64,000 nt of DNA, taken from positions 1 through 64,000 of the forward strand of contig NW_027331402.1 of the NCBI RefSeq assembly GCF_022965805.1. The letters run 5' to 3'. Below the pieces are notes generated by a model, which had not been told where the DNA came from, made no database searches, and saw only the letters and a program-made list of their open reading frames with translations. Below, in pieces: positions 1-64,000 of this stretch. Both the position numbers and the translations under genes were made by a program. The DNA is from Primulina eburnea. Lineage: Eukaryota > Streptophyta > Magnoliopsida > Lamiales > Gesneriaceae. The stretch's first letter is position 1. Every line of letters begins with the position of its first letter.

Positions 1-151
1 GAAGGAGGAGGTTGTCATGGGCAAGCCTAGGACTATTGTTCCTGGTCGCGATGTTAAATTCTTGAGCCACTTTTGGAATACTTTATGGGCTAAACTTGGC
101 ACAAAATTGTTGTTTTCTACTACTTGTCATCCTCAAACGGATGGACAAACT
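1..151 (+). repeat. 364-bp integrase-derived satellite, partial unit at window edge
   Basis: This stretch matches the 3' half of the tandem unit that fills 19132-29460 (Gly-Arg-Asp motif, then the block from GTKLLFS to DGQT), with a few substitutions at its left end. It stops at AAACT (147-151), the target-site duplication of element A1. The interrupted unit resumes at 10863. The array therefore extends beyond the left edge of the window. Confidence 0.9.
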
Positions 152-1768
152 TGTGACACCCTGACCCGATACAATTAAAATACAGCGGAATTTAAAATTT
201 TCTTTCAAACATGGAAGGAGTTTCAAAATACATTTTATAAAAGTGTTTACAAAATAACAACATGATCATTCCAATGACATAACAAAATACAAAATATCAT
301 TAGTGTGATCATGTTACAAAATGGTACAAAATAATCATCCTTCCAATCTTCGTATGCATATGACCCCCATCCACAGTCAACGTCCCGGTCCGTCGCTCTT
401 ATCTGCATCACATGAAAATAACTGAAATGAGAATAAATCTCAGCAAGTGGAACTCTTACATAGCAATGATACATAGTATACACTGTAAAACATGGCTTTT
501 AAATCATAAATACCATCGACTCTGAAACATGAATAACGTAGCAATAACTGTAGCAATAACAATGGCAATAGATAGCAAAACGATGGTATTCTCTTTTCTA
601 TGGTTGGATTGATATCAATAGTATCTGTAACTGTGGTTGCCAATATCCCATCGATATAAATCGATAACTGTGAGGGGATAAAAGCCTATGGTCGATGATC
701 ATCTAATTGCATGCAATGCCATGGCTATGATAAATCAATCCAATAAAACATTTGAATTCTCAATAGCATTTAAGGCCGTCGTTTCGCAATCTCATAATAT
801 ATCTTGTATTCCCTTTATAACAATGGTGAGACATACAATGCCTCCAATAGATAATCAATGAAATGAATACATAGCAATGGATCAATGGAAGGGAATAACA
901 CTTTGAAACCTTTAAAACACAATACATATAATATCATGTGAGCAAAAAGGATGAAATTCCACTTACTACCAATAGAACACCTCAAATAAGCTCTTGGTAC
1001 ACCACCTACAACAATAATCCATAAATAACACCAATATCAACTCTAGATCCACAAGTACAAGCCAAATAATCCATTAAACAACTCAAACATCAAATCCAAA
1101 ATAACCCTTAACTCAAAACCTCGTTAGAATCGCACCAAAAACTTACCTAAGCTTCCTTATACCACGGAGAACGATGATCTCAAGTCGGAAATCGAAACAA
1201 AGCCAAGAATCAAAGGTGGGAAGCAATTGAAATGGATGAAAACCCTTGCCAATGGAGAGAAAATCGGTGAAGAAGAGAAGGAATAGGATAAGGTATGGCC
1301 AACAACTCCCAAAAAGTGACTTAAAAACTCGCCCATACTTACACCGCGGGTGCGCCAACACAAGCACCGCGGGTGCGCCATGCTCTCGGCATACCAAAAT
1401 AATTCTCATGCACGATCACCGCGGGTGCGGTGCTACAATTACCGCGGGTGCGGTCTCACCGCGGGTGCAGTCCTTGCACTGCCGCGGGTGCGGTGATGCC
1501 ACGGCCCTCCAAAACCAAAATGATGAATAGTACACCGCGGGGGCACTCATCTAAGAGCGCGGGTGCACTCTACTCACGGCAATGAATAGTACAAACTCAA
1601 CTAAAATCGATCCGAAACGCTGAAACGAACAATCAACACCAACTAATACCTCAAATAAATAATAACCAATAATACTATAGCCCAAAACACAACTATAAAC
1701 AACTAATCATAAACCCAATTAACACAATAAAGCTTAAACCGTACCGTACACCGGGCTCGGCTATTACA
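152..1768 (-). repeat. LTR of A1 (3' LTR in element sense)
   Basis: It pairs with 9246-10862 at equal length (1617 bp). The plus-strand ends are TGTGACACC and GGCTATTACA. It holds a GC-rich motif cluster at 1342-1568. Short open frames inside it are not genes. Confidence 0.96.
1342..1568 (-). promoter_or_regulatory. GC-rich CCGCACCCGCGGT motif cluster in family A LTR
   Basis: About eight copies of a 13-14-bp motif (plus strand ACCGCGGGTGCG[G/C]) sit within 230 bp. The core CCGCGG is palindromic. Two ATGAATAGTA motifs flank the 3'-most copies (near 1524 and 1583). The same cluster recurs in the other family A LTRs at 10436-10662, 12496-12722 and 18703-18929, and in element B LTRs. A position in the U3 promoter region is inferred, mainly from B, where a TATA box follows the cluster. 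Confidence 0.6.
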
Positions 1769-1783
1769 ATCTCCCCTCCTTAG
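1769..1783 (-). other. Polypurine tract of A1
   Basis: In element sense this is a purine run (AAGGAGGGGAGAT) directly abutting the 3' LTR. It primes plus-strand DNA synthesis during reverse transcription. The GAGGACGAAAT context just upstream is typical of Tekay-type elements. Confidence 0.85.
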
Positions 1784-1808
1784 AGGAATTTCGTCCTCGA
1801 AATTGACG

Positions 1809-2224
1809 TCACGGCACGAACAACTCAGGATACCTCTCTCTCATCTCAGTCTCTGGTTCCCACGTAGCCTCCTCGATCAAATGGTTCCTCCAAAGGACTT
1901 TAACGATGCCGATCTCTTTGTTCCTCAATACTCTGACAGTGCGATCCAAAATCTGGACCGGAATCTCTTGGTAAGTCAAATTCGGCGTCAGGTCCAATGG
2001 CTCATAGCGAAGACATGGGAAGGATCTGCAACATACTTCCTGAGCATCGATACGTGAAACACATTATGGACTCTGTCAAGATCGGGCGGTAGGGCTAATC
2101 TGTAGGCTCGGTCACCAACTCTGTCCAATATCTCAAATGGACCAATGAATCTAGGACTCAACTTGCCCTTCTTGCCAAATCTCATCACACCCTTGAGAGG
2201 TGCTATCTTCAGAAAAACATGATC
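1809..2224 (-). pseudogene. A1 polyprotein, C-terminal fragment (integrase tail and chromodomain), frameshifted
   Basis: This is the part of the A1 pol gene separated from its body by C-na. It encodes the GPY/F-like region ([14 protein letters not shown]), the FHVSMLRKY block, and a chromodomain-like tail ending in [12 protein letters not shown]. Compared with A2 (GAAGAACATG near 13162), A1 has GAAGACATG near 2010. This 1-nt deletion shifts the frame after the block DPSHV, so the chromodomain lies in a different frame (1809-1997) from the preceding part (up to 2219). The tail would be lost even without the insertion. TGATC at 2220-2224 is one copy of the target duplication. Confidence 0.9.
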
Positions 2225-3004
2225 TGACGTGAATCTTTGTACGAATAAATAGCAAACACGATTAAAATTGAATCGCACCCTCTATTCAATTGCGAACAAA
2301 GAATCGTTGTTGTTTTCCCGATCTTTGAGACAAGTAATTGTGTAATATTCACCTCTAAATCACGAATGATTTAGCAACAAATATTAACGAAGGTAAACAA
2401 TCGAAATTCAAGCGAACCTTCAAAGAACTTGTCTTTGACAACCCGAGTGAAGAACAATCGACAAACGCCACAAAAGATAAATCTTTTGATAAGTTTGATT
2501 TTTGAAAAACACCTAAGTGTATTGGAGAGAAAATCTCACAATTTGATATCAAATCAATAATGAACAAAAGTTGAAAGTTTACATGGTCTTCTAGCATATA
2601 TATAGATAAAGGAAAATCTAAACCTAGAAATTGCATATTTAAAGATATCAAATCTACTTGCCAAAATAATTAAAACTCTAACCAAAATAATTAAAACTCT
2701 AATTTAAGAAAAATATTCTCTCCAAGTCGTAAAGGACACGGACCCCGTGTATGCCTCCGTGCTCGGGTCCGTGTAGGCTCTGTAAATCTCAATCTCGAAT
2801 GTATGAGACACGGACCCCGTGTACAGGTCCGTGTACACGTCCGTGTAGACTCGGTCAGCTTCTACTTGATTGTGATGCAACCCGAACCCTTCGAGTCTTG
2901 TTTCCAAGCTTTCATTGGTTGGATGAAGGGCAACATTCAACATCTTCAAGCGTCCTCTCGGGACTGGTTCTTGGAACGCATAGTGGCTGGCTAGATTCAC
3001 ATCA
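2225..3004 (-). repeat. LTR of C-na (3' LTR in element sense)
   Basis: A 780-bp LTR pairing with 4320-5099. It contains a short array of ACACGGACC / GGTCCGTGT inverted motifs around 2730-2856. The gag-like frame from the interior runs into it as far as 2704. Confidence 0.94.
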
Positions 3005-3849
3005 TTCTCCCTTTCTTTAAAAAGATTTGTCCTCAAATCTTGTCTTTCTTGATAGCTAGGAAGATCAACACATTTTATGCCATTTCCACAATCCTGCAAG
3101 TAGAGTTTAACAATGCTCGGGATGGAACCGGCTATTTCATTAAAATAAAATAAACCAACTTTGCACAGATGTACATGAAGTGGCTTATTCAAAATAAAGA
3201 AATGCTCATCCTCACTCTTTTGGGCCATACATATAATTTCTTCTTTTGTTTTTTCGGCCTCTTTTTCGCACAATTCTTTATTTTCATCGATGACCATCTC
3301 ACTCTTTTTACCACTCTTTTTTTCGGCCATCTCATTTTCTTTTTCTCTCAAATCATAACAAATTGATTCATCAATACATATTACATTTGTAGACAGTTGA
3401 GCAAAAGAAACAACTTGCATATCATCTAACAACTCACCCTCCACAGCATAACACTCAATAACCGCATTAGACACAATTGGAGTTTCAACATCAACATTCA
3501 AATCATCCACAAGTTTGGCTTCAAAGTTGGAAGTGGAATCCAATACCTTCACATCCTCATTTGGACAATGACTAATATCATGCCCAAACTCTAGACACCA
3601 AAAACATTGAATATCATAAGTACTAATTCTTGAAATTTTAGATGTACCTTGATATCCACGTTTTGAACTCCTTGCTGGTGTCGTCGTACGTCTCTCCTCT
3701 TTACTCATCCTTCCAATATCATACACTCGACCATACTTTTCTTTAACGCTACACTCAAGCCTATCAAACCTTTCATGTAAAGGCTTAAATTTTTCCACCA
3801 TTCTTTTTCCAAATTCTTCAAACAAAGACTGAAACTCACTATCAAGCAT
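2704..3849 (-). CDS. Gag-like zinc-knuckle protein of C-na, fused to a pol tail and reading into the 3' LTR
   Basis: The frame from the ATG at 3849 (MLDSEFQSLFEEF) is about 381 residues. The frame is open upstream, but there it only translates the poly(A) tract and the leader. It carries one CCHC knuckle, CFWCLEFGHDISHC (C-x2-C-x4-H-x4-C), about 80 residues in. An acidic, lysine-rich linker follows (EKKSGKKSE, KEAEKTKEE). A region resembling the stretch that precedes reverse transcriptase in related gypsy elements (PSIVKLYLQDC) is joined directly to the pol C-terminus (QDLRTNLFKERENDVN; family C copies have [17 protein letters not shown]). The enzyme domains were therefore removed by an internal deletion. 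The last 100 or so residues lie in the 3' LTR and include [14 protein letters not shown], encoded by the CACGGACC motifs. RNA binding or packaging is inferred from the knuckle only. Confidence 0.72.
   Translation of the reverse strand: MLDSEFQSLFEEFGKRMVEKFKPLHERFDRLECSVKEKYGRVYDIGRMSKEERRTTTPARSSKRGYQGTSKISRISTYDIQCFWCLEFGHDISHCPNEDVKVLDSTSNFEAKLVDDLNVDVETPIVSNAVIECYAVEGELLDDMQVVSFAQLSTNVICIDESICYDLREKENEMAEKKSGKKSEMVIDENKELCEKEAEKTKEEIICMAQKSEDEHFFILNKPLHVHLCKVGLFYFNEIAGSIPSIVKLYLQDCGNGIKCVDLPSYQERQDLRTNLFKERENDVNLASHYAFQEPVPRGRLKMLNVALHPTNESLETRLEGFGLHHNQVEADRVYTDVYTDLYTGSVSHTFEIEIYRAYTDPSTEAYTGSVSFTTWREYFS
3005..3018 (-). other. Polypurine tract of C-na
   Basis: In element sense AAAGAAAGGGAGAA ends exactly at the 3' LTR (TGATG...). 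It is the expected plus-strand primer. Confidence 0.85.
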
Positions 3850-3855
3850 ATTGCT

Positions 3856-3858
<3 letters not shown>

Positions 3859-3891
<33 letters not shown>
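3859..3891 (-). repeat. 33-nt homopolymer T run (A run in element sense)
   Basis: An uninterrupted T33, then AAA and nine more T, lies directly upstream of the C-na gag ATG (in sense, A-rich RNA just before the start codon). Its exact length is sensitive to sequencing error. Confidence 0.8.
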
Positions 3892-3900
<9 letters not shown>

Positions 3901-3908
3901 TTTCCGGG

Positions 3909-4183
3909 TGAACAGTACGCTACAGTACCGTGAACAGTACCGATAAGATGAATAGTAACTCCGGCAGCTGAACAGTAACAACGGCAATGAATAGTACTTC
4001 CGATGAATAGTAATTTTCCGGTATGAACAGTACGTCAGAAGAACAGTACTCTCCGATATGAATAGTAAATCCGAACCTGTGAACAGTGTTTCCGCCGCGA
4101 TGAACAGTGTTTCCTCCGCGATGAACAGTACCGTCGGATGAATAGTATTGCCGATGAATAGTGATTCCGGCTATGAACAGTAA
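3909..4183 (-). repeat. Leader array of about 15 TGAAYAGTA motifs in C-na
   Basis: Between PBS and gag, TGAACAGTA or TGAATAGTA (in sense TACTGTTCA or TACTATTCA) recurs about 15 times, spaced by short CCG-containing linkers. Approximate starts are 3909, 3931, 3949, 3969, 3988, 4004, 4024, 4041, 4059, 4080, 4101, 4122, 4139, 4155 and 4174. The same word occurs in family A LTRs. Its role is unknown; a structured leader, packaging signal or transcription-factor sites are possible. Confidence 0.8.
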
Positions 4184-4305
4184 TTCACGATTTTTTTTTA
4201 TTTATTTTTTTTTCAACAAATCCGTAGAAATCGCAACACGAAAATCGGTATTGAAAATCCTACGAAGAATTGAATGGATACTCTTACTTGAATCAAAAAC
4301 CTTGA

Positions 4306-4317
4306 GCTCTGATACCA
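4306..4317 (-). other. Primer-binding site of C-na (initiator-Met tRNA)
   Basis: In element sense TGGTATCAGAGC lies 2 nt after the 5' LTR. It is complementary to the 3' end of plant initiator-Met tRNA. Confidence 0.92.
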
Positions 4318-4319
4318 AA

Positions 4320-5099
4320 TGACGTGAATCTTTGTACGAATAAATAGCAAACACGATTAAAATTGAATCGCACCCTCTATTCAATTGCGAACAAAGAATC
4401 GTTGTTGTTTTCCCGATCTTTGAGACAAGTAATTGTGTAATATTCACCTCTAAATCACGAATGATTTAGCAACAAATATTAACGAAGGTAAACAATCGAA
4501 ATTCAAGCGAACCTTCAAAGAACTTGTCTTTGACAACCCGAGTGAAGAACAATCGACAAACGCCACAAAAGATAAATCTTTTGATAAGTTTGATTTTTGA
4601 AAAACACCTAAGTGTATTGGAGAGAAAATCTCACAATTTGATATCAAATCAATAATGAACAAAAGTTGAAAGTTTACATGGTCTTCTAGCATATATATAG
4701 ATAAAGGAAAATCTAAACCTAGAAATTGCATATTTAAAGATATCAAATCTACTTGCCAAAATAATTAAAACTCTAACCAAAATAATTAAAACTCTAATTT
4801 AAGAAAAATATTCTCTCCAAGTCGTAAAGGACACGGACCCCGTGTATGCCTCCGTGCTCGGGTCCGTGTAGGCTCTGTAAATCTCAATCTCGAATGTATG
4901 AGACACGGACCCCGTGTACAGGTCCGTGTACACGTCCGTGTAGACTCGGTCAGCTTCTACTTGATTGTGATGCAACCCGAACCCTTCGAGTCTTGTTTCC
5001 AAGCTTTCATTGGTTGGATGAAGGGCAACATTCAACATCTTCAAGCGTCCTCTCGGGACTGGTTCTTGGAACGCATAGTGGCTGGCTAGATTCACATCA
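4320..5099 (-). repeat. LTR of C-na (5' LTR in element sense)
   Basis: A 780-bp partner of 2225-3004. It abuts the interrupted A1 pol frame at 5100. By chance the A1 frame stays open into this LTR down to 4799. Confidence 0.94.
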
Positions 5100-8000
5100 T
5101 GATCGCCAACCTCGAACTTCAAAGGTCTGCGACGAACATCTGCATAACTCTTCTGCCTCGACTGAGCAGTCTTCATCCTCTCTCTGATAACTGCAACAAC
5201 ATCGGCAGTCTGCTGGACCAACTCGGGACCCAACATCTTCCTCTCTCCAACCTCATCCCAAAACAAAGGGGATCTGCACTTCCTGCCATAAAGTGCCTCA
5301 TACGGTGCCATGCCAATCGTCGCCTGGTAGCTATTGTTGTACGTGAACTCCACAAGTGGCAGCTTAGAATCCCAACTACCAGAATAGTCAATAGTACAAG
5401 CTCTGAGCATATCCTCCAGAATCTGAATGACTCTCTCTGACTGACCGTCGCTCTGAGGATGATAAGCTGTACTGAAAGCTAATCGAGAACCCAAAGCTCT
5501 GTGAAGACTCTTCCAAAACTCGGAGGTAAATCTAGGGTCACGATCAGACACAATCGACACGGGCACACCATGAAGTCTAACAATCTCGGCAATGTAGTCC
5601 TCGGCATACTGAGACATCGAATACGTCGTCTTGACTGGGAGAAAATGAGCCGACTTGGTCAATCTATCAACAATGACCCAAATGGAATTATAACCCCTCT
5701 GAACTCTGGGCAGACCAGTCACGAAATCCATGGTGATGTGCTCCCACTTCCACTGAGGAATCGGCAAAGATAGCAATGTCCCAGCAGGTCTCTGATGCTC
5801 AATCTTAACCTGCTGACAAGTAAGGCACTGAGAAATGAACAAAGCAATATCTTTCTTCATACCTGGCCACCAGTAAAGTCGACGAAGATCCTGATACATC
5901 TTCGTACTGCCTGGATGAATCGAATAAGGTGCGGTATGAGCCTCTGTCAAGACGTCTCTACGAATATCGTCGCCAGAAGGAACACAAATACGGCCTCTGA
6001 AAGTCACCAAACCATCACCATTCAGACTAAACTCTGAATTCCCTCTAGCCTCAGCTCTAGCTCTCAACTCTGTCAACTGAACATCAGTCGACTGCTCTCT
6101 ACGGATCCTGTCCGTCAAAGTAGATCGAATAACCAACGCTGACAAACGAGCAATGGTCCCTGGAATCACCAGATCAATCTCCTCTCTCTGCAAATCCATC
6201 AACAATGGTCTCTGAATCAAAGAACTCAAAGAAGCACTCGATTTGCGGCTCAAAGCATCAGCCACCACATTCGCCTTCCCTGGGTGATAGCTGATGGTCA
6301 CATCATAATCCTTGACCAGTTCTAACCACCTCCTCTGCCTCATGTTGAGCTCTTTCTGCGAGAACAAATACTTCAAACTCTTGTGGTCTGTAAAGATCTC
6401 ACACTTTTCGCCATACAGATAATGTCTCCAAATCTTCAGGGCGAAAACCACAGCTGCGAGCTCCAAATCATGCGTCGGATAATTCTTCTCATAATCCTTC
6501 AACTGGCGAGACGTATAGGCAATGACCTTACCTCGCTGCATCAACACTGCACCAAGGCCTCTCTTCGACGCATCGGTATAGACAACAAAGTCCTCTGAAC
6601 CACTGGGCAAAGAAAGAACAGGAGCTGTCGTCAATCTGTCCTTCAACTCCTGAAATGCACTCTGGCAATCAATAGACCACTCGAACTTCACAGTCTTCCT
6701 CGTCAGATTGGACAATGGCAGGGCAATCTTAGAGAAACCTGAAATGAAACGACGATAGTAACCTGCCAAACCAAGGAAACTGCGAACCTCTGAAACAGTG
6801 GTAGGAATAGGCCAACTCTGAATCGCCTCTATCTTCAATGGATCAACAGCAATGCCATCTCTCGAAACAACATGGCCTAGAAAAGAAATCTGATCCAGCC
6901 AAAACTCACACTTCTTCAGCTTGGCAAACAATCTCTTCTCTCGCAACAACTGAAGAACAACTCTGAGATGCTCGGCATGAAGCTCTCTGGTCTTGGAATA
7001 GATCAAGATATCGTCAATGAAGACAATGACGAAGCTATCCAGATAAGGCTTGAACACACGGTTCATCAGGTCCATGAAGACTGAAGGGGCATTGGTCAAA
7101 CCAAAAGACATCACAAGAAACTCATAGTGACCATACCTGGTCCGGAAAGCTGTCTTAGGGATATCAGACTCCCTAACCTTCAACTGATAGTAGCCAGACC
7201 GAAGATCAATCTTCGAGAACACAGTGGCACCATGGAGCTGATCAAACAAATCATCTATCCGAGGCAACGGATACTTGTTCTTGACAGTCACTTTGTTGAG
7301 CTCCCTGTAGTCGATACACAGCCGCAAGGAACCATCCTTCTTCTTGACAAACAGAACCGGAGCTCCCCAAGGCGAAGAACTCGGACGAATAAAGCCTTTG
7401 TCTAAAAGATCCTGCAACTGAGTCTTCAACTCCTTCATCTCGGTAGGGGCCATCCTGTACGGAGCCTTAGAGATAGGAACCGTACCTGGAGCTAAATCGA
7501 TCACAAACTCAACATCCCTATCCGGCGGCAAACCCGGAACATCATCCTCAAACACATCAGCAAACTCCCTCACCACATCAATATCATCTACATTCAACTT
7601 AATCAATCTATCAACATCCACAATAGAAGCAAGAAATCCATCGCAACCTCTACACAACAATCTCTCAGCCTCAAGACAAGAAATAAAAGGAAGGACCAGC
7701 GAAGTACCTGCACTGGCGAGCGCTCCTCCCTGGCCATCATCTGCAAAAGTCACCTTCTTAGCAACACAATCGATAACTGCACTGTAAGTCGAAAGCCAAT
7801 CCATGCCAAGAATAACGTCGAAAGCAACCATAGGGATAACAATCAAATCAGCGAAGACAACTCGCTCCTCAATACGAACAGGGCACGCAAAGACAATCGA
7901 TGTCGGGCACAACACGTCCCCCGAAGGCAAAACAACATTAAGATGAAGGGGAAGAATAGAAGGAACTATACCCAAAGATCTCAAAAATAATTCAGACATA

Positions 8001-9112
8001 AAAGAATGAGTAGCACCAGTATCAATCAAAGTAGTAGCTACTCTGCCTGAAATCAAAATAGTACTAAGGATCAATGAAGATTCACGATTAATACCTTCCT
8101 TCGTCATGGAAAAGATACGACCCTGCACCTTCCCTTGGCTATCTCCCCTCGGGCAATTCCTGGCAACGTGGCCTGCCGCGCCACAACGAAAACAAGTATG
8201 AGTGCCCAATCTGCACTCTCCTCGATGATGCTTACCACACTTTGGACACTGCGGCTTCTCAGGATCAAATGGAACTGGAACTGGCGGAGGTCTAGGACTC
8301 GACTCCATCTTGCCCTTGCCCTTGTAACGATCCCTGCCCCTCTGATTAGAACCCTGGCCTCTCTGAGCAATGGCCTGGTGTCTCTCTTGCCTCTCCCGGG
8401 CAATGTCCTTCTCATCCTGCTCGGCCAACAAAGCTTTGGATACAATCTCCTTGAAAGTAACAGCTTTGGACATGTTGATATCACGACGAATCTCCGCTCT
8501 AAGGCCTCGAATGAAATGAGCGCCCTTGTCCTTGTCGTTCGAAGCAATATACGGAGCAAATAGGCAACCTTCCTCAAACTTCAGAATATACTGGCCAACA
8601 TCCAAGCTCCCCTGTCTAAGTTCCAAGAACTCCGTAACCTTCCTCGCTCGAAGTGCGTCGGGGAAATACTTGTCGTAGAACAAGTCAGTGAACTCTGACC
8701 ACTTCAGTGTCGCAACATCAACTCCAACTTTCGTAGCATTCCACCAAATGCGGGCAGCCTTAACCAACATGAACACTGCACAGCTAATCCTGTCTTTGTC
8801 CTCATACTGGAGATGATCGAAGATAGCTTCAAGCGCCTTGACCCACTCGACAGCAACTAGAGGATCGGTGCTACCTGCGAATTCCGGTGGATCCATTCTC
8901 TTGAAAGCAGAAAAGACGGCATCAATGCCAACGGCCTGAGCAACTTGACCTCTCACTTGGCCTCGACCCTGACCTGCTCCTTGCAATCGGAGCAACTGCT
9001 GAATCTGATCGCTATGCACCTTGGCCTGCTCCTTAAGCAACTTGCCGAACTCGTCGACAACTCTCGAGGAAGAACTATCCTCACCCTCTGCCGCCTTACG
9101 CTTAGGAGGCAT
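5100..9112 (-). pseudogene. A1 gag-pol polyprotein, N-terminal 1337 residues, interrupted by C-na
   Basis: It starts at [10 protein letters not shown] (9112) and is open until C-na interrupts it at VGD (about residue 1337). It carries a retrotransposon gag region (about 70-240), a CCHC knuckle [14 protein letters not shown] near 307-320, protease LIDTGATHS, reverse transcriptase with VFIDDIL, RNase H with YTDAS and FTDHKS, and integrase with an HHCC region (H...H...CLTC) and a D,D-35-E core (ITMDF, SDRDPRF, GQSE). It is nearly the same as A2 along its length but has two extra residues (VP) in the proline stretch before the first Cys. The frame continues for about 100 residues into the LTR of C-na, which creates an artificial 1437-aa frame (4799-9112). 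The rest of pol is at 1809-2224. Confidence 0.95.
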
Positions 9113-9228
9113 ACTCTACAATTGCTCACAAGACACCAATCAATAAATATAACAATGGATAGATGCAAGAAAACATACCCGGACAGTTGAAAGTAGACGA
9201 AGTCATATGCATTGGTCCGAAGAACACC

Positions 9229-9240
9229 GCTCTGATACCA
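9229..9240 (-). other. Primer-binding site of A1 (initiator-Met tRNA)
   Basis: In sense TGGTATCAGAGC follows the 5' LTR after a 5-nt spacer (TTTAG). The 116 bp from here to the pol ATG form the leader. Confidence 0.92.
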
Positions 9241-9245
9241 CTAAA

Positions 9246-10862
9246 TGTGACACCCTGACCCGATACAATTAAAATACAGCGGAATTTAAAATTTTCTTTC
9301 AAACATGGAAGGAGTTTCAAAATACATTTTATAAAAGTGTTTACAAAATAACAACATGATCATTCCAATGACATAACAAAATACAAAATATCATTAGTGT
9401 GATCATGTTACAAAATGGTACAAAATAATCATCCTTCCAATCTTCGTATGCATATGACCCCCATCCACAGTCAACGTCCCGGTCCGTCGCTCTTATCTGC
9501 ATCACATGAAAATAACTGAAATGAGAATAAATCTCAGCAAGTGGAACTCTTACATAGCAATGATACATAGTATACACTGTAAAACATGGCTTTTAAATCA
9601 TAAATACCATCGACTCTGAAACATGAATAACGTAGCAATAACTGTAGCAATAACAATGGCAATAGATAGCAAAACGATGGTATTCTCTTTTCTATGGTTG
9701 GATTGATATCAATAGTATCTGTAACTGTGGTTGCCAATATCCCATCGATATAAATCGATAACTGTGAGGGGATAAAAGCCTATGGTCGATGATCATCTAA
9801 TTGCATGCAATGCCATGGCTATGATAAATCAATCCAATAAAACATTTGAATTCTCAATAGCATTTAAGGCCGTCGTTTCGCAATCTCATAATATATCTTG
9901 TATTCCCTTTATAACAATGGTGAGACATACAATGCCTCCAATAGATAATCAATGAAATGAATACATAGCAATGGATCAATGGAAGGGAATAACACTTTGA
10001 AACCTTTAAAACACAATACATATAATATCATGTGAGCAAAAAGGATGAAATTCCACTTACTACCAATAGAACACCTCAAATAAGCTCTTGGTACACCACC
10101 TACAACAATAATCCATAAATAACACCAATATCAACTCTAGATCCACAAGTACAAGCCAAATAATCCATTAAACAACTCAAACATCAAATCCAAAATAACC
10201 CTTAACTCAAAACCTCGTTAGAATCGCACCAAAAACTTACCTAAGCTTCCTTATACCACGGAGAACGATGATCTCAAGTCGGAAATCGAAACAAAGCCAA
10301 GAATCAAAGGTGGGAAGCAATTGAAATGGATGAAAACCCTTGCCAATGGAGAGAAAATCGGTGAAGAAGAGAAGGAATAGGATAAGGTATGGCCAACAAC
10401 TCCCAAAAAGTGACTTAAAAACTCGCCCATACTTACACCGCGGGTGCGCCAACACAAGCACCGCGGGTGCGCCATGCTCTCGGCATACCAAAATAATTCT
10501 CATGCACGATCACCGCGGGTGCGGTGCTACAATTACCGCGGGTGCGGTCTCACCGCGGGTGCGGTCCTTGCACTGCCGCGGGTGCGGTGATGCCACGGCC
10601 CTCCAAAACCAAAATGATGAATAGTACACCGCGGGGGCACTCATCTAAGAGCGCGGGTGCACTCTACTCACGGCAATGAATAGTACAAACTCAACTAAAA
10701 TCGATCCGAAACGCTGAAACGAACAATCAACACCAACTAATACCTCAAATAAATAATAACCAATAATACTATAGCCCAAAACACAACTATAAACAACTAA
10801 TCATAAACCCAATTAACACAATAAAGCTTAAACCGTACCGTACACCGGGCTCGGCTATTACA
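9246..10862 (-). repeat. LTR of A1 (5' LTR in element sense)
   Basis: A 1617-bp near-identical partner of 152-1768, with a GC-rich motif cluster at 10436-10662. It ends at TTACA, followed by the AAACT target duplication (10863-10867). Confidence 0.96.
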
Positions 10863-11303
10863 AAACTGAAGTTGTCAATAGAACTTTGGGAACACTTTTG
10901 CGTGCTATTCTTAAAAAGAACTTGGATTGACATTTCTATGGACTTTATTATGGGGTTTCCTGCGACTAAGAAGGGGATTGATTCTATTTTTGTTGTTCTG
11001 GATAGATTCTCTAAGATGGCACATTTTATAGCTTGTCATAAAACCGATGATGCTTCAAACATTGCGGATTAGTTCTTTAGAGAAGTCGGAAGGTTGCATG
11101 GCATGCCTAGGACTATTGTTTCTGGTCGCGATGTTAAATTCTTGAGTTTCTTTTGGAAGACTTTATGGGCTAAACTTGGCACAAAATTGTTGTTTTCTAC
11201 TACTTGTCATCCTCAAACGGATGGACAAACTGAAGTTGTCAATAGCACTTTTGGAACACTTTTGCGTGCTATTCTTAAAAAGAACTTGGATTGACATTTC
11301 TAT
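10863..11303 (+). repeat. 364-bp satellite segment between A1 and A2
   Basis: It continues the unit broken at 151 (GAAGTTGTCAATAG...), passes one complete unit and ends at TCTAT, the A2 target duplication. It encodes integrase-core blocks (DISMDF, then IVSGRDVKF, then DGQTEVVN) with private changes such as [10 protein letters not shown] and a stop in place of the Leu codon after NIAD. It is more diverged than the core of the array. Confidence 0.93.
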
Positions 11304-12922
11304 TGTGACACCCTGACCCGATACAATTAAAATACAGCGGAATTTAAAATTTTCTTTCAAACATGGAAGGAGTTTCAAGATACATTTTATAAAAGTGTTT
11401 ACAAAATAACAACATGATCATTCCAATGACATAACAAAATACAAAATATCATTAGTGTGATCATGTTACAAAATGGTACAAAATAATCATCCTTCCAATC
11501 TTCGTATGCATATGACCCCCATCCACAGTCAACGTCCCGGTCCGTCGCTCTTATCTGCATCACATGAAAATAACTGAAATGAGAATAAATCTCAGCAAGT
11601 GGAACTCTTACATAGCAATGATACATAGTATACACTGTAAAACATGGCTTTTAAATCATAAATACCATCGACTCTGAAACATGAATAACGTAGCAATAAC
11701 TGTAGCAATAGCAATGGCAATAGATAGCAAAACGATGGTATTTCTCTTTTCTATGGTTGGATTGATATCAATAGTATCTGTGACTGTGGTTGCCAATATC
11801 CCATCGATATAAATCGATAACTGTGAGGGGATAAAAGCCTATGGTCGATGATCATCTAATTGCATGCAATGCTATGGCTATGATTAATCAATCCAATAAA
11901 ACATTTGAATTCTCAATAGCATTTAAGGCCGTCGTTTCGCAATCTCATAATATCTCTTGTATTCCCTTTTTAACAATAGTGAGACATCAATGCCTCCAAT
12001 AGATAATCAATGAAATCAATACATAACAATGGATCAATGGAAGGGAATAACACTTTGAAACCTTTAAAACACAATACATATAATATCATGTGAGCAAAAA
12101 GGATGAAATTCCACTTACAAACCAATAGAACACCTCCAACTATACTCTTGGTACACCACCTACAACAATAATCCATAAATAACACCAATATCAAGACTAA
12201 ATCCAAGAGTCCATGCTAAATAATCCATAGAACCATCAAAACATCAAATCCAAAATAACCCTTAACTCGAAACCTCATTAGAATCGCACCAAAAACTTAC
12301 CTAAGCTTCCTTATACCACGGAGAACGATGATCTCAAGTCGGAAATCCAAATAACTCCAAGAATCAAAGGTAGGAAGCTAAAGAAATGGATGAAAACCCT
12401 TGCCAATGGAGGGAAAATCGGTAAAGAAGAGAAGGAATAGGATAAGGTATGGCCAACAACTCCCAAAAAGTGACTTAAAAACTCGCCCATACTTACACCG
12501 CGGGTGCGCCAACACAAGCACCGCGGGTGCGCTAAGCTCACGGCAACCAAAATAAATCCCATGCACGAACACCGCGGGTGCGGTGCTACAATTACCGCGG
12601 GTGCGGTCTCACCGCGGGTGCGGTCCTTGCACTGCCGCGGGTGCGGTGATGCCACGGCCCTCCAAAACCAAAATCATGAATAGTACACCGCGGGGGCACT
12701 CATCTAAGAGCGCGGGTGCACTCTACTCACGGCAATGAACAGTAACAAAACAACTAAAAATCGATTCGAAACGCTGAAACGAACAATCAACACCAACTAA
12801 CACCTCAAATAAATAATAACCAATAATACTATAGCCCAAAACACAACTATAATCATCTAATCACAAACCCAATTAACACAATAAAGCTTAAACCGTACCG
12901 TACACCGGGCTCGGCTATTACA
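11304..12922 (-). repeat. LTR of A2 (3' LTR in element sense)
   Basis: A 1619-bp partner of 17513-19131, with ends TGTGACACC and GGCTATTACA. The GC-rich motif cluster is at 12496-12722. Confidence 0.96.
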
Positions 12923-12937
12923 ATCTCCCCTCCTTAG
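12923..12937 (-). other. Polypurine tract of A2
   Basis: A purine run (AAGGAGGGGAGAT in sense) directly before the 3' LTR, identical to that of A1. Confidence 0.85.
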
Positions 12938-12962
12938 AGGAATTTCGTCCTCGAAATTGACG

Positions 12963-15900
12963 TCACGGCACGAACAACTCAGGATACCTCTCTCTCATCT
13001 CAGTCTCTGGTTCCCACGTAGCCTCCTCAATCAAATGGTTCCTCCAAAGGACTTTAACGATGCCGATCTCTTTGTTCCTCAGAACTCTAACTGTGCGATC
13101 CAGAATCTGAATCGGAATCTCATGGTAAGTCAGACTCGGCGTCAAGTCCAATGGCTCATGGCGAAGAACATGGGAAGGATCTGCAATATACTTCCTGAGC
13201 ATCGATACGTGAAACACATTATGGACTCTGTCAAGATCGGGCGGTAGGGCTAATCTGTAGGCTCGGTCACCCACTCTGTCCAATATCTCGAATGGACCAA
13301 TGAATCTAGGGCTCAACTTGCCCTTCTTGCCAAATCGCATCACACCCTTGAGAGGTGCTATCTTCAGAAAAACATGATCGCCAACCTCGAACTGCAAAGG
13401 TCTACGACGAACGTCTGCATAGCTCTTCTGTCTGGACTGAGCAGTCTTCATCCTCTCTCTGATAACTGCAACAACATCGGCAGTCTGCTGGACCAACTCG
13501 GGACCCAACATCTTCCTCTCTCCAACCTCATCCCAAAACAAAGGGGATCTGCACTTCCTGCCATAAAGTGCCTCATACGGTGCCATGCCAATCGTCGCCT
13601 GGTAGCTATTGTTGTACGTGAACTCCACAAGAGGCAACTTGGAATCCCAGCTACCAGAATAGTCAATAGTACAAGCTCTGAGCATATCCTCCAGAATCTG
13701 AATGACTCTCTCTGACTGACCGTCGCTCTGAGGATGATAAGCTGTACTGAAAGCTAATCGAGAACCCATAGCTCTGTGCAAACTCTTCCAGAACTCTGAG
13801 GTAAATCTAGGGTCACGATCAGACACAATCGACACGGGCACACCATGAAGTCTAACAATCTCTGCAATGTAATCCTCGGCATACTGAGACATCGAATACG
13901 TCGTCTTGACTGGGAGAAAGTGCGCTGACTTGGTCAATCTATCAACAATAACCCAAATGGAATTGAAACCCTTCTGCGTCCTGGGTAAACCAGTCACGAA
14001 ATCCATAGTGATATGCTCCCACTTCCACTGAGGAATCGGCAAAGAAAGCAATGTCCCAGCAGGTCTCTGGTGCTCAATCTTTACCTGCTGACAAGTAAGG
14101 CACTGAGAAATGAACAAAGCAATATCTCTCTTCATACCTGGCCACCAGTAGAGTCGACGAAGATCCTGATACATCTTCGTACTGCCTGGATGAATCGAAT
14201 AAGGTGCGGTATGAGCCTCTGTCAAGACGTCTCTACGAATATCGTCGCCAGAAGGAACACAAATGCGGCCTCTGAAAGTTACCAAATCATCACCATTCAG
14301 ACTAAACTCTGAATTCCCTCTAGCCTCGGCTCTAGCTCTCAACTCTGCCAACTGAACATCAGTCGACTGCTCTCTACGGATCCTGTCCGTCAATGTAGAT
14401 CGAATGACCAACGCTGAAAAGCGAGCAATGGTCCCTGGAATCACCAGATCAATCTCCTCTCTCTGCAAATCCATCAACAATGGTCTCTGAATCAAAGAAC
14501 TCAATGAAGCACTCGACTTGCGGCTCAAAGCATCAGCCACAACATTCGCCTTCCCTGGGTGATAACTGATCGTCACATCGTAATCCTTGACAAGCTCTAA
14601 CCACCTCCTCTGTCGCATATTGAGCTCTTTCTGCGAGAACAGATACTTCAAACTCTTGTGGTCTGTGAAGATCTCACACTTTTCGCCATACAGATAATGT
14701 CTCCAAATCTTAAGGGCGAAAACCACAGCTGCAAGCTCCAAATCGTGCGTCGGATAATTCTTCTCATAATCCTTCAACTGGCGAGACGCATAGGCAATGA
14801 CCTTACCTCGCTGCATCAACACTGCACCAAGGCCTCTCTTCGACGCATCGGTATAGACCACAAAATCCTCTGAACCACTGGGCAAAGAAAGAACAGGAGC
14901 TGTCGTCAATCTGTCCTTCAACTCCTGAAATGCACTCTGGCAATCGATAGACCACTCGAACTTCACAGTCTTCCTCGTCAGATTGGACAATGGCAGGGCA
15001 ATCTTGGAGAAACCTGAAATGAAACGACGATAGTAACCCGCCAAACCGAGGAAACTGCGTACCTCAGAAACAGTGGTAGGAATAGGCCAACTCCGAATCG
15101 CCTCTATCTTCAACGGATCAACAGCAATGCCATCTCTCGAAACCACATGGCCTAGAAAAGAAATCTGATCTAGCCAAAACTCACACTTCTTCAACTTGGC
15201 AAACAACCTCTTCTCTCGCAACAACTGAAGCACCACTCTGAGATGCTCTGCATGAAGCTCTCTGGATTTGGAATAGATCAGGATATCGTCGATGAAAACA
15301 ATAACGAAGCTATCCAGATAAGGCTTGAACACACGGTTCATCAGATCCATGAAGACTGAAGGGGCATTGGTCAACCCAAAAGACATGACAAGAAACTCAT
15401 AGTGACCGTACCTGGTCCGGAAAGCTGTCTTAGGGATATCAGACTCCCTAACCTTCAACTGATAGTAGCCAGACCGAAGATCAATCTTCGAGAACACAGT
15501 AGCACCATGGAGCTGATCAAACAAATCATCTATCCGAGGCAACGGATACTTGTTCTTGACAGTTACTTTGTTAAGCTCCCTGTAGTCGATACACAGTCGC
15601 AAAGAACCATCCTTCTTCTTGACAAATAGAACCGGAGCTCCCCAAGGCGAAGAACTCGGACGAATAAAGCCCTTGTCTAAAAGATCCTGCAACTGAGTCT
15701 TCAACTCCTTCATCTCGGTAGGGGCCATCCGGTACGGAGCCTTAGAAATAGGAACCGTACCTGGAGCTAAATCGATCACAAACTCAACATCTCTATCCGG
15801 CGGCAAACCCGGAACATCATCCTCAAACACATCAGCAAACTCTCTCACCACATCAATATCATCTACATTCAACTTAATCAATCTATCAACATCCACAATA

Positions 15901-17381
15901 GAAGCAAGAAACCCATCGCAACCTCTACACAACAATCTCTCAGCCTCAAAGCAAGAAATAAAAGGAAGGACCAGCGAAGTACCTGTGCTGGCGAGCGCTC
16001 CTCCCTGGCCATCATCTGCAAAAGTCACCTTCTTAGCAACACAATCGATAACTGCACGGTAAGTCGAAAGCCAATCCATGCCAAGAATAACATCGAAGGC
16101 AACCATAGGGATAACAATCAAATCAGCGAATACAACTCGCTCCTCAATACGAACAGGGCACGCAAAGACAATTGATGTCGGGCACAAGACATCCCCCGAA
16201 GGTAAAACAACATTAAGCTGAATGGGAAGAACAGAAGGAACTATACCCAAAGATCTCAAAAATAATTCAGACATAAAAGAATGAGTAGCACCAGTATCAA
16301 TCAAAGTAGTAGCTACTCTGCCTGAAATCAAAATAGTACTAGAGATCAATGAAGAATCACGATTAATACCTTCCTTGGTCATCGCAAAGATACGACCCTG
16401 CACCTTCCCTTGGCTATCTCCCCTCGGGCAATTCCTAGCAACGTGACCCGCCGCGCCACAACGAAAACAAGTATGAGTGCCCAATCTGCACTCTCCTCGA
16501 TGATGCTTACCACACTTTGGACACAGTGGCTTCTCGGGATCAAATGGAACTGGCGGTGGTCTAGAACTCGGCTCCATCTTGCCCTTGCCCTTGAAACGAT
16601 CCCTGCCCCTCTGATTCGAACCCTGGCCTCTCTGAGCAATGGCCTGGTGTCTCTCCTGCCTCTCCCTGGCGATGTCCTTCTCGTCTTGCTCGGCCAACAA
16701 TGCTTTGGACACAATCTCCTTGAAAGTAACAGCTTTGGACATGTTGATATCACGACGAATCTCCGCTCTAAGGCCTCGAATGAAATGAGCGCCCTTGTCC
16801 TTGTCGTTCGAAGCAATATACGGAGCAAATAGGCAACCCTCCTCGAACTTCAGAATATACTGGCCAACATCCAAGCTCCCCTGTCTAAGTTCCAAGAACT
16901 CCGTAACCTTCCTCGCTCGAAGTGCGTCGGGGAAATACTTGTCGTAGAACAAGTCAGTGAACTCTGACCACTTCAGTGTCGCAACATCAACTCCAACTTT
17001 CGTAGCATTCCACCAAATGCGGGCAGCCTTAACCAACATGAACACTGCACAGCTAATCCTGTCTTTGTCCTCATACTGGAGATGATCGAAGATAGCTTCA
17101 AGCGCCTTGACCCACTCGACAGCAACTAGAGGATCGGTGCTACCTGCGAATTCCGGTGGATCCATTCTCTTAAAAGAAGAAAAGACGGCATCAGTGCCAA
17201 CAGCCTGAGCAACTTGACCTCTCACTTGGCCTCGACCCTGTCCTGCTCCTTGCAATCGGAGCAACTGCTGAATCTGATCGCTATGCACCTTAGCCTGCTC
17301 CTTAAGCAACTTGCCGAACTCGTCGACAACTCTCGAGGAAGAACTATCCTCACCCTCTGCCGCCTTACGCTTAGGAGGCAT
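12963..17381 (-). CDS. Gag-pol polyprotein of A2 (1472 aa)
   Basis: A complete Ty3/gypsy polyprotein that makes the particle and copies and integrates the element. Gag spans about 70-240. A Cys/His cluster [12 protein letters not shown] is at 287-298 and a CCHC knuckle at 305-318. The aspartic protease has D362-T-G. Reverse transcriptase runs about 570-750 with FIDD at 696-699. RNase H has D845, E882, D907 and D950. Integrase has a zinc-binding H1057, H1064, C1094, C1097 and a catalytic D1127, D1188, E1224 (35 residues between the last two). The GPF motif is at about 1362. The chromodomain-like tail (about 1421-1472, with [15 protein letters not shown]) is the Tekay/Del hallmark and is thought to steer insertion to heterochromatin, which fits its position inside a satellite. 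Order PR-RT-RH-IN is standard gypsy. The start is the first ATG after a 114-bp leader. No inactivating change is visible. Confidence 0.96.
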
Positions 17382-17495
17382 ACTCTACAATTGCTCACAA
17401 GACACCAATCAATATATAACAATGGATAGATGCAAGAAAACATACCCGGACAGTTGAAAGTAGACGAAGTCATATGCATTGGTCCGAAGAACACC

Positions 17496-17507
17496 GCTCT
17501 GATACCA
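17496..17507 (-). other. Primer-binding site of A2 (initiator-Met tRNA)
   Basis: TGGTATCAGAGC in sense, 5 nt inside the 5' LTR boundary, as in A1. Confidence 0.92.
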
Positions 17508-17512
17508 CTAAA

Positions 17513-19131
17513 TGTGACACCCTGACCCGATACAATTAAAATACAGCGGAATTTAAAATTTTCTTTCAAACATGGAAGGAGTTTCAAAATACATTTTATA
17601 AAAGTGTTTACAAAATAACAACATGATCATTCCAATGACATAACAAAATACAAAATATCATTAGTGTGATCATGTTACAAAATGGTACAAAATAATCATC
17701 CTTCCAATCTTCGTATGCATATGACCCCCATCCACAGTCAACGTCCCGGTCCGTCGCTCTTATCTGCATCACATGAAAATAACTGAAATGAGAATAAATC
17801 TCAGCAAGTGGAACTCTTACATAGCAATGATACATAGTATACACTGTAAAACATGGCTTTTAAATCATAAATACCATCGACTCTGAAACATGAATAACGT
17901 AGCAATAACTGTAGCAATAGCAATGGCAATAGATAGCAAAACGATGGTATTTCTCTTTTCTATGGTTGGATTGATATCAATAGTATCTGTGACTGTGGTT
18001 GCCAATATCCCATCGATATAAATCGATAACTGTGAGGGGATAAAAGCCTATGGTCGATGATCATCTAATTGCATGCAATGCTATGGCTATGATTAATCAA
18101 TCCAATAAAACATTTGAATTCTCAATAGCATTTAAGGCCGTCGTTTCGCAATCTCATAATATCTCTTGTATTCCCTTTTTAACAATAGTGAGACATCAAT
18201 GCCTCCAATAGATAATCAATGAAATCAATACATAACAATGGATCAATGGAAGGGAATAACACTTTGAAACCTTTAAAACACAATACATATAATATCATGT
18301 GAGCAAAAAGGATGAAATTCCACTTACAAACCAATAGAACACCTCCAACTATACTCTTGGTACACCACCTACAACAATAATCCATAAATAACACCAATAT
18401 CAAGACTAAATCCAAGAGTCCATGCTAAATAATCCATAGAACCATCAAAACATCAAATCCAAAATAACCCTTAACTCGAAACCTCATTAGAATCGCACCA
18501 AAAACTTACCTAAGCTTCCTTATACCACGGAGAACGATGATCTCAAGTCGGAAATCCAAATAACTCCAAGAATCAAAGGTAGGAAGCTAAAGAAATGGAT
18601 GAAAACCCTTGCCAAATGAGAGAAAATCGGAAATGAAGGAAGAAGATAGGATAAGGTATGGCCAACAACTCCCAAAAAGTACTTAAAAACTCGCCCATAC
18701 TTACACCGCGGGTGCGTCCACACAAGCACCGCGGGTGCGCTAAGCTCACGGCAACCAAAATAAATCCCATGCACGAACACCGCGGGTGCGGTGCTACAAT
18801 TACCGCGGGTGCGGTCTCACCGCGGGTGCGGTCCTTGCACTGCCGCGGGTGCGGTGATGCCACGGCCCTCCAAAACCAAAATCATGAATAGTACACCGCG
18901 GGGGCACTCATCTAAGAGCGCGGGTGCACTCTACTCACGGCAATGAACAGTAACAAAACAACTAAAAATCGATTCGAAACGCTGAAACGAACAATCAACA
19001 CCAACTAACACCTCAAATAAATAATAACCAATAATACTATAGCCCAAAACACAACTATAATCATCTAATCACAAAACCCAATTAACACAATAAAGCTTAA
19101 ACCGTACCGTACACCGGGCTCGGCTATTACA
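17513..19131 (-). repeat. LTR of A2 (5' LTR in element sense)
   Basis: A 1619-bp partner of 11304-12922 with a GC-rich motif cluster at 18703-18929. It is followed by TCTAT and then the resumed satellite unit. Confidence 0.96.
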
Positions 19132-20216
19132 TCTATGGACTTTATTTTGAGGTTGACTAGGACTAAGAAGGGGAGTGATTCTATTTTCGTTGTTGTGGAT
19201 AAATTTTCTAAGATGCCACATTTTATAGCTTGTCATAAAATCGATGATGCTTCAAACATGGCGGATTTGTTCTTTAGAGAAGTCGGTAGGTTGCACGGCA
19301 TGTCTAGGACTATTGTTTCTGGTCGCGATGTTAAATTCTTGAGTTACTTTTGGAATACTTTATGGTCTAAACTTGACACAAAATTGTTGTTTTCTACTAC
19401 TTGTCATCCTCAAACGGATGGACAAACTGAAGTTGTCAATAGAACTTTGGGAACACTTTTGCGTGCTATTCTTAAAAAGAACTTGGATTGACATTTATAT
19501 GGACTTTATTTTGGGGTGCCTAGGACTAAGAAGGGGAGGGATTCTATTTTTGTTGTTGTGGATAGATTCTCTAAGATGGCACATTTTATAGCTTGTCATA
19601 AAACCGATGATGCTTCAAACATTGCGGATTTGTTCTTTAGAGAAGTCGTTAGGTTGCATGGCATGCCTAGGACTATTGTTTCTGGTCGCGATGTTAAATT
19701 CTTGAGTTACTTTTGGAATACTTTATGGGCTAAACTTGGCACAAAATTGTTGTTTTCTACTACTTGTCATCCTCAAACGGATGGACAAACTGAAGTTGTC
19801 AATAGAACTTTGGGAACACTTTTGCGTGCTATTCTTAAAAAGAACTTGGATTGACATTTCTATGGACTTTATTTGGGGTTGCCTAGGACTAAGAAGGGGA
19901 GGGATTCTATTTTGTTGTTGTGGATAGATTCTCTAAGATGGCACATTTTATAGCTTGTCATAAAACCGATGATGCTTCAAACATTGCGGATTTGTTCTTT
20001 AGAGAAGTCGTTAGGTTGCATGGCATGCCTAGGACTATTGTTTCTGGTCGCGATGTTAAATTCTTGAGTTACTTTTGGAAGACTTTATGGGCTAAACTTG
20101 GCACAAAATTGTTGTTTTCTACTACTTGTCATCCTCAAACGGATGGACAAACTGAAGTTGTCAATAGAACTTTGGGAACACTTTTGCGTGCTATTCTTAA
20201 AAAGAACTTGGATTGA

Positions 20217-23200
20217 CATTTCTATGGACTTTATTTTGGGGTTGCCTAGGACTAAGAAGGGGAGGGATTCTATTTTTGTTGTTGTGGATAGATTCTCTAA
20301 GATGGCACATTTTATAGCTTGTCATAAAACCGATGATGCTTCAAACATTGCGGATTTGTTCTTTAGAGAAGTCGTTAGGTTGCATGGCATGCCTAGGACT
20401 ATTGTTTCTGGTCGCGATGTTAAATTCTTGAGTTACTTTTGGAAGACTTTATGGGCTAAACTTGGCACAAAATTGTTGTTTTCTACTACTTGTCATCCTC
20501 AAACGGATGGACAAACTGAAGTTGTCAATAGAACTTTGGGAACACTTTTGCGTGCTATTCTTAAAAAGAACTTGGATTGACATTTCTATGGACTTTATTT
20601 TGGGGTTGCCTAGGACTAAGAAGGGGAGGGATTCTATTTTTGTTGTTGTGGATAGATTCTCTAAGATGGCACATTTTATAGCTTGTCATAAAACCGATGA
20701 TGCTTCAAACATTGCGGATTTGTTCTTTAGAGAAGTCGTTAGGTTGCATGGCATGCCTAGGACTATTGTTTCTGGTCGCGATGTTAAATTCTTGAGTTAC
20801 TTTTGGAAGACTTTATGGGCTAAACTTGGCACAAAATTGTTGTTTTCTACTACTTGTCATCCTCAAACGGATGGACAAACTGAAGTTGTCAATAGAACTT
20901 TGGGAACACTTTTGCGTGCTATTCTTAAAAAGAACTTGGATTGACATTTCTATGGACTTTATTTTGGGGTTGCCTAGGACTAAGAAGGGGAGGGATTCTA
21001 TTTTTGTTGTTGTGGATAGATTCTCTAAGATGGCACATTTTATAGCTTGTCATAAAACCGATGATGCTTCAAACATTGCGGATTTGTTCTTTAGAGAAGT
21101 CGTTAGGTTGCATGGCATGCCTAGGACTATTGTTTCTGGTCGCGATGTTAAATTCTTGAGTTACTTTTGGAAGACTTTATGGGCTAAACTTGGCACAAAA
21201 TTGTTGTTTTCTACTACTTGTCATCCTCAAACGGATGGACAAACTGAAGTTGTCAATAGAACTTTGGGAACACTTTTGCGTGCTATTCTTAAAAAGAACT
21301 TGGATTGACATTTCTATGGACTTTATTTTGGGGTTGCCTAGGACTAAGAAGGGGAGGGATTCTATTTTTGTTGTTGTGGATAGATTCTCTAAGATGGCAC
21401 ATTTTATAGCTTGTCATAAAACCGATGATGCTTCAAACATTGCGGATTTGTTCTTTAGAGAAGTCGTTAGGTTGCATGGCATGCCTAGGACTATTGTTTC
21501 TGGTCGCGATGTTAAATTCTTGAGTTACTTTTGGAAGACTTTATGGGCTAAACTTGGCACAAAATTGTTGTTTTCTACTACTTGTCATCCTCAAACGGAT
21601 GGACAAACTGAAGTTGTCAATAGAACTTTGGGAACACTTTTGCGTGCTATTCTTAAAAAGAACTTGGATTGACATTTCTATGGACTTTATTTTGGGGTTG
21701 CCTAGGACTAAGAAGGGGAGGGATTCTATTTTTGTTGTTGTGGATAGATTCTCTAAGATGGCACATTTTATAGCTTGTCATAAAACCGATGATGCTTCAA
21801 ACATTGCGGATTTGTTCTTTAGAGAAGTCGTTAGGTTGCATGGCATGCCTAGGACTATTGTTTCTGGTCGCGATGTTAAATTCTTGAGTTACTTTTGGAA
21901 GACTTTATGGGCTAAACTTGGCACAAAATTGTTGTTTTCTACTACTTGTCATCCTCAAACGGATGGACAAACTGAAGTTGTCAATAGAACTTTGGGAACA
22001 CTTTTGCGTGCTATTCTTAAAAAGAACTTGGATTGACATTTCTATGGACTTTATTTTGGGGTTGCCTAGGACTAAGAAGGGGAGGGATTCTATTTTTGTT
22101 GTTGTGGATAGATTCTCTAAGATGGCACATTTTATAGCTTGTCATAAAACCGATGATGCTTCAAACATTGCGGATTTGTTCTTTAGAGAAGTCGTTAGGT
22201 TGCATGGCATGCCTAGGACTATTGTTTCTGGTCGCGATGTTAAATTCTTGAGTTACTTTTGGAAGACTTTATGGGCTAAACTTGGCACAAAATTGTTGTT
22301 TTCTACTACTTGTCATCCTCAAACGGATGGACAAACTGAAGTTGTCAATAGAACTTTGGGAACACTTTTGCGTGCTATTCTTAAAAAGAACTTGGATTGA
22401 CATTTCTATGGACTTTATTTTGGGGTTGCCTAGGACTAAGAAGGGGAGGGATTCTATTTTTGTTGTTGTGGATAGATTCTCTAAGATGGCACATTTTATA
22501 GCTTGTCATAAAACCGATGATGCTTCAAACATTGCGGATTTGTTCTTTAGAGAAGTCGTTAGGTTGCATGGCATGCCTAGGACTATTGTTTCTGGTCGCG
22601 ATGTTAAATTCTTGAGTTACTTTTGGAAGACTTTATGGGCTAAACTTGGCACAAAATTGTTGTTTTCTACTACTTGTCATCCTCAAACGGATGGACAAAC
22701 TGAAGTTGTCAATAGAACTTTGGGAACACTTTTGCGTGCTATTCTTAAAAAGAACTTGGATTGACATTTCTATGGACTTTATTTTGGGGTTGCCTAGGAC
22801 TAAGAAGGGGAGGGATTCTATTTTTGTTGTTGTGGATAGATTCTCTAAGATGGCACATTTTATAGCTTGTCATAAAACCGATGATGCTTCAAACATTGCG
22901 GATTTGTTCTTTAGAGAAGTCGTTAGGTTGCATGGCATGCCTAGGACTATTGTTTCTGGTCGCGATGTTAAATTCTTGAGTTACTTTTGGAAGACTTTAT
23001 GGGCTAAACTTGGCACAAAATTGTTGTTTTCTACTACTTGTCATCCTCAAACGGATGGACAAACTGAAGTTGTCAATAGAACTTTGGGAACACTTTTGCG
23101 TGCTATTCTTAAAAAGAACTTGGATTGACATTTCTATGGACTTTATTTTGGGGTTGCCTAGGACTAAGAAGGGGAGGGATTCTATTTTTGTTGTTGTGGA

Positions 23201-26200
23201 TAGATTCTCTAAGATGGCACATTTTATAGCTTGTCATAAAACCGATGATGCTTCAAACATTGCGGATTTGTTCTTTAGAGAAGTCGTTAGGTTGCATGGC
23301 ATGCCTAGGACTATTGTTTCTGGTCGCGATGTTAAATTCTTGAGTTACTTTTGGAAGACTTTATGGGCTAAACTTGGCACAAAATTGTTGTTTTCTACTA
23401 CTTGTCATCCTCAAACGGATGGACAAACTGAAGTTGTCAATAGAACTTTGGGAACACTTTTGCGTGCTATTCTTAAAAAGAACTTGGATTGACATTTCTA
23501 TGGACTTTATTTTGGGGTTGCCTAGGACTAAGAAGGGGAGGGATTCTATTTTTGTTGTTGTGGATAGATTCTCTAAGATGGCACATTTTATAGCTTGTCA
23601 TAAAACCGATGATGCTTCAAACATTGCGGATTTGTTCTTTAGAGAAGTCGTTAGGTTGCATGGCATGCCTAGGACTATTGTTTCTGGTCGCGATGTTAAA
23701 TTCTTGAGTTACTTTTGGAAGACTTTATGGGCTAAACTTGGCACAAAATTGTTGTTTTCTACTACTTGTCATCCTCAAACGGATGGACAAACTGAAGTTG
23801 TCAATAGAACTTTGGGAACACTTTTGCGTGCTATTCTTAAAAAGAACTTGGATTGACATTTCTATGGACTTTATTTTGGGGTTGCCTAGGACTAAGAAGG
23901 GGAGGGATTCTATTTTTGTTGTTGTGGATAGATTCTCTAAGATGGCACATTTTATAGCTTGTCATAAAACCGATGATGCTTCAAACATTGCGGATTTGTT
24001 CTTTAGAGAAGTCGTTAGGTTGCATGGCATGCCTAGGACTATTGTTTCTGGTCGCGATGTTAAATTCTTGAGTTACTTTTGGAAGACTTTATGGGCTAAA
24101 CTTGGCACAAAATTGTTGTTTTCTACTACTTGTCATCCTCAAACGGATGGACAAACTGAAGTTGTCAATAGAACTTTGGGAACACTTTTGCGTGCTATTC
24201 TTAAAAAGAACTTGGATTGACATTTCTATGGACTTTATTTTGGGGTTGCCTAGGACTAAGAAGGGGAGGGATTCTATTTTTGTTGTTGTGGATAGATTCT
24301 CTAAGATGGCACATTTTATAGCTTGTCATAAAACCGATGATGCTTCAAACATTGCGGATTTGTTCTTTAGAGAAGTCGTTAGGTTGCATGGCATGCCTAG
24401 GACTATTGTTTCTGGTCGCGATGTTAAATTCTTGAGTTACTTTTGGAAGACTTTATGGGCTAAACTTGGCACAAAATTGTTGTTTTCTACTACTTGTCAT
24501 CCTCAAACGGATGGACAAACTGAAGTTGTCAATAGAACTTTGGGAACACTTTTGCGTGCTATTCTTAAAAAGAACTTGGATTGACATTTCTATGGACTTT
24601 ATTTTGGGGTTGCCTAGGACTAAGAAGGGGAGGGATTCTATTTTTGTTGTTGTGGATAGATTCTCTAAGATGGCACATTTTATAGCTTGTCATAAAACCG
24701 ATGATGCTTCAAACATTGCGGATTTGTTCTTTAGAGAAGTCGTTAGGTTGCATGGCATGCCTAGGACTATTGTTTCTGGTCGCGATGTTAAATTCTTGAG
24801 TTACTTTTGGAAGACTTTATGGGCTAAACTTGGCACAAAATTGTTGTTTTCTACTACTTGTCATCCTCAAACGGATGGACAAACTGAAGTTGTCAATAGA
24901 ACTTTGGGAACACTTTTGCGTGCTATTCTTAAAAAGAACTTGGATTGACATTTCTATGGACTTTATTTTGGGGTTGCCTAGGACTAAGAAGGGGAGGGAT
25001 TCTATTTTTGTTGTTGTGGATAGATTCTCTAAGATGGCACATTTTATAGCTTGTCATAAAACCGATGATGCTTCAAACATTGCGGATTTGTTCTTTAGAG
25101 AAGTCGTTAGGTTGCATGGCATGCCTAGGACTATTGTTTCTGGTCGCGATGTTAAATTCTTGAGTTACTTTTGGAAGACTTTATGGGCTAAACTTGGCAC
25201 AAAATTGTTGTTTTCTACTACTTGTCATCCTCAAACGGATGGACAAACTGAAGTTGTCAATAGAACTTTGGGAACACTTTTGCGTGCTATTCTTAAAAAG
25301 AACTTGGATTGACATTTCTATGGACTTTATTTTGGGGTTGCCTAGGACTAAGAAGGGGAGGGATTCTATTTTTGTTGTTGTGGATAGATTCTCTAAGATG
25401 GCACATTTTATAGCTTGTCATAAAACCGATGATGCTTCAAACATTGCGGATTTGTTCTTTAGAGAAGTCGTTAGGTTGCATGGCATGCCTAGGACTATTG
25501 TTTCTGGTCGCGATGTTAAATTCTTGAGTTACTTTTGGAAGACTTTATGGGCTAAACTTGGCACAAAATTGTTGTTTTCTACTACTTGTCATCCTCAAAC
25601 GGATGGACAAACTGAAGTTGTCAATAGAACTTTGGGAACACTTTTGCGTGCTATTCTTAAAAAGAACTTGGATTGACATTTCTATGGACTTTATTTTGGG
25701 GTTGCCTAGGACTAAGAAGGGGAGGGATTCTATTTTTGTTGTTGTGGATAGATTCTCTAAGATGGCACATTTTATAGCTTGTCATAAAACCGATGATGCT
25801 TCAAACATTGCGGATTTGTTCTTTAGAGAAGTCGTTAGGTTGCATGGCATGCCTAGGACTATTGTTTCTGGTCGCGATGTTAAATTCTTGAGTTACTTTT
25901 GGAAGACTTTATGGGCTAAACTTGGCACAAAATTGTTGTTTTCTACTACTTGTCATCCTCAAACGGATGGACAAACTGAAGTTGTCAATAGAACTTTGGG
26001 AACACTTTTGCGTGCTATTCTTAAAAAGAACTTGGATTGACATTTCTATGGACTTTATTTTGGGGTTGCCTAGGACTAAGAAGGGGAGGGATTCTATTTT
26101 TGTTGTTGTGGATAGATTCTCTAAGATGGCACATTTTATAGCTTGTCATAAAACCGATGATGCTTCAAACATTGCGGATTTGTTCTTTAGAGAAGTCGTT

Positions 26201-27496
26201 AGGTTGCATGGCATGCCTAGGACTATTGTTTCTGGTCGCGATGTTAAATTCTTGAGTTACTTTTGGAAGACTTTATGGGCTAAACTTGGCACAAAATTGT
26301 TGTTTTCTACTACTTGTCATCCTCAAACGGATGGACAAACTGAAGTTGTCAATAGAACTTTGGGAACACTTTTGCGTGCTATTCTTAAAAAGAACTTGGA
26401 TTGACATTTCTATGGACTTTATTTTGGGGTTGCCTAGGACTAAGAAGGGGAGGGATTCTATTTTTGTTGTTGTGGATAGATTCTCTAAGATGGCACATTT
26501 TATAGCTTGTCATAAAACCGATGATGCTTCAAACATTGCGGATTTGTTCTTTAGAGAAGTCGTTAGGTTGCATGGCATGCCTAGGACTATTGTTTCTGGT
26601 CGCGATGTTAAATTCTTGAGTTACTTTTGGAAGACTTTATGGGCTAAACTTGGCACAAAATTGTTGTTTTCTACTACTTGTCATCCTCAAACGGATGGAC
26701 AAACTGAAGTTGTCAATAGAACTTTGGGAACACTTTTGCGTGCTATTCTTAAAAAGAACTTGGATTGACATTTCTATGGACTTTATTTTGGGGTTGCCTA
26801 GGACTAAGAAGGGGAGGGATTCTATTTTTGTTGTTGTGGATAGATTCTCTAAGATGGCACATTTTATAGCTTGTCATAAAACCGATGATGCTTCAAACAT
26901 TGCGGATTTGTTCTTTAGAGAAGTCGTTAGGTTGCATGGCATGCCTAGGACTATTGTTTCTGGTCGCGATGTTAAATTCTTGAGTTACTTTTGGAAGACT
27001 TTATGGGCTAAACTTGGCACAAAATTGTTGTTTTCTACTACTTGTCATCCTCAAACGGATGGACAAACTGAAGTTGTCAATAGAACTTTGGGAACACTTT
27101 TGCGTGCTATTCTTAAAAAGAACTTGGATTGACATTTCTATGGACTTTATTTTGGGGTTGCCTAGGACTAAGAAGGGGAGGGATTCTATTTTTGTTGTTG
27201 TGGATAGATTCTCTAAGATGGCACATTTTATAGCTTGTCATAAAACCGATGATGCTTCAAACATTGCGGATTTGTTCTTTAGAGAAGTCGTTAGGTTGCA
27301 TGGCATGCCTAGGACTATTGTTTCTGGTCGCGATGTTAAATTCTTGAGTTACTTTTGGAAGACTTTATGGGCTAAACTTGGCACAAAATTGTTGTTTTCT
27401 ACTACTTGTCATCCTCAAACGGATGGACAAACTGAAGTTGTCAATAGAACTTTGGGAACACTTTTGCGTGCTATTCTTAAAAAGAACTTGGATTGA
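20217..27496 (+). repeat. Homogenized core: 20 successive units of exactly 364 bp
   Basis: Unit ends (the TGA after AACTTGGAT) fall at 20216, 20580, 20944 and so on in exact 364-bp steps up to 27496. Every translated unit is identical, and I saw no nucleotide difference while reading. Units before 20216 (363 and 362 bp) and after 27496 (363 bp, or frame-changing) carry indels. Confidence 0.85.
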
Positions 27497-27740
27497 CATT
27501 TCTATGGACTTTATTTTGGGTTGCCTAGGACTAAGAAGGGGAGGGATTCTATTTTTGTTGTTGTGGATAGATTCTCTAAGATGGCACATTTTATAGCTTG
27601 TCATAAAACCGATGATGCTTCAAACATTGCGGATTTGTTCTTTAGAGAAGTCGTTAGGTTGCATGGCATGCCTAGGACTATTGTTTCTGGTCGCGATGTT
27701 AAATTCTTGAGTTACTTTTGGAAGACTTTATGGGCTAAAC

Positions 27741-28586
27741 TTGGCACAAAATTGTTGTTTTCTACTACTTGTCATCCTCAAACGGATGGACAAACTGAAG
27801 TTGTCAATAGAACTTTGGGAACACTTTTGCGTGCTATTCTTAAAAAGAACTTGGATTGACATTTCTATGGACTTTATTTTGGGGTTGCCTAGGACTAAGA
27901 AGGGGAGGGATTCTATTTTTGTTGTTGTGGATAGATTCTCTAAGATGGCACATTTTATAGCTTGTCATAAAACCGATGATGCTTCAAACATTGCGGATTT
28001 GTTCTTTAGAGAAGTCGTTAGGTTGCATGGCATGCCTAGGACTATTGTTTCTGGTCGCGATGTTAAATTCTTGAGTTACTTTTGGAAGACTTTATGGGCT
28101 AAACTTGGCACAAAATTGTTGTTTTCTACTACTTGTCATCCTCAAACGGATGGACAAACTGAAGTTGTCAATAGAACTTTGGGAACACTTTTGCGTGCTA
28201 TTCTTAAAAGAACTTGGATTGACATTTCTATGGACTTTATTTTGGGGTTGCCTAGGACTAAGAAGGGGAGGGATTCTATTTTTGTTGTTGTGGATAGATT
28301 CTCTAAGATGGCACATTTTATAGCTTGTCATAAAACCGATGATGCTTCAAACATTGCGGATTTGTTCTTTAGAGAAGTCGTTAGGTTGCATGGCATGCCT
28401 AGGACTATTGTTTCTGGTCGCGATGTTAAATTCTTGAGTTACTTTTGGAAGACTTTATGGGCTAAACTTGGCACAAAATTGTTGTTTTCTACTACTTGTC
28501 ATCCTCAAACGGATGGACAAACTGAAGTTGTCAATAGAACTTTGGGAACACTTTTGCGTGCTATTCTTAAAAAGAACTTGGATTGA
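27741..28586 (+). other. In-frame fusion of two satellite units (281-codon open frame)
   Basis: One A is missing from the A-run at the unit junction near 28206, so that unit is 363 bp (121 codons) and two integrase cores read through in one frame ([14 protein letters not shown]). A similar junction lies near 29298. Both lack the middle catalytic Asp. This is a length-variant by-product rather than a gene. Confidence 0.7.
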
Positions 28587-29460
28587 CATTTCTATGGACT
28601 TTATTTTGGGGTTGCCTAGGACTAAGAAGGGGAGGGATTCTATTTTGTTGTTGTGGATAGATTCTCTAAGATGGCACATTTTATAGCTTGTCATAAAACC
28701 GATGATGCTTCAAACATTGCGGATTTGTTCTTTAGAGAAGTCGTTAGGTTGCATGGCATGCCTAGGACTATTGTTTCTGGTCGCGATGTTAAATTCTTGA
28801 GTTACTTTTGGAAGACTTTATGGGCTAAACTTGGCACAAAATTGTTGTTTTCTACTACTTGTCATCCTCAAACGGATGGACAAACTGAAGTTGTCAATAG
28901 AACTTTGGGAACACTTTTGCGTGCTATTCTTAAAAAGAACTTGGATTGACATTTCTATGGACTTTATTTTGGGGTTGCCTAGGACTAAGAAGGGGAGGGA
29001 TTCTATTTTTGTTGTTGTGGATAGATTCTCTAAGATGGCACATTTTATAGCTTGTCATAAAACCGATGATGCTTCAAACATTGCGGATTTGTTCTTTAGA
29101 GAAGTCGTTAGGTTGCATGGCATGCCTAGGACTATTGTTTCTGGTCGCGATGTTAAATTCTTGAGTTACTTTTGGAAGACTTTATGGGCTAAACTTGGCA
29201 CAAAATTGTTGTTTTCTACTACTTGTCATCCTCAAACGGATGGACAAACTGAAGTTGTCAATAGAACTTTGGGAACACTTTTGCGTGCTATTCTTAAAAG
29301 AACTTGGATTGACATTTCTATGGACTTTATTTTGGGGTTTGCCTAGGACTAAGAAGGGGAGGGATTCTATTTTCGTTGTTGTGAATAGATTCTCTAAAAG
29401 AGGGCACATTTTATAAATAGCTTTGTCATAAAACCGATGATGCGTCAAACATTGCGGATT

Positions 29461-30463
29461 GAACCTTCGAAGCACTTGCCTACGACATCCGCACAAGCAA
29501 CGATCGACAAACGCCACAAAGTTAAAAACTTTGATAAGTTTGATTTGATTTGACAAAGCTTGGCTTTGAAAAAGTTAAGAGAAAATTCTCAAAGTTTGAT
29601 AACTCAAAATATTATGTGTATTGCGTTGTAATTTTTTCGTCCAACATAGTCAATATATCAAAAGATATCAAAAATCTAGTCTCCCAAAATAATAAAACTC
29701 TAGAAAAGGAAACAAATCCGCGCAAGAAAAACAAGACACGGATCCCGTGCAGACGTCCGTAGACGGGTCCGTGTACATACTGTAAAACTCTTCAATCGGG
29801 ATCAAGCGACCACGACCCCGTGCTCACCTCCGTGTACGGGTCCGTGTAGGCACTGTATTCGCCAACTTCAAAGGGCACGGACCCTGCCTGGGTCCGTCTC
29901 CGTCCGTGGGAGCCACTGTAAAAACCCTCCCCAGCTTGTCCAGGACACGGACCCGTGTGCAGGTCCGTGTACTGGTCCGTCCAGACTCGGTAAGCAACAC
30001 CAATGTTTGAACGACTTTCCGTTGGCCTCCAAAACGTACTCCCATGCATCGCGACCTCTTCAGCTTACTCATGACTCCTTGTAGCGCCTCCTTGAATCTC
30101 TTTAGTCGGACCCCTCGTGATTGGTCCCTCCGGCAACTGCAAAGGTCCCATGCTTTCCTTGGGACGTCCACGTTCGCATTCATCCTCCCCTTCTTGGAAA
30201 GGATTTGTCCTCAAATCTTGCTCATCACCTACATCAAACAACGACAATCACTAACATTAACTATAGAACTTACGTTGTACTCCCCTGGCAAGTCGAGTTT
30301 GTAGGCGTTGTCATTGATTCCTCTCAAGTACTTGAAATGGTCCATCGCCCTAGGTAATAGCTTTGAGCGTCGCTTCTCCGGAAACCTCTCCTTCCTCAAG
30401 TGTACGCCACACCCAATCGCCCTTCTCGAATACCACCTTCTTTTTCCCCTTGTTAGCTTGGAT
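29461..30463 (-). mobile_element. Truncated gypsy family C end: partial 3' LTR plus pol tail
   Basis: 29461-30182 matches the family C LTR (compare 53748-54465) but lacks roughly its first 200 bp on this side, where it joins the satellite directly. A CACGGACC-type motif cluster lies at about 29737-29985. From 30183 the purine tract and pol tail follow in minus sense ([43 protein letters not shown]), with several small indels. Homology ends near 30463 around KKVVFEKGD. It is a non-functional remnant. Confidence 0.85.
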
Positions 30464-30619
30464 ATCTTCGAAACATGTCCTAGAAAAAAATCTGTAGTTT
30501 CAACTTGGAAAAATCTTGATGATAGCAATTTTTTGAAATTGGATTTAAGATAGATAGTTTGAATATTATTATGGTCATTCATGGCAAGTGCCCTGGCATT
30601 GTTAGAGTTGCCACGTCAT
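30464..30619. other. Unassigned spacer between family C remnant and copia D1
   Basis: About 156 AT-rich bases with no match to other parts of the window that I can see and no convincing frame. The word CATTGTTAGAG near 30597 repeats the junction at 30617-30627, where the D1 LTR begins. Confidence 0.5.
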
Positions 30620-32761
30620 TGTTAGAGTAGGTGCCCGTCGAGCCAAGTGTTGGCCGAGTGTTCACAATGAAACTCTATGAATAATGCAGTCTTTATTTAA
30701 TAATATTTGAAATTATTACTTTGGCAAATCTTTATCTGTATACCCATGCTAGCTGCATAGATAAAGCCCTTGAATATACAAATAGTAGAAAGAATATGAG
30801 ATGCTCATATGATGAGTATCATGAAACTCATATTTGTAATACTGTATATTCTAAACGGTTCCTAGTCGATTCAGCCGCCACTAAGAAGGATATAGGCCGC
30901 TCGAGTTAGAGACTAGTATCTGCGATGTGAGTACCATGTTTCATTGGTAGGGGACATTGTGATGTCCGAACATGCAGATAGGTGCTCCTTGTAGAGTGCA
31001 CTGAACAACCCTCCATAAAAGGACTTTCCAAGTGGTTCTCACTTATCGAGTGGAAAAGTCCTGGTTTATGGTTGTACAGAATTAGTCCTTATGACCCGGG
31101 ACAACATTGAGACTCTATGTGCTAGAATTACACTTTGACTTGTTTACCGACTCTCATGGGGTCATCAGGTGGCAAGGTTGGGTGTTCTGTCGAAACACAT
31201 AGGAGTCGATGCATTGTAGTCGGGGATTCACCGCTTACCTTCGGGTATGGATATCCTATGTGTTATCATGTGTATGTAGATCGAAATCTCTGGCCAGAGT
31301 ATGGTTGTAATTATGAAAGGTGTTTCATAGATTACACCATCGATGCAACTACGACATGACACATAGTATCGATTCATTGACAACTCTCGATAAACCAATG
31401 GTTGTCGAATCGATCGGGATATATGAGTTGAAGGGACCGTACTGTACGCTAACCATAATTGAATGGTTCTTGCAGGCACTATCATGTGATACCTAGGGAA
31501 TCACGTAAGCGATGCTGCTAGGCGTTTAACGTGATTGGTTGGGTACTATCAGACTTGAGTTCTGACGTTCTTACTATCAAGGAGTTGATAAGTAAGAATG
31601 GAGCAATTGGGGTATGCTCGAATAAGGACATGTTTAGTCCGAATCACATGGAGATGTGAACCCACGGCTAGTTGTATCAATGAACCATTGAGGGCCACAC
31701 AAGTACTAGCTTTGTAAATCCCGATGAGAAGTAAAAATAGTTCAATGTGTTGAACGGCTTATAAAGGAGTTTATAAGCGTAAGGAAAATTAGAAGTATGA
31801 CTTCTATAAAGGAGAAAATAGTTCAATGTGTTGAACGACTTATAAATGAGTTTATAAGTGTAAAGAAAAATAGAAGTATGACTTCTATGAGAGAAATGTA
31901 AATTTTAATTTATGGAAGTGTTCCTAAATTAAAATTTGGCCAAGTGAATAATGTAATTGAAAATTGTGATTTTCATAAACATTATTATGGACTAAATAAA
32001 TTAATTCAAGTGTTGAATTAATTAAACACTAGTGGACCTAGTAGAGTCCAAATAATTAAATTAATTCAAGTGTTGAATTAATTAAATTATATTGAGTCTT
32101 GTAGAGCTCAATTAAAATAATTATTTAACTAGTGGGACTTGGGTAAATTCAAGTAATGTTTAATTAGTCTCAAATAGTGTTTGAGATAATTAAATTTAGT
32201 CCAAAGTTTTTAATTTGATTAAAAACTATATTATATGCATGCATGGGAGGTGAAGAGTTGGGGAATACTTTTGATTAAAATAATGGTTGGAATGCAACTT
32301 TTTGTATCAACTTTTTGCAACCCCAAGACTAGATTCTCCTCCCTCATTCTACAACAATATTGGCCGAAACTTTGAACCCTTTCTCTCCCAATTTTTCTCT
32401 CATTCTTGTTCTTCAATTTGTTGAGGAAATCTTACACTTCTCTTTGAAAAATCCTCATATTTTTCTAGTGCAAAATATGAGGGGATCTACCTATTGGTGG
32501 TGGGCCTAATTTGAAGGAATTTTTCAAGGATTTGGAGGAGGGCTTGTAGTCTTCATGCCTTGAAGAGCTTTGTTGTTTGACAACAAATTGGAGCCACAAT
32601 CAACTTTTAAAGTTGATAGGTCACTTCTAAACATCCTATGTATGTTTATGATTTTGTAAATATTACACAAGATTTAACTTGGGGGTGGCCGAAATTTGTG
32701 GCTCAAAATTCGAATTTTTGCTTCCGTTGCGTTTCCGGCCACCGTAACCGGTCCGCTTTCA
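30620..32761 (+). repeat. 5' LTR of copia D1 (2142 bp)
   Basis: Long for a copia LTR. It starts TGTTAGAGTAGG and ends GGTCCGCTTTCA, and matches 37830-39981 and (inverted) 45267-47413. It contains tandemly repeated segments around 31735-31900 (GTTCAATGTGTTGAACG twice) and 31990-32090 (ATTAATTCAAGTGTTGAATT twice). It has no real gene. Confidence 0.93.
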
Positions 32762-32764
32762 AAG

Positions 32765-32777
32765 TGGGTATCAGAGC
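32765..32777 (+). other. Primer-binding site of D1 (initiator-Met tRNA), with one extra G
   Basis: It reads TGGGTATCAGAGC instead of TGGTATCAGAGC. D2 has the normal form. The extra base is either a mutation or a sequencing indel. Confidence 0.8.
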
Positions 32778-32910
32778 TAAGGTTACGGTTTTGTGTAATA
32801 TTTACGTATATATGTTGAGATCGATTTCTAACCGCTTGAGAAATTTTTTTGGTGCATGTATGGTGAAGGCCGAATTTTTTGAAGAAAAAACAAAAAAAAA
32901 AAATGTTTTT

Positions 32911-32976
32911 CGGGCAGCCCGAGGGGCTGCCCGAAAATTTCGGGCAGCATAGGGCAGCCCGAGGGGCTGCCCGAAA
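32911..32976 (+). repeat. Tandem GC hairpins in the copia leader
   Basis: CGGGCAGCCC (32911-32920) pairs with GGGCTGCCCG (32924-32933) around a 3-nt GAG loop. A second, almost identical hairpin follows at 32953-32976. The run is flanked by A/T tracts. Conserved in D2 at 45054-45117. Confidence 0.8.
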
Positions 32977-34570
32977 TGTTCAGTTTATAAAATAAAAAAA
33001 AAAAAACTTTTTTTGTTGTTGCCGGAATCCGGCGACGGAGCTCCGGCGACGGCGATGACGGCTAGGGTTTCCAAAAGTGTTTTGGACAATCTTAGTTCAT
33101 GGGCCTTGAGATGTTGGGCCATTGGATGGACAACATTATTTGTGAAATTAAATGGGCTAAGTATTTTTGGTGAAAAATGGGTTTGGGCCCTTAGTTTAAA
33201 TTTACAATTGTTGCACATATTTTCTCATAAAATAAATAATTGAAGTAGGACTTCAATTATTTATAGTAAATGGTGATTTACAAGAAATTCGATTATAAAT
33301 AAATTAATTTGAAAGTAGACAAAGGTGTTTGTATACTTTGTTAATTTAATTTATAATTGTGGCGGTTAGTGATTGGATCAAGATATATAATATTGGATCA
33401 ATTAATTATAGTGATAATTAATTGATGGTGTATGATATGTGATATTATGCATGAAGGATGATCAAAAGCCCAAGCCCAATTTGCTAGGTGTATGCTAGGA
33501 TATTTGTGTTGTAATGATTGTAATAATTATCAATTTATCAAGTGGGCTTGGTTTATGGCCCGTTCCCACCCCATGAGATGTATCCCTATGTGCCATGGAT
33601 ATTTATTTGTAAATATTAGAATAGGGGAAGATCAAGATTGGAAGATGGTGGCCTTGGTGATTATGAAGATCGAAGACATGTATATTGGATGCTAATGTAA
33701 TAATTTAGTTGCATTGCATCCCGTGCATTTACCCTAGGATTGGACCTAGGCCCGTGTTTGGCTCACACGGGCCATTAGTTTTGGGGCGATTGATCATCCT
33801 TGTATTGTTTTCTATTTATGATATATGCATGATATGTTATAAATAATGAGTATGTGCGTTATTATTATTATAATAACAAAGTTGCATGAATCCGGCAAAC
33901 ATACGATCAAACATGGCGAGCTTTTAAAATAAAATTAATGATGAGACCTTTCAAAATTAAAAACCCTCATTTTGAATAAGATTCAAAATAATATCAAGCC
34001 CGAAAAGGGGAATTATAAATTTGTTTATAATTTCCTTGTCTTCCATCGACAATGGGTGCATGATGAACGCTACCCGTACTCGGGGCTCGGCTCATATTAT
34101 TGGGGGAGCCCTGGGTGCCGGAAAGCTGTGACATCCATTGACATGGTGATGTGAACTACGTGGAACTCCCATGATTTCGGCTCATATTATTGAGGGAACT
34201 CATGGCGACCGTCCATTAAGGTTCAACATCGATGGGTAAGGCTTGACACGTGAAGATGAACGACGTCATATTATTGGGTCCTAATCAAACGTGAGACAAA
34301 AGTTTACGTTAAGGGTTGCATTGTGATGCAATTGGAAACTACCTTTTAGGATTTGTGATTGGCTGATATTATTCGGGATCATAATTCGCTAATTGGACCT
34401 TACGTACCTACTGAGGAAAGGAGTTTCCCGTTTTCACTAGAGGGTAGTGAAAGATGTCAAAACAGTGGGAGCAAATATTTATGAAGTATAAGTCCAAACT
34501 TCATATCTTACTAAATATTTAAAATAGTCATCAACATTTATCTGTTTTTACTTTTCAGTACAAATCGACA

Positions 34571-35433
34571 ATGTCTTCGATGCGCAATTCGATATCTATA
34601 ATACTCGACAAACACATATTAACTGGACCTAATTACCTCACTTGGCTAAGAAATTTGAAAATAGTCTTAAATTCGGAAAGGGTAACATATACACTAACTC
34701 AGTCGCCCCCTGTTGAGGCTCCGACTGACTGCAATCCTGAGGAATTGCAGGCTTACAAGGAATGGTGTGACCATGACTTGATAGCCAGGTGTTATATGCT
34801 GACTTCTATGAACGATGAGCTACAGAGGCGTTTTGAGGGTGCAAAGAGTGCTGCTGACATTCATTTGCATCTCAAAGAGCTCTTTGGTGAGCAAACACGA
34901 TCCTCTTAGGCATGCTACCGTCAAGGAGCTGATCACTTTGCGCATGCGAGAGGGGACCTCGGTCCATGAGCATGGCCTAAAGGTGATCGGGCTCGTGGAC
35001 AAGCTCGTTGGCATGGATCTGATCTTGCCTTCGGAGTTGACCACCGACGTGTTGCTGTTATCACTGCCTAGCTCATTTGATCCTTTTGTGGTGAACTTCA
35101 ACATGAACAAGATGGAACCGACCCTTGAGGAGTTGGTGAACATGCTTGTTACGTTTGAATCCACCATCAAGAAAGAGAAGTTGGTTCTTTATGTGGGTTC
35201 TTCATCTGGTACGAAGATTGATCCACATGGGAAGGGAAAGAAGAGTTCTTTCCAACGTCCCGAGAAGAACGTGCCCTTGTTGAGGCAATCTCCGAATCCC
35301 TGTTGAGGCAGCCAGACCAGTTAAGGCTGACAAGACTGATGATGTATGTCATCACTGCAAGAAGCCTGGACATTGGAGGCGTAATTGCAAAGAATATCTT
35401 GCCCAGAAGTGTTCTGGAAACGGTATGTTCTAA
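34571..35433 (+). pseudogene. Copia gag of D1, frameshifted
   Basis: It starts MSSMRNSISIILDKH, equivalent to the intact 286-aa gag of D2. Two single-base insertions relative to D2, near 34905 and near 35296, break the frame, so the N-terminal part (to 34909), the middle part (to 35306) and the zinc-knuckle part CHHCKKPGHWRRNC fall in different frames. It ends at the same TAA as D2 (35431-35433). The homopolymer-like indels could be uncorrected long-read errors. Confidence 0.88.
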
Positions 35434-35465
35434 ATTTAAGTAAACATTTTAATTAACTCTACTTC

Positions 35466-37815
35466 TTGGGTATTAGATACCGGTTGTGACTCACATCTCT
35501 GTAATGGGTTACATGGTGATGGGAAGAAGTAGGAAGCTTAAGGAAGGTGTGACCTTCTTGAGGATGGGCAATGGAGCAAGAGTTGCTGCCAAGGCTATTA
35601 AGGATGTTTACTTATTGTTGAACAATGACTTTAAGTTAATTTTAAGAGATGTTTGTTTGTACCTGTTTGGTGTAAAACATTGTTTCCATTTCTATTGTGA
35701 TAAAATGGATATTCTTGTTTATTTAGCAAAGGTGTTTGCAACATTTACAAGAATGAATGTTTAATTGGTACTTGAGAACTTGAAAACGATCTCTATAACT
35801 TAAAAGTAAAAGATATTCTACTAAATGTCCATTCAAAGGCAGATACCATATGAGATATGGATGGGTAAGCCTCCCAAATATTCTTATCTTAGAATATGGG
35901 GAGCCCTGCTTATGTGAAGCAGGTAAGTGGGAGATAAATTGGATTGTTGATCCATTTTATGTTACTTTGTGGGATATCCAAGGAATTAAGTTGGATATCA
36001 TTTCTATCATCCCCAAGAAACAAAAGTGTTTGTTTCTAGGAATGCAACCTTTTTGGAAAGGGATTTTCTATTGGATAGAAAAAGGCAGATGATAGAACTC
36101 GAAGAGGTTCGAGAGAAACCCACAATTATAGAACCCACACCCGATGAGCCAAGAGAGGAGATACAAGCTCCTAAGCAGATACGAGAAAGTCTCGAGACCA
36201 CCTATGAGGTATGGTCAGCTTCTTGAAGAAGGCCATGATGAGCCTAACCATGGATGTGATCCATGGACCTTCAAGGAAGCGTTATCTGATGCCAATTCAT
36301 CCAAGTGACTTGAAGCAATGGAATCTGAGATGAATTCCATGCATTCGAACCAAGTGTAGGATCTTGTGGATCCACCTGAGGGAACTGTTCCCATAGGGAC
36401 TTGGGGCGGATGGGAAGGTATTGACTTTCAAGGCGCGATTGGTGGCAAAAGGATGTACTCAAAGACAAGGAGTTGACTTTGAGGAAACCTTTTCCCAGTC
36501 GTAATGTTCAAGTCCATAAGGATTTTGCTAGCCATAGCTGCATGGTATGACTATGAGATATGGCAGATGGATGTTAAGACAGTCTTTCTTAATGGGGATT
36601 TTAAGAAAGTGATTTACATGTCTCAACCTGAAGGGTTTACATCTATCGGAAGTGAGCATATGGTATGTAAACTTCAGAGATCTATTTATGATCTAAAGCA
36701 GGCATCAAGGAGTTGGAACCTTAGATTCGACTAGTACAATCAAATAGTTTGATTTACTAAGAATCATGAGGGACCCTAGTGTGTATAAGAAGGTCAGTGG
36801 GAGTGTTGTGACATTCCTGGTGTTATATGTTGATGACATTCTACTCATTGGGAATGATGTAGGAATGTTGCAATCAACTAAGATATGGTTAGCGAGTAAG
36901 TTCTCGATGCAGGACTTGGGTGAAGCATCTTTTGTATTGGGATACAGATCTATAGAGATAGATCGAAAAGATGGCTTGGTCTCACCCAGTCCACATACAT
37001 TGATACCATCGTGAAGCAGTTCTCGATGGATGAGTCCATTGAGAGGACATCTACCAATGTGTCATGGCGTGTCCCTATCCAAGTCTGTCTCCTGAGACTG
37101 ATGCAGAGATAGTGACGATGACACGCATTCCGTATGCTTCGGCAATTGGTAACATCATGTATGGGATGATATCTACACGTCCTGACGTGGCGTTTTCACT
37201 ATGTGTAGTGAAAAGATATCAATCGAACCCCGGTCTTCCACAACTAGAAAGCTGTGAAAAGACATCCTCAAGTTGTTGAGAAGGACCAATAAGTTGTTCT
37301 TGGTCTATGGGGGTAGGAGAACTGAAAATTGGAAGGCTATACTGACTCTAGCTTCCAAAGCGATATCGATAACTCGAAGTCAACCTCTAGTTTTGTATTC
37401 ATGCTCAACGGTGCTGCTGTCTCTTGGAAGAGTTCCAAGCAAGACAATAATACGGATTCCAGCACAGAGGCCGAATACATTGCTGCATCAGATGCAGCAA
37501 GAGAGGCCTGTTTGGATAAGGAATTTCGTCCAAGAGTTGGACGTCATTCCTAATGGAATTGCTCCTATCCCGGTGTTGTGTGACAACACGGGAGCTATAG
37601 CTCAAGCAAAGGAGCCAAGGTCTCATCAGAAATCCAAACTAGTATTGAGAAAGTACCACATCCTCGGAGAGATTGTGGAAAGAAGAGTAGTGTCTATTGA
37701 CAAAGTCGGCTCCGCAGATTATGTTGTTGATCCACTAGCTAAGCCTTTACCTGGACCATTATTCGACAAGCATCGCGAATCAATGGGTTTTAAGCATATG
37801 GGTAGTTGGCTCTAG
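35466..37815 (+). pseudogene. Copia pol remnant of D1 (protease, RT, RNase H; integrase deleted)
   Basis: Pieces in several frames: protease WVLDTGCDSHLCNG (about 35468); a gag-pre-integrase-like piece ending near LLNVHSK (about 35835); then at once the post-integrase block YEIWMGKPPKYSYLRIWG (about 35850). The zinc-binding and catalytic integrase core, normally a few hundred residues, is therefore absent. Reverse transcriptase follows (36504 onward, ILLAIAAWYDYEIWQMDVKTVFLNG; YVDD at 36826-36837), then RNase H (YTDSSFQ near 37335, STEAEYIA near 37460) and the tail DPLAKPLP, ending at 37815. Multiple frameshifts and stops make it non-functional. Confidence 0.9.
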
Positions 37816-37817
37816 TG

Positions 37818-37829
37818 CAAGTGGGAGAT
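37818..37829 (+). other. Polypurine tract of D1
   Basis: AAGTGGGAGATT immediately before the 3' LTR, the typical plant copia form. Confidence 0.85.
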
Positions 37830-39981
37830 TGTTAGAGTAGGTGCCCGTCGAGCCAAGTGTTGGCCGAGTGTTCACAATGAAACTCTATGAATAAGCAGTC
37901 TTTATTTTAATAATATTTGAAATTATTATTTTGGCAAATCTTTATCTGTATACCCATGCTAGCTGCATAGATAAAGCCCTTGAATATACAAATAGTAGAA
38001 AGAATATGAGATGCTCATATGATGAGTATCATGAAACTCATATTTGTAATACTGTATATTCTAAACGGTTCCTAGTCGATTCAGCCGCCACTAAGAAGGA
38101 TATAGGCCGCTCGAGTTAGAGACTAGTATCTGCGATGTGAGTACCATGTTTCATTGGTAGGGGACATTGTGATGTCCGAACATGCAGATAGGTGCTCCTG
38201 GTAGAGTGCACTGAACAACCCTCCATAAAAGGACTTTCCAAGTGGTTCTCACTTATCGAGTGGAAAAGTCCTGGTTTATGGTTGTACAGAATTAGTCCTT
38301 ATGACCCGGGACAACATTGAGACTCTATGTGCTAGAATTACACTTTGACTTGTTTACCGACTCTCATGGGGTCATCAGGTGGCAAGGTTGGGTGTTCTGT
38401 CGAAACACATAGGAGTCGATGCATTGTAGTCGGGGATTCACCGCTTACCTTCGGGTATGGATATCCTATGTGTTATCATGTGTATGTAGATCGAAATCTC
38501 TGGCCAGAGTATGGTTGTAATTATGAAAGGGGTTTCATAGATTACACCATTGATGCAACTACGATATGACACATAGTATCGATTCATTGACAACTCTCGA
38601 TAAACCAATGGTTGTCGAATCGATCGGGATATATGAGTTGAAGGGACCGTACTGTACGCTAACCATAATTGAATGGTTCTTGCAGGCACTATCATTTGAT
38701 ACCTAGGGAATCATGTAAGCGATGCTGCTAGGCGTTTAACATGATTGGTTGGGTACTATCAGACTTGAGTTCTGACGTTCTTGTTATCAAGGTGTTGATA
38801 AGTAAGAATGGAGCAATTGGGGTATGCTCGTATAAGGACATGTTTAGTCCGAATCACATGGAGATGTGAACCCACGGCTAGTTGTATCAATGAACCATTG
38901 AGGGCCACACAAGTACTAGCTTTCTAGAATCCCGTTGAGAAGTAAAAATAGTTCAATGTGTTGAACGGCTTATAAAGGAGTTTATAAGCGTAAGGAAAAT
39001 TAGAAGTATGACTTCTATAAAGGAGAAAATAGTTCAATGTGTTGAACGACTTATAATGAGTTTATAAGTGTAAGGAAAATAGAAGTATGACTTCTATGAG
39101 AGAAATGTAAATTTTGATTTATGGAAGTGTTCCTAAATTAAAATTTGGCCAAGTGAATAATGTAATTGAAATTGTGATTTTCATAAACATTATTATGGAC
39201 TAAATAAATTAATTCAAGTGTTGAATTAATTAAACACTAGTGGACCTAGTAGAGTCCAAATAATTAAATTAATTCAAGTGTTGAATTAATTAAATTATAT
39301 TGAGTCCTTGTAGAGCTCAATTAAAATAATTATTTAACTAGTGGGACTTGGGGTTAAATTCAAGTAATGTTAATTAGTCTCAAATGTGTTTGAGATAATT
39401 AAATTTAGTCCAAAGTTTTTAATTTGATTAAAACTATTTATATGCATGCATGGGAGGTGAAGAGTTGGGGAATACTTTGATTAAAAATAATGGTTGGCAT
39501 GCAACTTTTTTGTATCAACTTTTTGACAACCCCAAGACTAGATTCTCCTCCCTCATTCTACAACCATATGGCCGAAACTTTGAACCTTTTCTCTCCCATT
39601 TTTCTCTCATTCTTGTTCTTCAATTTGTTGAGGAAATCTTACACTTCTCTTTGAAAAATCCTCATATTTTTCTAGTGCAAAATCTATGTGGGGATCTACC
39701 TAGTTGGTGGTGGGCCTAATTTGAAGGAAATTTTTCAAGGATTTGGAGGAGGAGGCTTGTAGATCTTCATGCCTTTGAAGAGCTTTGTTGTTTGACACAA
39801 GTTGGAGCCACAATCAAACTTTTTAAAGTTTGATAGGTAACACTTCTAAACCTCCTATGTATGTTTTGATTTTGTAAATATTACACAAGATTTTTAAATT
39901 GGGTGGCCGAAATTTGTGGCTCAAAATTCGAATTTTTGCTTCCGTTTGCGTTTCCGGCCACCGTAACCCGGTCCGCTTTCA
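37830..39981 (+). repeat. 3' LTR of copia D1 (2152 bp)
   Basis: Partner of 30620-32761 with several short indels, mostly in homopolymers after about 39050. It ends CTTTCA and is followed by GAAAACAGTAATTT of the family C integrase. Confidence 0.93.
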
Positions 39982-40383
39982 GAAAACAGTAATTTAGTGC
40001 CAAGTTTAGCCCACAGTGTTTCCAGAAATAACTTAGGAATTTAACATCACGGTCCGACCCAATGGTCCTAGGCATGCCATGTAGCCCTAACAACTTCTCT
40101 AAAGAATAGGTCCCGCAATATTAGATGCATCATCAGTCTTGTGACAAGCAATGAAATGTGCCATTTTAGAAAACCTATCCACCAACAAAATATAGAGTCC
40201 CTCCCCTTCTTTGCCTAGGTCAATCCCAAAACAAAGTCCATAGATATATATCCAACCCAGGTTCGCTAGGGACGGGAATTGGTGTATATACCATGTGTTG
40301 TCCTAAACTTAGCTTGTCTACAAGTTATGCACTTCTCACAAATACGCTCATCACGTTCATGTGTGGCCAATAAAAATGTTCAT
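39982..40383 (-). pseudogene. Family C integrase fragment
   Basis: In minus sense it encodes, with frameshifts, the zinc-binding end of an integrase (CEKCITCRQAK), then [22 protein letters not shown], and the core with an unmutated middle catalytic Asp ([13 protein letters not shown]), up to the block for GTKLLFS. It shows the ancestral sequence upstream of the satellite junction (GTTGGATATATATCTATGG, where the satellite has CTTGGATTGACATTTCTATGG). It abuts copia D1 on the left and the assembly gap on the right. Confidence 0.88.
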
Positions 40384-40408
40384 NNNNNNNNNNNNNNNNN
40401 NNNNNNNN
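40384..40408. other. Assembly gap (25 N)
   Basis: A run of 25 N joins family C integrase on the left to the interior of copia D2 (RNase H) on the right. The adjoining sequences cannot be neighbours in an intact element, so the true distance and the contig orientation are uncertain. Confidence 0.99.
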
Positions 40409-42570
40409 GAGACCTTGGCTCCTTTGCTTGAGCTATAGCTCCCGTGTTGTCACACACACCGGGATAGGGAGCAATTCCATTAGGAATGACGTCCAACTCT
40501 TGGACGAAATTCCTTATCCAAACGGCCTCTCTTGCTGCATCTGATGCAGCAATGTATTCGGCCTCTGTGCTGGAATCCGTATTATTGTCTTGCTTGGAAC
40601 TCTTCCAAGAGACAGCAGCACCGTTGAGCATGAATACAAAACTTAGAGGTTGACTTCGAGTTATCGATATCGCTTTGGAAGCTAGAGTCAGTATAGCCTG
40701 CCAATTTCAGTTCTCTACCCCCCATAGACAAGAACAACTTATTGGTCCTTCTCAACAACTTGAGGATGCTTTCACAGCTTTCTAGTTGTGGAAGACCGGG
40801 GTTCGATGATATCTTTTCACTACACTATTTGAAAACGCCACGTCAGGACGTGTAGAATATCATCCCATACATGATGTTACCAATTGCCGAAGCATACGGA
40901 ATGCGTGTCATCGTCACTATCTCTGCATCAGTCTCAGGAGACAGACTTGGATAGGGACACGCCATGACACATTGGTAGATGTCCTCTCAAGGACGCATCC
41001 ATCGAGAACCGCTTCACGATGATATCATGTATGTGGACTGGGTAAGACCAAGCCATCTTTTCGATCTATCTCTATAGATATGTATCCCAATACAAAAGAT
41101 GCTTCACCCAAGTCCTGCATCGAGAACTTACTCGCTAACCATATCTCAGTTGATTGCAACATTCCTACATCATTCCCAATGAGTAGAATGTCATCAACAT
41201 ATAACACCAGGAATGTCACAACACTCCCACTGACCTTCTTATACACACAGGGTCCCTCATGATTCTTAGTAAATCAAACTCTTTGATTGTACTATCGAAT
41301 CTAAGGTTCCAACTCCTTGATAGCCTGCTTTAGATCATAAATAGATCTCTGAAGTTTACATACCATATGCTCACTTCCGATAGATGTAAACCCTTCAGGT
41401 TGAGACATGTAAATCACTTTCTTAAAATCCCCATTAAGAAAGACTGTCTTAACATCCATCTGCCATATCTCACAGTCATACCATGCAGCTATGGCTAGCA
41501 AAATCCTTATGGACTTGAACATTACGACTGGGAAAAGGTTTCCTCAAAGTCAACTCCTTGTCTTTGAGTACATCCTTTTGCCACCAATCGCGCCTTGAAA
41601 GTCAATACCTTCCCATCCGCCCCAAGTCCCTATGGGAACAGTTCCCTCAGGTGGATCCACAAGATCCTACACTTGGTTCGAATGCATGGAATTCATCTCA
41701 GATTCCATTGCTTCAAGCCACTTGGATGAATCGGCATCCGATAACGCTTCCTTGAAGGTCCTTGGATCACATCCATGGTTAGGCTCATCATGGCCCTCTT
41801 CAAGAAGCTGACCATACCTCATAGGTGGTCTCGAGAGTCTCTCGGATCTTTTAGGAGCTTGTATCTCCTCTCTTGGCTCATCGGGTGTGGGTTCCATAAT
41901 TGTGGGTTTCTCTCGAACCTCTTCGAGTTCTATCATCTCCCTTTTTCTATCCAATAGAAAATCCTTTCCCAAAAGGTTGCATTCCTAGAAACAAACACTT
42001 TTGTTTCTTGGGGATGATAGAAATGATATCCAACTTAATTCCTTGGATATCCCACAAAGTAACATAAAATGGATCAACAATCCAATTTATCTCCCACTAC
42101 CTGCTTCACATAAGCAGGGCTCCCCATATTCTAAGATAAGAATATTTGGGAGGCTTACCCATCCATATCTCATATGGTATCTGCCTTTGAATGGACATTT
42201 AGTAGAATATCTTTTACTTTTAAGTTATAGAGATCGTTTTCAAGTTCTCAAGTACCAATTAAACATTCATTCTTGTAAATGTTGCAAACACCTTTGCTAA
42301 ATAAACAAGAATATCCATTTTTATCACAATAGAAATGGAAACAATGTTTTACATCAAACAGGTACAAACAAAACATCTCTTAAAATTAACTTAAAGTCAT
42401 TGTTCAACAATAAGTAAACATCCTTAATAGCCTTGGCAGCAACTCTTGCTCCATTGCCCATCCTCAAGAAGGTCACACCTTCCTTAAGCTTCCTACTTCT
42501 TCCCATCACCTGTAACCCATTACAGAGATGTGAGTCACAACCGGTATCTAATACCCAAGAAGTAGAGTTA
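40409..42570 (-). pseudogene. Copia pol remnant of D2 (protease, RT, partial RNase H; integrase deleted)
   Basis: From high to low coordinates: protease WVLDTGCDSHLCNGLQVMG (about 42560); the joint LLNVHSK / YEIWMGKPPKY (near 42180), where the integrase core is absent; the post-integrase linker; RT (41301-41522 with KTVFLNGDFKK; YVDD at 41190-41201); and RNase H (STEAEYIAASDAAREA, 40380-40631), cut by the gap. Stops and shifts are fewer than in D1 but present. Confidence 0.88.
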
Positions 42571-42590
42571 ATTAAAATGTTTACTTAAAT

Positions 42591-43451
42591 TTAGAACATA
42601 CCGTTTCCAGAACACTTCTGGGCAAGATATTCTTTGCAATTACGCCTCCAATGTCCAGGCTTCTTGCAGTGATGACATACATCATTAGTCTTGTCAGCCT
42701 TAACTGGTCTGGCTGCCTCAACAGGGTTCGGAGATTGCCTCAACAAGGGCACGTTCTTCTCGGGACGTTGGAAAGAACTCTTCTTTCCCTTCCCATGTGG
42801 ATCAATCTTCGTACCAGATGAAGAACCCACATAAAAAACCAACTTCTCTTTCTTGATGGTGGATTCAAACGTAACAAGCATGTTCACCAACTCCTCAAGG
42901 GTCGGTTCCATCTTGTTCATGTTGAAGTTCACCACAAAAGGATCAAATGAGCTAGGCAGTGATAACAGCAACACGTCGGTGGTCAACTCCGAAGGCAAGA
43001 TCAGATCCATGCCAACGAGCTTGTCCACGAGCCCGATCACCTTTAGGCCATGCTCATGGACCGAGGTCCCATCTCGCATGCGCAAAGTGATCAGCTCCTT
43101 GACGGTAGCATGCCTTAGAGGTCGTGTTTGCTCACCAAAGAGCTCTTTGAGATGCAAATGAATGTCAGCAGCACTCTTTGCACCCTCAAAACGCCTCTGT
43201 AGCTCATCGTTCATAGAAGTCAGCATATAACACCTGGCTATCAAGTCATGGTCATACCATTCCTTGTAAGCCTGCAATTCCTCAGGATTGCAGTCAGTCG
43301 GAGCCTCAACAGGGGGCGACTGAGTTAGTGTATATGTTACCCTTTCCGAATTTAAGACTATTTTCAAATTTCTTAGCCAAGTGAGGTAATTAGGTCCAGT
43401 TAATATGTGTTTGTCGAGTATTATAGATATCGAATTGCGCATCGAAGACAT
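42591..43451 (-). CDS. Copia gag of D2 (286 aa)
   Basis: An intact frame from MSSMRNSISI to SGNGMF. The N-terminal part (LTGPNYLTWLRNLKIVL) and the UBN2-like middle (about 60-205) are typical of plant copia Gag, which forms the particle and binds the RNA. The CCHC knuckle C259-x2-C262-x4-H267-x4-C272 is complete. Gag ends at a TAA before the protease. In most plant copia elements gag and pol are one frame, and the same stop in D1 suggests it was present in their common source. Since pol lacks integrase, this copy could at best contribute Gag. Confidence 0.88.
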   Translation of the reverse strand: MSSMRNSISIILDKHILTGPNYLTWLRNLKIVLNSERVTYTLTQSPPVEAPTDCNPEELQAYKEWYDHDLIARCYMLTSMNDELQRRFEGAKSAADIHLHLKELFGEQTRPLRHATVKELITLRMRDGTSVHEHGLKVIGLVDKLVGMDLILPSELTTDVLLLSLPSSFDPFVVNFNMNKMEPTLEELVNMLVTFESTIKKEKLVFYVGSSSGTKIDPHGKGKKSSFQRPEKNVPLLRQSPNPVEAARPVKADKTNDVCHHCKKPGHWRRNCKEYLAQKCSGNGMF

Positions 43452-45266
43452 TGTCGATTTGTACTGAAAAGTAAAAACAGATAAATGTTGATGACTATTT
43501 TAAATATTTAGTAAGATATGAAGTTTGGACTTATACTTCATAAATATTTGCTCCCACTGTTTTGACATCTTTCACTACCCTCTAGTGAAAACGGGAAACT
43601 CCTTTCCTCAGTAGGTACGTAAGGTCCAATTAGCGAATTATGATCCCGAATAATATCAGCCAATCACAAATCCTAAAAGGTAGTTTCCAATTGCATCACA
43701 ATGCAACCCTTAACGTAAACTTTTGTCTCACGTTTGATTAGGACCCAATAATATGACGTCGTTCATCTTCACGTGTCAAGCCTTACCCATCGATGTTGAA
43801 CCTTAATGGACGGTCGCCATGAGTTCCCTCAATAATATGAGCCGAAATCATGGGAGTTCCACGTAGTTCACATCACCATGTCAATGGATGTCACAGCTTT
43901 CCGGCACTCGAGGCTCCCCCAATAATATGAGCCGAGCCCCGAGTACGGGTAGCGTTCATCATGCACCCATTGTCGATGGAAGACAAGGAAATTATAAACA
44001 AATTTATAATTCCCCTTTTCGGGCTTGATATTTATTTTGAATCTTATTCAAAATGAGGGTTTTCTTAATTTTGAAAGGTCTCATCATTAATTTTATTTTA
44101 AAAGCTCGCCATGTTTGATCGTATGTTTGCCGGATTCATGCAACTTTGTTATTATAATAATAATAACGCACATACTCATTATTTATAACATATCATGCAT
44201 ATATCATAAATAGAAAACAATACAAGGATGATCAATCGCCCCAAAACTAATGGCCCGTGTGAGCCAAACACGGGCCTAGGTCCAATCCTAGGGTAAATGC
44301 ACGGGATGCAATGCAACTAAATTATTACATTAGCATCCAATATTACATGTCTTCGATCTTCATAATCACCAAGGCCATCATCTTCCAATCTTGATCTTCC
44401 CCTATTCTAATATTTACAAATAAATATCCATGGCACATAGGGATACATCTCATGGGGTGGGAACGGGCCATAAACCAAGCCCACTTTAAAAATTGATAAT
44501 TATTACAATCATACAACACAAATATCCTAGCATACACCTAGCAAATTGGGCTTGGGCTTTTGATCATCCTTCATGCATAATATCACATATCATACACCAT
44601 CAATTAATTATCACTATAATTAATTGATCCAATATTATATATCTTGATCCAATCACTAACCGCCACAATTATAAATTAAATTAACAAAGTATACAAACAC
44701 CTTTGTCTACTTTCAAATTAATTTATTTATAATCGAATTTCTTGTAAATCACCATTTACTATAAATAATTGAAGTCCTACTTAAATTATTTATTTTATGA
44801 GAAAATATGTGCAACAATTGTAAATTTAAACTTAAGGGCCCAAAACCCATTTTTCACCAAAAATACTTAGGCCCATTTAAATTTCACAAATAATGTTGTC
44901 CATCCAATGGCCCAACATCTCAAGGCCCATGACACTTGGATTAACCAAAACACTTTTGGAAACCCTAGCCGTCATCGCCATCGCCGGAGCTCCGTCGCCG
45001 GATTCCGGCAACAACAAAAAATTTTTTTTTTTTATTTTAAAAACTGAACATTTCGGGCAGCCCCTCGGGCTGCCCTATGCTGCCCGAAATTTTCGGGCAG
45101 CCCCTCGGGCTGCCCGAAAAACATTTTTTTTTTTTTGTTTTTCTTCAAAAAATTTCGGCCTTCACCATACATGCACCAAAAAATTTCTCAAGCGGTTAGA
45201 AATCGATCTCAACATAATATTACGTAAATATTACACAAAATCCGTAACCTTAGCTCTGATACCACT
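43452..45266 (-). other. Leader of copia D2 (PBS to gag)
   Basis: A 1.8-kb non-coding leader matching D1 32762-34570. It contains the GC hairpin pair at 45054-45117 beside long T runs. No supported gene. Confidence 0.7.
45253..45264 (-). other. Primer-binding site of D2 (initiator-Met tRNA)
   Basis: TGGTATCAGAGC in sense, 2 nt after the 5' LTR. Confidence 0.9.
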
Positions 45267-47413
45267 TGAAAGCGGACCGGTTACGGTGGCCGGAAACGCA
45301 ACGGAAGCAAAAATTCGAAATTTTGAGCCACAAATTTCGGCCACCCCAATTTAAATCTTGTGTAATATTTACAAAATCATAAACATACATAGGATGTTTA
45401 GAAGTGTTACCTATCAACTTTAAAAGTTGATTGTGGCTCCAACTTTGTTGTCAAACAACAAAGCTCTTCAAGGCATGAAGATCTACAAGCTCCTCCTCCA
45501 AATCCTTGAAAAATTTCCTTCAAATTAGGCCCACCACCAACTAGGTAGATCCCCTCATATTTTGCACTAGAAAAATATGAGGATTTTTCAAAGAGAAGTG
45601 TAAGATTTCCTCAACAAATTGAAGAACAAGAATGAGAGAAAAATTGGGAGAGAAAGGGTTCAAAGTTTCGGCCATATTGTTGTAGAATGAGGGAGGAGAA
45701 TCTAGTCTTGGGGTTGCAAAAAGTTGATACAAAAAGTTGCATGCCAACCATTATTTTAATCAAAAGTATTCCCCAACTCTTCACCTCCCATGCATGCATA
45801 TAATATAGTTTTTAATCAAATTAAAAACTTTGGACTAAATTTAATTATCTCAAACACATTTGAGACTAATTAAACATTACTTGAATTTACCCAAGTCCCA
45901 CTAGTTAAATAATTATTTTAATTGAGCTCTACAAGACTCAATATAATTTAATTAATTCAACACTTGAATTAATTTAATTATTTGGACTCTACTAGGTCCA
46001 CTAGTGTTTAATTAATTCAACACTTGAATTAATTTATTTAGTCCATAATAATGTTTATGAAAATCACAATTTTCAATTACATTATTCACTTGGCCAAATT
46101 TTAATTTAGGAACACTTCCATAAATCAAAATTTACATTTCTCTCATAGAAGTCATACTTCTATTTTTCCTTACACTTATAAACTCATTTATAAGTCGTTC
46201 AACACATTGAACTATTTTCTCCTTTATAGAAGTCATACTTCTAATTTTCCTTACGCTTATAAACTCCTTTATAAGCCGTTCAACACATTGAACTATTTTT
46301 ACTTCTCAACGGGATCTAGAAAGCTAGTACTTGTGTGGCCCTCAATGGTTCATTGATACAACTAGCCGTGGGTTCACATCTCCATGTGATTCGGACTAAA
46401 CATGTCCTTATACGAGCATACCCCAATTGCTCCATTCTTACTTATCAACACCTTGATAACAAGAACGTCAGAACTCAAGTCTGATAGTACCCAACCAATC
46501 ATGTTAAACGTCTAGCAGCATCGCTTACATGATTCCCTAGGTATCAAATGATAGTGCCTGCAAGAACCATTCAATTATGGTTAGCGTACAGTACGGTCCC
46601 TTCAACTCATATATCCCGATCGATTCGACAACCATTGATTTATCGAGAGTTGTCAATGAATCGATACTATGTGTCATGTCGTAGTTGCATCAATGGTGTA
46701 ATCTATGAAACCCCTTTCATAATTACAACCATACTCTGGCCAGAGATTTCGATCTACATACACATGATAACACATAGGATATCCATACCCGAAGGTAAGC
46801 GGTGAATCCCCGACTACAATGCATCGACTCCTATGTGTTTCGACAGAACACCCAACCTTGCCACCTGATGACCCCATGAGAGTCGGTAAACAAGTCAAAG
46901 TGTAATTCTAGCACATAGAGTCTCAATGTTGTCCCGGGTCATAAGGACTAATTCTGTACAACCATAAACCAGGACTTTTCCACTCGATAAGTGAGAACCA
47001 CTTGGAAAGTCCTTTTATGGAGGGTTGTTCAGTGCACTCTACCAGGAGCACCTATCTGCATGTTCGGACATCACAATGTCCCCTACCAATGAAACATGGT
47101 ACTCACATCGCAGATACTAGTCTCTAACTCGAGCGGCCTATATCCTTCTTAGTGGCGGCTGAATCGACTAGGAACCGTTTAGAATATACAGTATTACAAA
47201 TATGAGTTTCATGATACTCATCATATGAGCATCTCATATTCTTTCTACTATTTGTATATTCAAGGGCTTTATCTATGCAGCTAGCATGGGTATACAGATA
47301 AAGATTTGCCAAAATAATAATTTCAAATATTATTAAAATAAAGATTGCTTATTCATAGAGTTTCATTGTGAACACTCGGCCAACACTTGGCTCGACGGAC
47401 ACCTACTATAACA
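45267..47413 (-). repeat. 5' LTR of copia D2 (2147 bp)
   Basis: An inverted match of 30620-32761. On the plus strand it begins TGAAAGCGGACCGG and ends CTACTATAACA (the other LTRs would read CTACTCTAACA). Confidence 0.93.
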
Positions 47414-48423
47414 TTTTCTACGACCTGTCATCCTCAGACTGATGGTCAAACTGAGGTAGTTAATAGGACGTTAGGAACTTTATTACGTGCTATTCTCAAG
47501 AGAACTTAAAGAATTGGGAAAATTGCTTGCCATTTGTTGAATTTGCTTATAATCGTTGTGTGCATTCTACTACTAGCTATTCACCATTTGAAATTGTATA
47601 CGGTTTTAATCCTTTGACTCCGTTGGATTTGATGTCTTTACCTGTGAGTGAAAGGTTAAACTTAGACGGTAAAAAGAAGGCTGAATTCGTTAGGAGTTTG
47701 CATGAGAAGGTAAAAGCCAATATTGAGAAGCGAAATGAGCAATATGCTAAGCAAGCTAACAAGGGGAAAAAGAAGGTGGTATTCGAGAAGGGCGATTGGG
47801 TGTGGCTACACTTGAGGAAGGAGAGGTTTCCGGAGAAGCGACGCTCAAAGCTATTACCTAGGGGCGATGGACCATTTCAAGTACTTGAGAGGATCAATGA
47901 CAACGCCTACAAACTCGACTTGCCAGGTGAGTACAACGTAAGTTCTACATTTAATGTTAGTGATTTGTCGTTGTTTGATGTAGGTGATGAGCAAGATTTG
48001 AGGACAAATCCTTTTCAAGAAGGGGAGGATGATGCGAACGTGGACGTCCCAAGGAAAGCATGGGATCCTTTGCAGTTGCCGGAGGGACCAATCACGAGGG
48101 GTCGACTAAAGAGATTCAAGGAGGCGCTACAAGGAGTCATGAGTAAGCCTGAAGAGGTCGCGATGCATGGGAGTACGTTTGGAGGCCAACGGAAAGTCGT
48201 TCAAACATTGGTGTTGCTTACCGAGTCTGGACGGACCAGTACACGGACCTGCACACGGGGTCCGTGTCCTGGACAAGCTGGGGAGGGTTTTTACAGTGGC
48301 TCCACGGACCTGGAGACGGACCCAGGCACGGGGTCCGTGCCCTTTGAAGTTGGCGAATACAGTGCCTACACGGACCCGTACACGGAGGTGAGCACGGGGT
48401 CCGTGTCGCTTGATCCCGATTGA
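47414..48423 (+). pseudogene. Family C pol C-terminus reading into the 3' LTR
   Basis: It begins inside the integrase core ([16 protein letters not shown]). A missing A near 47503 (AAGAGAAC versus AAGAAGAAC at the 55010 copy) shifts the frame. From 47527 it is open for 298 codons: [86 protein letters not shown]. At that point it crosses the purine tract (48017-48029) into the 3' LTR at 48030. There it encodes GPITRGRLKRFKEALQGVM and then PYTEVSTGSV-type repeats made by the CACGGACC cluster, stopping at 48423. A pol frame overlapping the 3' LTR is a known trait of CRM-clade chromoviruses. That assignment is likely but not proven here. Confidence 0.85.
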
Positions 48424-48945
48424 AGAGTTTTACAGTATGTACACGGACCCGTCTACGGACGTCTGCACGGGATCCGTGTCCTCTGTTTTCTGCGCGGATT
48501 TGTTTCCTTTTCTAGAGTTTTATTATTTTGGGAGACTAGATTTTTGATATCTTTTGATATATTGACTATGTTGGACGAAAAATTACACGCAATACACATA
48601 ATATTTTGAGTTTATCAAACTTTTGAGAATTTTCTCTTAACTTTTTCAAAGCCAAGCTTTGTCAAATCAAATCAAACTTATCAAAGTTTTTAACTTTGTG
48701 GCGTTTGTCGATCGTTGCTTGTGCGGATTGTCGTAGGCAAAGTTCTTCGAAGGTTCGTATAGTTTTCGATTGTTTATCCTCGTGTTTATTTGTTGCTAAA
48801 CTCTTGCTAGTTTAGAGGTGAATATCACATATTACTTGATTCAAAAGATCGGGAAAAACACACGAATCTTAATATCGTAATTGAATAGAAGGTGCGATTT
48901 ATTTTTAATCGTGTTTGCTATTTATTCGTGTCAAGATTCATATCA
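48030..48945 (+). repeat. 3' LTR of family C (916 bp)
   Basis: It starts TGATGCGAACG and ends GATTCATATCA, the same length as the inverted LTR at 53550-54465. The CACGGACC / GGTCCGTG motif cluster occupies about 48230-48480. It is followed directly by the inverted satellite array. Confidence 0.9.
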
Positions 48946-51900
48946 TGCGCCATCTTAGAGAATCTATCCACAACAACGAAAATAGAATTCCTCCCCTTCT
49001 TAGTCCTAGGAAACCCCAAAATAAAGTCCATAGAAATGTCAATACAAGTTCTTTTTTAGAATAGCACGAAAAAGTGTTCCCAAAGTTCTTTGACAACTTC
49101 AGTTTGTCCATCCGTTTGAGGATGACAAGTAGTAGAAAACAACAATTTTGTGCCAAGTTTAGCCCATAAAATCTTCCAAAAGTAACTCAAAAATTTAACA
49201 TCGCGACCAGAAACTATAGTTCTAGGCATGCCATGCATCTTAGCGACTTATCTAAAGAACAAATCCGCAATGTTTGAAGCATAATCGGTTTTATGACAAG
49301 CTATAAAATGTGCCATCTTAGAGAATCTATCCACAACAACGAAAATAGAATCCCTCCCCTTCTCAGTCCTAGGCAACCCCAAAATAAAGTCCCTAGAAAT
49401 GTCAATCCAAGTTCTTTTTAAGAATAGCGCGCAAAAGTTTTCCCAAAGTGCTATTGACAACTTCAGTTTGTCCATCCGTTTGAGGATGACAAGTAGTAGA
49501 AAACAACAATTTTGTGCCAAGTTTATCCCATAAAGTCTTCCAAAAGTAACTCAAGAATTTAACATCGCGACCAGAAACAATAGTCCTAGGCATGCCATGC
49601 AACCTACCGACTTCTCTAAAGAACTAATCCGCCATGTTTGAAACATCATCGATTTTATGGCAAGCTATAAAATGTGCCATCTTAGAGAATCTATCCACAA
49701 CAACGAAAATAGAATCCATCCCCTTCTTAGTCCTAGGCACCCCAAAATAAAGTCCATAGAAATGTCAATCCAAGTTCTTTTTAAGAATAGCACGCAAAAG
49801 TGTTCCCAAAGTTCTATTGACAACTTCAGTTTGTCCATCCGTTTGAGGATGACAAGTAGTAGAAAACAACAATTTTGTGCCAAGTTTAGACCATAAAGTA
49901 TTCCAAAAGTAACTCAAGAATTTAACATCGCGACCAGAAACAATAGTCCTAGGCATGCCATGCAACCTACCGACTTCTCTAAAGAACAAATCCGCAATGT
50001 TTGAAGCATCATCGATTTTATGACAAGCTATAAAATGTGGCATCTTAGAAAATTTGTCCACAACAACGAAAATAGAATCCCTCCCCTTCTTAGTCCTAGG
50101 CAACCTCAAAATAAAGTCCATAGAAATGTCAATCCAAGTTCTTTTTAAGAATAGCACGCAAAAGTGTTCCCAAAGTGCTATTGACAACTTCAGTTTGTCC
50201 ATCCGTTTGAGGATGACAAGTAGTAGAAAACAACAATTTTGTGCCAAGTTTAGCCCATAAAGTCTTCCAAAAGAAACTCAAGAATTTAACATCGCGACAG
50301 AAACAATAGTCCTAGGCATGCCATGCAACCTTCCGACTTCTCTAAAGAACTAATCCGCAATGTTTGAAGCATCATCGGTTTTATGACAAGCTATAAAATG
50401 TGCCATCTCAGAGAATCTATCCACAACAACGAAAATAGAATCAATCCCCTTCTTAGTCGCAGGAAATCCCAAAATAAAGTCCATAGAAATGTCAATACAA
50501 GTTCTTTTTAAGAATAGCATGCAAAAGTGTTCCCAAAGTTATATTGACAACTTCAGTTTGTCCATCCCTTTGAGGATGACAAGTAGTAGAAAACAACAAT
50601 TTTGTGCCAAGTTTAGCCCATAAAGTATTCCAAAAGTGGCTCAAGAATTTAACATCGCGACCAGAAACAATAGTCCTAGGCGTGCCATGCAACCTACCTC
50701 CTTCTCTAAAGAACAAATCCGCAATGTTTGAAGCATCATCGGTTTTATGACAAGCTATAAAATGCGCCATCTTAGAGAATCTATCCACAACAACGAAAAT
50801 AGAATCCCTCCCCTTCTCAGTCCTAGGCAACCCCAAAATAAAGTCCCTAGAAATGTCAATCCAAGTTCTTTTTAAGAATAGCGCGCAAAAGTTTTCCCAA
50901 AGTGCTATTGACAACTTCAGTTTGTCCATCCGTTTGAGGATGACAAGTAGTAGAAAACAACAATTTTGTGCCAAGTTTATCCCATAAAGTCTTCCAAAAG
51001 TAACTCAAGAATTTAACATCGCGACCAGAAACAATAGTCCTAGGCATGCCATGCAACCTAACGACTTCTCTAAAGAACAAATCCGCGATGTTTGAAGCAT
51101 CATCGGTTTTATGACTAGCTAAAAAATGTGCTATCTTAGAGAATCTATCCACAACAACGAAAATAGAATCCATCCCCTTCTTAGTCCTAGGCACCCCAAA
51201 ATAAAGTCCATAGAAATGTCCATCCAAGTTCTTTTTAAGAATAGCACGCAAAAGTGTTCCCAAAGTGCTATTGACAACTTCAGTTTGTCCATCAGTTTGA
51301 GGATGAGAAGTAGTAGAAAACAACAATTTCGTGCCAAGTTTAGACCATAAAGAATTCCAAAAGTAACTCAAAAATTTAACATCGCGACCAGAATCAATAG
51401 TCTTAGGCATGCCATGCAACCTAACGACTTCTCTAATGAACAAATCCGCAATGTTTGAAGCATAATCGGTTTTATGACAAGCTATAAAATGTGCCATCTT
51501 AGAAAATCTATCCACAACAACGAAAATAGAATCCCTCCCCTTCTTAGTCCTAGGCGACCCCAAAATAAAGTCCATAGAAATGTCAATCCAAGTTCTTTTT
51601 AAGAATAGCACGCAAAAGTGTTCCCGAAGTTCTATTGACAACTTCAGTTTGTCCATCCGTTTGAGGATGACAAGTAGTAGAAAACAACAATTTTGTGCCA
51701 AGTTTAGCACATAAAGTATTCCAAAAGTGACTCAAGAATTTAACATCGCGACCAGAAACAATAGTCCTAGGCATGCCATGCAACCTACCGACTTCTCTAA
51801 AGAACTAATCCGCCATGTTTGAAACATCATCGATTTTATGACAAGCTATAAAATGTGCCATCTTAGAGAATCTATCCACAACAACGAAAATAGAATCCAT

Positions 51901-53549
51901 CCCCTTCTTAGTCCTAGGCACCCCAAAATAAAGTCCATAGAAATGTCAATCCAAGTTCTTTTTAAGAATAGCACGCAAAAGTGTTCCCAAAGTGCTATTG
52001 ACAACTTCAGTTTGTCCATCCGTTTGAGGATGACAAGTAGTAGAAAACAACAATTTTGTGCCAAGTTTAGCCCATAAAGTCTTCCAAAAGAAACTCAAGA
52101 ATTTAACATCGCGACCAGAAACAATAGTCCTAGGCATGCCATGCAACCTACCGACTTCTCTAAAGAACAAATCCGCAATGTTTGAAGCATCATCGATTTT
52201 ATGACAAGCTATAAAATGTGGCATCTTAGAAAATTTATCCACAACAACGAAAATAGAATCCCTCCCCTTCTTAGTCCTAGGCAACCTCAAAATAAAGTCC
52301 ATAGAAATGTCAATCCAAGTTCTTTTTAAGAATAGCATGCAAAAGTGTTCCCAAAGTGCTATTGACAACTTCAGTTTGTCCATCCGTTTGAGGATGACAA
52401 GTAGTAGAAAACAACAATTTTGTGCCAAGTTTAGCCCATAAAGTCTTCCAAAAGAAACTCAAGAATTTAACATCGCGACCAGAAACAATAGTCCTAGGCA
52501 TGCCATGCAACCTTCCGACTTCTCTAAAGAACTAATCCGCAATGTTTGAAGCATCATCGGTTTTATGACAAGCTATAAAATGTGTCATCTTAGAGAATCT
52601 ATCCACAACAACGAAAATAGAATCAATCCCCTTCTTAGTCGCAGGAAACCTCAAAATAAAGTCCATAGAAATGTCAATCCAAGTTCTTTTTAAGAATAGC
52701 ACGCAAAAGTGTTCCCAAAGTTCTATTGACAACTTCAGTTTGTCCATCCGTTTGAGGATGACAAGTAGTAGAAAACAACAATTTTGTGCCAAGTTTAGAC
52801 CATAAAGTATTCCAAAAGTAACTCAAGAATTTAACATCGCGACCAGAAACAATAGTCCTAGGCATGCCATGCAACCTACCAACTTCTCTAAAGAACAAAT
52901 CCGCAAAGTTTGAAGCATCATCGATTTTATGACAAGCTATAAAATGTGCCATCTTAGAGAATCTATCCACAACAACGAAAATAGAATCCCTCCCCTTCTT
53001 AGTCCTAGGCAACCTCAAAATAAAGTCCATAGAAATGTCAATCCAAGTTCTTTTTAAGAATAGCACGCAAAAGTGTTCCCAAAGTGCTATTGACAACTTC
53101 AGTTTGTCCATCCGTTTGAGGATGACAAGTAGTAGAAAACAACAATTTTGTGCCAAGTTTAGCCCATAAAGTCTTCCAAAAGAAACTCAAGAATTTAACA
53201 TCGCGACCAGAAACAATAGTTCTAGGCATGCCATGCAACCTTCCGACTTCTCTAAAGAACAAATACGCAATGTTTGAAGCATCATCGGTTTTATGACAAG
53301 CTATAAAATGCGCCATCTTGGAGAATCTATCCACAACAACGAAAATAGAATCCCTCCCCTTCTTAGTCCTAGGAAACCCCAAAATAAAGTCTATAGAAAT
53401 GTCAATACAAGTTCTTTTTTAGAATAGCACGAAAAAGTGTTCCCAAAGTTCTTTGACAACTTCAGTTTGTCCACCCGTTTGAGGATGACAAGTAGTAGAA
53501 AACAACAATTTTGTGCCAAGTTTAGCCCATAAAATCTTCCAAAAGTAAC
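48946..53549 (-). repeat. Inverted satellite array: about 12.6 units of the 364-bp repeat, diverged
   Basis: The same integrase-core unit in minus orientation, running between two family C 3' LTRs. Units differ from one another by scattered substitutions ([27 protein letters not shown] variants), with local indels, and blocks appear to recur in a higher-order pattern. Gly replaces the middle catalytic Asp in the units I read (GRDVKF preceded by Ser-Gly). Some units hold internal stops. It is older or less homogenized than the forward array. Confidence 0.94.
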
Positions 53550-54465
53550 TGATGTGAATCTTGACTCGAATAAATAGCAAACACGATTAAAAATAAATCG
53601 CACCCTCTATTCAATTACGATATTAAGATCCGTGTGTTTCCCGATCTTTTGATTCAAGTATTGTGTGATATTCACCTCTAAACTAGCAGGAGTTTAGCAA
53701 CAAATAAACACGAGGATAAACAATCGAAAACTATACGAACCTTCGAAGAACTTTGCCTACGACAATCCGCACAAGCAACGATCGACAAACGCCACAAAGT
53801 TAAAAACTTTGATAAGTTTGATTTGATTTGACAAAGCTAAAAGCTTTGAAAAGTTGAGAGAAAATTCTCACAAGTTTGATAAACTCAAAATAATATGTGT
53901 ATTGTGTCTTCAAAATTCGTCCAAGATATGTCTTATATCAAAAGATAACAAAAATCTAGTTTCCTAGCAAAGTAAAACTCTAAAGAAGGAAACAAAATCG
54001 CGCAGAAAACACTGGACACGGACCCCGGGCAGACCTCCGTGTCTGGGTCCGTGTACATACTGTACTAATCTTCATCCGGAATCAAGGGACACGGACCCCG
54101 TGCTCACCTCCGGGTACGGGTCCGTGTAGATACTGTATTCGCCAACTTCAAAGGGTACGGACCCCGTGCCTGGGTCCGTCTCCAGGTCCGTGCAGCCACT
54201 GTAAAAACTCATCCCAGCTTGTAAAGGACACGGACCCCGTGTGCAGGTCCGTGTGCATGTCCGTCCAGACTCTGTCAGCAACATCAATGCTTGAATGACT
54301 TTCCGTTGGCCTCCAAACGTACTCCCATGCATCTCGACCTCTTCCGGCTTGCTCATGACTCCTTGTAGCGCCTCCTTGAATCTCTTTAGTCAATCCCTCG
54401 TGATTGGTCCCTCCGGCAACTGCAAAGGATCCCATGCTTTCCTTGGGACGTCCACGTTCGCATCA
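53550..54465 (-). repeat. 3' LTR of family C (916 bp, minus sense)
   Basis: Plus-strand ends are TGATGTGAATC and GTTCGCATCA. The CACGGACC motif cluster is at about 54013-54275. A polypurine tract in minus sense (AGAAGGGGAGGA) lies at 54466-54477. It borders the inverted satellite on the left. Confidence 0.92.
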
Positions 54466-55299
54466 TCCTCCCCTTCTTGAAAAGGATTTGTCCTCAAATC
54501 TTGCTCATCACCTACATCAAACAACGACAAATCACTAACATTAAATGTAGAACTTACGTTGTACTCACCTGGCAAGTCGAGTTTGTAGGCGTTGTCATTG
54601 ATTCTCTCAAGAACTTGGAATGGTCCATCGCCCCTAGGTAATAGCTTTGAGCGTCGCTTCTCCGGAAACCTCTCCTTCCTCAAGTGTAGCCACACCCAAT
54701 CCCCCTTCTCAAATACCACCTTCTTTTTCCCTTTGTTGGCTTGCCTAGCATATTGTTCATTCTTCTTCTCAATGTTGGCTTTGGCCTTTTCATGCAACCC
54801 CCTAACAAATTCAGCCTTCTTTTTGCCATCCATGTTTAACCTTTCACTCACAGGTAAAGACATCAAATCCAACGGAGTCAAAGGATTAAAACCGTATACA
54901 ATTTCAAATGGCGAATAGTTAGTAGTAGAATGCACACAACGATTATAAGCAAATTCAACAAATGGCAAGCAATTTTCCCAATTCTTTAAGTTCTTCTTGA
55001 GAATAGCACGTAATAAAGTTCCTAACGTCCTATTAACTACCTCAGTTTGACCATCAGTTTGAGGATGACAGGTCGTAGAAAACAGTAATTTAGTGCCAAG
55101 TTTAGCCCACAGTGTTTTCCAAAAGTAACTTAGGAATTTAACATCACGGTCCGACACAATGGTCCTAGGCATGCCATGCAGCCTAACGACTTCTCTAAAG
55201 AATAGGTCCGCAATGTTAGATGCATCATCCGTCTTGTGACAAGCAATAAAGTGTGCCATTTTCGAAAACCTATCCACAACAACAAATATAGAGTCTCTC
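54390..55299 (-). pseudogene. Family C integrase with intact core, truncated by element B
   Basis: Minus-sense frame of about 295 residues ([10 protein letters not shown] start is a GTG, internal to the gene). It includes the integrase core with the normal middle Asp (IVSDRDVKF) and Glu (DGQTEVVN), [45 protein letters not shown] and the [13 protein letters not shown] tail. It enters the 3' LTR and stops at GPITRD, where a CGA codon of the copy at 48100 has become TGA. Element B interrupts it at 55299; it continues at 63973 with GLPRTKKGR. The core protein is nearly the same as the satellite-encoded one, though the nucleotides differ at many third positions. Confidence 0.9.
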
Positions 55300-55437
55300 T
55301 GTAATGCCCTAGATTGAATATGAATAGATAGAAATTAAGAAATGTAATGCCTGAGATTGTTGGAGGTAGTTGAATACGAAATGCAAGAACAGGCGGGGCG
55401 AAACGATGCGGGAAAATATGAAATTTTAGATGTGCAA

Positions 55438-55665
55438 GACCGCACCCGCGGTCTGGCAAGCACCGCACCCGCGGTGCAATGAGCAGAAATTTGTAACATT
55501 CCCGTACCCACACCGCACCCGCGGTAGAACTAGACCGCACCCGCGGTGCTGAGACCGCACCCGCGGTAGTTACATGACCTCACCCGCGGTCATCACTTGT
55601 GAAAAATAAAAGTTCTGCCGAAGTCACAGCGCACCCGCGCTCCGAAGGGCACCGCACCCGCGGTC
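55438..55665 (+). promoter_or_regulatory. GC-rich CCGCACCCGCGGT motif cluster upstream of TATA in B LTR
   Basis: About eight copies of [GC]ACCGCACCCGCGGT[N] lie within 228 bp, ending 10 bp before TATAAAG. The 3' LTR has the same cluster at 62215-62442. Position implies U3 enhancer or promoter repeats. The motif and its orientation in element sense match those of family A LTRs. Confidence 0.68.
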
Positions 55666-55675
55666 ATGCGTGGCT

Positions 55676-55682
55676 TATAAAG
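55676..55682 (+). promoter_or_regulatory. Probable TATA box of element B LTR
   Basis: TATAAAG follows the motif cluster in an otherwise GC-rich stretch. Transcription would start some 30 bp downstream. The copy in the 3' LTR is at 62453-62459. Confidence 0.65.
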
Positions 55683-57200
55683 AATGAGCCATGTGTTCAA
55701 ACCATGCAACATATATATAGAATTGTCTCGATTCTTTCTTCATTTTCAGCAGAAGGGGTCGAGAATTCCAAGGAGAGAAACTTCATTTCTTAGACTCTGT
55801 AATTGTGCTTTTGTAAGATTTACTCATCCAAATTTAAATTCGACTGCGGTTTTGAGCTCCTCTCGTTACTAGCTACAAAGTGATGTAAGTTTTATGTAAT
55901 TTCAACAGGTTTTGAAATTCAGATGTTTAGGAAATTAGAATATGATAGTTATATTGTGTTCTTGACGTATTGAGCATGATATATTCGTAAACGGATCAAA
56001 GAAATGATATCATATGTATTTCCTATGGATTTCAGTATGATTTATGAATTATTGGGATAGAATTATTGTGTTTTGGATGAATATTGTATTGGATTATGAT
56101 TGAGAATAAGATAGTGTTGATATCTGTTGAGAATTTGATTGACCGGTATCGAGAATTACGTTGTTATGCCGTCGAAATGTATTGAGATCACGTAGTGACT
56201 TGGATATATGTTGGTTTAGATGAGAAATTGATAGAGTGCGTATCAACATTTACATTTAAGATTCAATTTGGCGACCGTGACAGCGATTCTACGACGAAAG
56301 GTATAGTACATGTTTTGTTTGGGGAATCACGACTCAAATGAGATCAAATTTGAGTTTCCCAACCAAAATCACATACTTGTTTTATTGTTCATACCTTGAT
56401 ATGATTATGATTGTTATAGATTTATTTATAGAACTTGTATGCAGATCTTGCTATGCTTTGTGTACAGATCATGTAGCATTGCATTATGCTTGTTTACAGA
56501 TTTTGTATTCATGCATTAAGATAGGGCAGTCTGGAGATCAGGCAGACTACTAGATGTTCGGCGATATCTCAGCTTAGGGGATGATCACCGCCCTTTGTAG
56601 ACGTGGATACAGATCAGGCCGAAATCTAGGAATAAGACGTACAGCACCACGATTGGTAGGGTAGGTGACAGACAGTGACGTCTTATTCACAACGGGATCC
56701 CTAGAGTTTTAGTCGAGTCGCATCTAGACATGATTAGACTCGCATTGCATGATTATATATGAATGACATTCATATTAGCATGTTTCATGTTTTAGATTGT
56801 TGTATTGCATGTATACATGTTTATACTGGGATTTGTTCTCACCGGTTTTCCGGCTGTTGTTATGTCTGTATGTGTGCATAACAACAGGTGGGGCAGGATC
56901 TGGGTCACGACAGAGATGAGCGATGGACATAGCGTGGTGATCACGGGCCTAGCAGATGGACTAGTAGAGTTACTTTTATCTTGTACTGTATTTCACTACT
57001 AGTTACAGAGGATGGATTAAAACAAGAAATGTTGTATCCTATGTTTGTATATTATGTTTGCATGTTTTAAAATTAATAAAGAACTGATGTTGTTTAGTTA
57101 CATTTGAGTTAATGTAAAAAGCGAAAATTTGACCCACTTTTATATTATTGATCCATTTAATCCCAAGATAAAGAATTAGAGCCCGGGTCCCCACAAGAGG

Positions 57201-57212
57201 TGGTATCAGAGC
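57201..57212 (+). other. Primer-binding site of element B (initiator-Met tRNA)
   Basis: TGGTATCAGAGC, 5 nt (AGAGG) after the LTR. A 232-bp leader leads to the gag ATG. Confidence 0.93.
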
Positions 57213-57444
57213 GATAATTCCTTTAAAGTAAGAGAAGATAGAATGAGCGGGGTAGATCGAGTCTTTTTCTTGCCTTATGATGTGCTAGCATGATTTAATG
57301 CTTTCCTTATTGTGTGCGTGTTATTTGATTTGATTATAACATGTGATTAACTGAATCAGAACTGATTCTAGATCAGAGGTAACTGACTAGAGGATGGCTG
57401 ATACAGTTGTATATTTTGTATACTAATCCTTTGGATTATTAGAT

Positions 57445-60400
57445 ATGCCTCCTAGAAGAACAGCCGTACCTCTACGACCAGCAGCGCCAGAACAGGGGAG
57501 CACATCCGGAGATCCTATGGATGTTACAGCGACCCCTATGGAGACGTTGCTGAAGCGATTCCAATCCTTTCGACCTCCCACATTAAAAGGTACCGAGAAT
57601 GCCATCGAGTGCGAAAGTTGGCTTGAGGACATTGAAATGTTATTCGACTCTTTGGAGTACAGTGACGAGAAGAGAATAAAGCTAATTGGCCATCAATTGC
57701 AAGATATAGCCAAGATGTGGTGGTTGAACATTAGGAGAGCTTTAGAGCAGCGGGGTACCGAGATTACTTGGAAAGTATTCAAGACAGAGTTTTATCAGCG
57801 ATTCTTTCCTGTATCCTATCGTAAAGATAAAAGCGCTGAATTCGCAAACCTGAGGCAAGGGCAATTGAATATTGAAGAGTACGTTGCTAAATTTTCCTCT
57901 TTGCTTCGTTTTGCACCCCATGTTTCAGGGAATGACGAGGCCATGGCGGATCAGTTTATAAATGGCCTGAATCCAGATATCTTTACGTTGGTCAATACTG
58001 GGAGACCCGATAATTTCTCGGATACATTGAATCGTGCCAAAGGAGCTGAAGCAGGATTGCTTAGGCAACGGAGTGCTCCGTATGTTGCACCGAGTCCGAG
58101 ACCGCCACTACCTCCATCCCAAGTTCCTCCTCTTCGATTCGAAAGTGGTGGTAGTAGTAGTGGACGCAAAGAACAGCTGAAGGCGAAGGGGAAACAGTTT
58201 AAGCGACCTGGGAGCAGTTCGTCGAGCTCCAGCGGATCAAGACAGACTGGTTTTGATCAAAGTTCAAGGACTTCAGGTGTCTACTGTAATTCTTGTGGAG
58301 GTAGGCATGCGACTGAACAGTGCCAAGGAGTTACAGGCCGATGTAATATTTGTAGGCAACCGGGACATTTTGCCAAAGTCTGCCCACAGAGAGGCGTACA
58401 GCAAGGCCAGAGTGGAAGAGCATCCGGTTCCGTACCTCAGTTTGAGAGGCAGGCATCATCGGTTCACTCTTTTCAGCCTCCACCAGCATCGACTCCACCC
58501 AGAGGCCGAGGTAGTCAGACGGTGAGTCAACCTCCGAGGCAACAGGCCCAAGTGTTTGCATTGACCGAAGAGCAAGCACAAGATGCACCAGATGAGGTGA
58601 TAGCAGGTAACTACTCTCTTTATGGTTATCCTGCTTATATCTTGATAGATACAGGTGCATCGCATACATTCATTTCAGAACGATTTGCATTGATGCATTC
58701 ATTGCCTGTTGAGTCTTTGCTAGATGTTGTGTCTATTAATTCTCCGTTGGGAAGTGGATTGATATCTGTGACTACGGTTAGACATTGCATTCTACAGTTT
58801 GAGGGGCATGAGATTGACCTAGATTGTATAGTGTTGGGTCTAGCTGATTTTGATTGTATAGTCGGTATTGACATGCTAACGAAGTATAGAGCTACCGTGG
58901 ATTGTTTCCACAAGATTGTCAGATTCAGACCCGAGATGACAGACGAGTGGAAATTCTACGGGAAGGGTTCCAGATCTCGGATTCCCTTGATTTCGGCTCT
59001 TACTATGAACAGATTGTTACAAAAAGGAGCAGATGGTTTCTTTATTTATGCTGTAGATATGCAGAAGTCGAGCCCGACGTTGGCAGATATACCAGTAGTG
59101 CGGGAATTTCCAGATATTTTTCCAGATGAAATCCCAGGATTACCTCCGGTTCGTGAGGTAGATTTCAGTATTGATCTTACACCAGGTACCGTCCCTATTT
59201 CGAGAGCTCCGTATAGGATGGCACCCATCGAACTAAAAGAATTGAAAGCACAATTAGAAGATCTTCTGGCCAAGGGATATATCAGACCTAGTGTATCTCC
59301 TTGGGGCGCTCCGGTGCTGTTTGTGCGGAAGAAAGATGGTTCGATGCGATTGTGTATAGACTACCGGCAACTGAACAAGGCAACGATCAAGAATAAATAT
59401 CCTTTGCCTAGGATTGATGATTTATTTGATCAGTTGCAGGGATCTTTTGAGTATTCTAAGATTGATTTGCGATCCGGGTATCATCAGCTCAGAGTTCGAG
59501 ATATAGACATACCAAAGACAGCATTTCGAACCAGGTATGGACATTACGAATTTATTGTCATGCCTTTTGGTTTAACAAATGCTCCTACGGTATTTATGGG
59601 CTTGATGAACCAAGTGTTTCAGAGATATTTGGATGAATTTGTCATTGTTTTCATCGATGATATTTTTGTGTATTCGAAGAACAGAAATGAGCATGCAGAG
59701 CATCTCAGAATTGTTTTGCAGACATTGAGAAATGAGCAACTGTATGCGAAATTGTCAAAGTGTGAGTTTTGGCTGAACCGAGTTGTATTCTTGGGGCATA
59801 TCATTTCTGGAGATGGTATTTCTGTTGATCCAAGTAAAGTGGAAGCTGTGATCAGTTGGTCGAGACCGACTTCTGTGCCAGAAATACGCAGTTTCATGGG
59901 CTTAGCCGGATACTACAGAAGATTTATCAAAGATTTCTCCAGTATTGCAAAGCCAATAACTCAATTGACGCAAAAGAATGCACCATTTGTTTGGTCAGAG
60001 GAGTGCGAGTCTAGTTTCCTAGAACTGAAGAAAAGGCTGACTAGTGCTCCAGTACTGACGATACCTTCAGGTACGGGTGATTTCGTTGTATATTGTGATG
60101 CCTCTCACAGAGGTTTGGGATGTGTTCTTATGCAGCGAGGCCATGTGATCATACGCCTCGAGACAATTGAAGCCACATGAAGTTCGATACCCCATTCATG
60201 ATCTGGAATTGGCGGCTATCGTATTTGCATTAAAGATTTGGCGTCATTATCTCTACGGCGAAAAATTTGAGATCTTCTCCGATCACAAAAGCCTGAAGTA
60301 CCTATTTTCTCAATCAGAACTGAACATGAGGCAGCGTAGATGGCTTGATCTACTGAAAGATTTTGATTGTGAAATCAAATACTATCCCGGAAAGTCAAAT

Positions 60401-61978
60401 GCAGCAGCAGATGCCTTGAGTCGAAGGGTATGTGCCTTGTCCTTATCGACGATAGGTGTTACAAAGTTAGTTGAAAGTTGCTGTTGTTCTGGATTAGCAT
60501 TTGATACAGATAAAAAGCCATTACGACTTGCTGCTATCCAAGTTGAGCCCAATTTGATTATGAGGATCAAAGAAGCACAAAGAACCGACCAGAATGTGCA
60601 GAAATCGATCCAAATGGTCAGATCAGGGCATGTATCAGAATATCAGGTACGAGATCATGTGTTGTACGTGAATAACCGTCTAGTTGTGCCAGATATTGCA
60701 GACTTGAGATAGCAGATTCTGACAGAGGCACATTGTAGTCGGTTCAGCATTCATCCTGGTGGCAGAAAGATGTATAATGACTTGAAGACACAATTCTGGT
60801 GGAAACAGATGAAGTCAGACATAGCAGAATATGTGTCTAAGTGTTTGAACTGCCAACAGGTAAAAGCGGAAAGAAAGAAGCCGGGAGGGTTACTTCAGAG
60901 TTTATCTATTCCAGAATGGAAATGGGACCACATTTCCATGGATTTCGTGACGAAGTTACCCCGATCATCCAGGGGGTGTGATGCGATTTGGGATATTATT
61001 GTCAGATTGACCAAATCTGCTTGTTTCATTCCGTACAGAATGACTTACAGACATGATCAAATGGCGGAGATATATGTTCGAGAGGTAGTCAGATTACATG
61101 GTGTGCCGAAGTCTATTGTATCAGATCGTGATCCACGATTTACTTCTCACTTCTGGCACAGTTTGCAACAGGCTTTGGGTACGACCTTACACCTTAGCAC
61201 TGCTTATCATCCTCAGACAGACGGACAGTCAGAGCGGACTATCCAGACATTAGAGGATATGCTGAGGGCCGTCGTGCTAGATTTTGGCATTAGTTGGCAA
61301 GATTCCCTACCTCTTTACGAATTTTCTTACAATAATAGCTATCAGACGAGCATTGAAATGGCACCGTTTGAAGCTTTGTACGGCAAGAAGTGCAGATCTC
61401 CACTATACTGGGATGACGTTTCAGAGGTACCAGAACTTGGGCCAGATATGATTCGTGACATGACAGAGAAGGTGAAACTCATTCAGAAGAGGATGAAGAC
61501 AGCACAAGATCGACAAGCAAAGTATGCCAATATCAGACGTAGACCGTTAGTATTTGAGGCGGGAGATAGAGTATTCTTAAAGATTTCTCCATTCAGAGGC
61601 GTGGTTCGATTTGACAAACGCGGGAAACTATCTCCTCGATACATTGGTCCTTACGAGATTCTTGAGAAGATTGGCGATCGAGCTTATCGACTTGCACTTC
61701 CTCCTTCTCTATCCGGGATACATGACGTGTTCCATGTATCAATGTTGCGAAGATATATGCCAGATGTTTCTCATGTCATTCAACCTGACGAAGCTGAACT
61801 TGATCAGACTTTGAGCTACGTGGAACAACCGATACAGATTCTTGATCGGAAAGAAAAGAAGCTCAGAACAAAGATTATTCCACTTGTGAAAGTTCAGTGG
61901 AGTCGTCATGGCATCGAAGAAGCGACATGGGACACAGAAGCAAATATGCGACAGAAACACCCCGAGCTATTTATATGA
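57445..61978 (+). pseudogene. Element B gag-pol polyprotein, broken by a frameshift and a nonsense codon
   Basis: It starts [10 protein letters not shown] at 57445. Gag spans about 35-200, with zinc knuckles C281-C293 and C300-x2-C303-x4-H308-x4-C313. The protease has D402-T-G. RT has VFIDDIF with D738/D739. RNase H begins YCDAS (D885). Near 60150 a 2-nt deletion relative to the A family frame shifts reading, and the first frame stops at 60180. RNase H resumes in another frame (60167-60712, [21 protein letters not shown]) and ends at TAG (60710-60712), where Gln would be expected, at the start of integrase. Integrase then runs to 61978 with EAHC...H...CLNC, SMDF, SDRDPRF, GQSE, GPY/F (IGPYEIL) and a chromodomain-like tail (IPLVKVQWSRHGIEEATW). 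WDIIVRLTKS replaces the usual [10 protein letters not shown]. Confidence 0.94.
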
Positions 61979-62063
61979 TGTAAGTATTTATTCAGTTTTA
62001 GATAGTAATGCTGTTTTAAATACTTTGATTGATTTATTCAGTTCGAGGACGAACTTATGTCTT

Positions 62064-62076
62064 AGAGGGGGAGAAA
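62064..62076 (+). other. Polypurine tract of element B
   Basis: AGAGGGGGAGAAA directly before the 3' LTR; upstream TTCGAGGACGAA is typical of Tekay-type elements. Confidence 0.87.
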
Positions 62077-63972
62077 TGTAATGCCCTAGATTGAATATGA
62101 ATAGATAGAAATTAAGAAATGTAATGCCTGAGATTGTTGGAGGTAGTTGAATACGAAATGCAAGAACAGACGGGGCGAAACGATGCGGGAAAATATGAAA
62201 TTTTAGATGTGCAAGACCGCACCCGCGGTCTGGCAAGCACCGCACCCGCGGTGCAATGAGCAGAAATTTGTAACATTCCCGTACCCACACCGCACCCGCG
62301 GTAGAACTAGACCGCACCCGCGGTGCTGAGACCGCACCCGCGGTAGTTACATGACCGCACCCGCGGTCATCACTTGTGAAAAATAAAAGTTCTGCCGAAG
62401 TCACAGCGCACCCGCGCTCCGAAGGGCACCGCACCCGCGGTCATGCGTGGCTTATAAAGAATGAGCCATGTGTTCAAACCATGCAACATATATATAGAAT
62501 TGTCTCGATTCTTTCTTCATTTTCAGCAGAAGGGGTCGAGAATTCCAAGGAGAGAAACTTCATTTCTTAGACTCTGTAATTGTGCTTTTGTAAGATTTAC
62601 TCATCCAAATTTAAATCCGACTACGGTTTTGAGCTCCTCTCGTTACTAGCTACAAAGTGATGTAAGTTTTATGTAATTTCAACAGGTTTTGAAATTCAGA
62701 TGTTTAGGAAATTAGAATATGATAGTTATATTGTGTTTGACGTATTGAGCATGATATATTCGTAAACGGATCAAAGAAATGATATCATATGTATTTCCTA
62801 TGGATTTCAGTATGATTTATGAATTATTGGGATAGAATTATTGTGTTTTGGATGAATATTGTATTGGATTATGATTGAGAATAAGATAGTGTTGATATCT
62901 GTTGAGAATTTGATTGACCGGTATCGAGAATTACGTTGTTATGCCGTCGAAATGTATTGAGATCACGTAGTGACTTGGATATATGTTGGTTTAGATGAAA
63001 AATTGATAGAGTGCGTATCAACATTTACATTTAAGATTCAATTTGGCGACCGTGACAGCGATTCTACGACGAAAGGTATAGTACATGTTTTGTTTGGGGA
63101 ATCACGACTCAAATGAGATCACATTTGAGTTTCCCAACCAAAATCACATACTTGTTTTATTGTTCATACCTTGATATGATTATGATTGTTATAGATTTAT
63201 TTATAGAACTTGTATGCAGATCTTGCTATGCTTTGTGTACAGATCATGTAGCATTGCATTATGCTTGTTTACAGATTTTGTATTCATGCATTAAGATAGG
63301 GCAGTCTGGAGATCAGGCAGACTACTAGATGTTCGGCGATATCTCAGCTTAGGGGAAGATCACCGCCCCTTTGTATACGTGGATACAGATCAGACCGAAA
63401 TCTAGGAATAAGACGTACAGCACCACGATTGGTAGGGTAGGTGACAGACAGTGACGTCTTATTCACAACGGGATCCCTAGAGTTTTAGTCGAGTCGCATC
63501 TAGACATGATTAGACTCGCATTGCATGATTATATATGAATGACATTCATATTAGCATGTTTCATGTTTTAGATTGTTGTATTGCATGTATACATGTTTAT
63601 ACTGGGATTTGTTCTCACCGGTTTTCCAACTGTTGTTATGTCTGTATGTGTGCATAACAACAGGTGGAGCAGGATCTGGGTCACGACAGAGATGAGCGAT
63701 GGACATAGCGTGGTGATCACGGGCCTAGCAGATGGACTAGTAGAGTTACTTTTATCTTGTACTGTATTTCACTACTAGTTACAGAGGATGGATTAAAACA
63801 AGAAACTGTTGTATCCTATGTTTGTATATTATGTTTGCATGTTGTAAAATAAATAAAGAACTGATGTTGTTTAGTTACATTTGAGTTAATGTAAAAAGCG
63901 AAAATTTGACCCACTTTTATATTATTGATCCATTTAATCCCAAGATAAAGAATTAGAGCCCGGGTCCCCACA
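62077..63972 (+). repeat. 3' LTR of element B (1896 bp)
   Basis: An equal-length partner of 55300-57195 with a GC-rich cluster at 62215-62442 and a TATA box at 62453-62459. It is followed by the CTCTC target duplication. Confidence 0.95.
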
Positions 63973-64000
63973 CTCTCCCCTTCTTTGTCCTAGGTAATCC
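63973..64000 (-). pseudogene. Family C integrase continues past element B (window edge)
   Basis: After the CTCTC duplication, 28 bases encode GLPRTKKGR in minus sense, the residues just before [12 protein letters not shown] at 55299. The rest of this family C element lies beyond the window. Confidence 0.88.

Follow-up and report, generated by a model that had tools for sequence, protein, structure and literature searches.

A 364-bp tandem repeat probably derived from the integrase core of a Ty3/gypsy retrotransposon in Primulina eburnea

The window analyzed here is a stretch of 64,000 nucleotides from Primulina eburnea (contig NW_027331402.1). It contains two arrays of a 364-bp unit, together with several LTR retrotransposons (Table 1). 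In array 1 the units lie head to tail in three pieces, the leftmost of which continues beyond the left edge of the window at position 1. Tandem Repeats Finder assigned the main stretch (19132-29460) a period of 364, with 28.4 copies, 99% matches and a score of 20390. The middle piece holds one complete unit of an older type (10927-11290), and the last unit of the array is fused to a C LTR without its last ~189 bp.

Table 1. Features of the window and their coordinates. TRF, Tandem Repeats Finder; TSD, target site duplication.
Feature	Coordinates	Strand	Remarks
Array 1, leftmost piece	1..151	+	bases 9-151 correspond to unit positions 165-305; 95.1% over 143 columns (BLAST)
Ty3/gypsy element A', inserted into array 1	152..10862	-	LTRs 152-1769 and 9246-10862
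Short LTR element, nested within A'	2225..5099	-	two identical 780-bp LTRs; TSD TGATC
Array 1, middle piece	10863..11303	+	100% over 64 bp, 96.4% over 364 bp (BLAST)
Ty3/gypsy element A, inserted into array 1	11304..19131	-	LTRs 99.2% identical; 1473-aa ORF
Older-type unit adjoining element A	19132..19487	+	95.8% to main unit; 98.0% to array-2 unit 49769
27 near-identical main-type units	19488..29308	+	possibly consensus-corrected
Degenerate last unit of array 1	29309..29460	+	92.1% over 152 columns (BLAST)
Left arm	29461..40383	.	C (probable CRM-type) 3' part, minus strand; 157 bp of other sequence; copia-type 30618-39981; C integrase 39982-40383, minus strand; from self-comparison
25-N gap	40384..40408	.	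between the two arrays
Right arm, inverted near-copy of left arm	40409..48945	.	98.2% over 7035 columns
Array 2, older-type units	48946..53549	-	TRF; BLAST
Second C (probable CRM-type) element	53550..55299	-	LTR 53550-54465; integrase C-terminus and core; interrupted by element B
Ty3/gypsy element B, inserted into C integrase	55300..63972	+	TSD CTCTC; LTRs 99.05% identical

The two LTRs of A' are 99.94% identical and its ORF matches the Pfam families RVT_1, Retrotrans_gag and Integrase_H2C2. Many Primulina proteins are among the best 120 matches listed for element A, e.g. P0278 with 92% over 26% of the query. The fact that each element is flanked by 5-bp TSDs of satellite sequence (AAACT at 147-151 and 10863-10867 for A'; TCTAT at 11299-11303 and 19132-19136 for A) indicates that both entered array 1 as insertions. 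The outlying parts at 1-151 and 10863-11303, which the first-pass annotation had listed beside the main array, both match the unit by BLAST; they belong, however, to one array that was cut by these two insertions.

Array 2 comprises about 12.6 units; Tandem Repeats Finder placed it at 48945-53550 with a period of 364, 12.7 copies and 94% matches. Its 12 full units are on average 95.1% identical to each other. The unit pairs 52314/50133, 51950/49769 and 51587/49406 are 98.6, 98.6 and 97.5% identical, and the members of each pair lie six units apart; a three-unit stretch has been duplicated within this array. Each edge of the array coincides exactly with the 3' LTR end of a C element, one near unit position 98 and the other near 219. 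Array 2 was absent from the first-pass annotation, as were the TSDs, the CRM traits seen in the C elements, the 25-N gap and the ancestral sequence of the near-identical block in array 1.

In the right arm the copia-type element extends to 47413, with a Pfam match to copia-type gag within 42594-43499; it is followed on the plus strand by C integrase and the C 3' end with an LTR at 48030-48945. In the second C element, whose LTR end adjoins array 2, the ORF 54390-55334 matches SH3_Tf2-1 with 80.1 bits and rve with an E value of 3.8e-07 and 30.7 bits, which is below the cut-off of 32.6. Elements of CRM clade group A have LTRs of 299-1225 bp with the termini TGATG and T/CATCA (PMC3059260; here and below, statements on cited papers refer to part of each text). 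The C LTR at 48030-48945 fits both the termini and the size range: it is 916 bp long and reads TGATG...TATCA, with its start placed from a purine tract and from an alignment with the LTR start of the short element, since the window holds no C 5' LTR. Furthermore, the C polyprotein ORF (47467-48423) runs across the LTR start at 48030, which is another feature of group A. C reverse transcriptase was not seen in the window. From these features the C elements are probably of CRM type. Unlike the members of group A, the satellite is not itself an element; it derives from a related integrase.

The translated unit reads DISMDF...LLRAILKKN. A 170-aa ORF that spans units matches the Pfam family rve with an E value of 1e-07 and 32.6 bits, exactly the curated cut-off. 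In BLAST, the unit is 82.8% identical to the C-type integrase copy at 39981-40244 and 84.3% identical to that at 54988-55299; unit positions 9-272 and 50-361 match these copies, and the unit is wholly contained in retrotransposon sequence. These matches bear out the earlier proposal that the unit is the core of a retrotransposon integrase. In array 1 the junction AAGAACTTGGATTGACA recurs without mismatch at 30 unit borders, while at 13 borders of array 2 it is exact in nine cases and carries one mismatch in four. The C copies had also been said to show unbroken sequence beside the junction, and this holds: the native copy at 54988 continues across the border downstream and the copy at 39982 upstream, the latter with indels. 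Close to the gap this upstream copy (39982-40383) is disrupted by indels, which leaves the precise microhomology (3-4 bp) uncertain. The window holds no intact parent element from the sub-family to which the satellite itself belongs. The exact 31-base junction occurs in 0 stretches of the prokaryotic and viral contig collections, which say little here. The suggestion that 364 bp corresponds to about two nucleosome repeats found no support; a shift of 182 bp gives only 22.5% identity, on which grounds a half-unit substructure was rejected, and the best circular self-shift of the unit reaches 34%.

Next we consider the codon differences between the unit and the C copy at 54988-55299. There are 43 synonymous differences and only one non-synonymous difference; this excess of silent changes has a binomial p of 9.4e-28 against a neutral expectation of 21.7% silent. 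The 43:1 ratio points to a parent that probably belonged to a functional CRM-like lineage. The sole amino acid replacement turns Asp (GAC) into Gly (GGT) at a position predicted to be catalytic. All units that extend over this codon carry it; one of them, unit 50133, has a gap at the first base of the codon. In an alignment to a PFV integrase chain the altered Asp aligns to the Asp of SDQG, which we take to be the second catalytic Asp of integrase. The motif IV[SYLC]DR occurs in 254 of the 331 proteins that were fetched, and the motif IV[SY]GRD in none of the 331. The divergence between the unit and the C family (pS 0.69; dS about 1.85, near saturation) indicates that the parent is a sister lineage rather than the C family present in the window.

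Among the units themselves the pattern differs: 18 unique codon variants are synonymous and 62 non-synonymous, which looks neutral against the same 21.7% (p = 0.89). Since these unit-to-unit differences look neutral, the array is likely a non-coding satellite. Moreover, 364 cannot be divided evenly by 3, and the reading frame shifts by one base per unit; most units have a stop after KNLD, and in units missing one A the ORF extends into the next unit. A protein-coding array was rejected on the basis of the frame shift, the stop in most units and the neutral variants. The locus shows a head-to-tail array of a non-trivial unit and an absence of protein-coding constraint, and the label 'satellite' is based on a pair of local arrays, with about 30 units in one and about 12.6 in the other.

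Together, we consider it probable (about 0.8) that this 364-bp tandem repeat comes from a Ty3/gypsy integrase core, kin of the probable CRM-type elements, that it is likely non-coding and that a duplication in a single element likely stood at its origin. The parent element would have been functional until shortly before the event. One core was then likely duplicated inside a single element copy by recombination at a short homology (CTT or CTTG) or by slippage; at the unit border, two core positions that lie 364 bp from each other are brought together, as one tandem duplication would do. The array could have been enlarged by unequal exchange between misaligned units, and C elements would have inserted into array 2; the far ends of these two elements, and any TSDs there, fall past the gap or the window edge. 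The role of the array would be that of chromatin or of a landing site rather than that of a gene. The earlier view that a tandem duplication in a C-like integrase seeded the satellite survives with respect to the Ty3/gypsy core related to the C copies and to the spacing of the border sites, and needs amendment with respect to the parent, which appears to be the sister lineage and not C.

The block at 19488-29308 may be a real, very recent expansion of one unit of ancestral sequence, like the young core of a large satellite. Exact identity of 21 of its 27 contiguous units is consistent with this, and comparison with the consensus of the 14 older units shows the main type to deviate at three columns, two of which match the C outgroup; the main type is therefore not simply the array-2 majority. 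However, the main type is 0.0 changes away from the common ancestor and has no private changes, whereas the 14 older units have 8.2-18.1 changes each. At a mean of 8.3 unit-specific changes the probability of zero is about 2.5e-4, with the reservation that the older units share history and are not 14 independent tests. An ancestral state of this kind is at odds with the ordinary expansion of an old unit. In addition, each of the seven indels in the block removes one base from a homopolymer run of 2-5 bases, in units near its two ends, and resembles residual long-read error; the edge unit beside element A retains old-type variants. A real expansion is the less likely reading; the block is more likely a read-correction consensus. 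Because the ancestral block contrasts with the 8-18 changes elsewhere, its copy number and homogeneity seem unsafe. The array of about 28 head-to-tail units described earlier is real, in agreement with the Tandem Repeats Finder count; 28 near-identical units as the true number is doubtful.

It is improbable that the arrays are parts of elements, with the tandem cores originating within a mobile element, as the 3'UTR repeats of Ogre did, and spreading along with it. Tandem repeats within Ogre do seed long arrays in Lathyrus (PMC7004042), and a 312-aa protein (P0121), which a motif count flagged for tandem cores together with P0030 among the proteins it covered, carries two successive cores. Yet neither array is the internal region between an LTR pair in the window, the C LTR ends face into array 2 from both sides, A' and A bear satellite TSDs, and the satellite junction pattern occurs in 0 of the 331 fetched proteins. 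That the whole array is an assembly artefact, and that the genome has single integrase copies, is very hard to credit: the 25-N gap and the near-palindromic arms do speak for a difficult, partly joined assembly, but there are two separate arrays, array-2 units differ by about 5%, three consecutive older array-1 units best match three consecutive array-2 units (one nearly tied), two elements in array 1 have 5-bp TSDs of unit sequence, and the Asp-to-Gly change recurs wherever its site is covered.

A duplicated integrase core has several partial counterparts. The maize repeats CRM1TR and CRM4TR are tandem arrays wholly from centromeric retrotransposons, with monomers from LTR and UTR, for which a seed by illegitimate recombination between short homologies was proposed (PMC3648361). 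They share with the present satellite the retrotransposon origin, the proposed short-homology seed, local homogenization and later retrotransposon insertions; the unit described here, in contrast, lies entirely in the integrase coding core and lacks LTR sequence. The Ogre 3'UTR satellites of Lathyrus sativus are likewise retrotransposon sequence grown into long arrays (PMC7004042); theirs is non-coding and already tandem in the element, whereas here the source is coding and no enclosing element was seen in the window. A unit from retrotransposon coding sequence is also known from the 250-bp centromeric repeat of wheat/Aegilops and from rye E3900, for one of which the source is a centromeric-type (Cereba) element, but the source region there is gag (cited in PMC3648361, PMC9659126). 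In Chenopodium, the source of CficCl-61-40 is listed as a mobile-element enzyme region, the Tnp2 TPase of the CACTA-like Jozin (PMC9659126). A satellite from the gene of a DNA-moving enzyme therefore has precedent, although that enzyme is a DNA transposon transposase and not a retrotransposon integrase. The Avena pAs120a-like repeat is a suggested tandem repeat from a sub-region of a Ty3/gypsy-type retroelement; similarity to Ogre/Tat and chromovirus is named in the part of PMC6543597 considered here, the integrase core is not.

A literature search (titles and abstract starts of the matches listed, among papers readable without subscription) gave no satellite described as an integrase core, and 'integrase' has 0 occurrences in the main text of PMC9659126, a review that tabulates source regions. 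Crepis pCcE9 repeats measure 303-364 bp and Populus satDNA monomers 66-364 bp; 'integrase' has 0 occurrences in the wording of either of these '364 bp' papers. The portions of PMC5278356 and PMC3334964 considered here hold no nearer precedent. Retrotransposon-derived satellites are known from LTR/UTR, 3'UTR and gag, while an integrase-core source was not found in the literature searched.

Satellite origins can seldom be observed, since the founding sequence tends to disappear. In this case it is legible down to single residues: a core shaped by strong constraint, a lone substitution at a site with a predicted catalytic role, a single junction and then neutral drift. Birth, ageing and invasion of the satellite are datable in one locus, which may offer a view of how such DNA originates, likely with a small accidental duplication at the start. 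The same comparison allows the array homogeneity of an assembly to be questioned without reads, as the parent-gene outgroup exposes units whose sequence is too ancestral for them to be old. More speculatively, a centromere-type lineage might have turned its own catalytically dead integrase core into a satellite that receives insertions of its living CRM relatives; this would be a self-renewing loop, in which the element would build its landing platform out of the gene for its own targeting and insertion. We hold this idea to be rather unlikely.

A minor observation concerns the short element nested within A'. Its 488-aa ORF has no Pfam match up to an E value of 0.1, and a gag label for this ORF was dropped; its LTR is related to the C LTR (80.9% over 278 columns).

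The window contains two arrays, both built from one 364-bp unit (see table). The first-pass annotation had described the satellite on the plus strand (array 1), which we confirm, and had overlooked the minus-strand array (array 2). The two small pieces at the left, which it had listed as separate parts, are real; they form a single array with the main stretch because the Ty3/gypsy elements lying between, A' (152-10862) and A (11304-19131), are each flanked on both sides by a satellite 5-mer. These are AAACT for A' (unit positions 301-305) and TCTAT for A (unit positions 9-13). The leftmost match comes within 8 bases of the left edge of the window, which suggests that array 1 probably runs on past it.

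Positions of the arrays, of the CRM-type (C) LTRs, of element B and of the GC-rich tandem runs
Feature	Position	Strand	Remarks
Array 1	1-151, 10863-11303, 19132-29460	plus	Tandem Repeats Finder and unit matches
Array 2	48945-53550	minus	Tandem Repeats Finder; 48946-53549 once LTR ends were assigned
C LTR	48030-48945	plus	916 bp; starts TGATG after purine tract, ends TATCA
C LTR	53550-54465	minus	916 bp; starts TGATG after purine tract
Element B	55300-63972		inserted in C integrase; target-site duplication (TSD) CTCTC
ACCGCGGGTGCGGT-like tandem runs	1416-1494, 10510-10588, 12570-12647, 18778-18855, 55512-55590, 62289-62367		LTRs of A', A and B

The translation of the unit is an integrase core, extending from DISMDF to LLRAILKKN. 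When compared with the native integrase copy of the CRM-type element C at 54988-55299, 44 codons differ, 43 of which are silent; the Nei-Gojobori estimates are pS 0.686, dS 1.85 and pN 0.0083 (103 codons). Since this dS is close to saturation, the comparison points to a parent lineage that is sister to C, separated from it long ago and kept under strong purifying selection. The sole amino acid difference (GAC to GGT, Asp to Gly) is present in each unit covering the site, with unit 50133 gapped at the first base of the codon, and both C copies that cover it carry Asp. In the printed alignment the Asp of C aligns with the Asp of SDQG in the PFV integrase chain, which we take to be the second residue of the D,D-35-E triad. 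With Gly in place of this putative catalytic Asp, the core in the array is predicted to be dead. Catalytic residues would account for about 3 of the 103 codons compared, and it may be a chance event that the only change landed on a residue of this type.

The unit border reads AAGAACTTGGATTGACA. It occurs at 30 borders in array 1 and at 13 in array 2 (9 exact, 4 with one mismatch). The downstream native copy reads AAGAACTTAAAG at this point and the upstream copy, with indels, GAACCTGGGTTGG. The homology that seeded the repeat would likely have been the common CTT or CTTG (3-4 bp).

Satellites derived from retrotransposons are already known. The available text of PMC3648361 places the source of the CRM-derived tandem repeats of maize in the LTR/UTR, and that of PMC7004042 traces the Ogre repeats to the 3'UTR, whereas the satellite here comes from the integrase core. 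A review lists satellites derived from gag, together with one whose source is the transposase region of a CACTA element, and the word integrase is absent from its main text (PMC9659126). Our literature search found no integrase-core satellite among the matches listed. One database entry, P0121, is a 312-aa protein with two successive integrase cores, from a 1.5-kb contig; it keeps Asp where the satellite units have Gly. Its tandem core is apparently an independent duplication, which hints that core duplications of this kind recur. A second candidate, P0030 from Paspalum, has a longer stretch repeated.

The near-identical block of array 1 (19488-29308) includes 21 exactly identical units out of 27. 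The remaining units carry 7 indels, every one the loss of a single base from a homopolymer stretch of 2-5 bases; both substitutions fall in the first unit. In the tree rooted with C the main unit lies 0.0 changes from the common ancestor and the 14 older units 8.2-18.1; relative-rate counts are 0-2 for the main unit and 6-11 for each older unit. This homogeneity is more likely the product of long-read correction, which would have replaced variants by the majority (that is, the ancestral) base in an array that could not be anchored because of its length. The unit at the edge, adjoining element A, retained its variants. A real young expansion is a tentative second reading; two facts count against correction, namely that the main type differs from the array 2 majority at 3 columns and that array 2 escaped homogenization. 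However, copying any older unit should have left the private changes of that unit in the block, and the main unit has none, which favors read correction.

Three older units that follow one another in array 1 (a 143-bp piece within 1-151, then the units at 10927 and 19132) find their best array 2 matches in units that are likewise consecutive, namely 50496 (96.5%), 50133 (98.3%) and 49769 (98.0%). The next-best matches reach 95.8, 98.1 and 97.2%, respectively; 10927 is nearly tied. The two arrays most likely represent a single locus present twice. The pair may be an inverted duplication, or two haplotypes may have been joined. The arms left and right of a 25-base N gap (40384-40408) are inverted near-copies in the self-comparison (98.2% over 7035 columns), and this arrangement may also be a misjoin. 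Of the two C flanks of a copia-type insertion, the left arm retained the upstream one, which ends TTTTC, and the right arm the downstream one, which begins TTTTC; the native C copy reads ACTGTTTTCTACG at this site, and thus both arms indicate a single insertion site. The inverted arms extend over 29461-48945. Beside the copia-type insertion the left arm alone has 157 bp (30461-30617), unmatched in the self-comparison of the window, in place of about 340 bp of C.

At each side, array 2 abuts the 3' end of a C-type LTR, the two LTRs standing in opposite orientations, and the two C elements probably entered it by insertion. The window is devoid of a 5' LTR of C; the LTR start was inferred from the purine tract and from alignment to the LTR start of a short element at 2225-5099. 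According to the available text of PMC3059260, CRM elements have LTRs that are 299-1225 bp long and have TGATG and T/CATCA as termini, and a 5-bp TSD, and in group A the polyprotein extends into the 3' LTR. The C ORF at 47467-48423 crosses the LTR start at 48030. The C elements thus match CRM group A in the features compared, i.e. LTR size, LTR termini and an ORF reaching into the 3' LTR.

Variant codons in 14 array 2 units (two partial) and 3 array 1 units comprise 18 synonymous and 62 non-synonymous cases; under neutrality, 21.7% would be expected to be synonymous. The 12 full units of array 2 have a mean identity of 95.1%. Eight pairs of units were compared at a distance of six units: identity is 98.6, 98.6 and 97.5% in three successive pairs and 91.7-95.6% in the remaining five, a pattern such as unequal exchange would leave. 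On average, 8.3 changes are specific to a unit, counted over at most 312 sites. At an alternative substitution rate of 1.3e-8 the array would be roughly 2 million years old. The rate of 6.1e-9 per site per year, quoted for hop in the available text of PMC12371157, would give a rough age of 4 million years. Mismatches between paired LTRs number 9 over about 1620 columns for A, 1 for A' and 14 over about 1900 columns for B; from these low counts the three insertions appear to postdate the array.

The reading frame shifts by one base per unit and most units have a stop after KNLD, so that no intact integrase is expected from the array. It is likely to be passive heterochromatin that serves as a site for insertions; A' and A inserted into array 1, each flanked by a TSD.

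The short element at 2225-5099 lies in A' with the TSD TGATC. It is 2.9 kb long and has identical 780-bp LTRs akin to the C LTR; its 488-aa ORF had no Pfam match. It appears to be a non-autonomous relative of CRM elements, and a very young one. A GC-rich motif like ACCGCGGGTGCGGT forms short tandem runs inside the LTRs of A', A and B and is common to different families. Another database entry, P0092, is a plant-type retrotransposon integrase entered under Candidatus Paraburkholderia schumanniana; it is probably host-plant DNA within a bacterial assembly.
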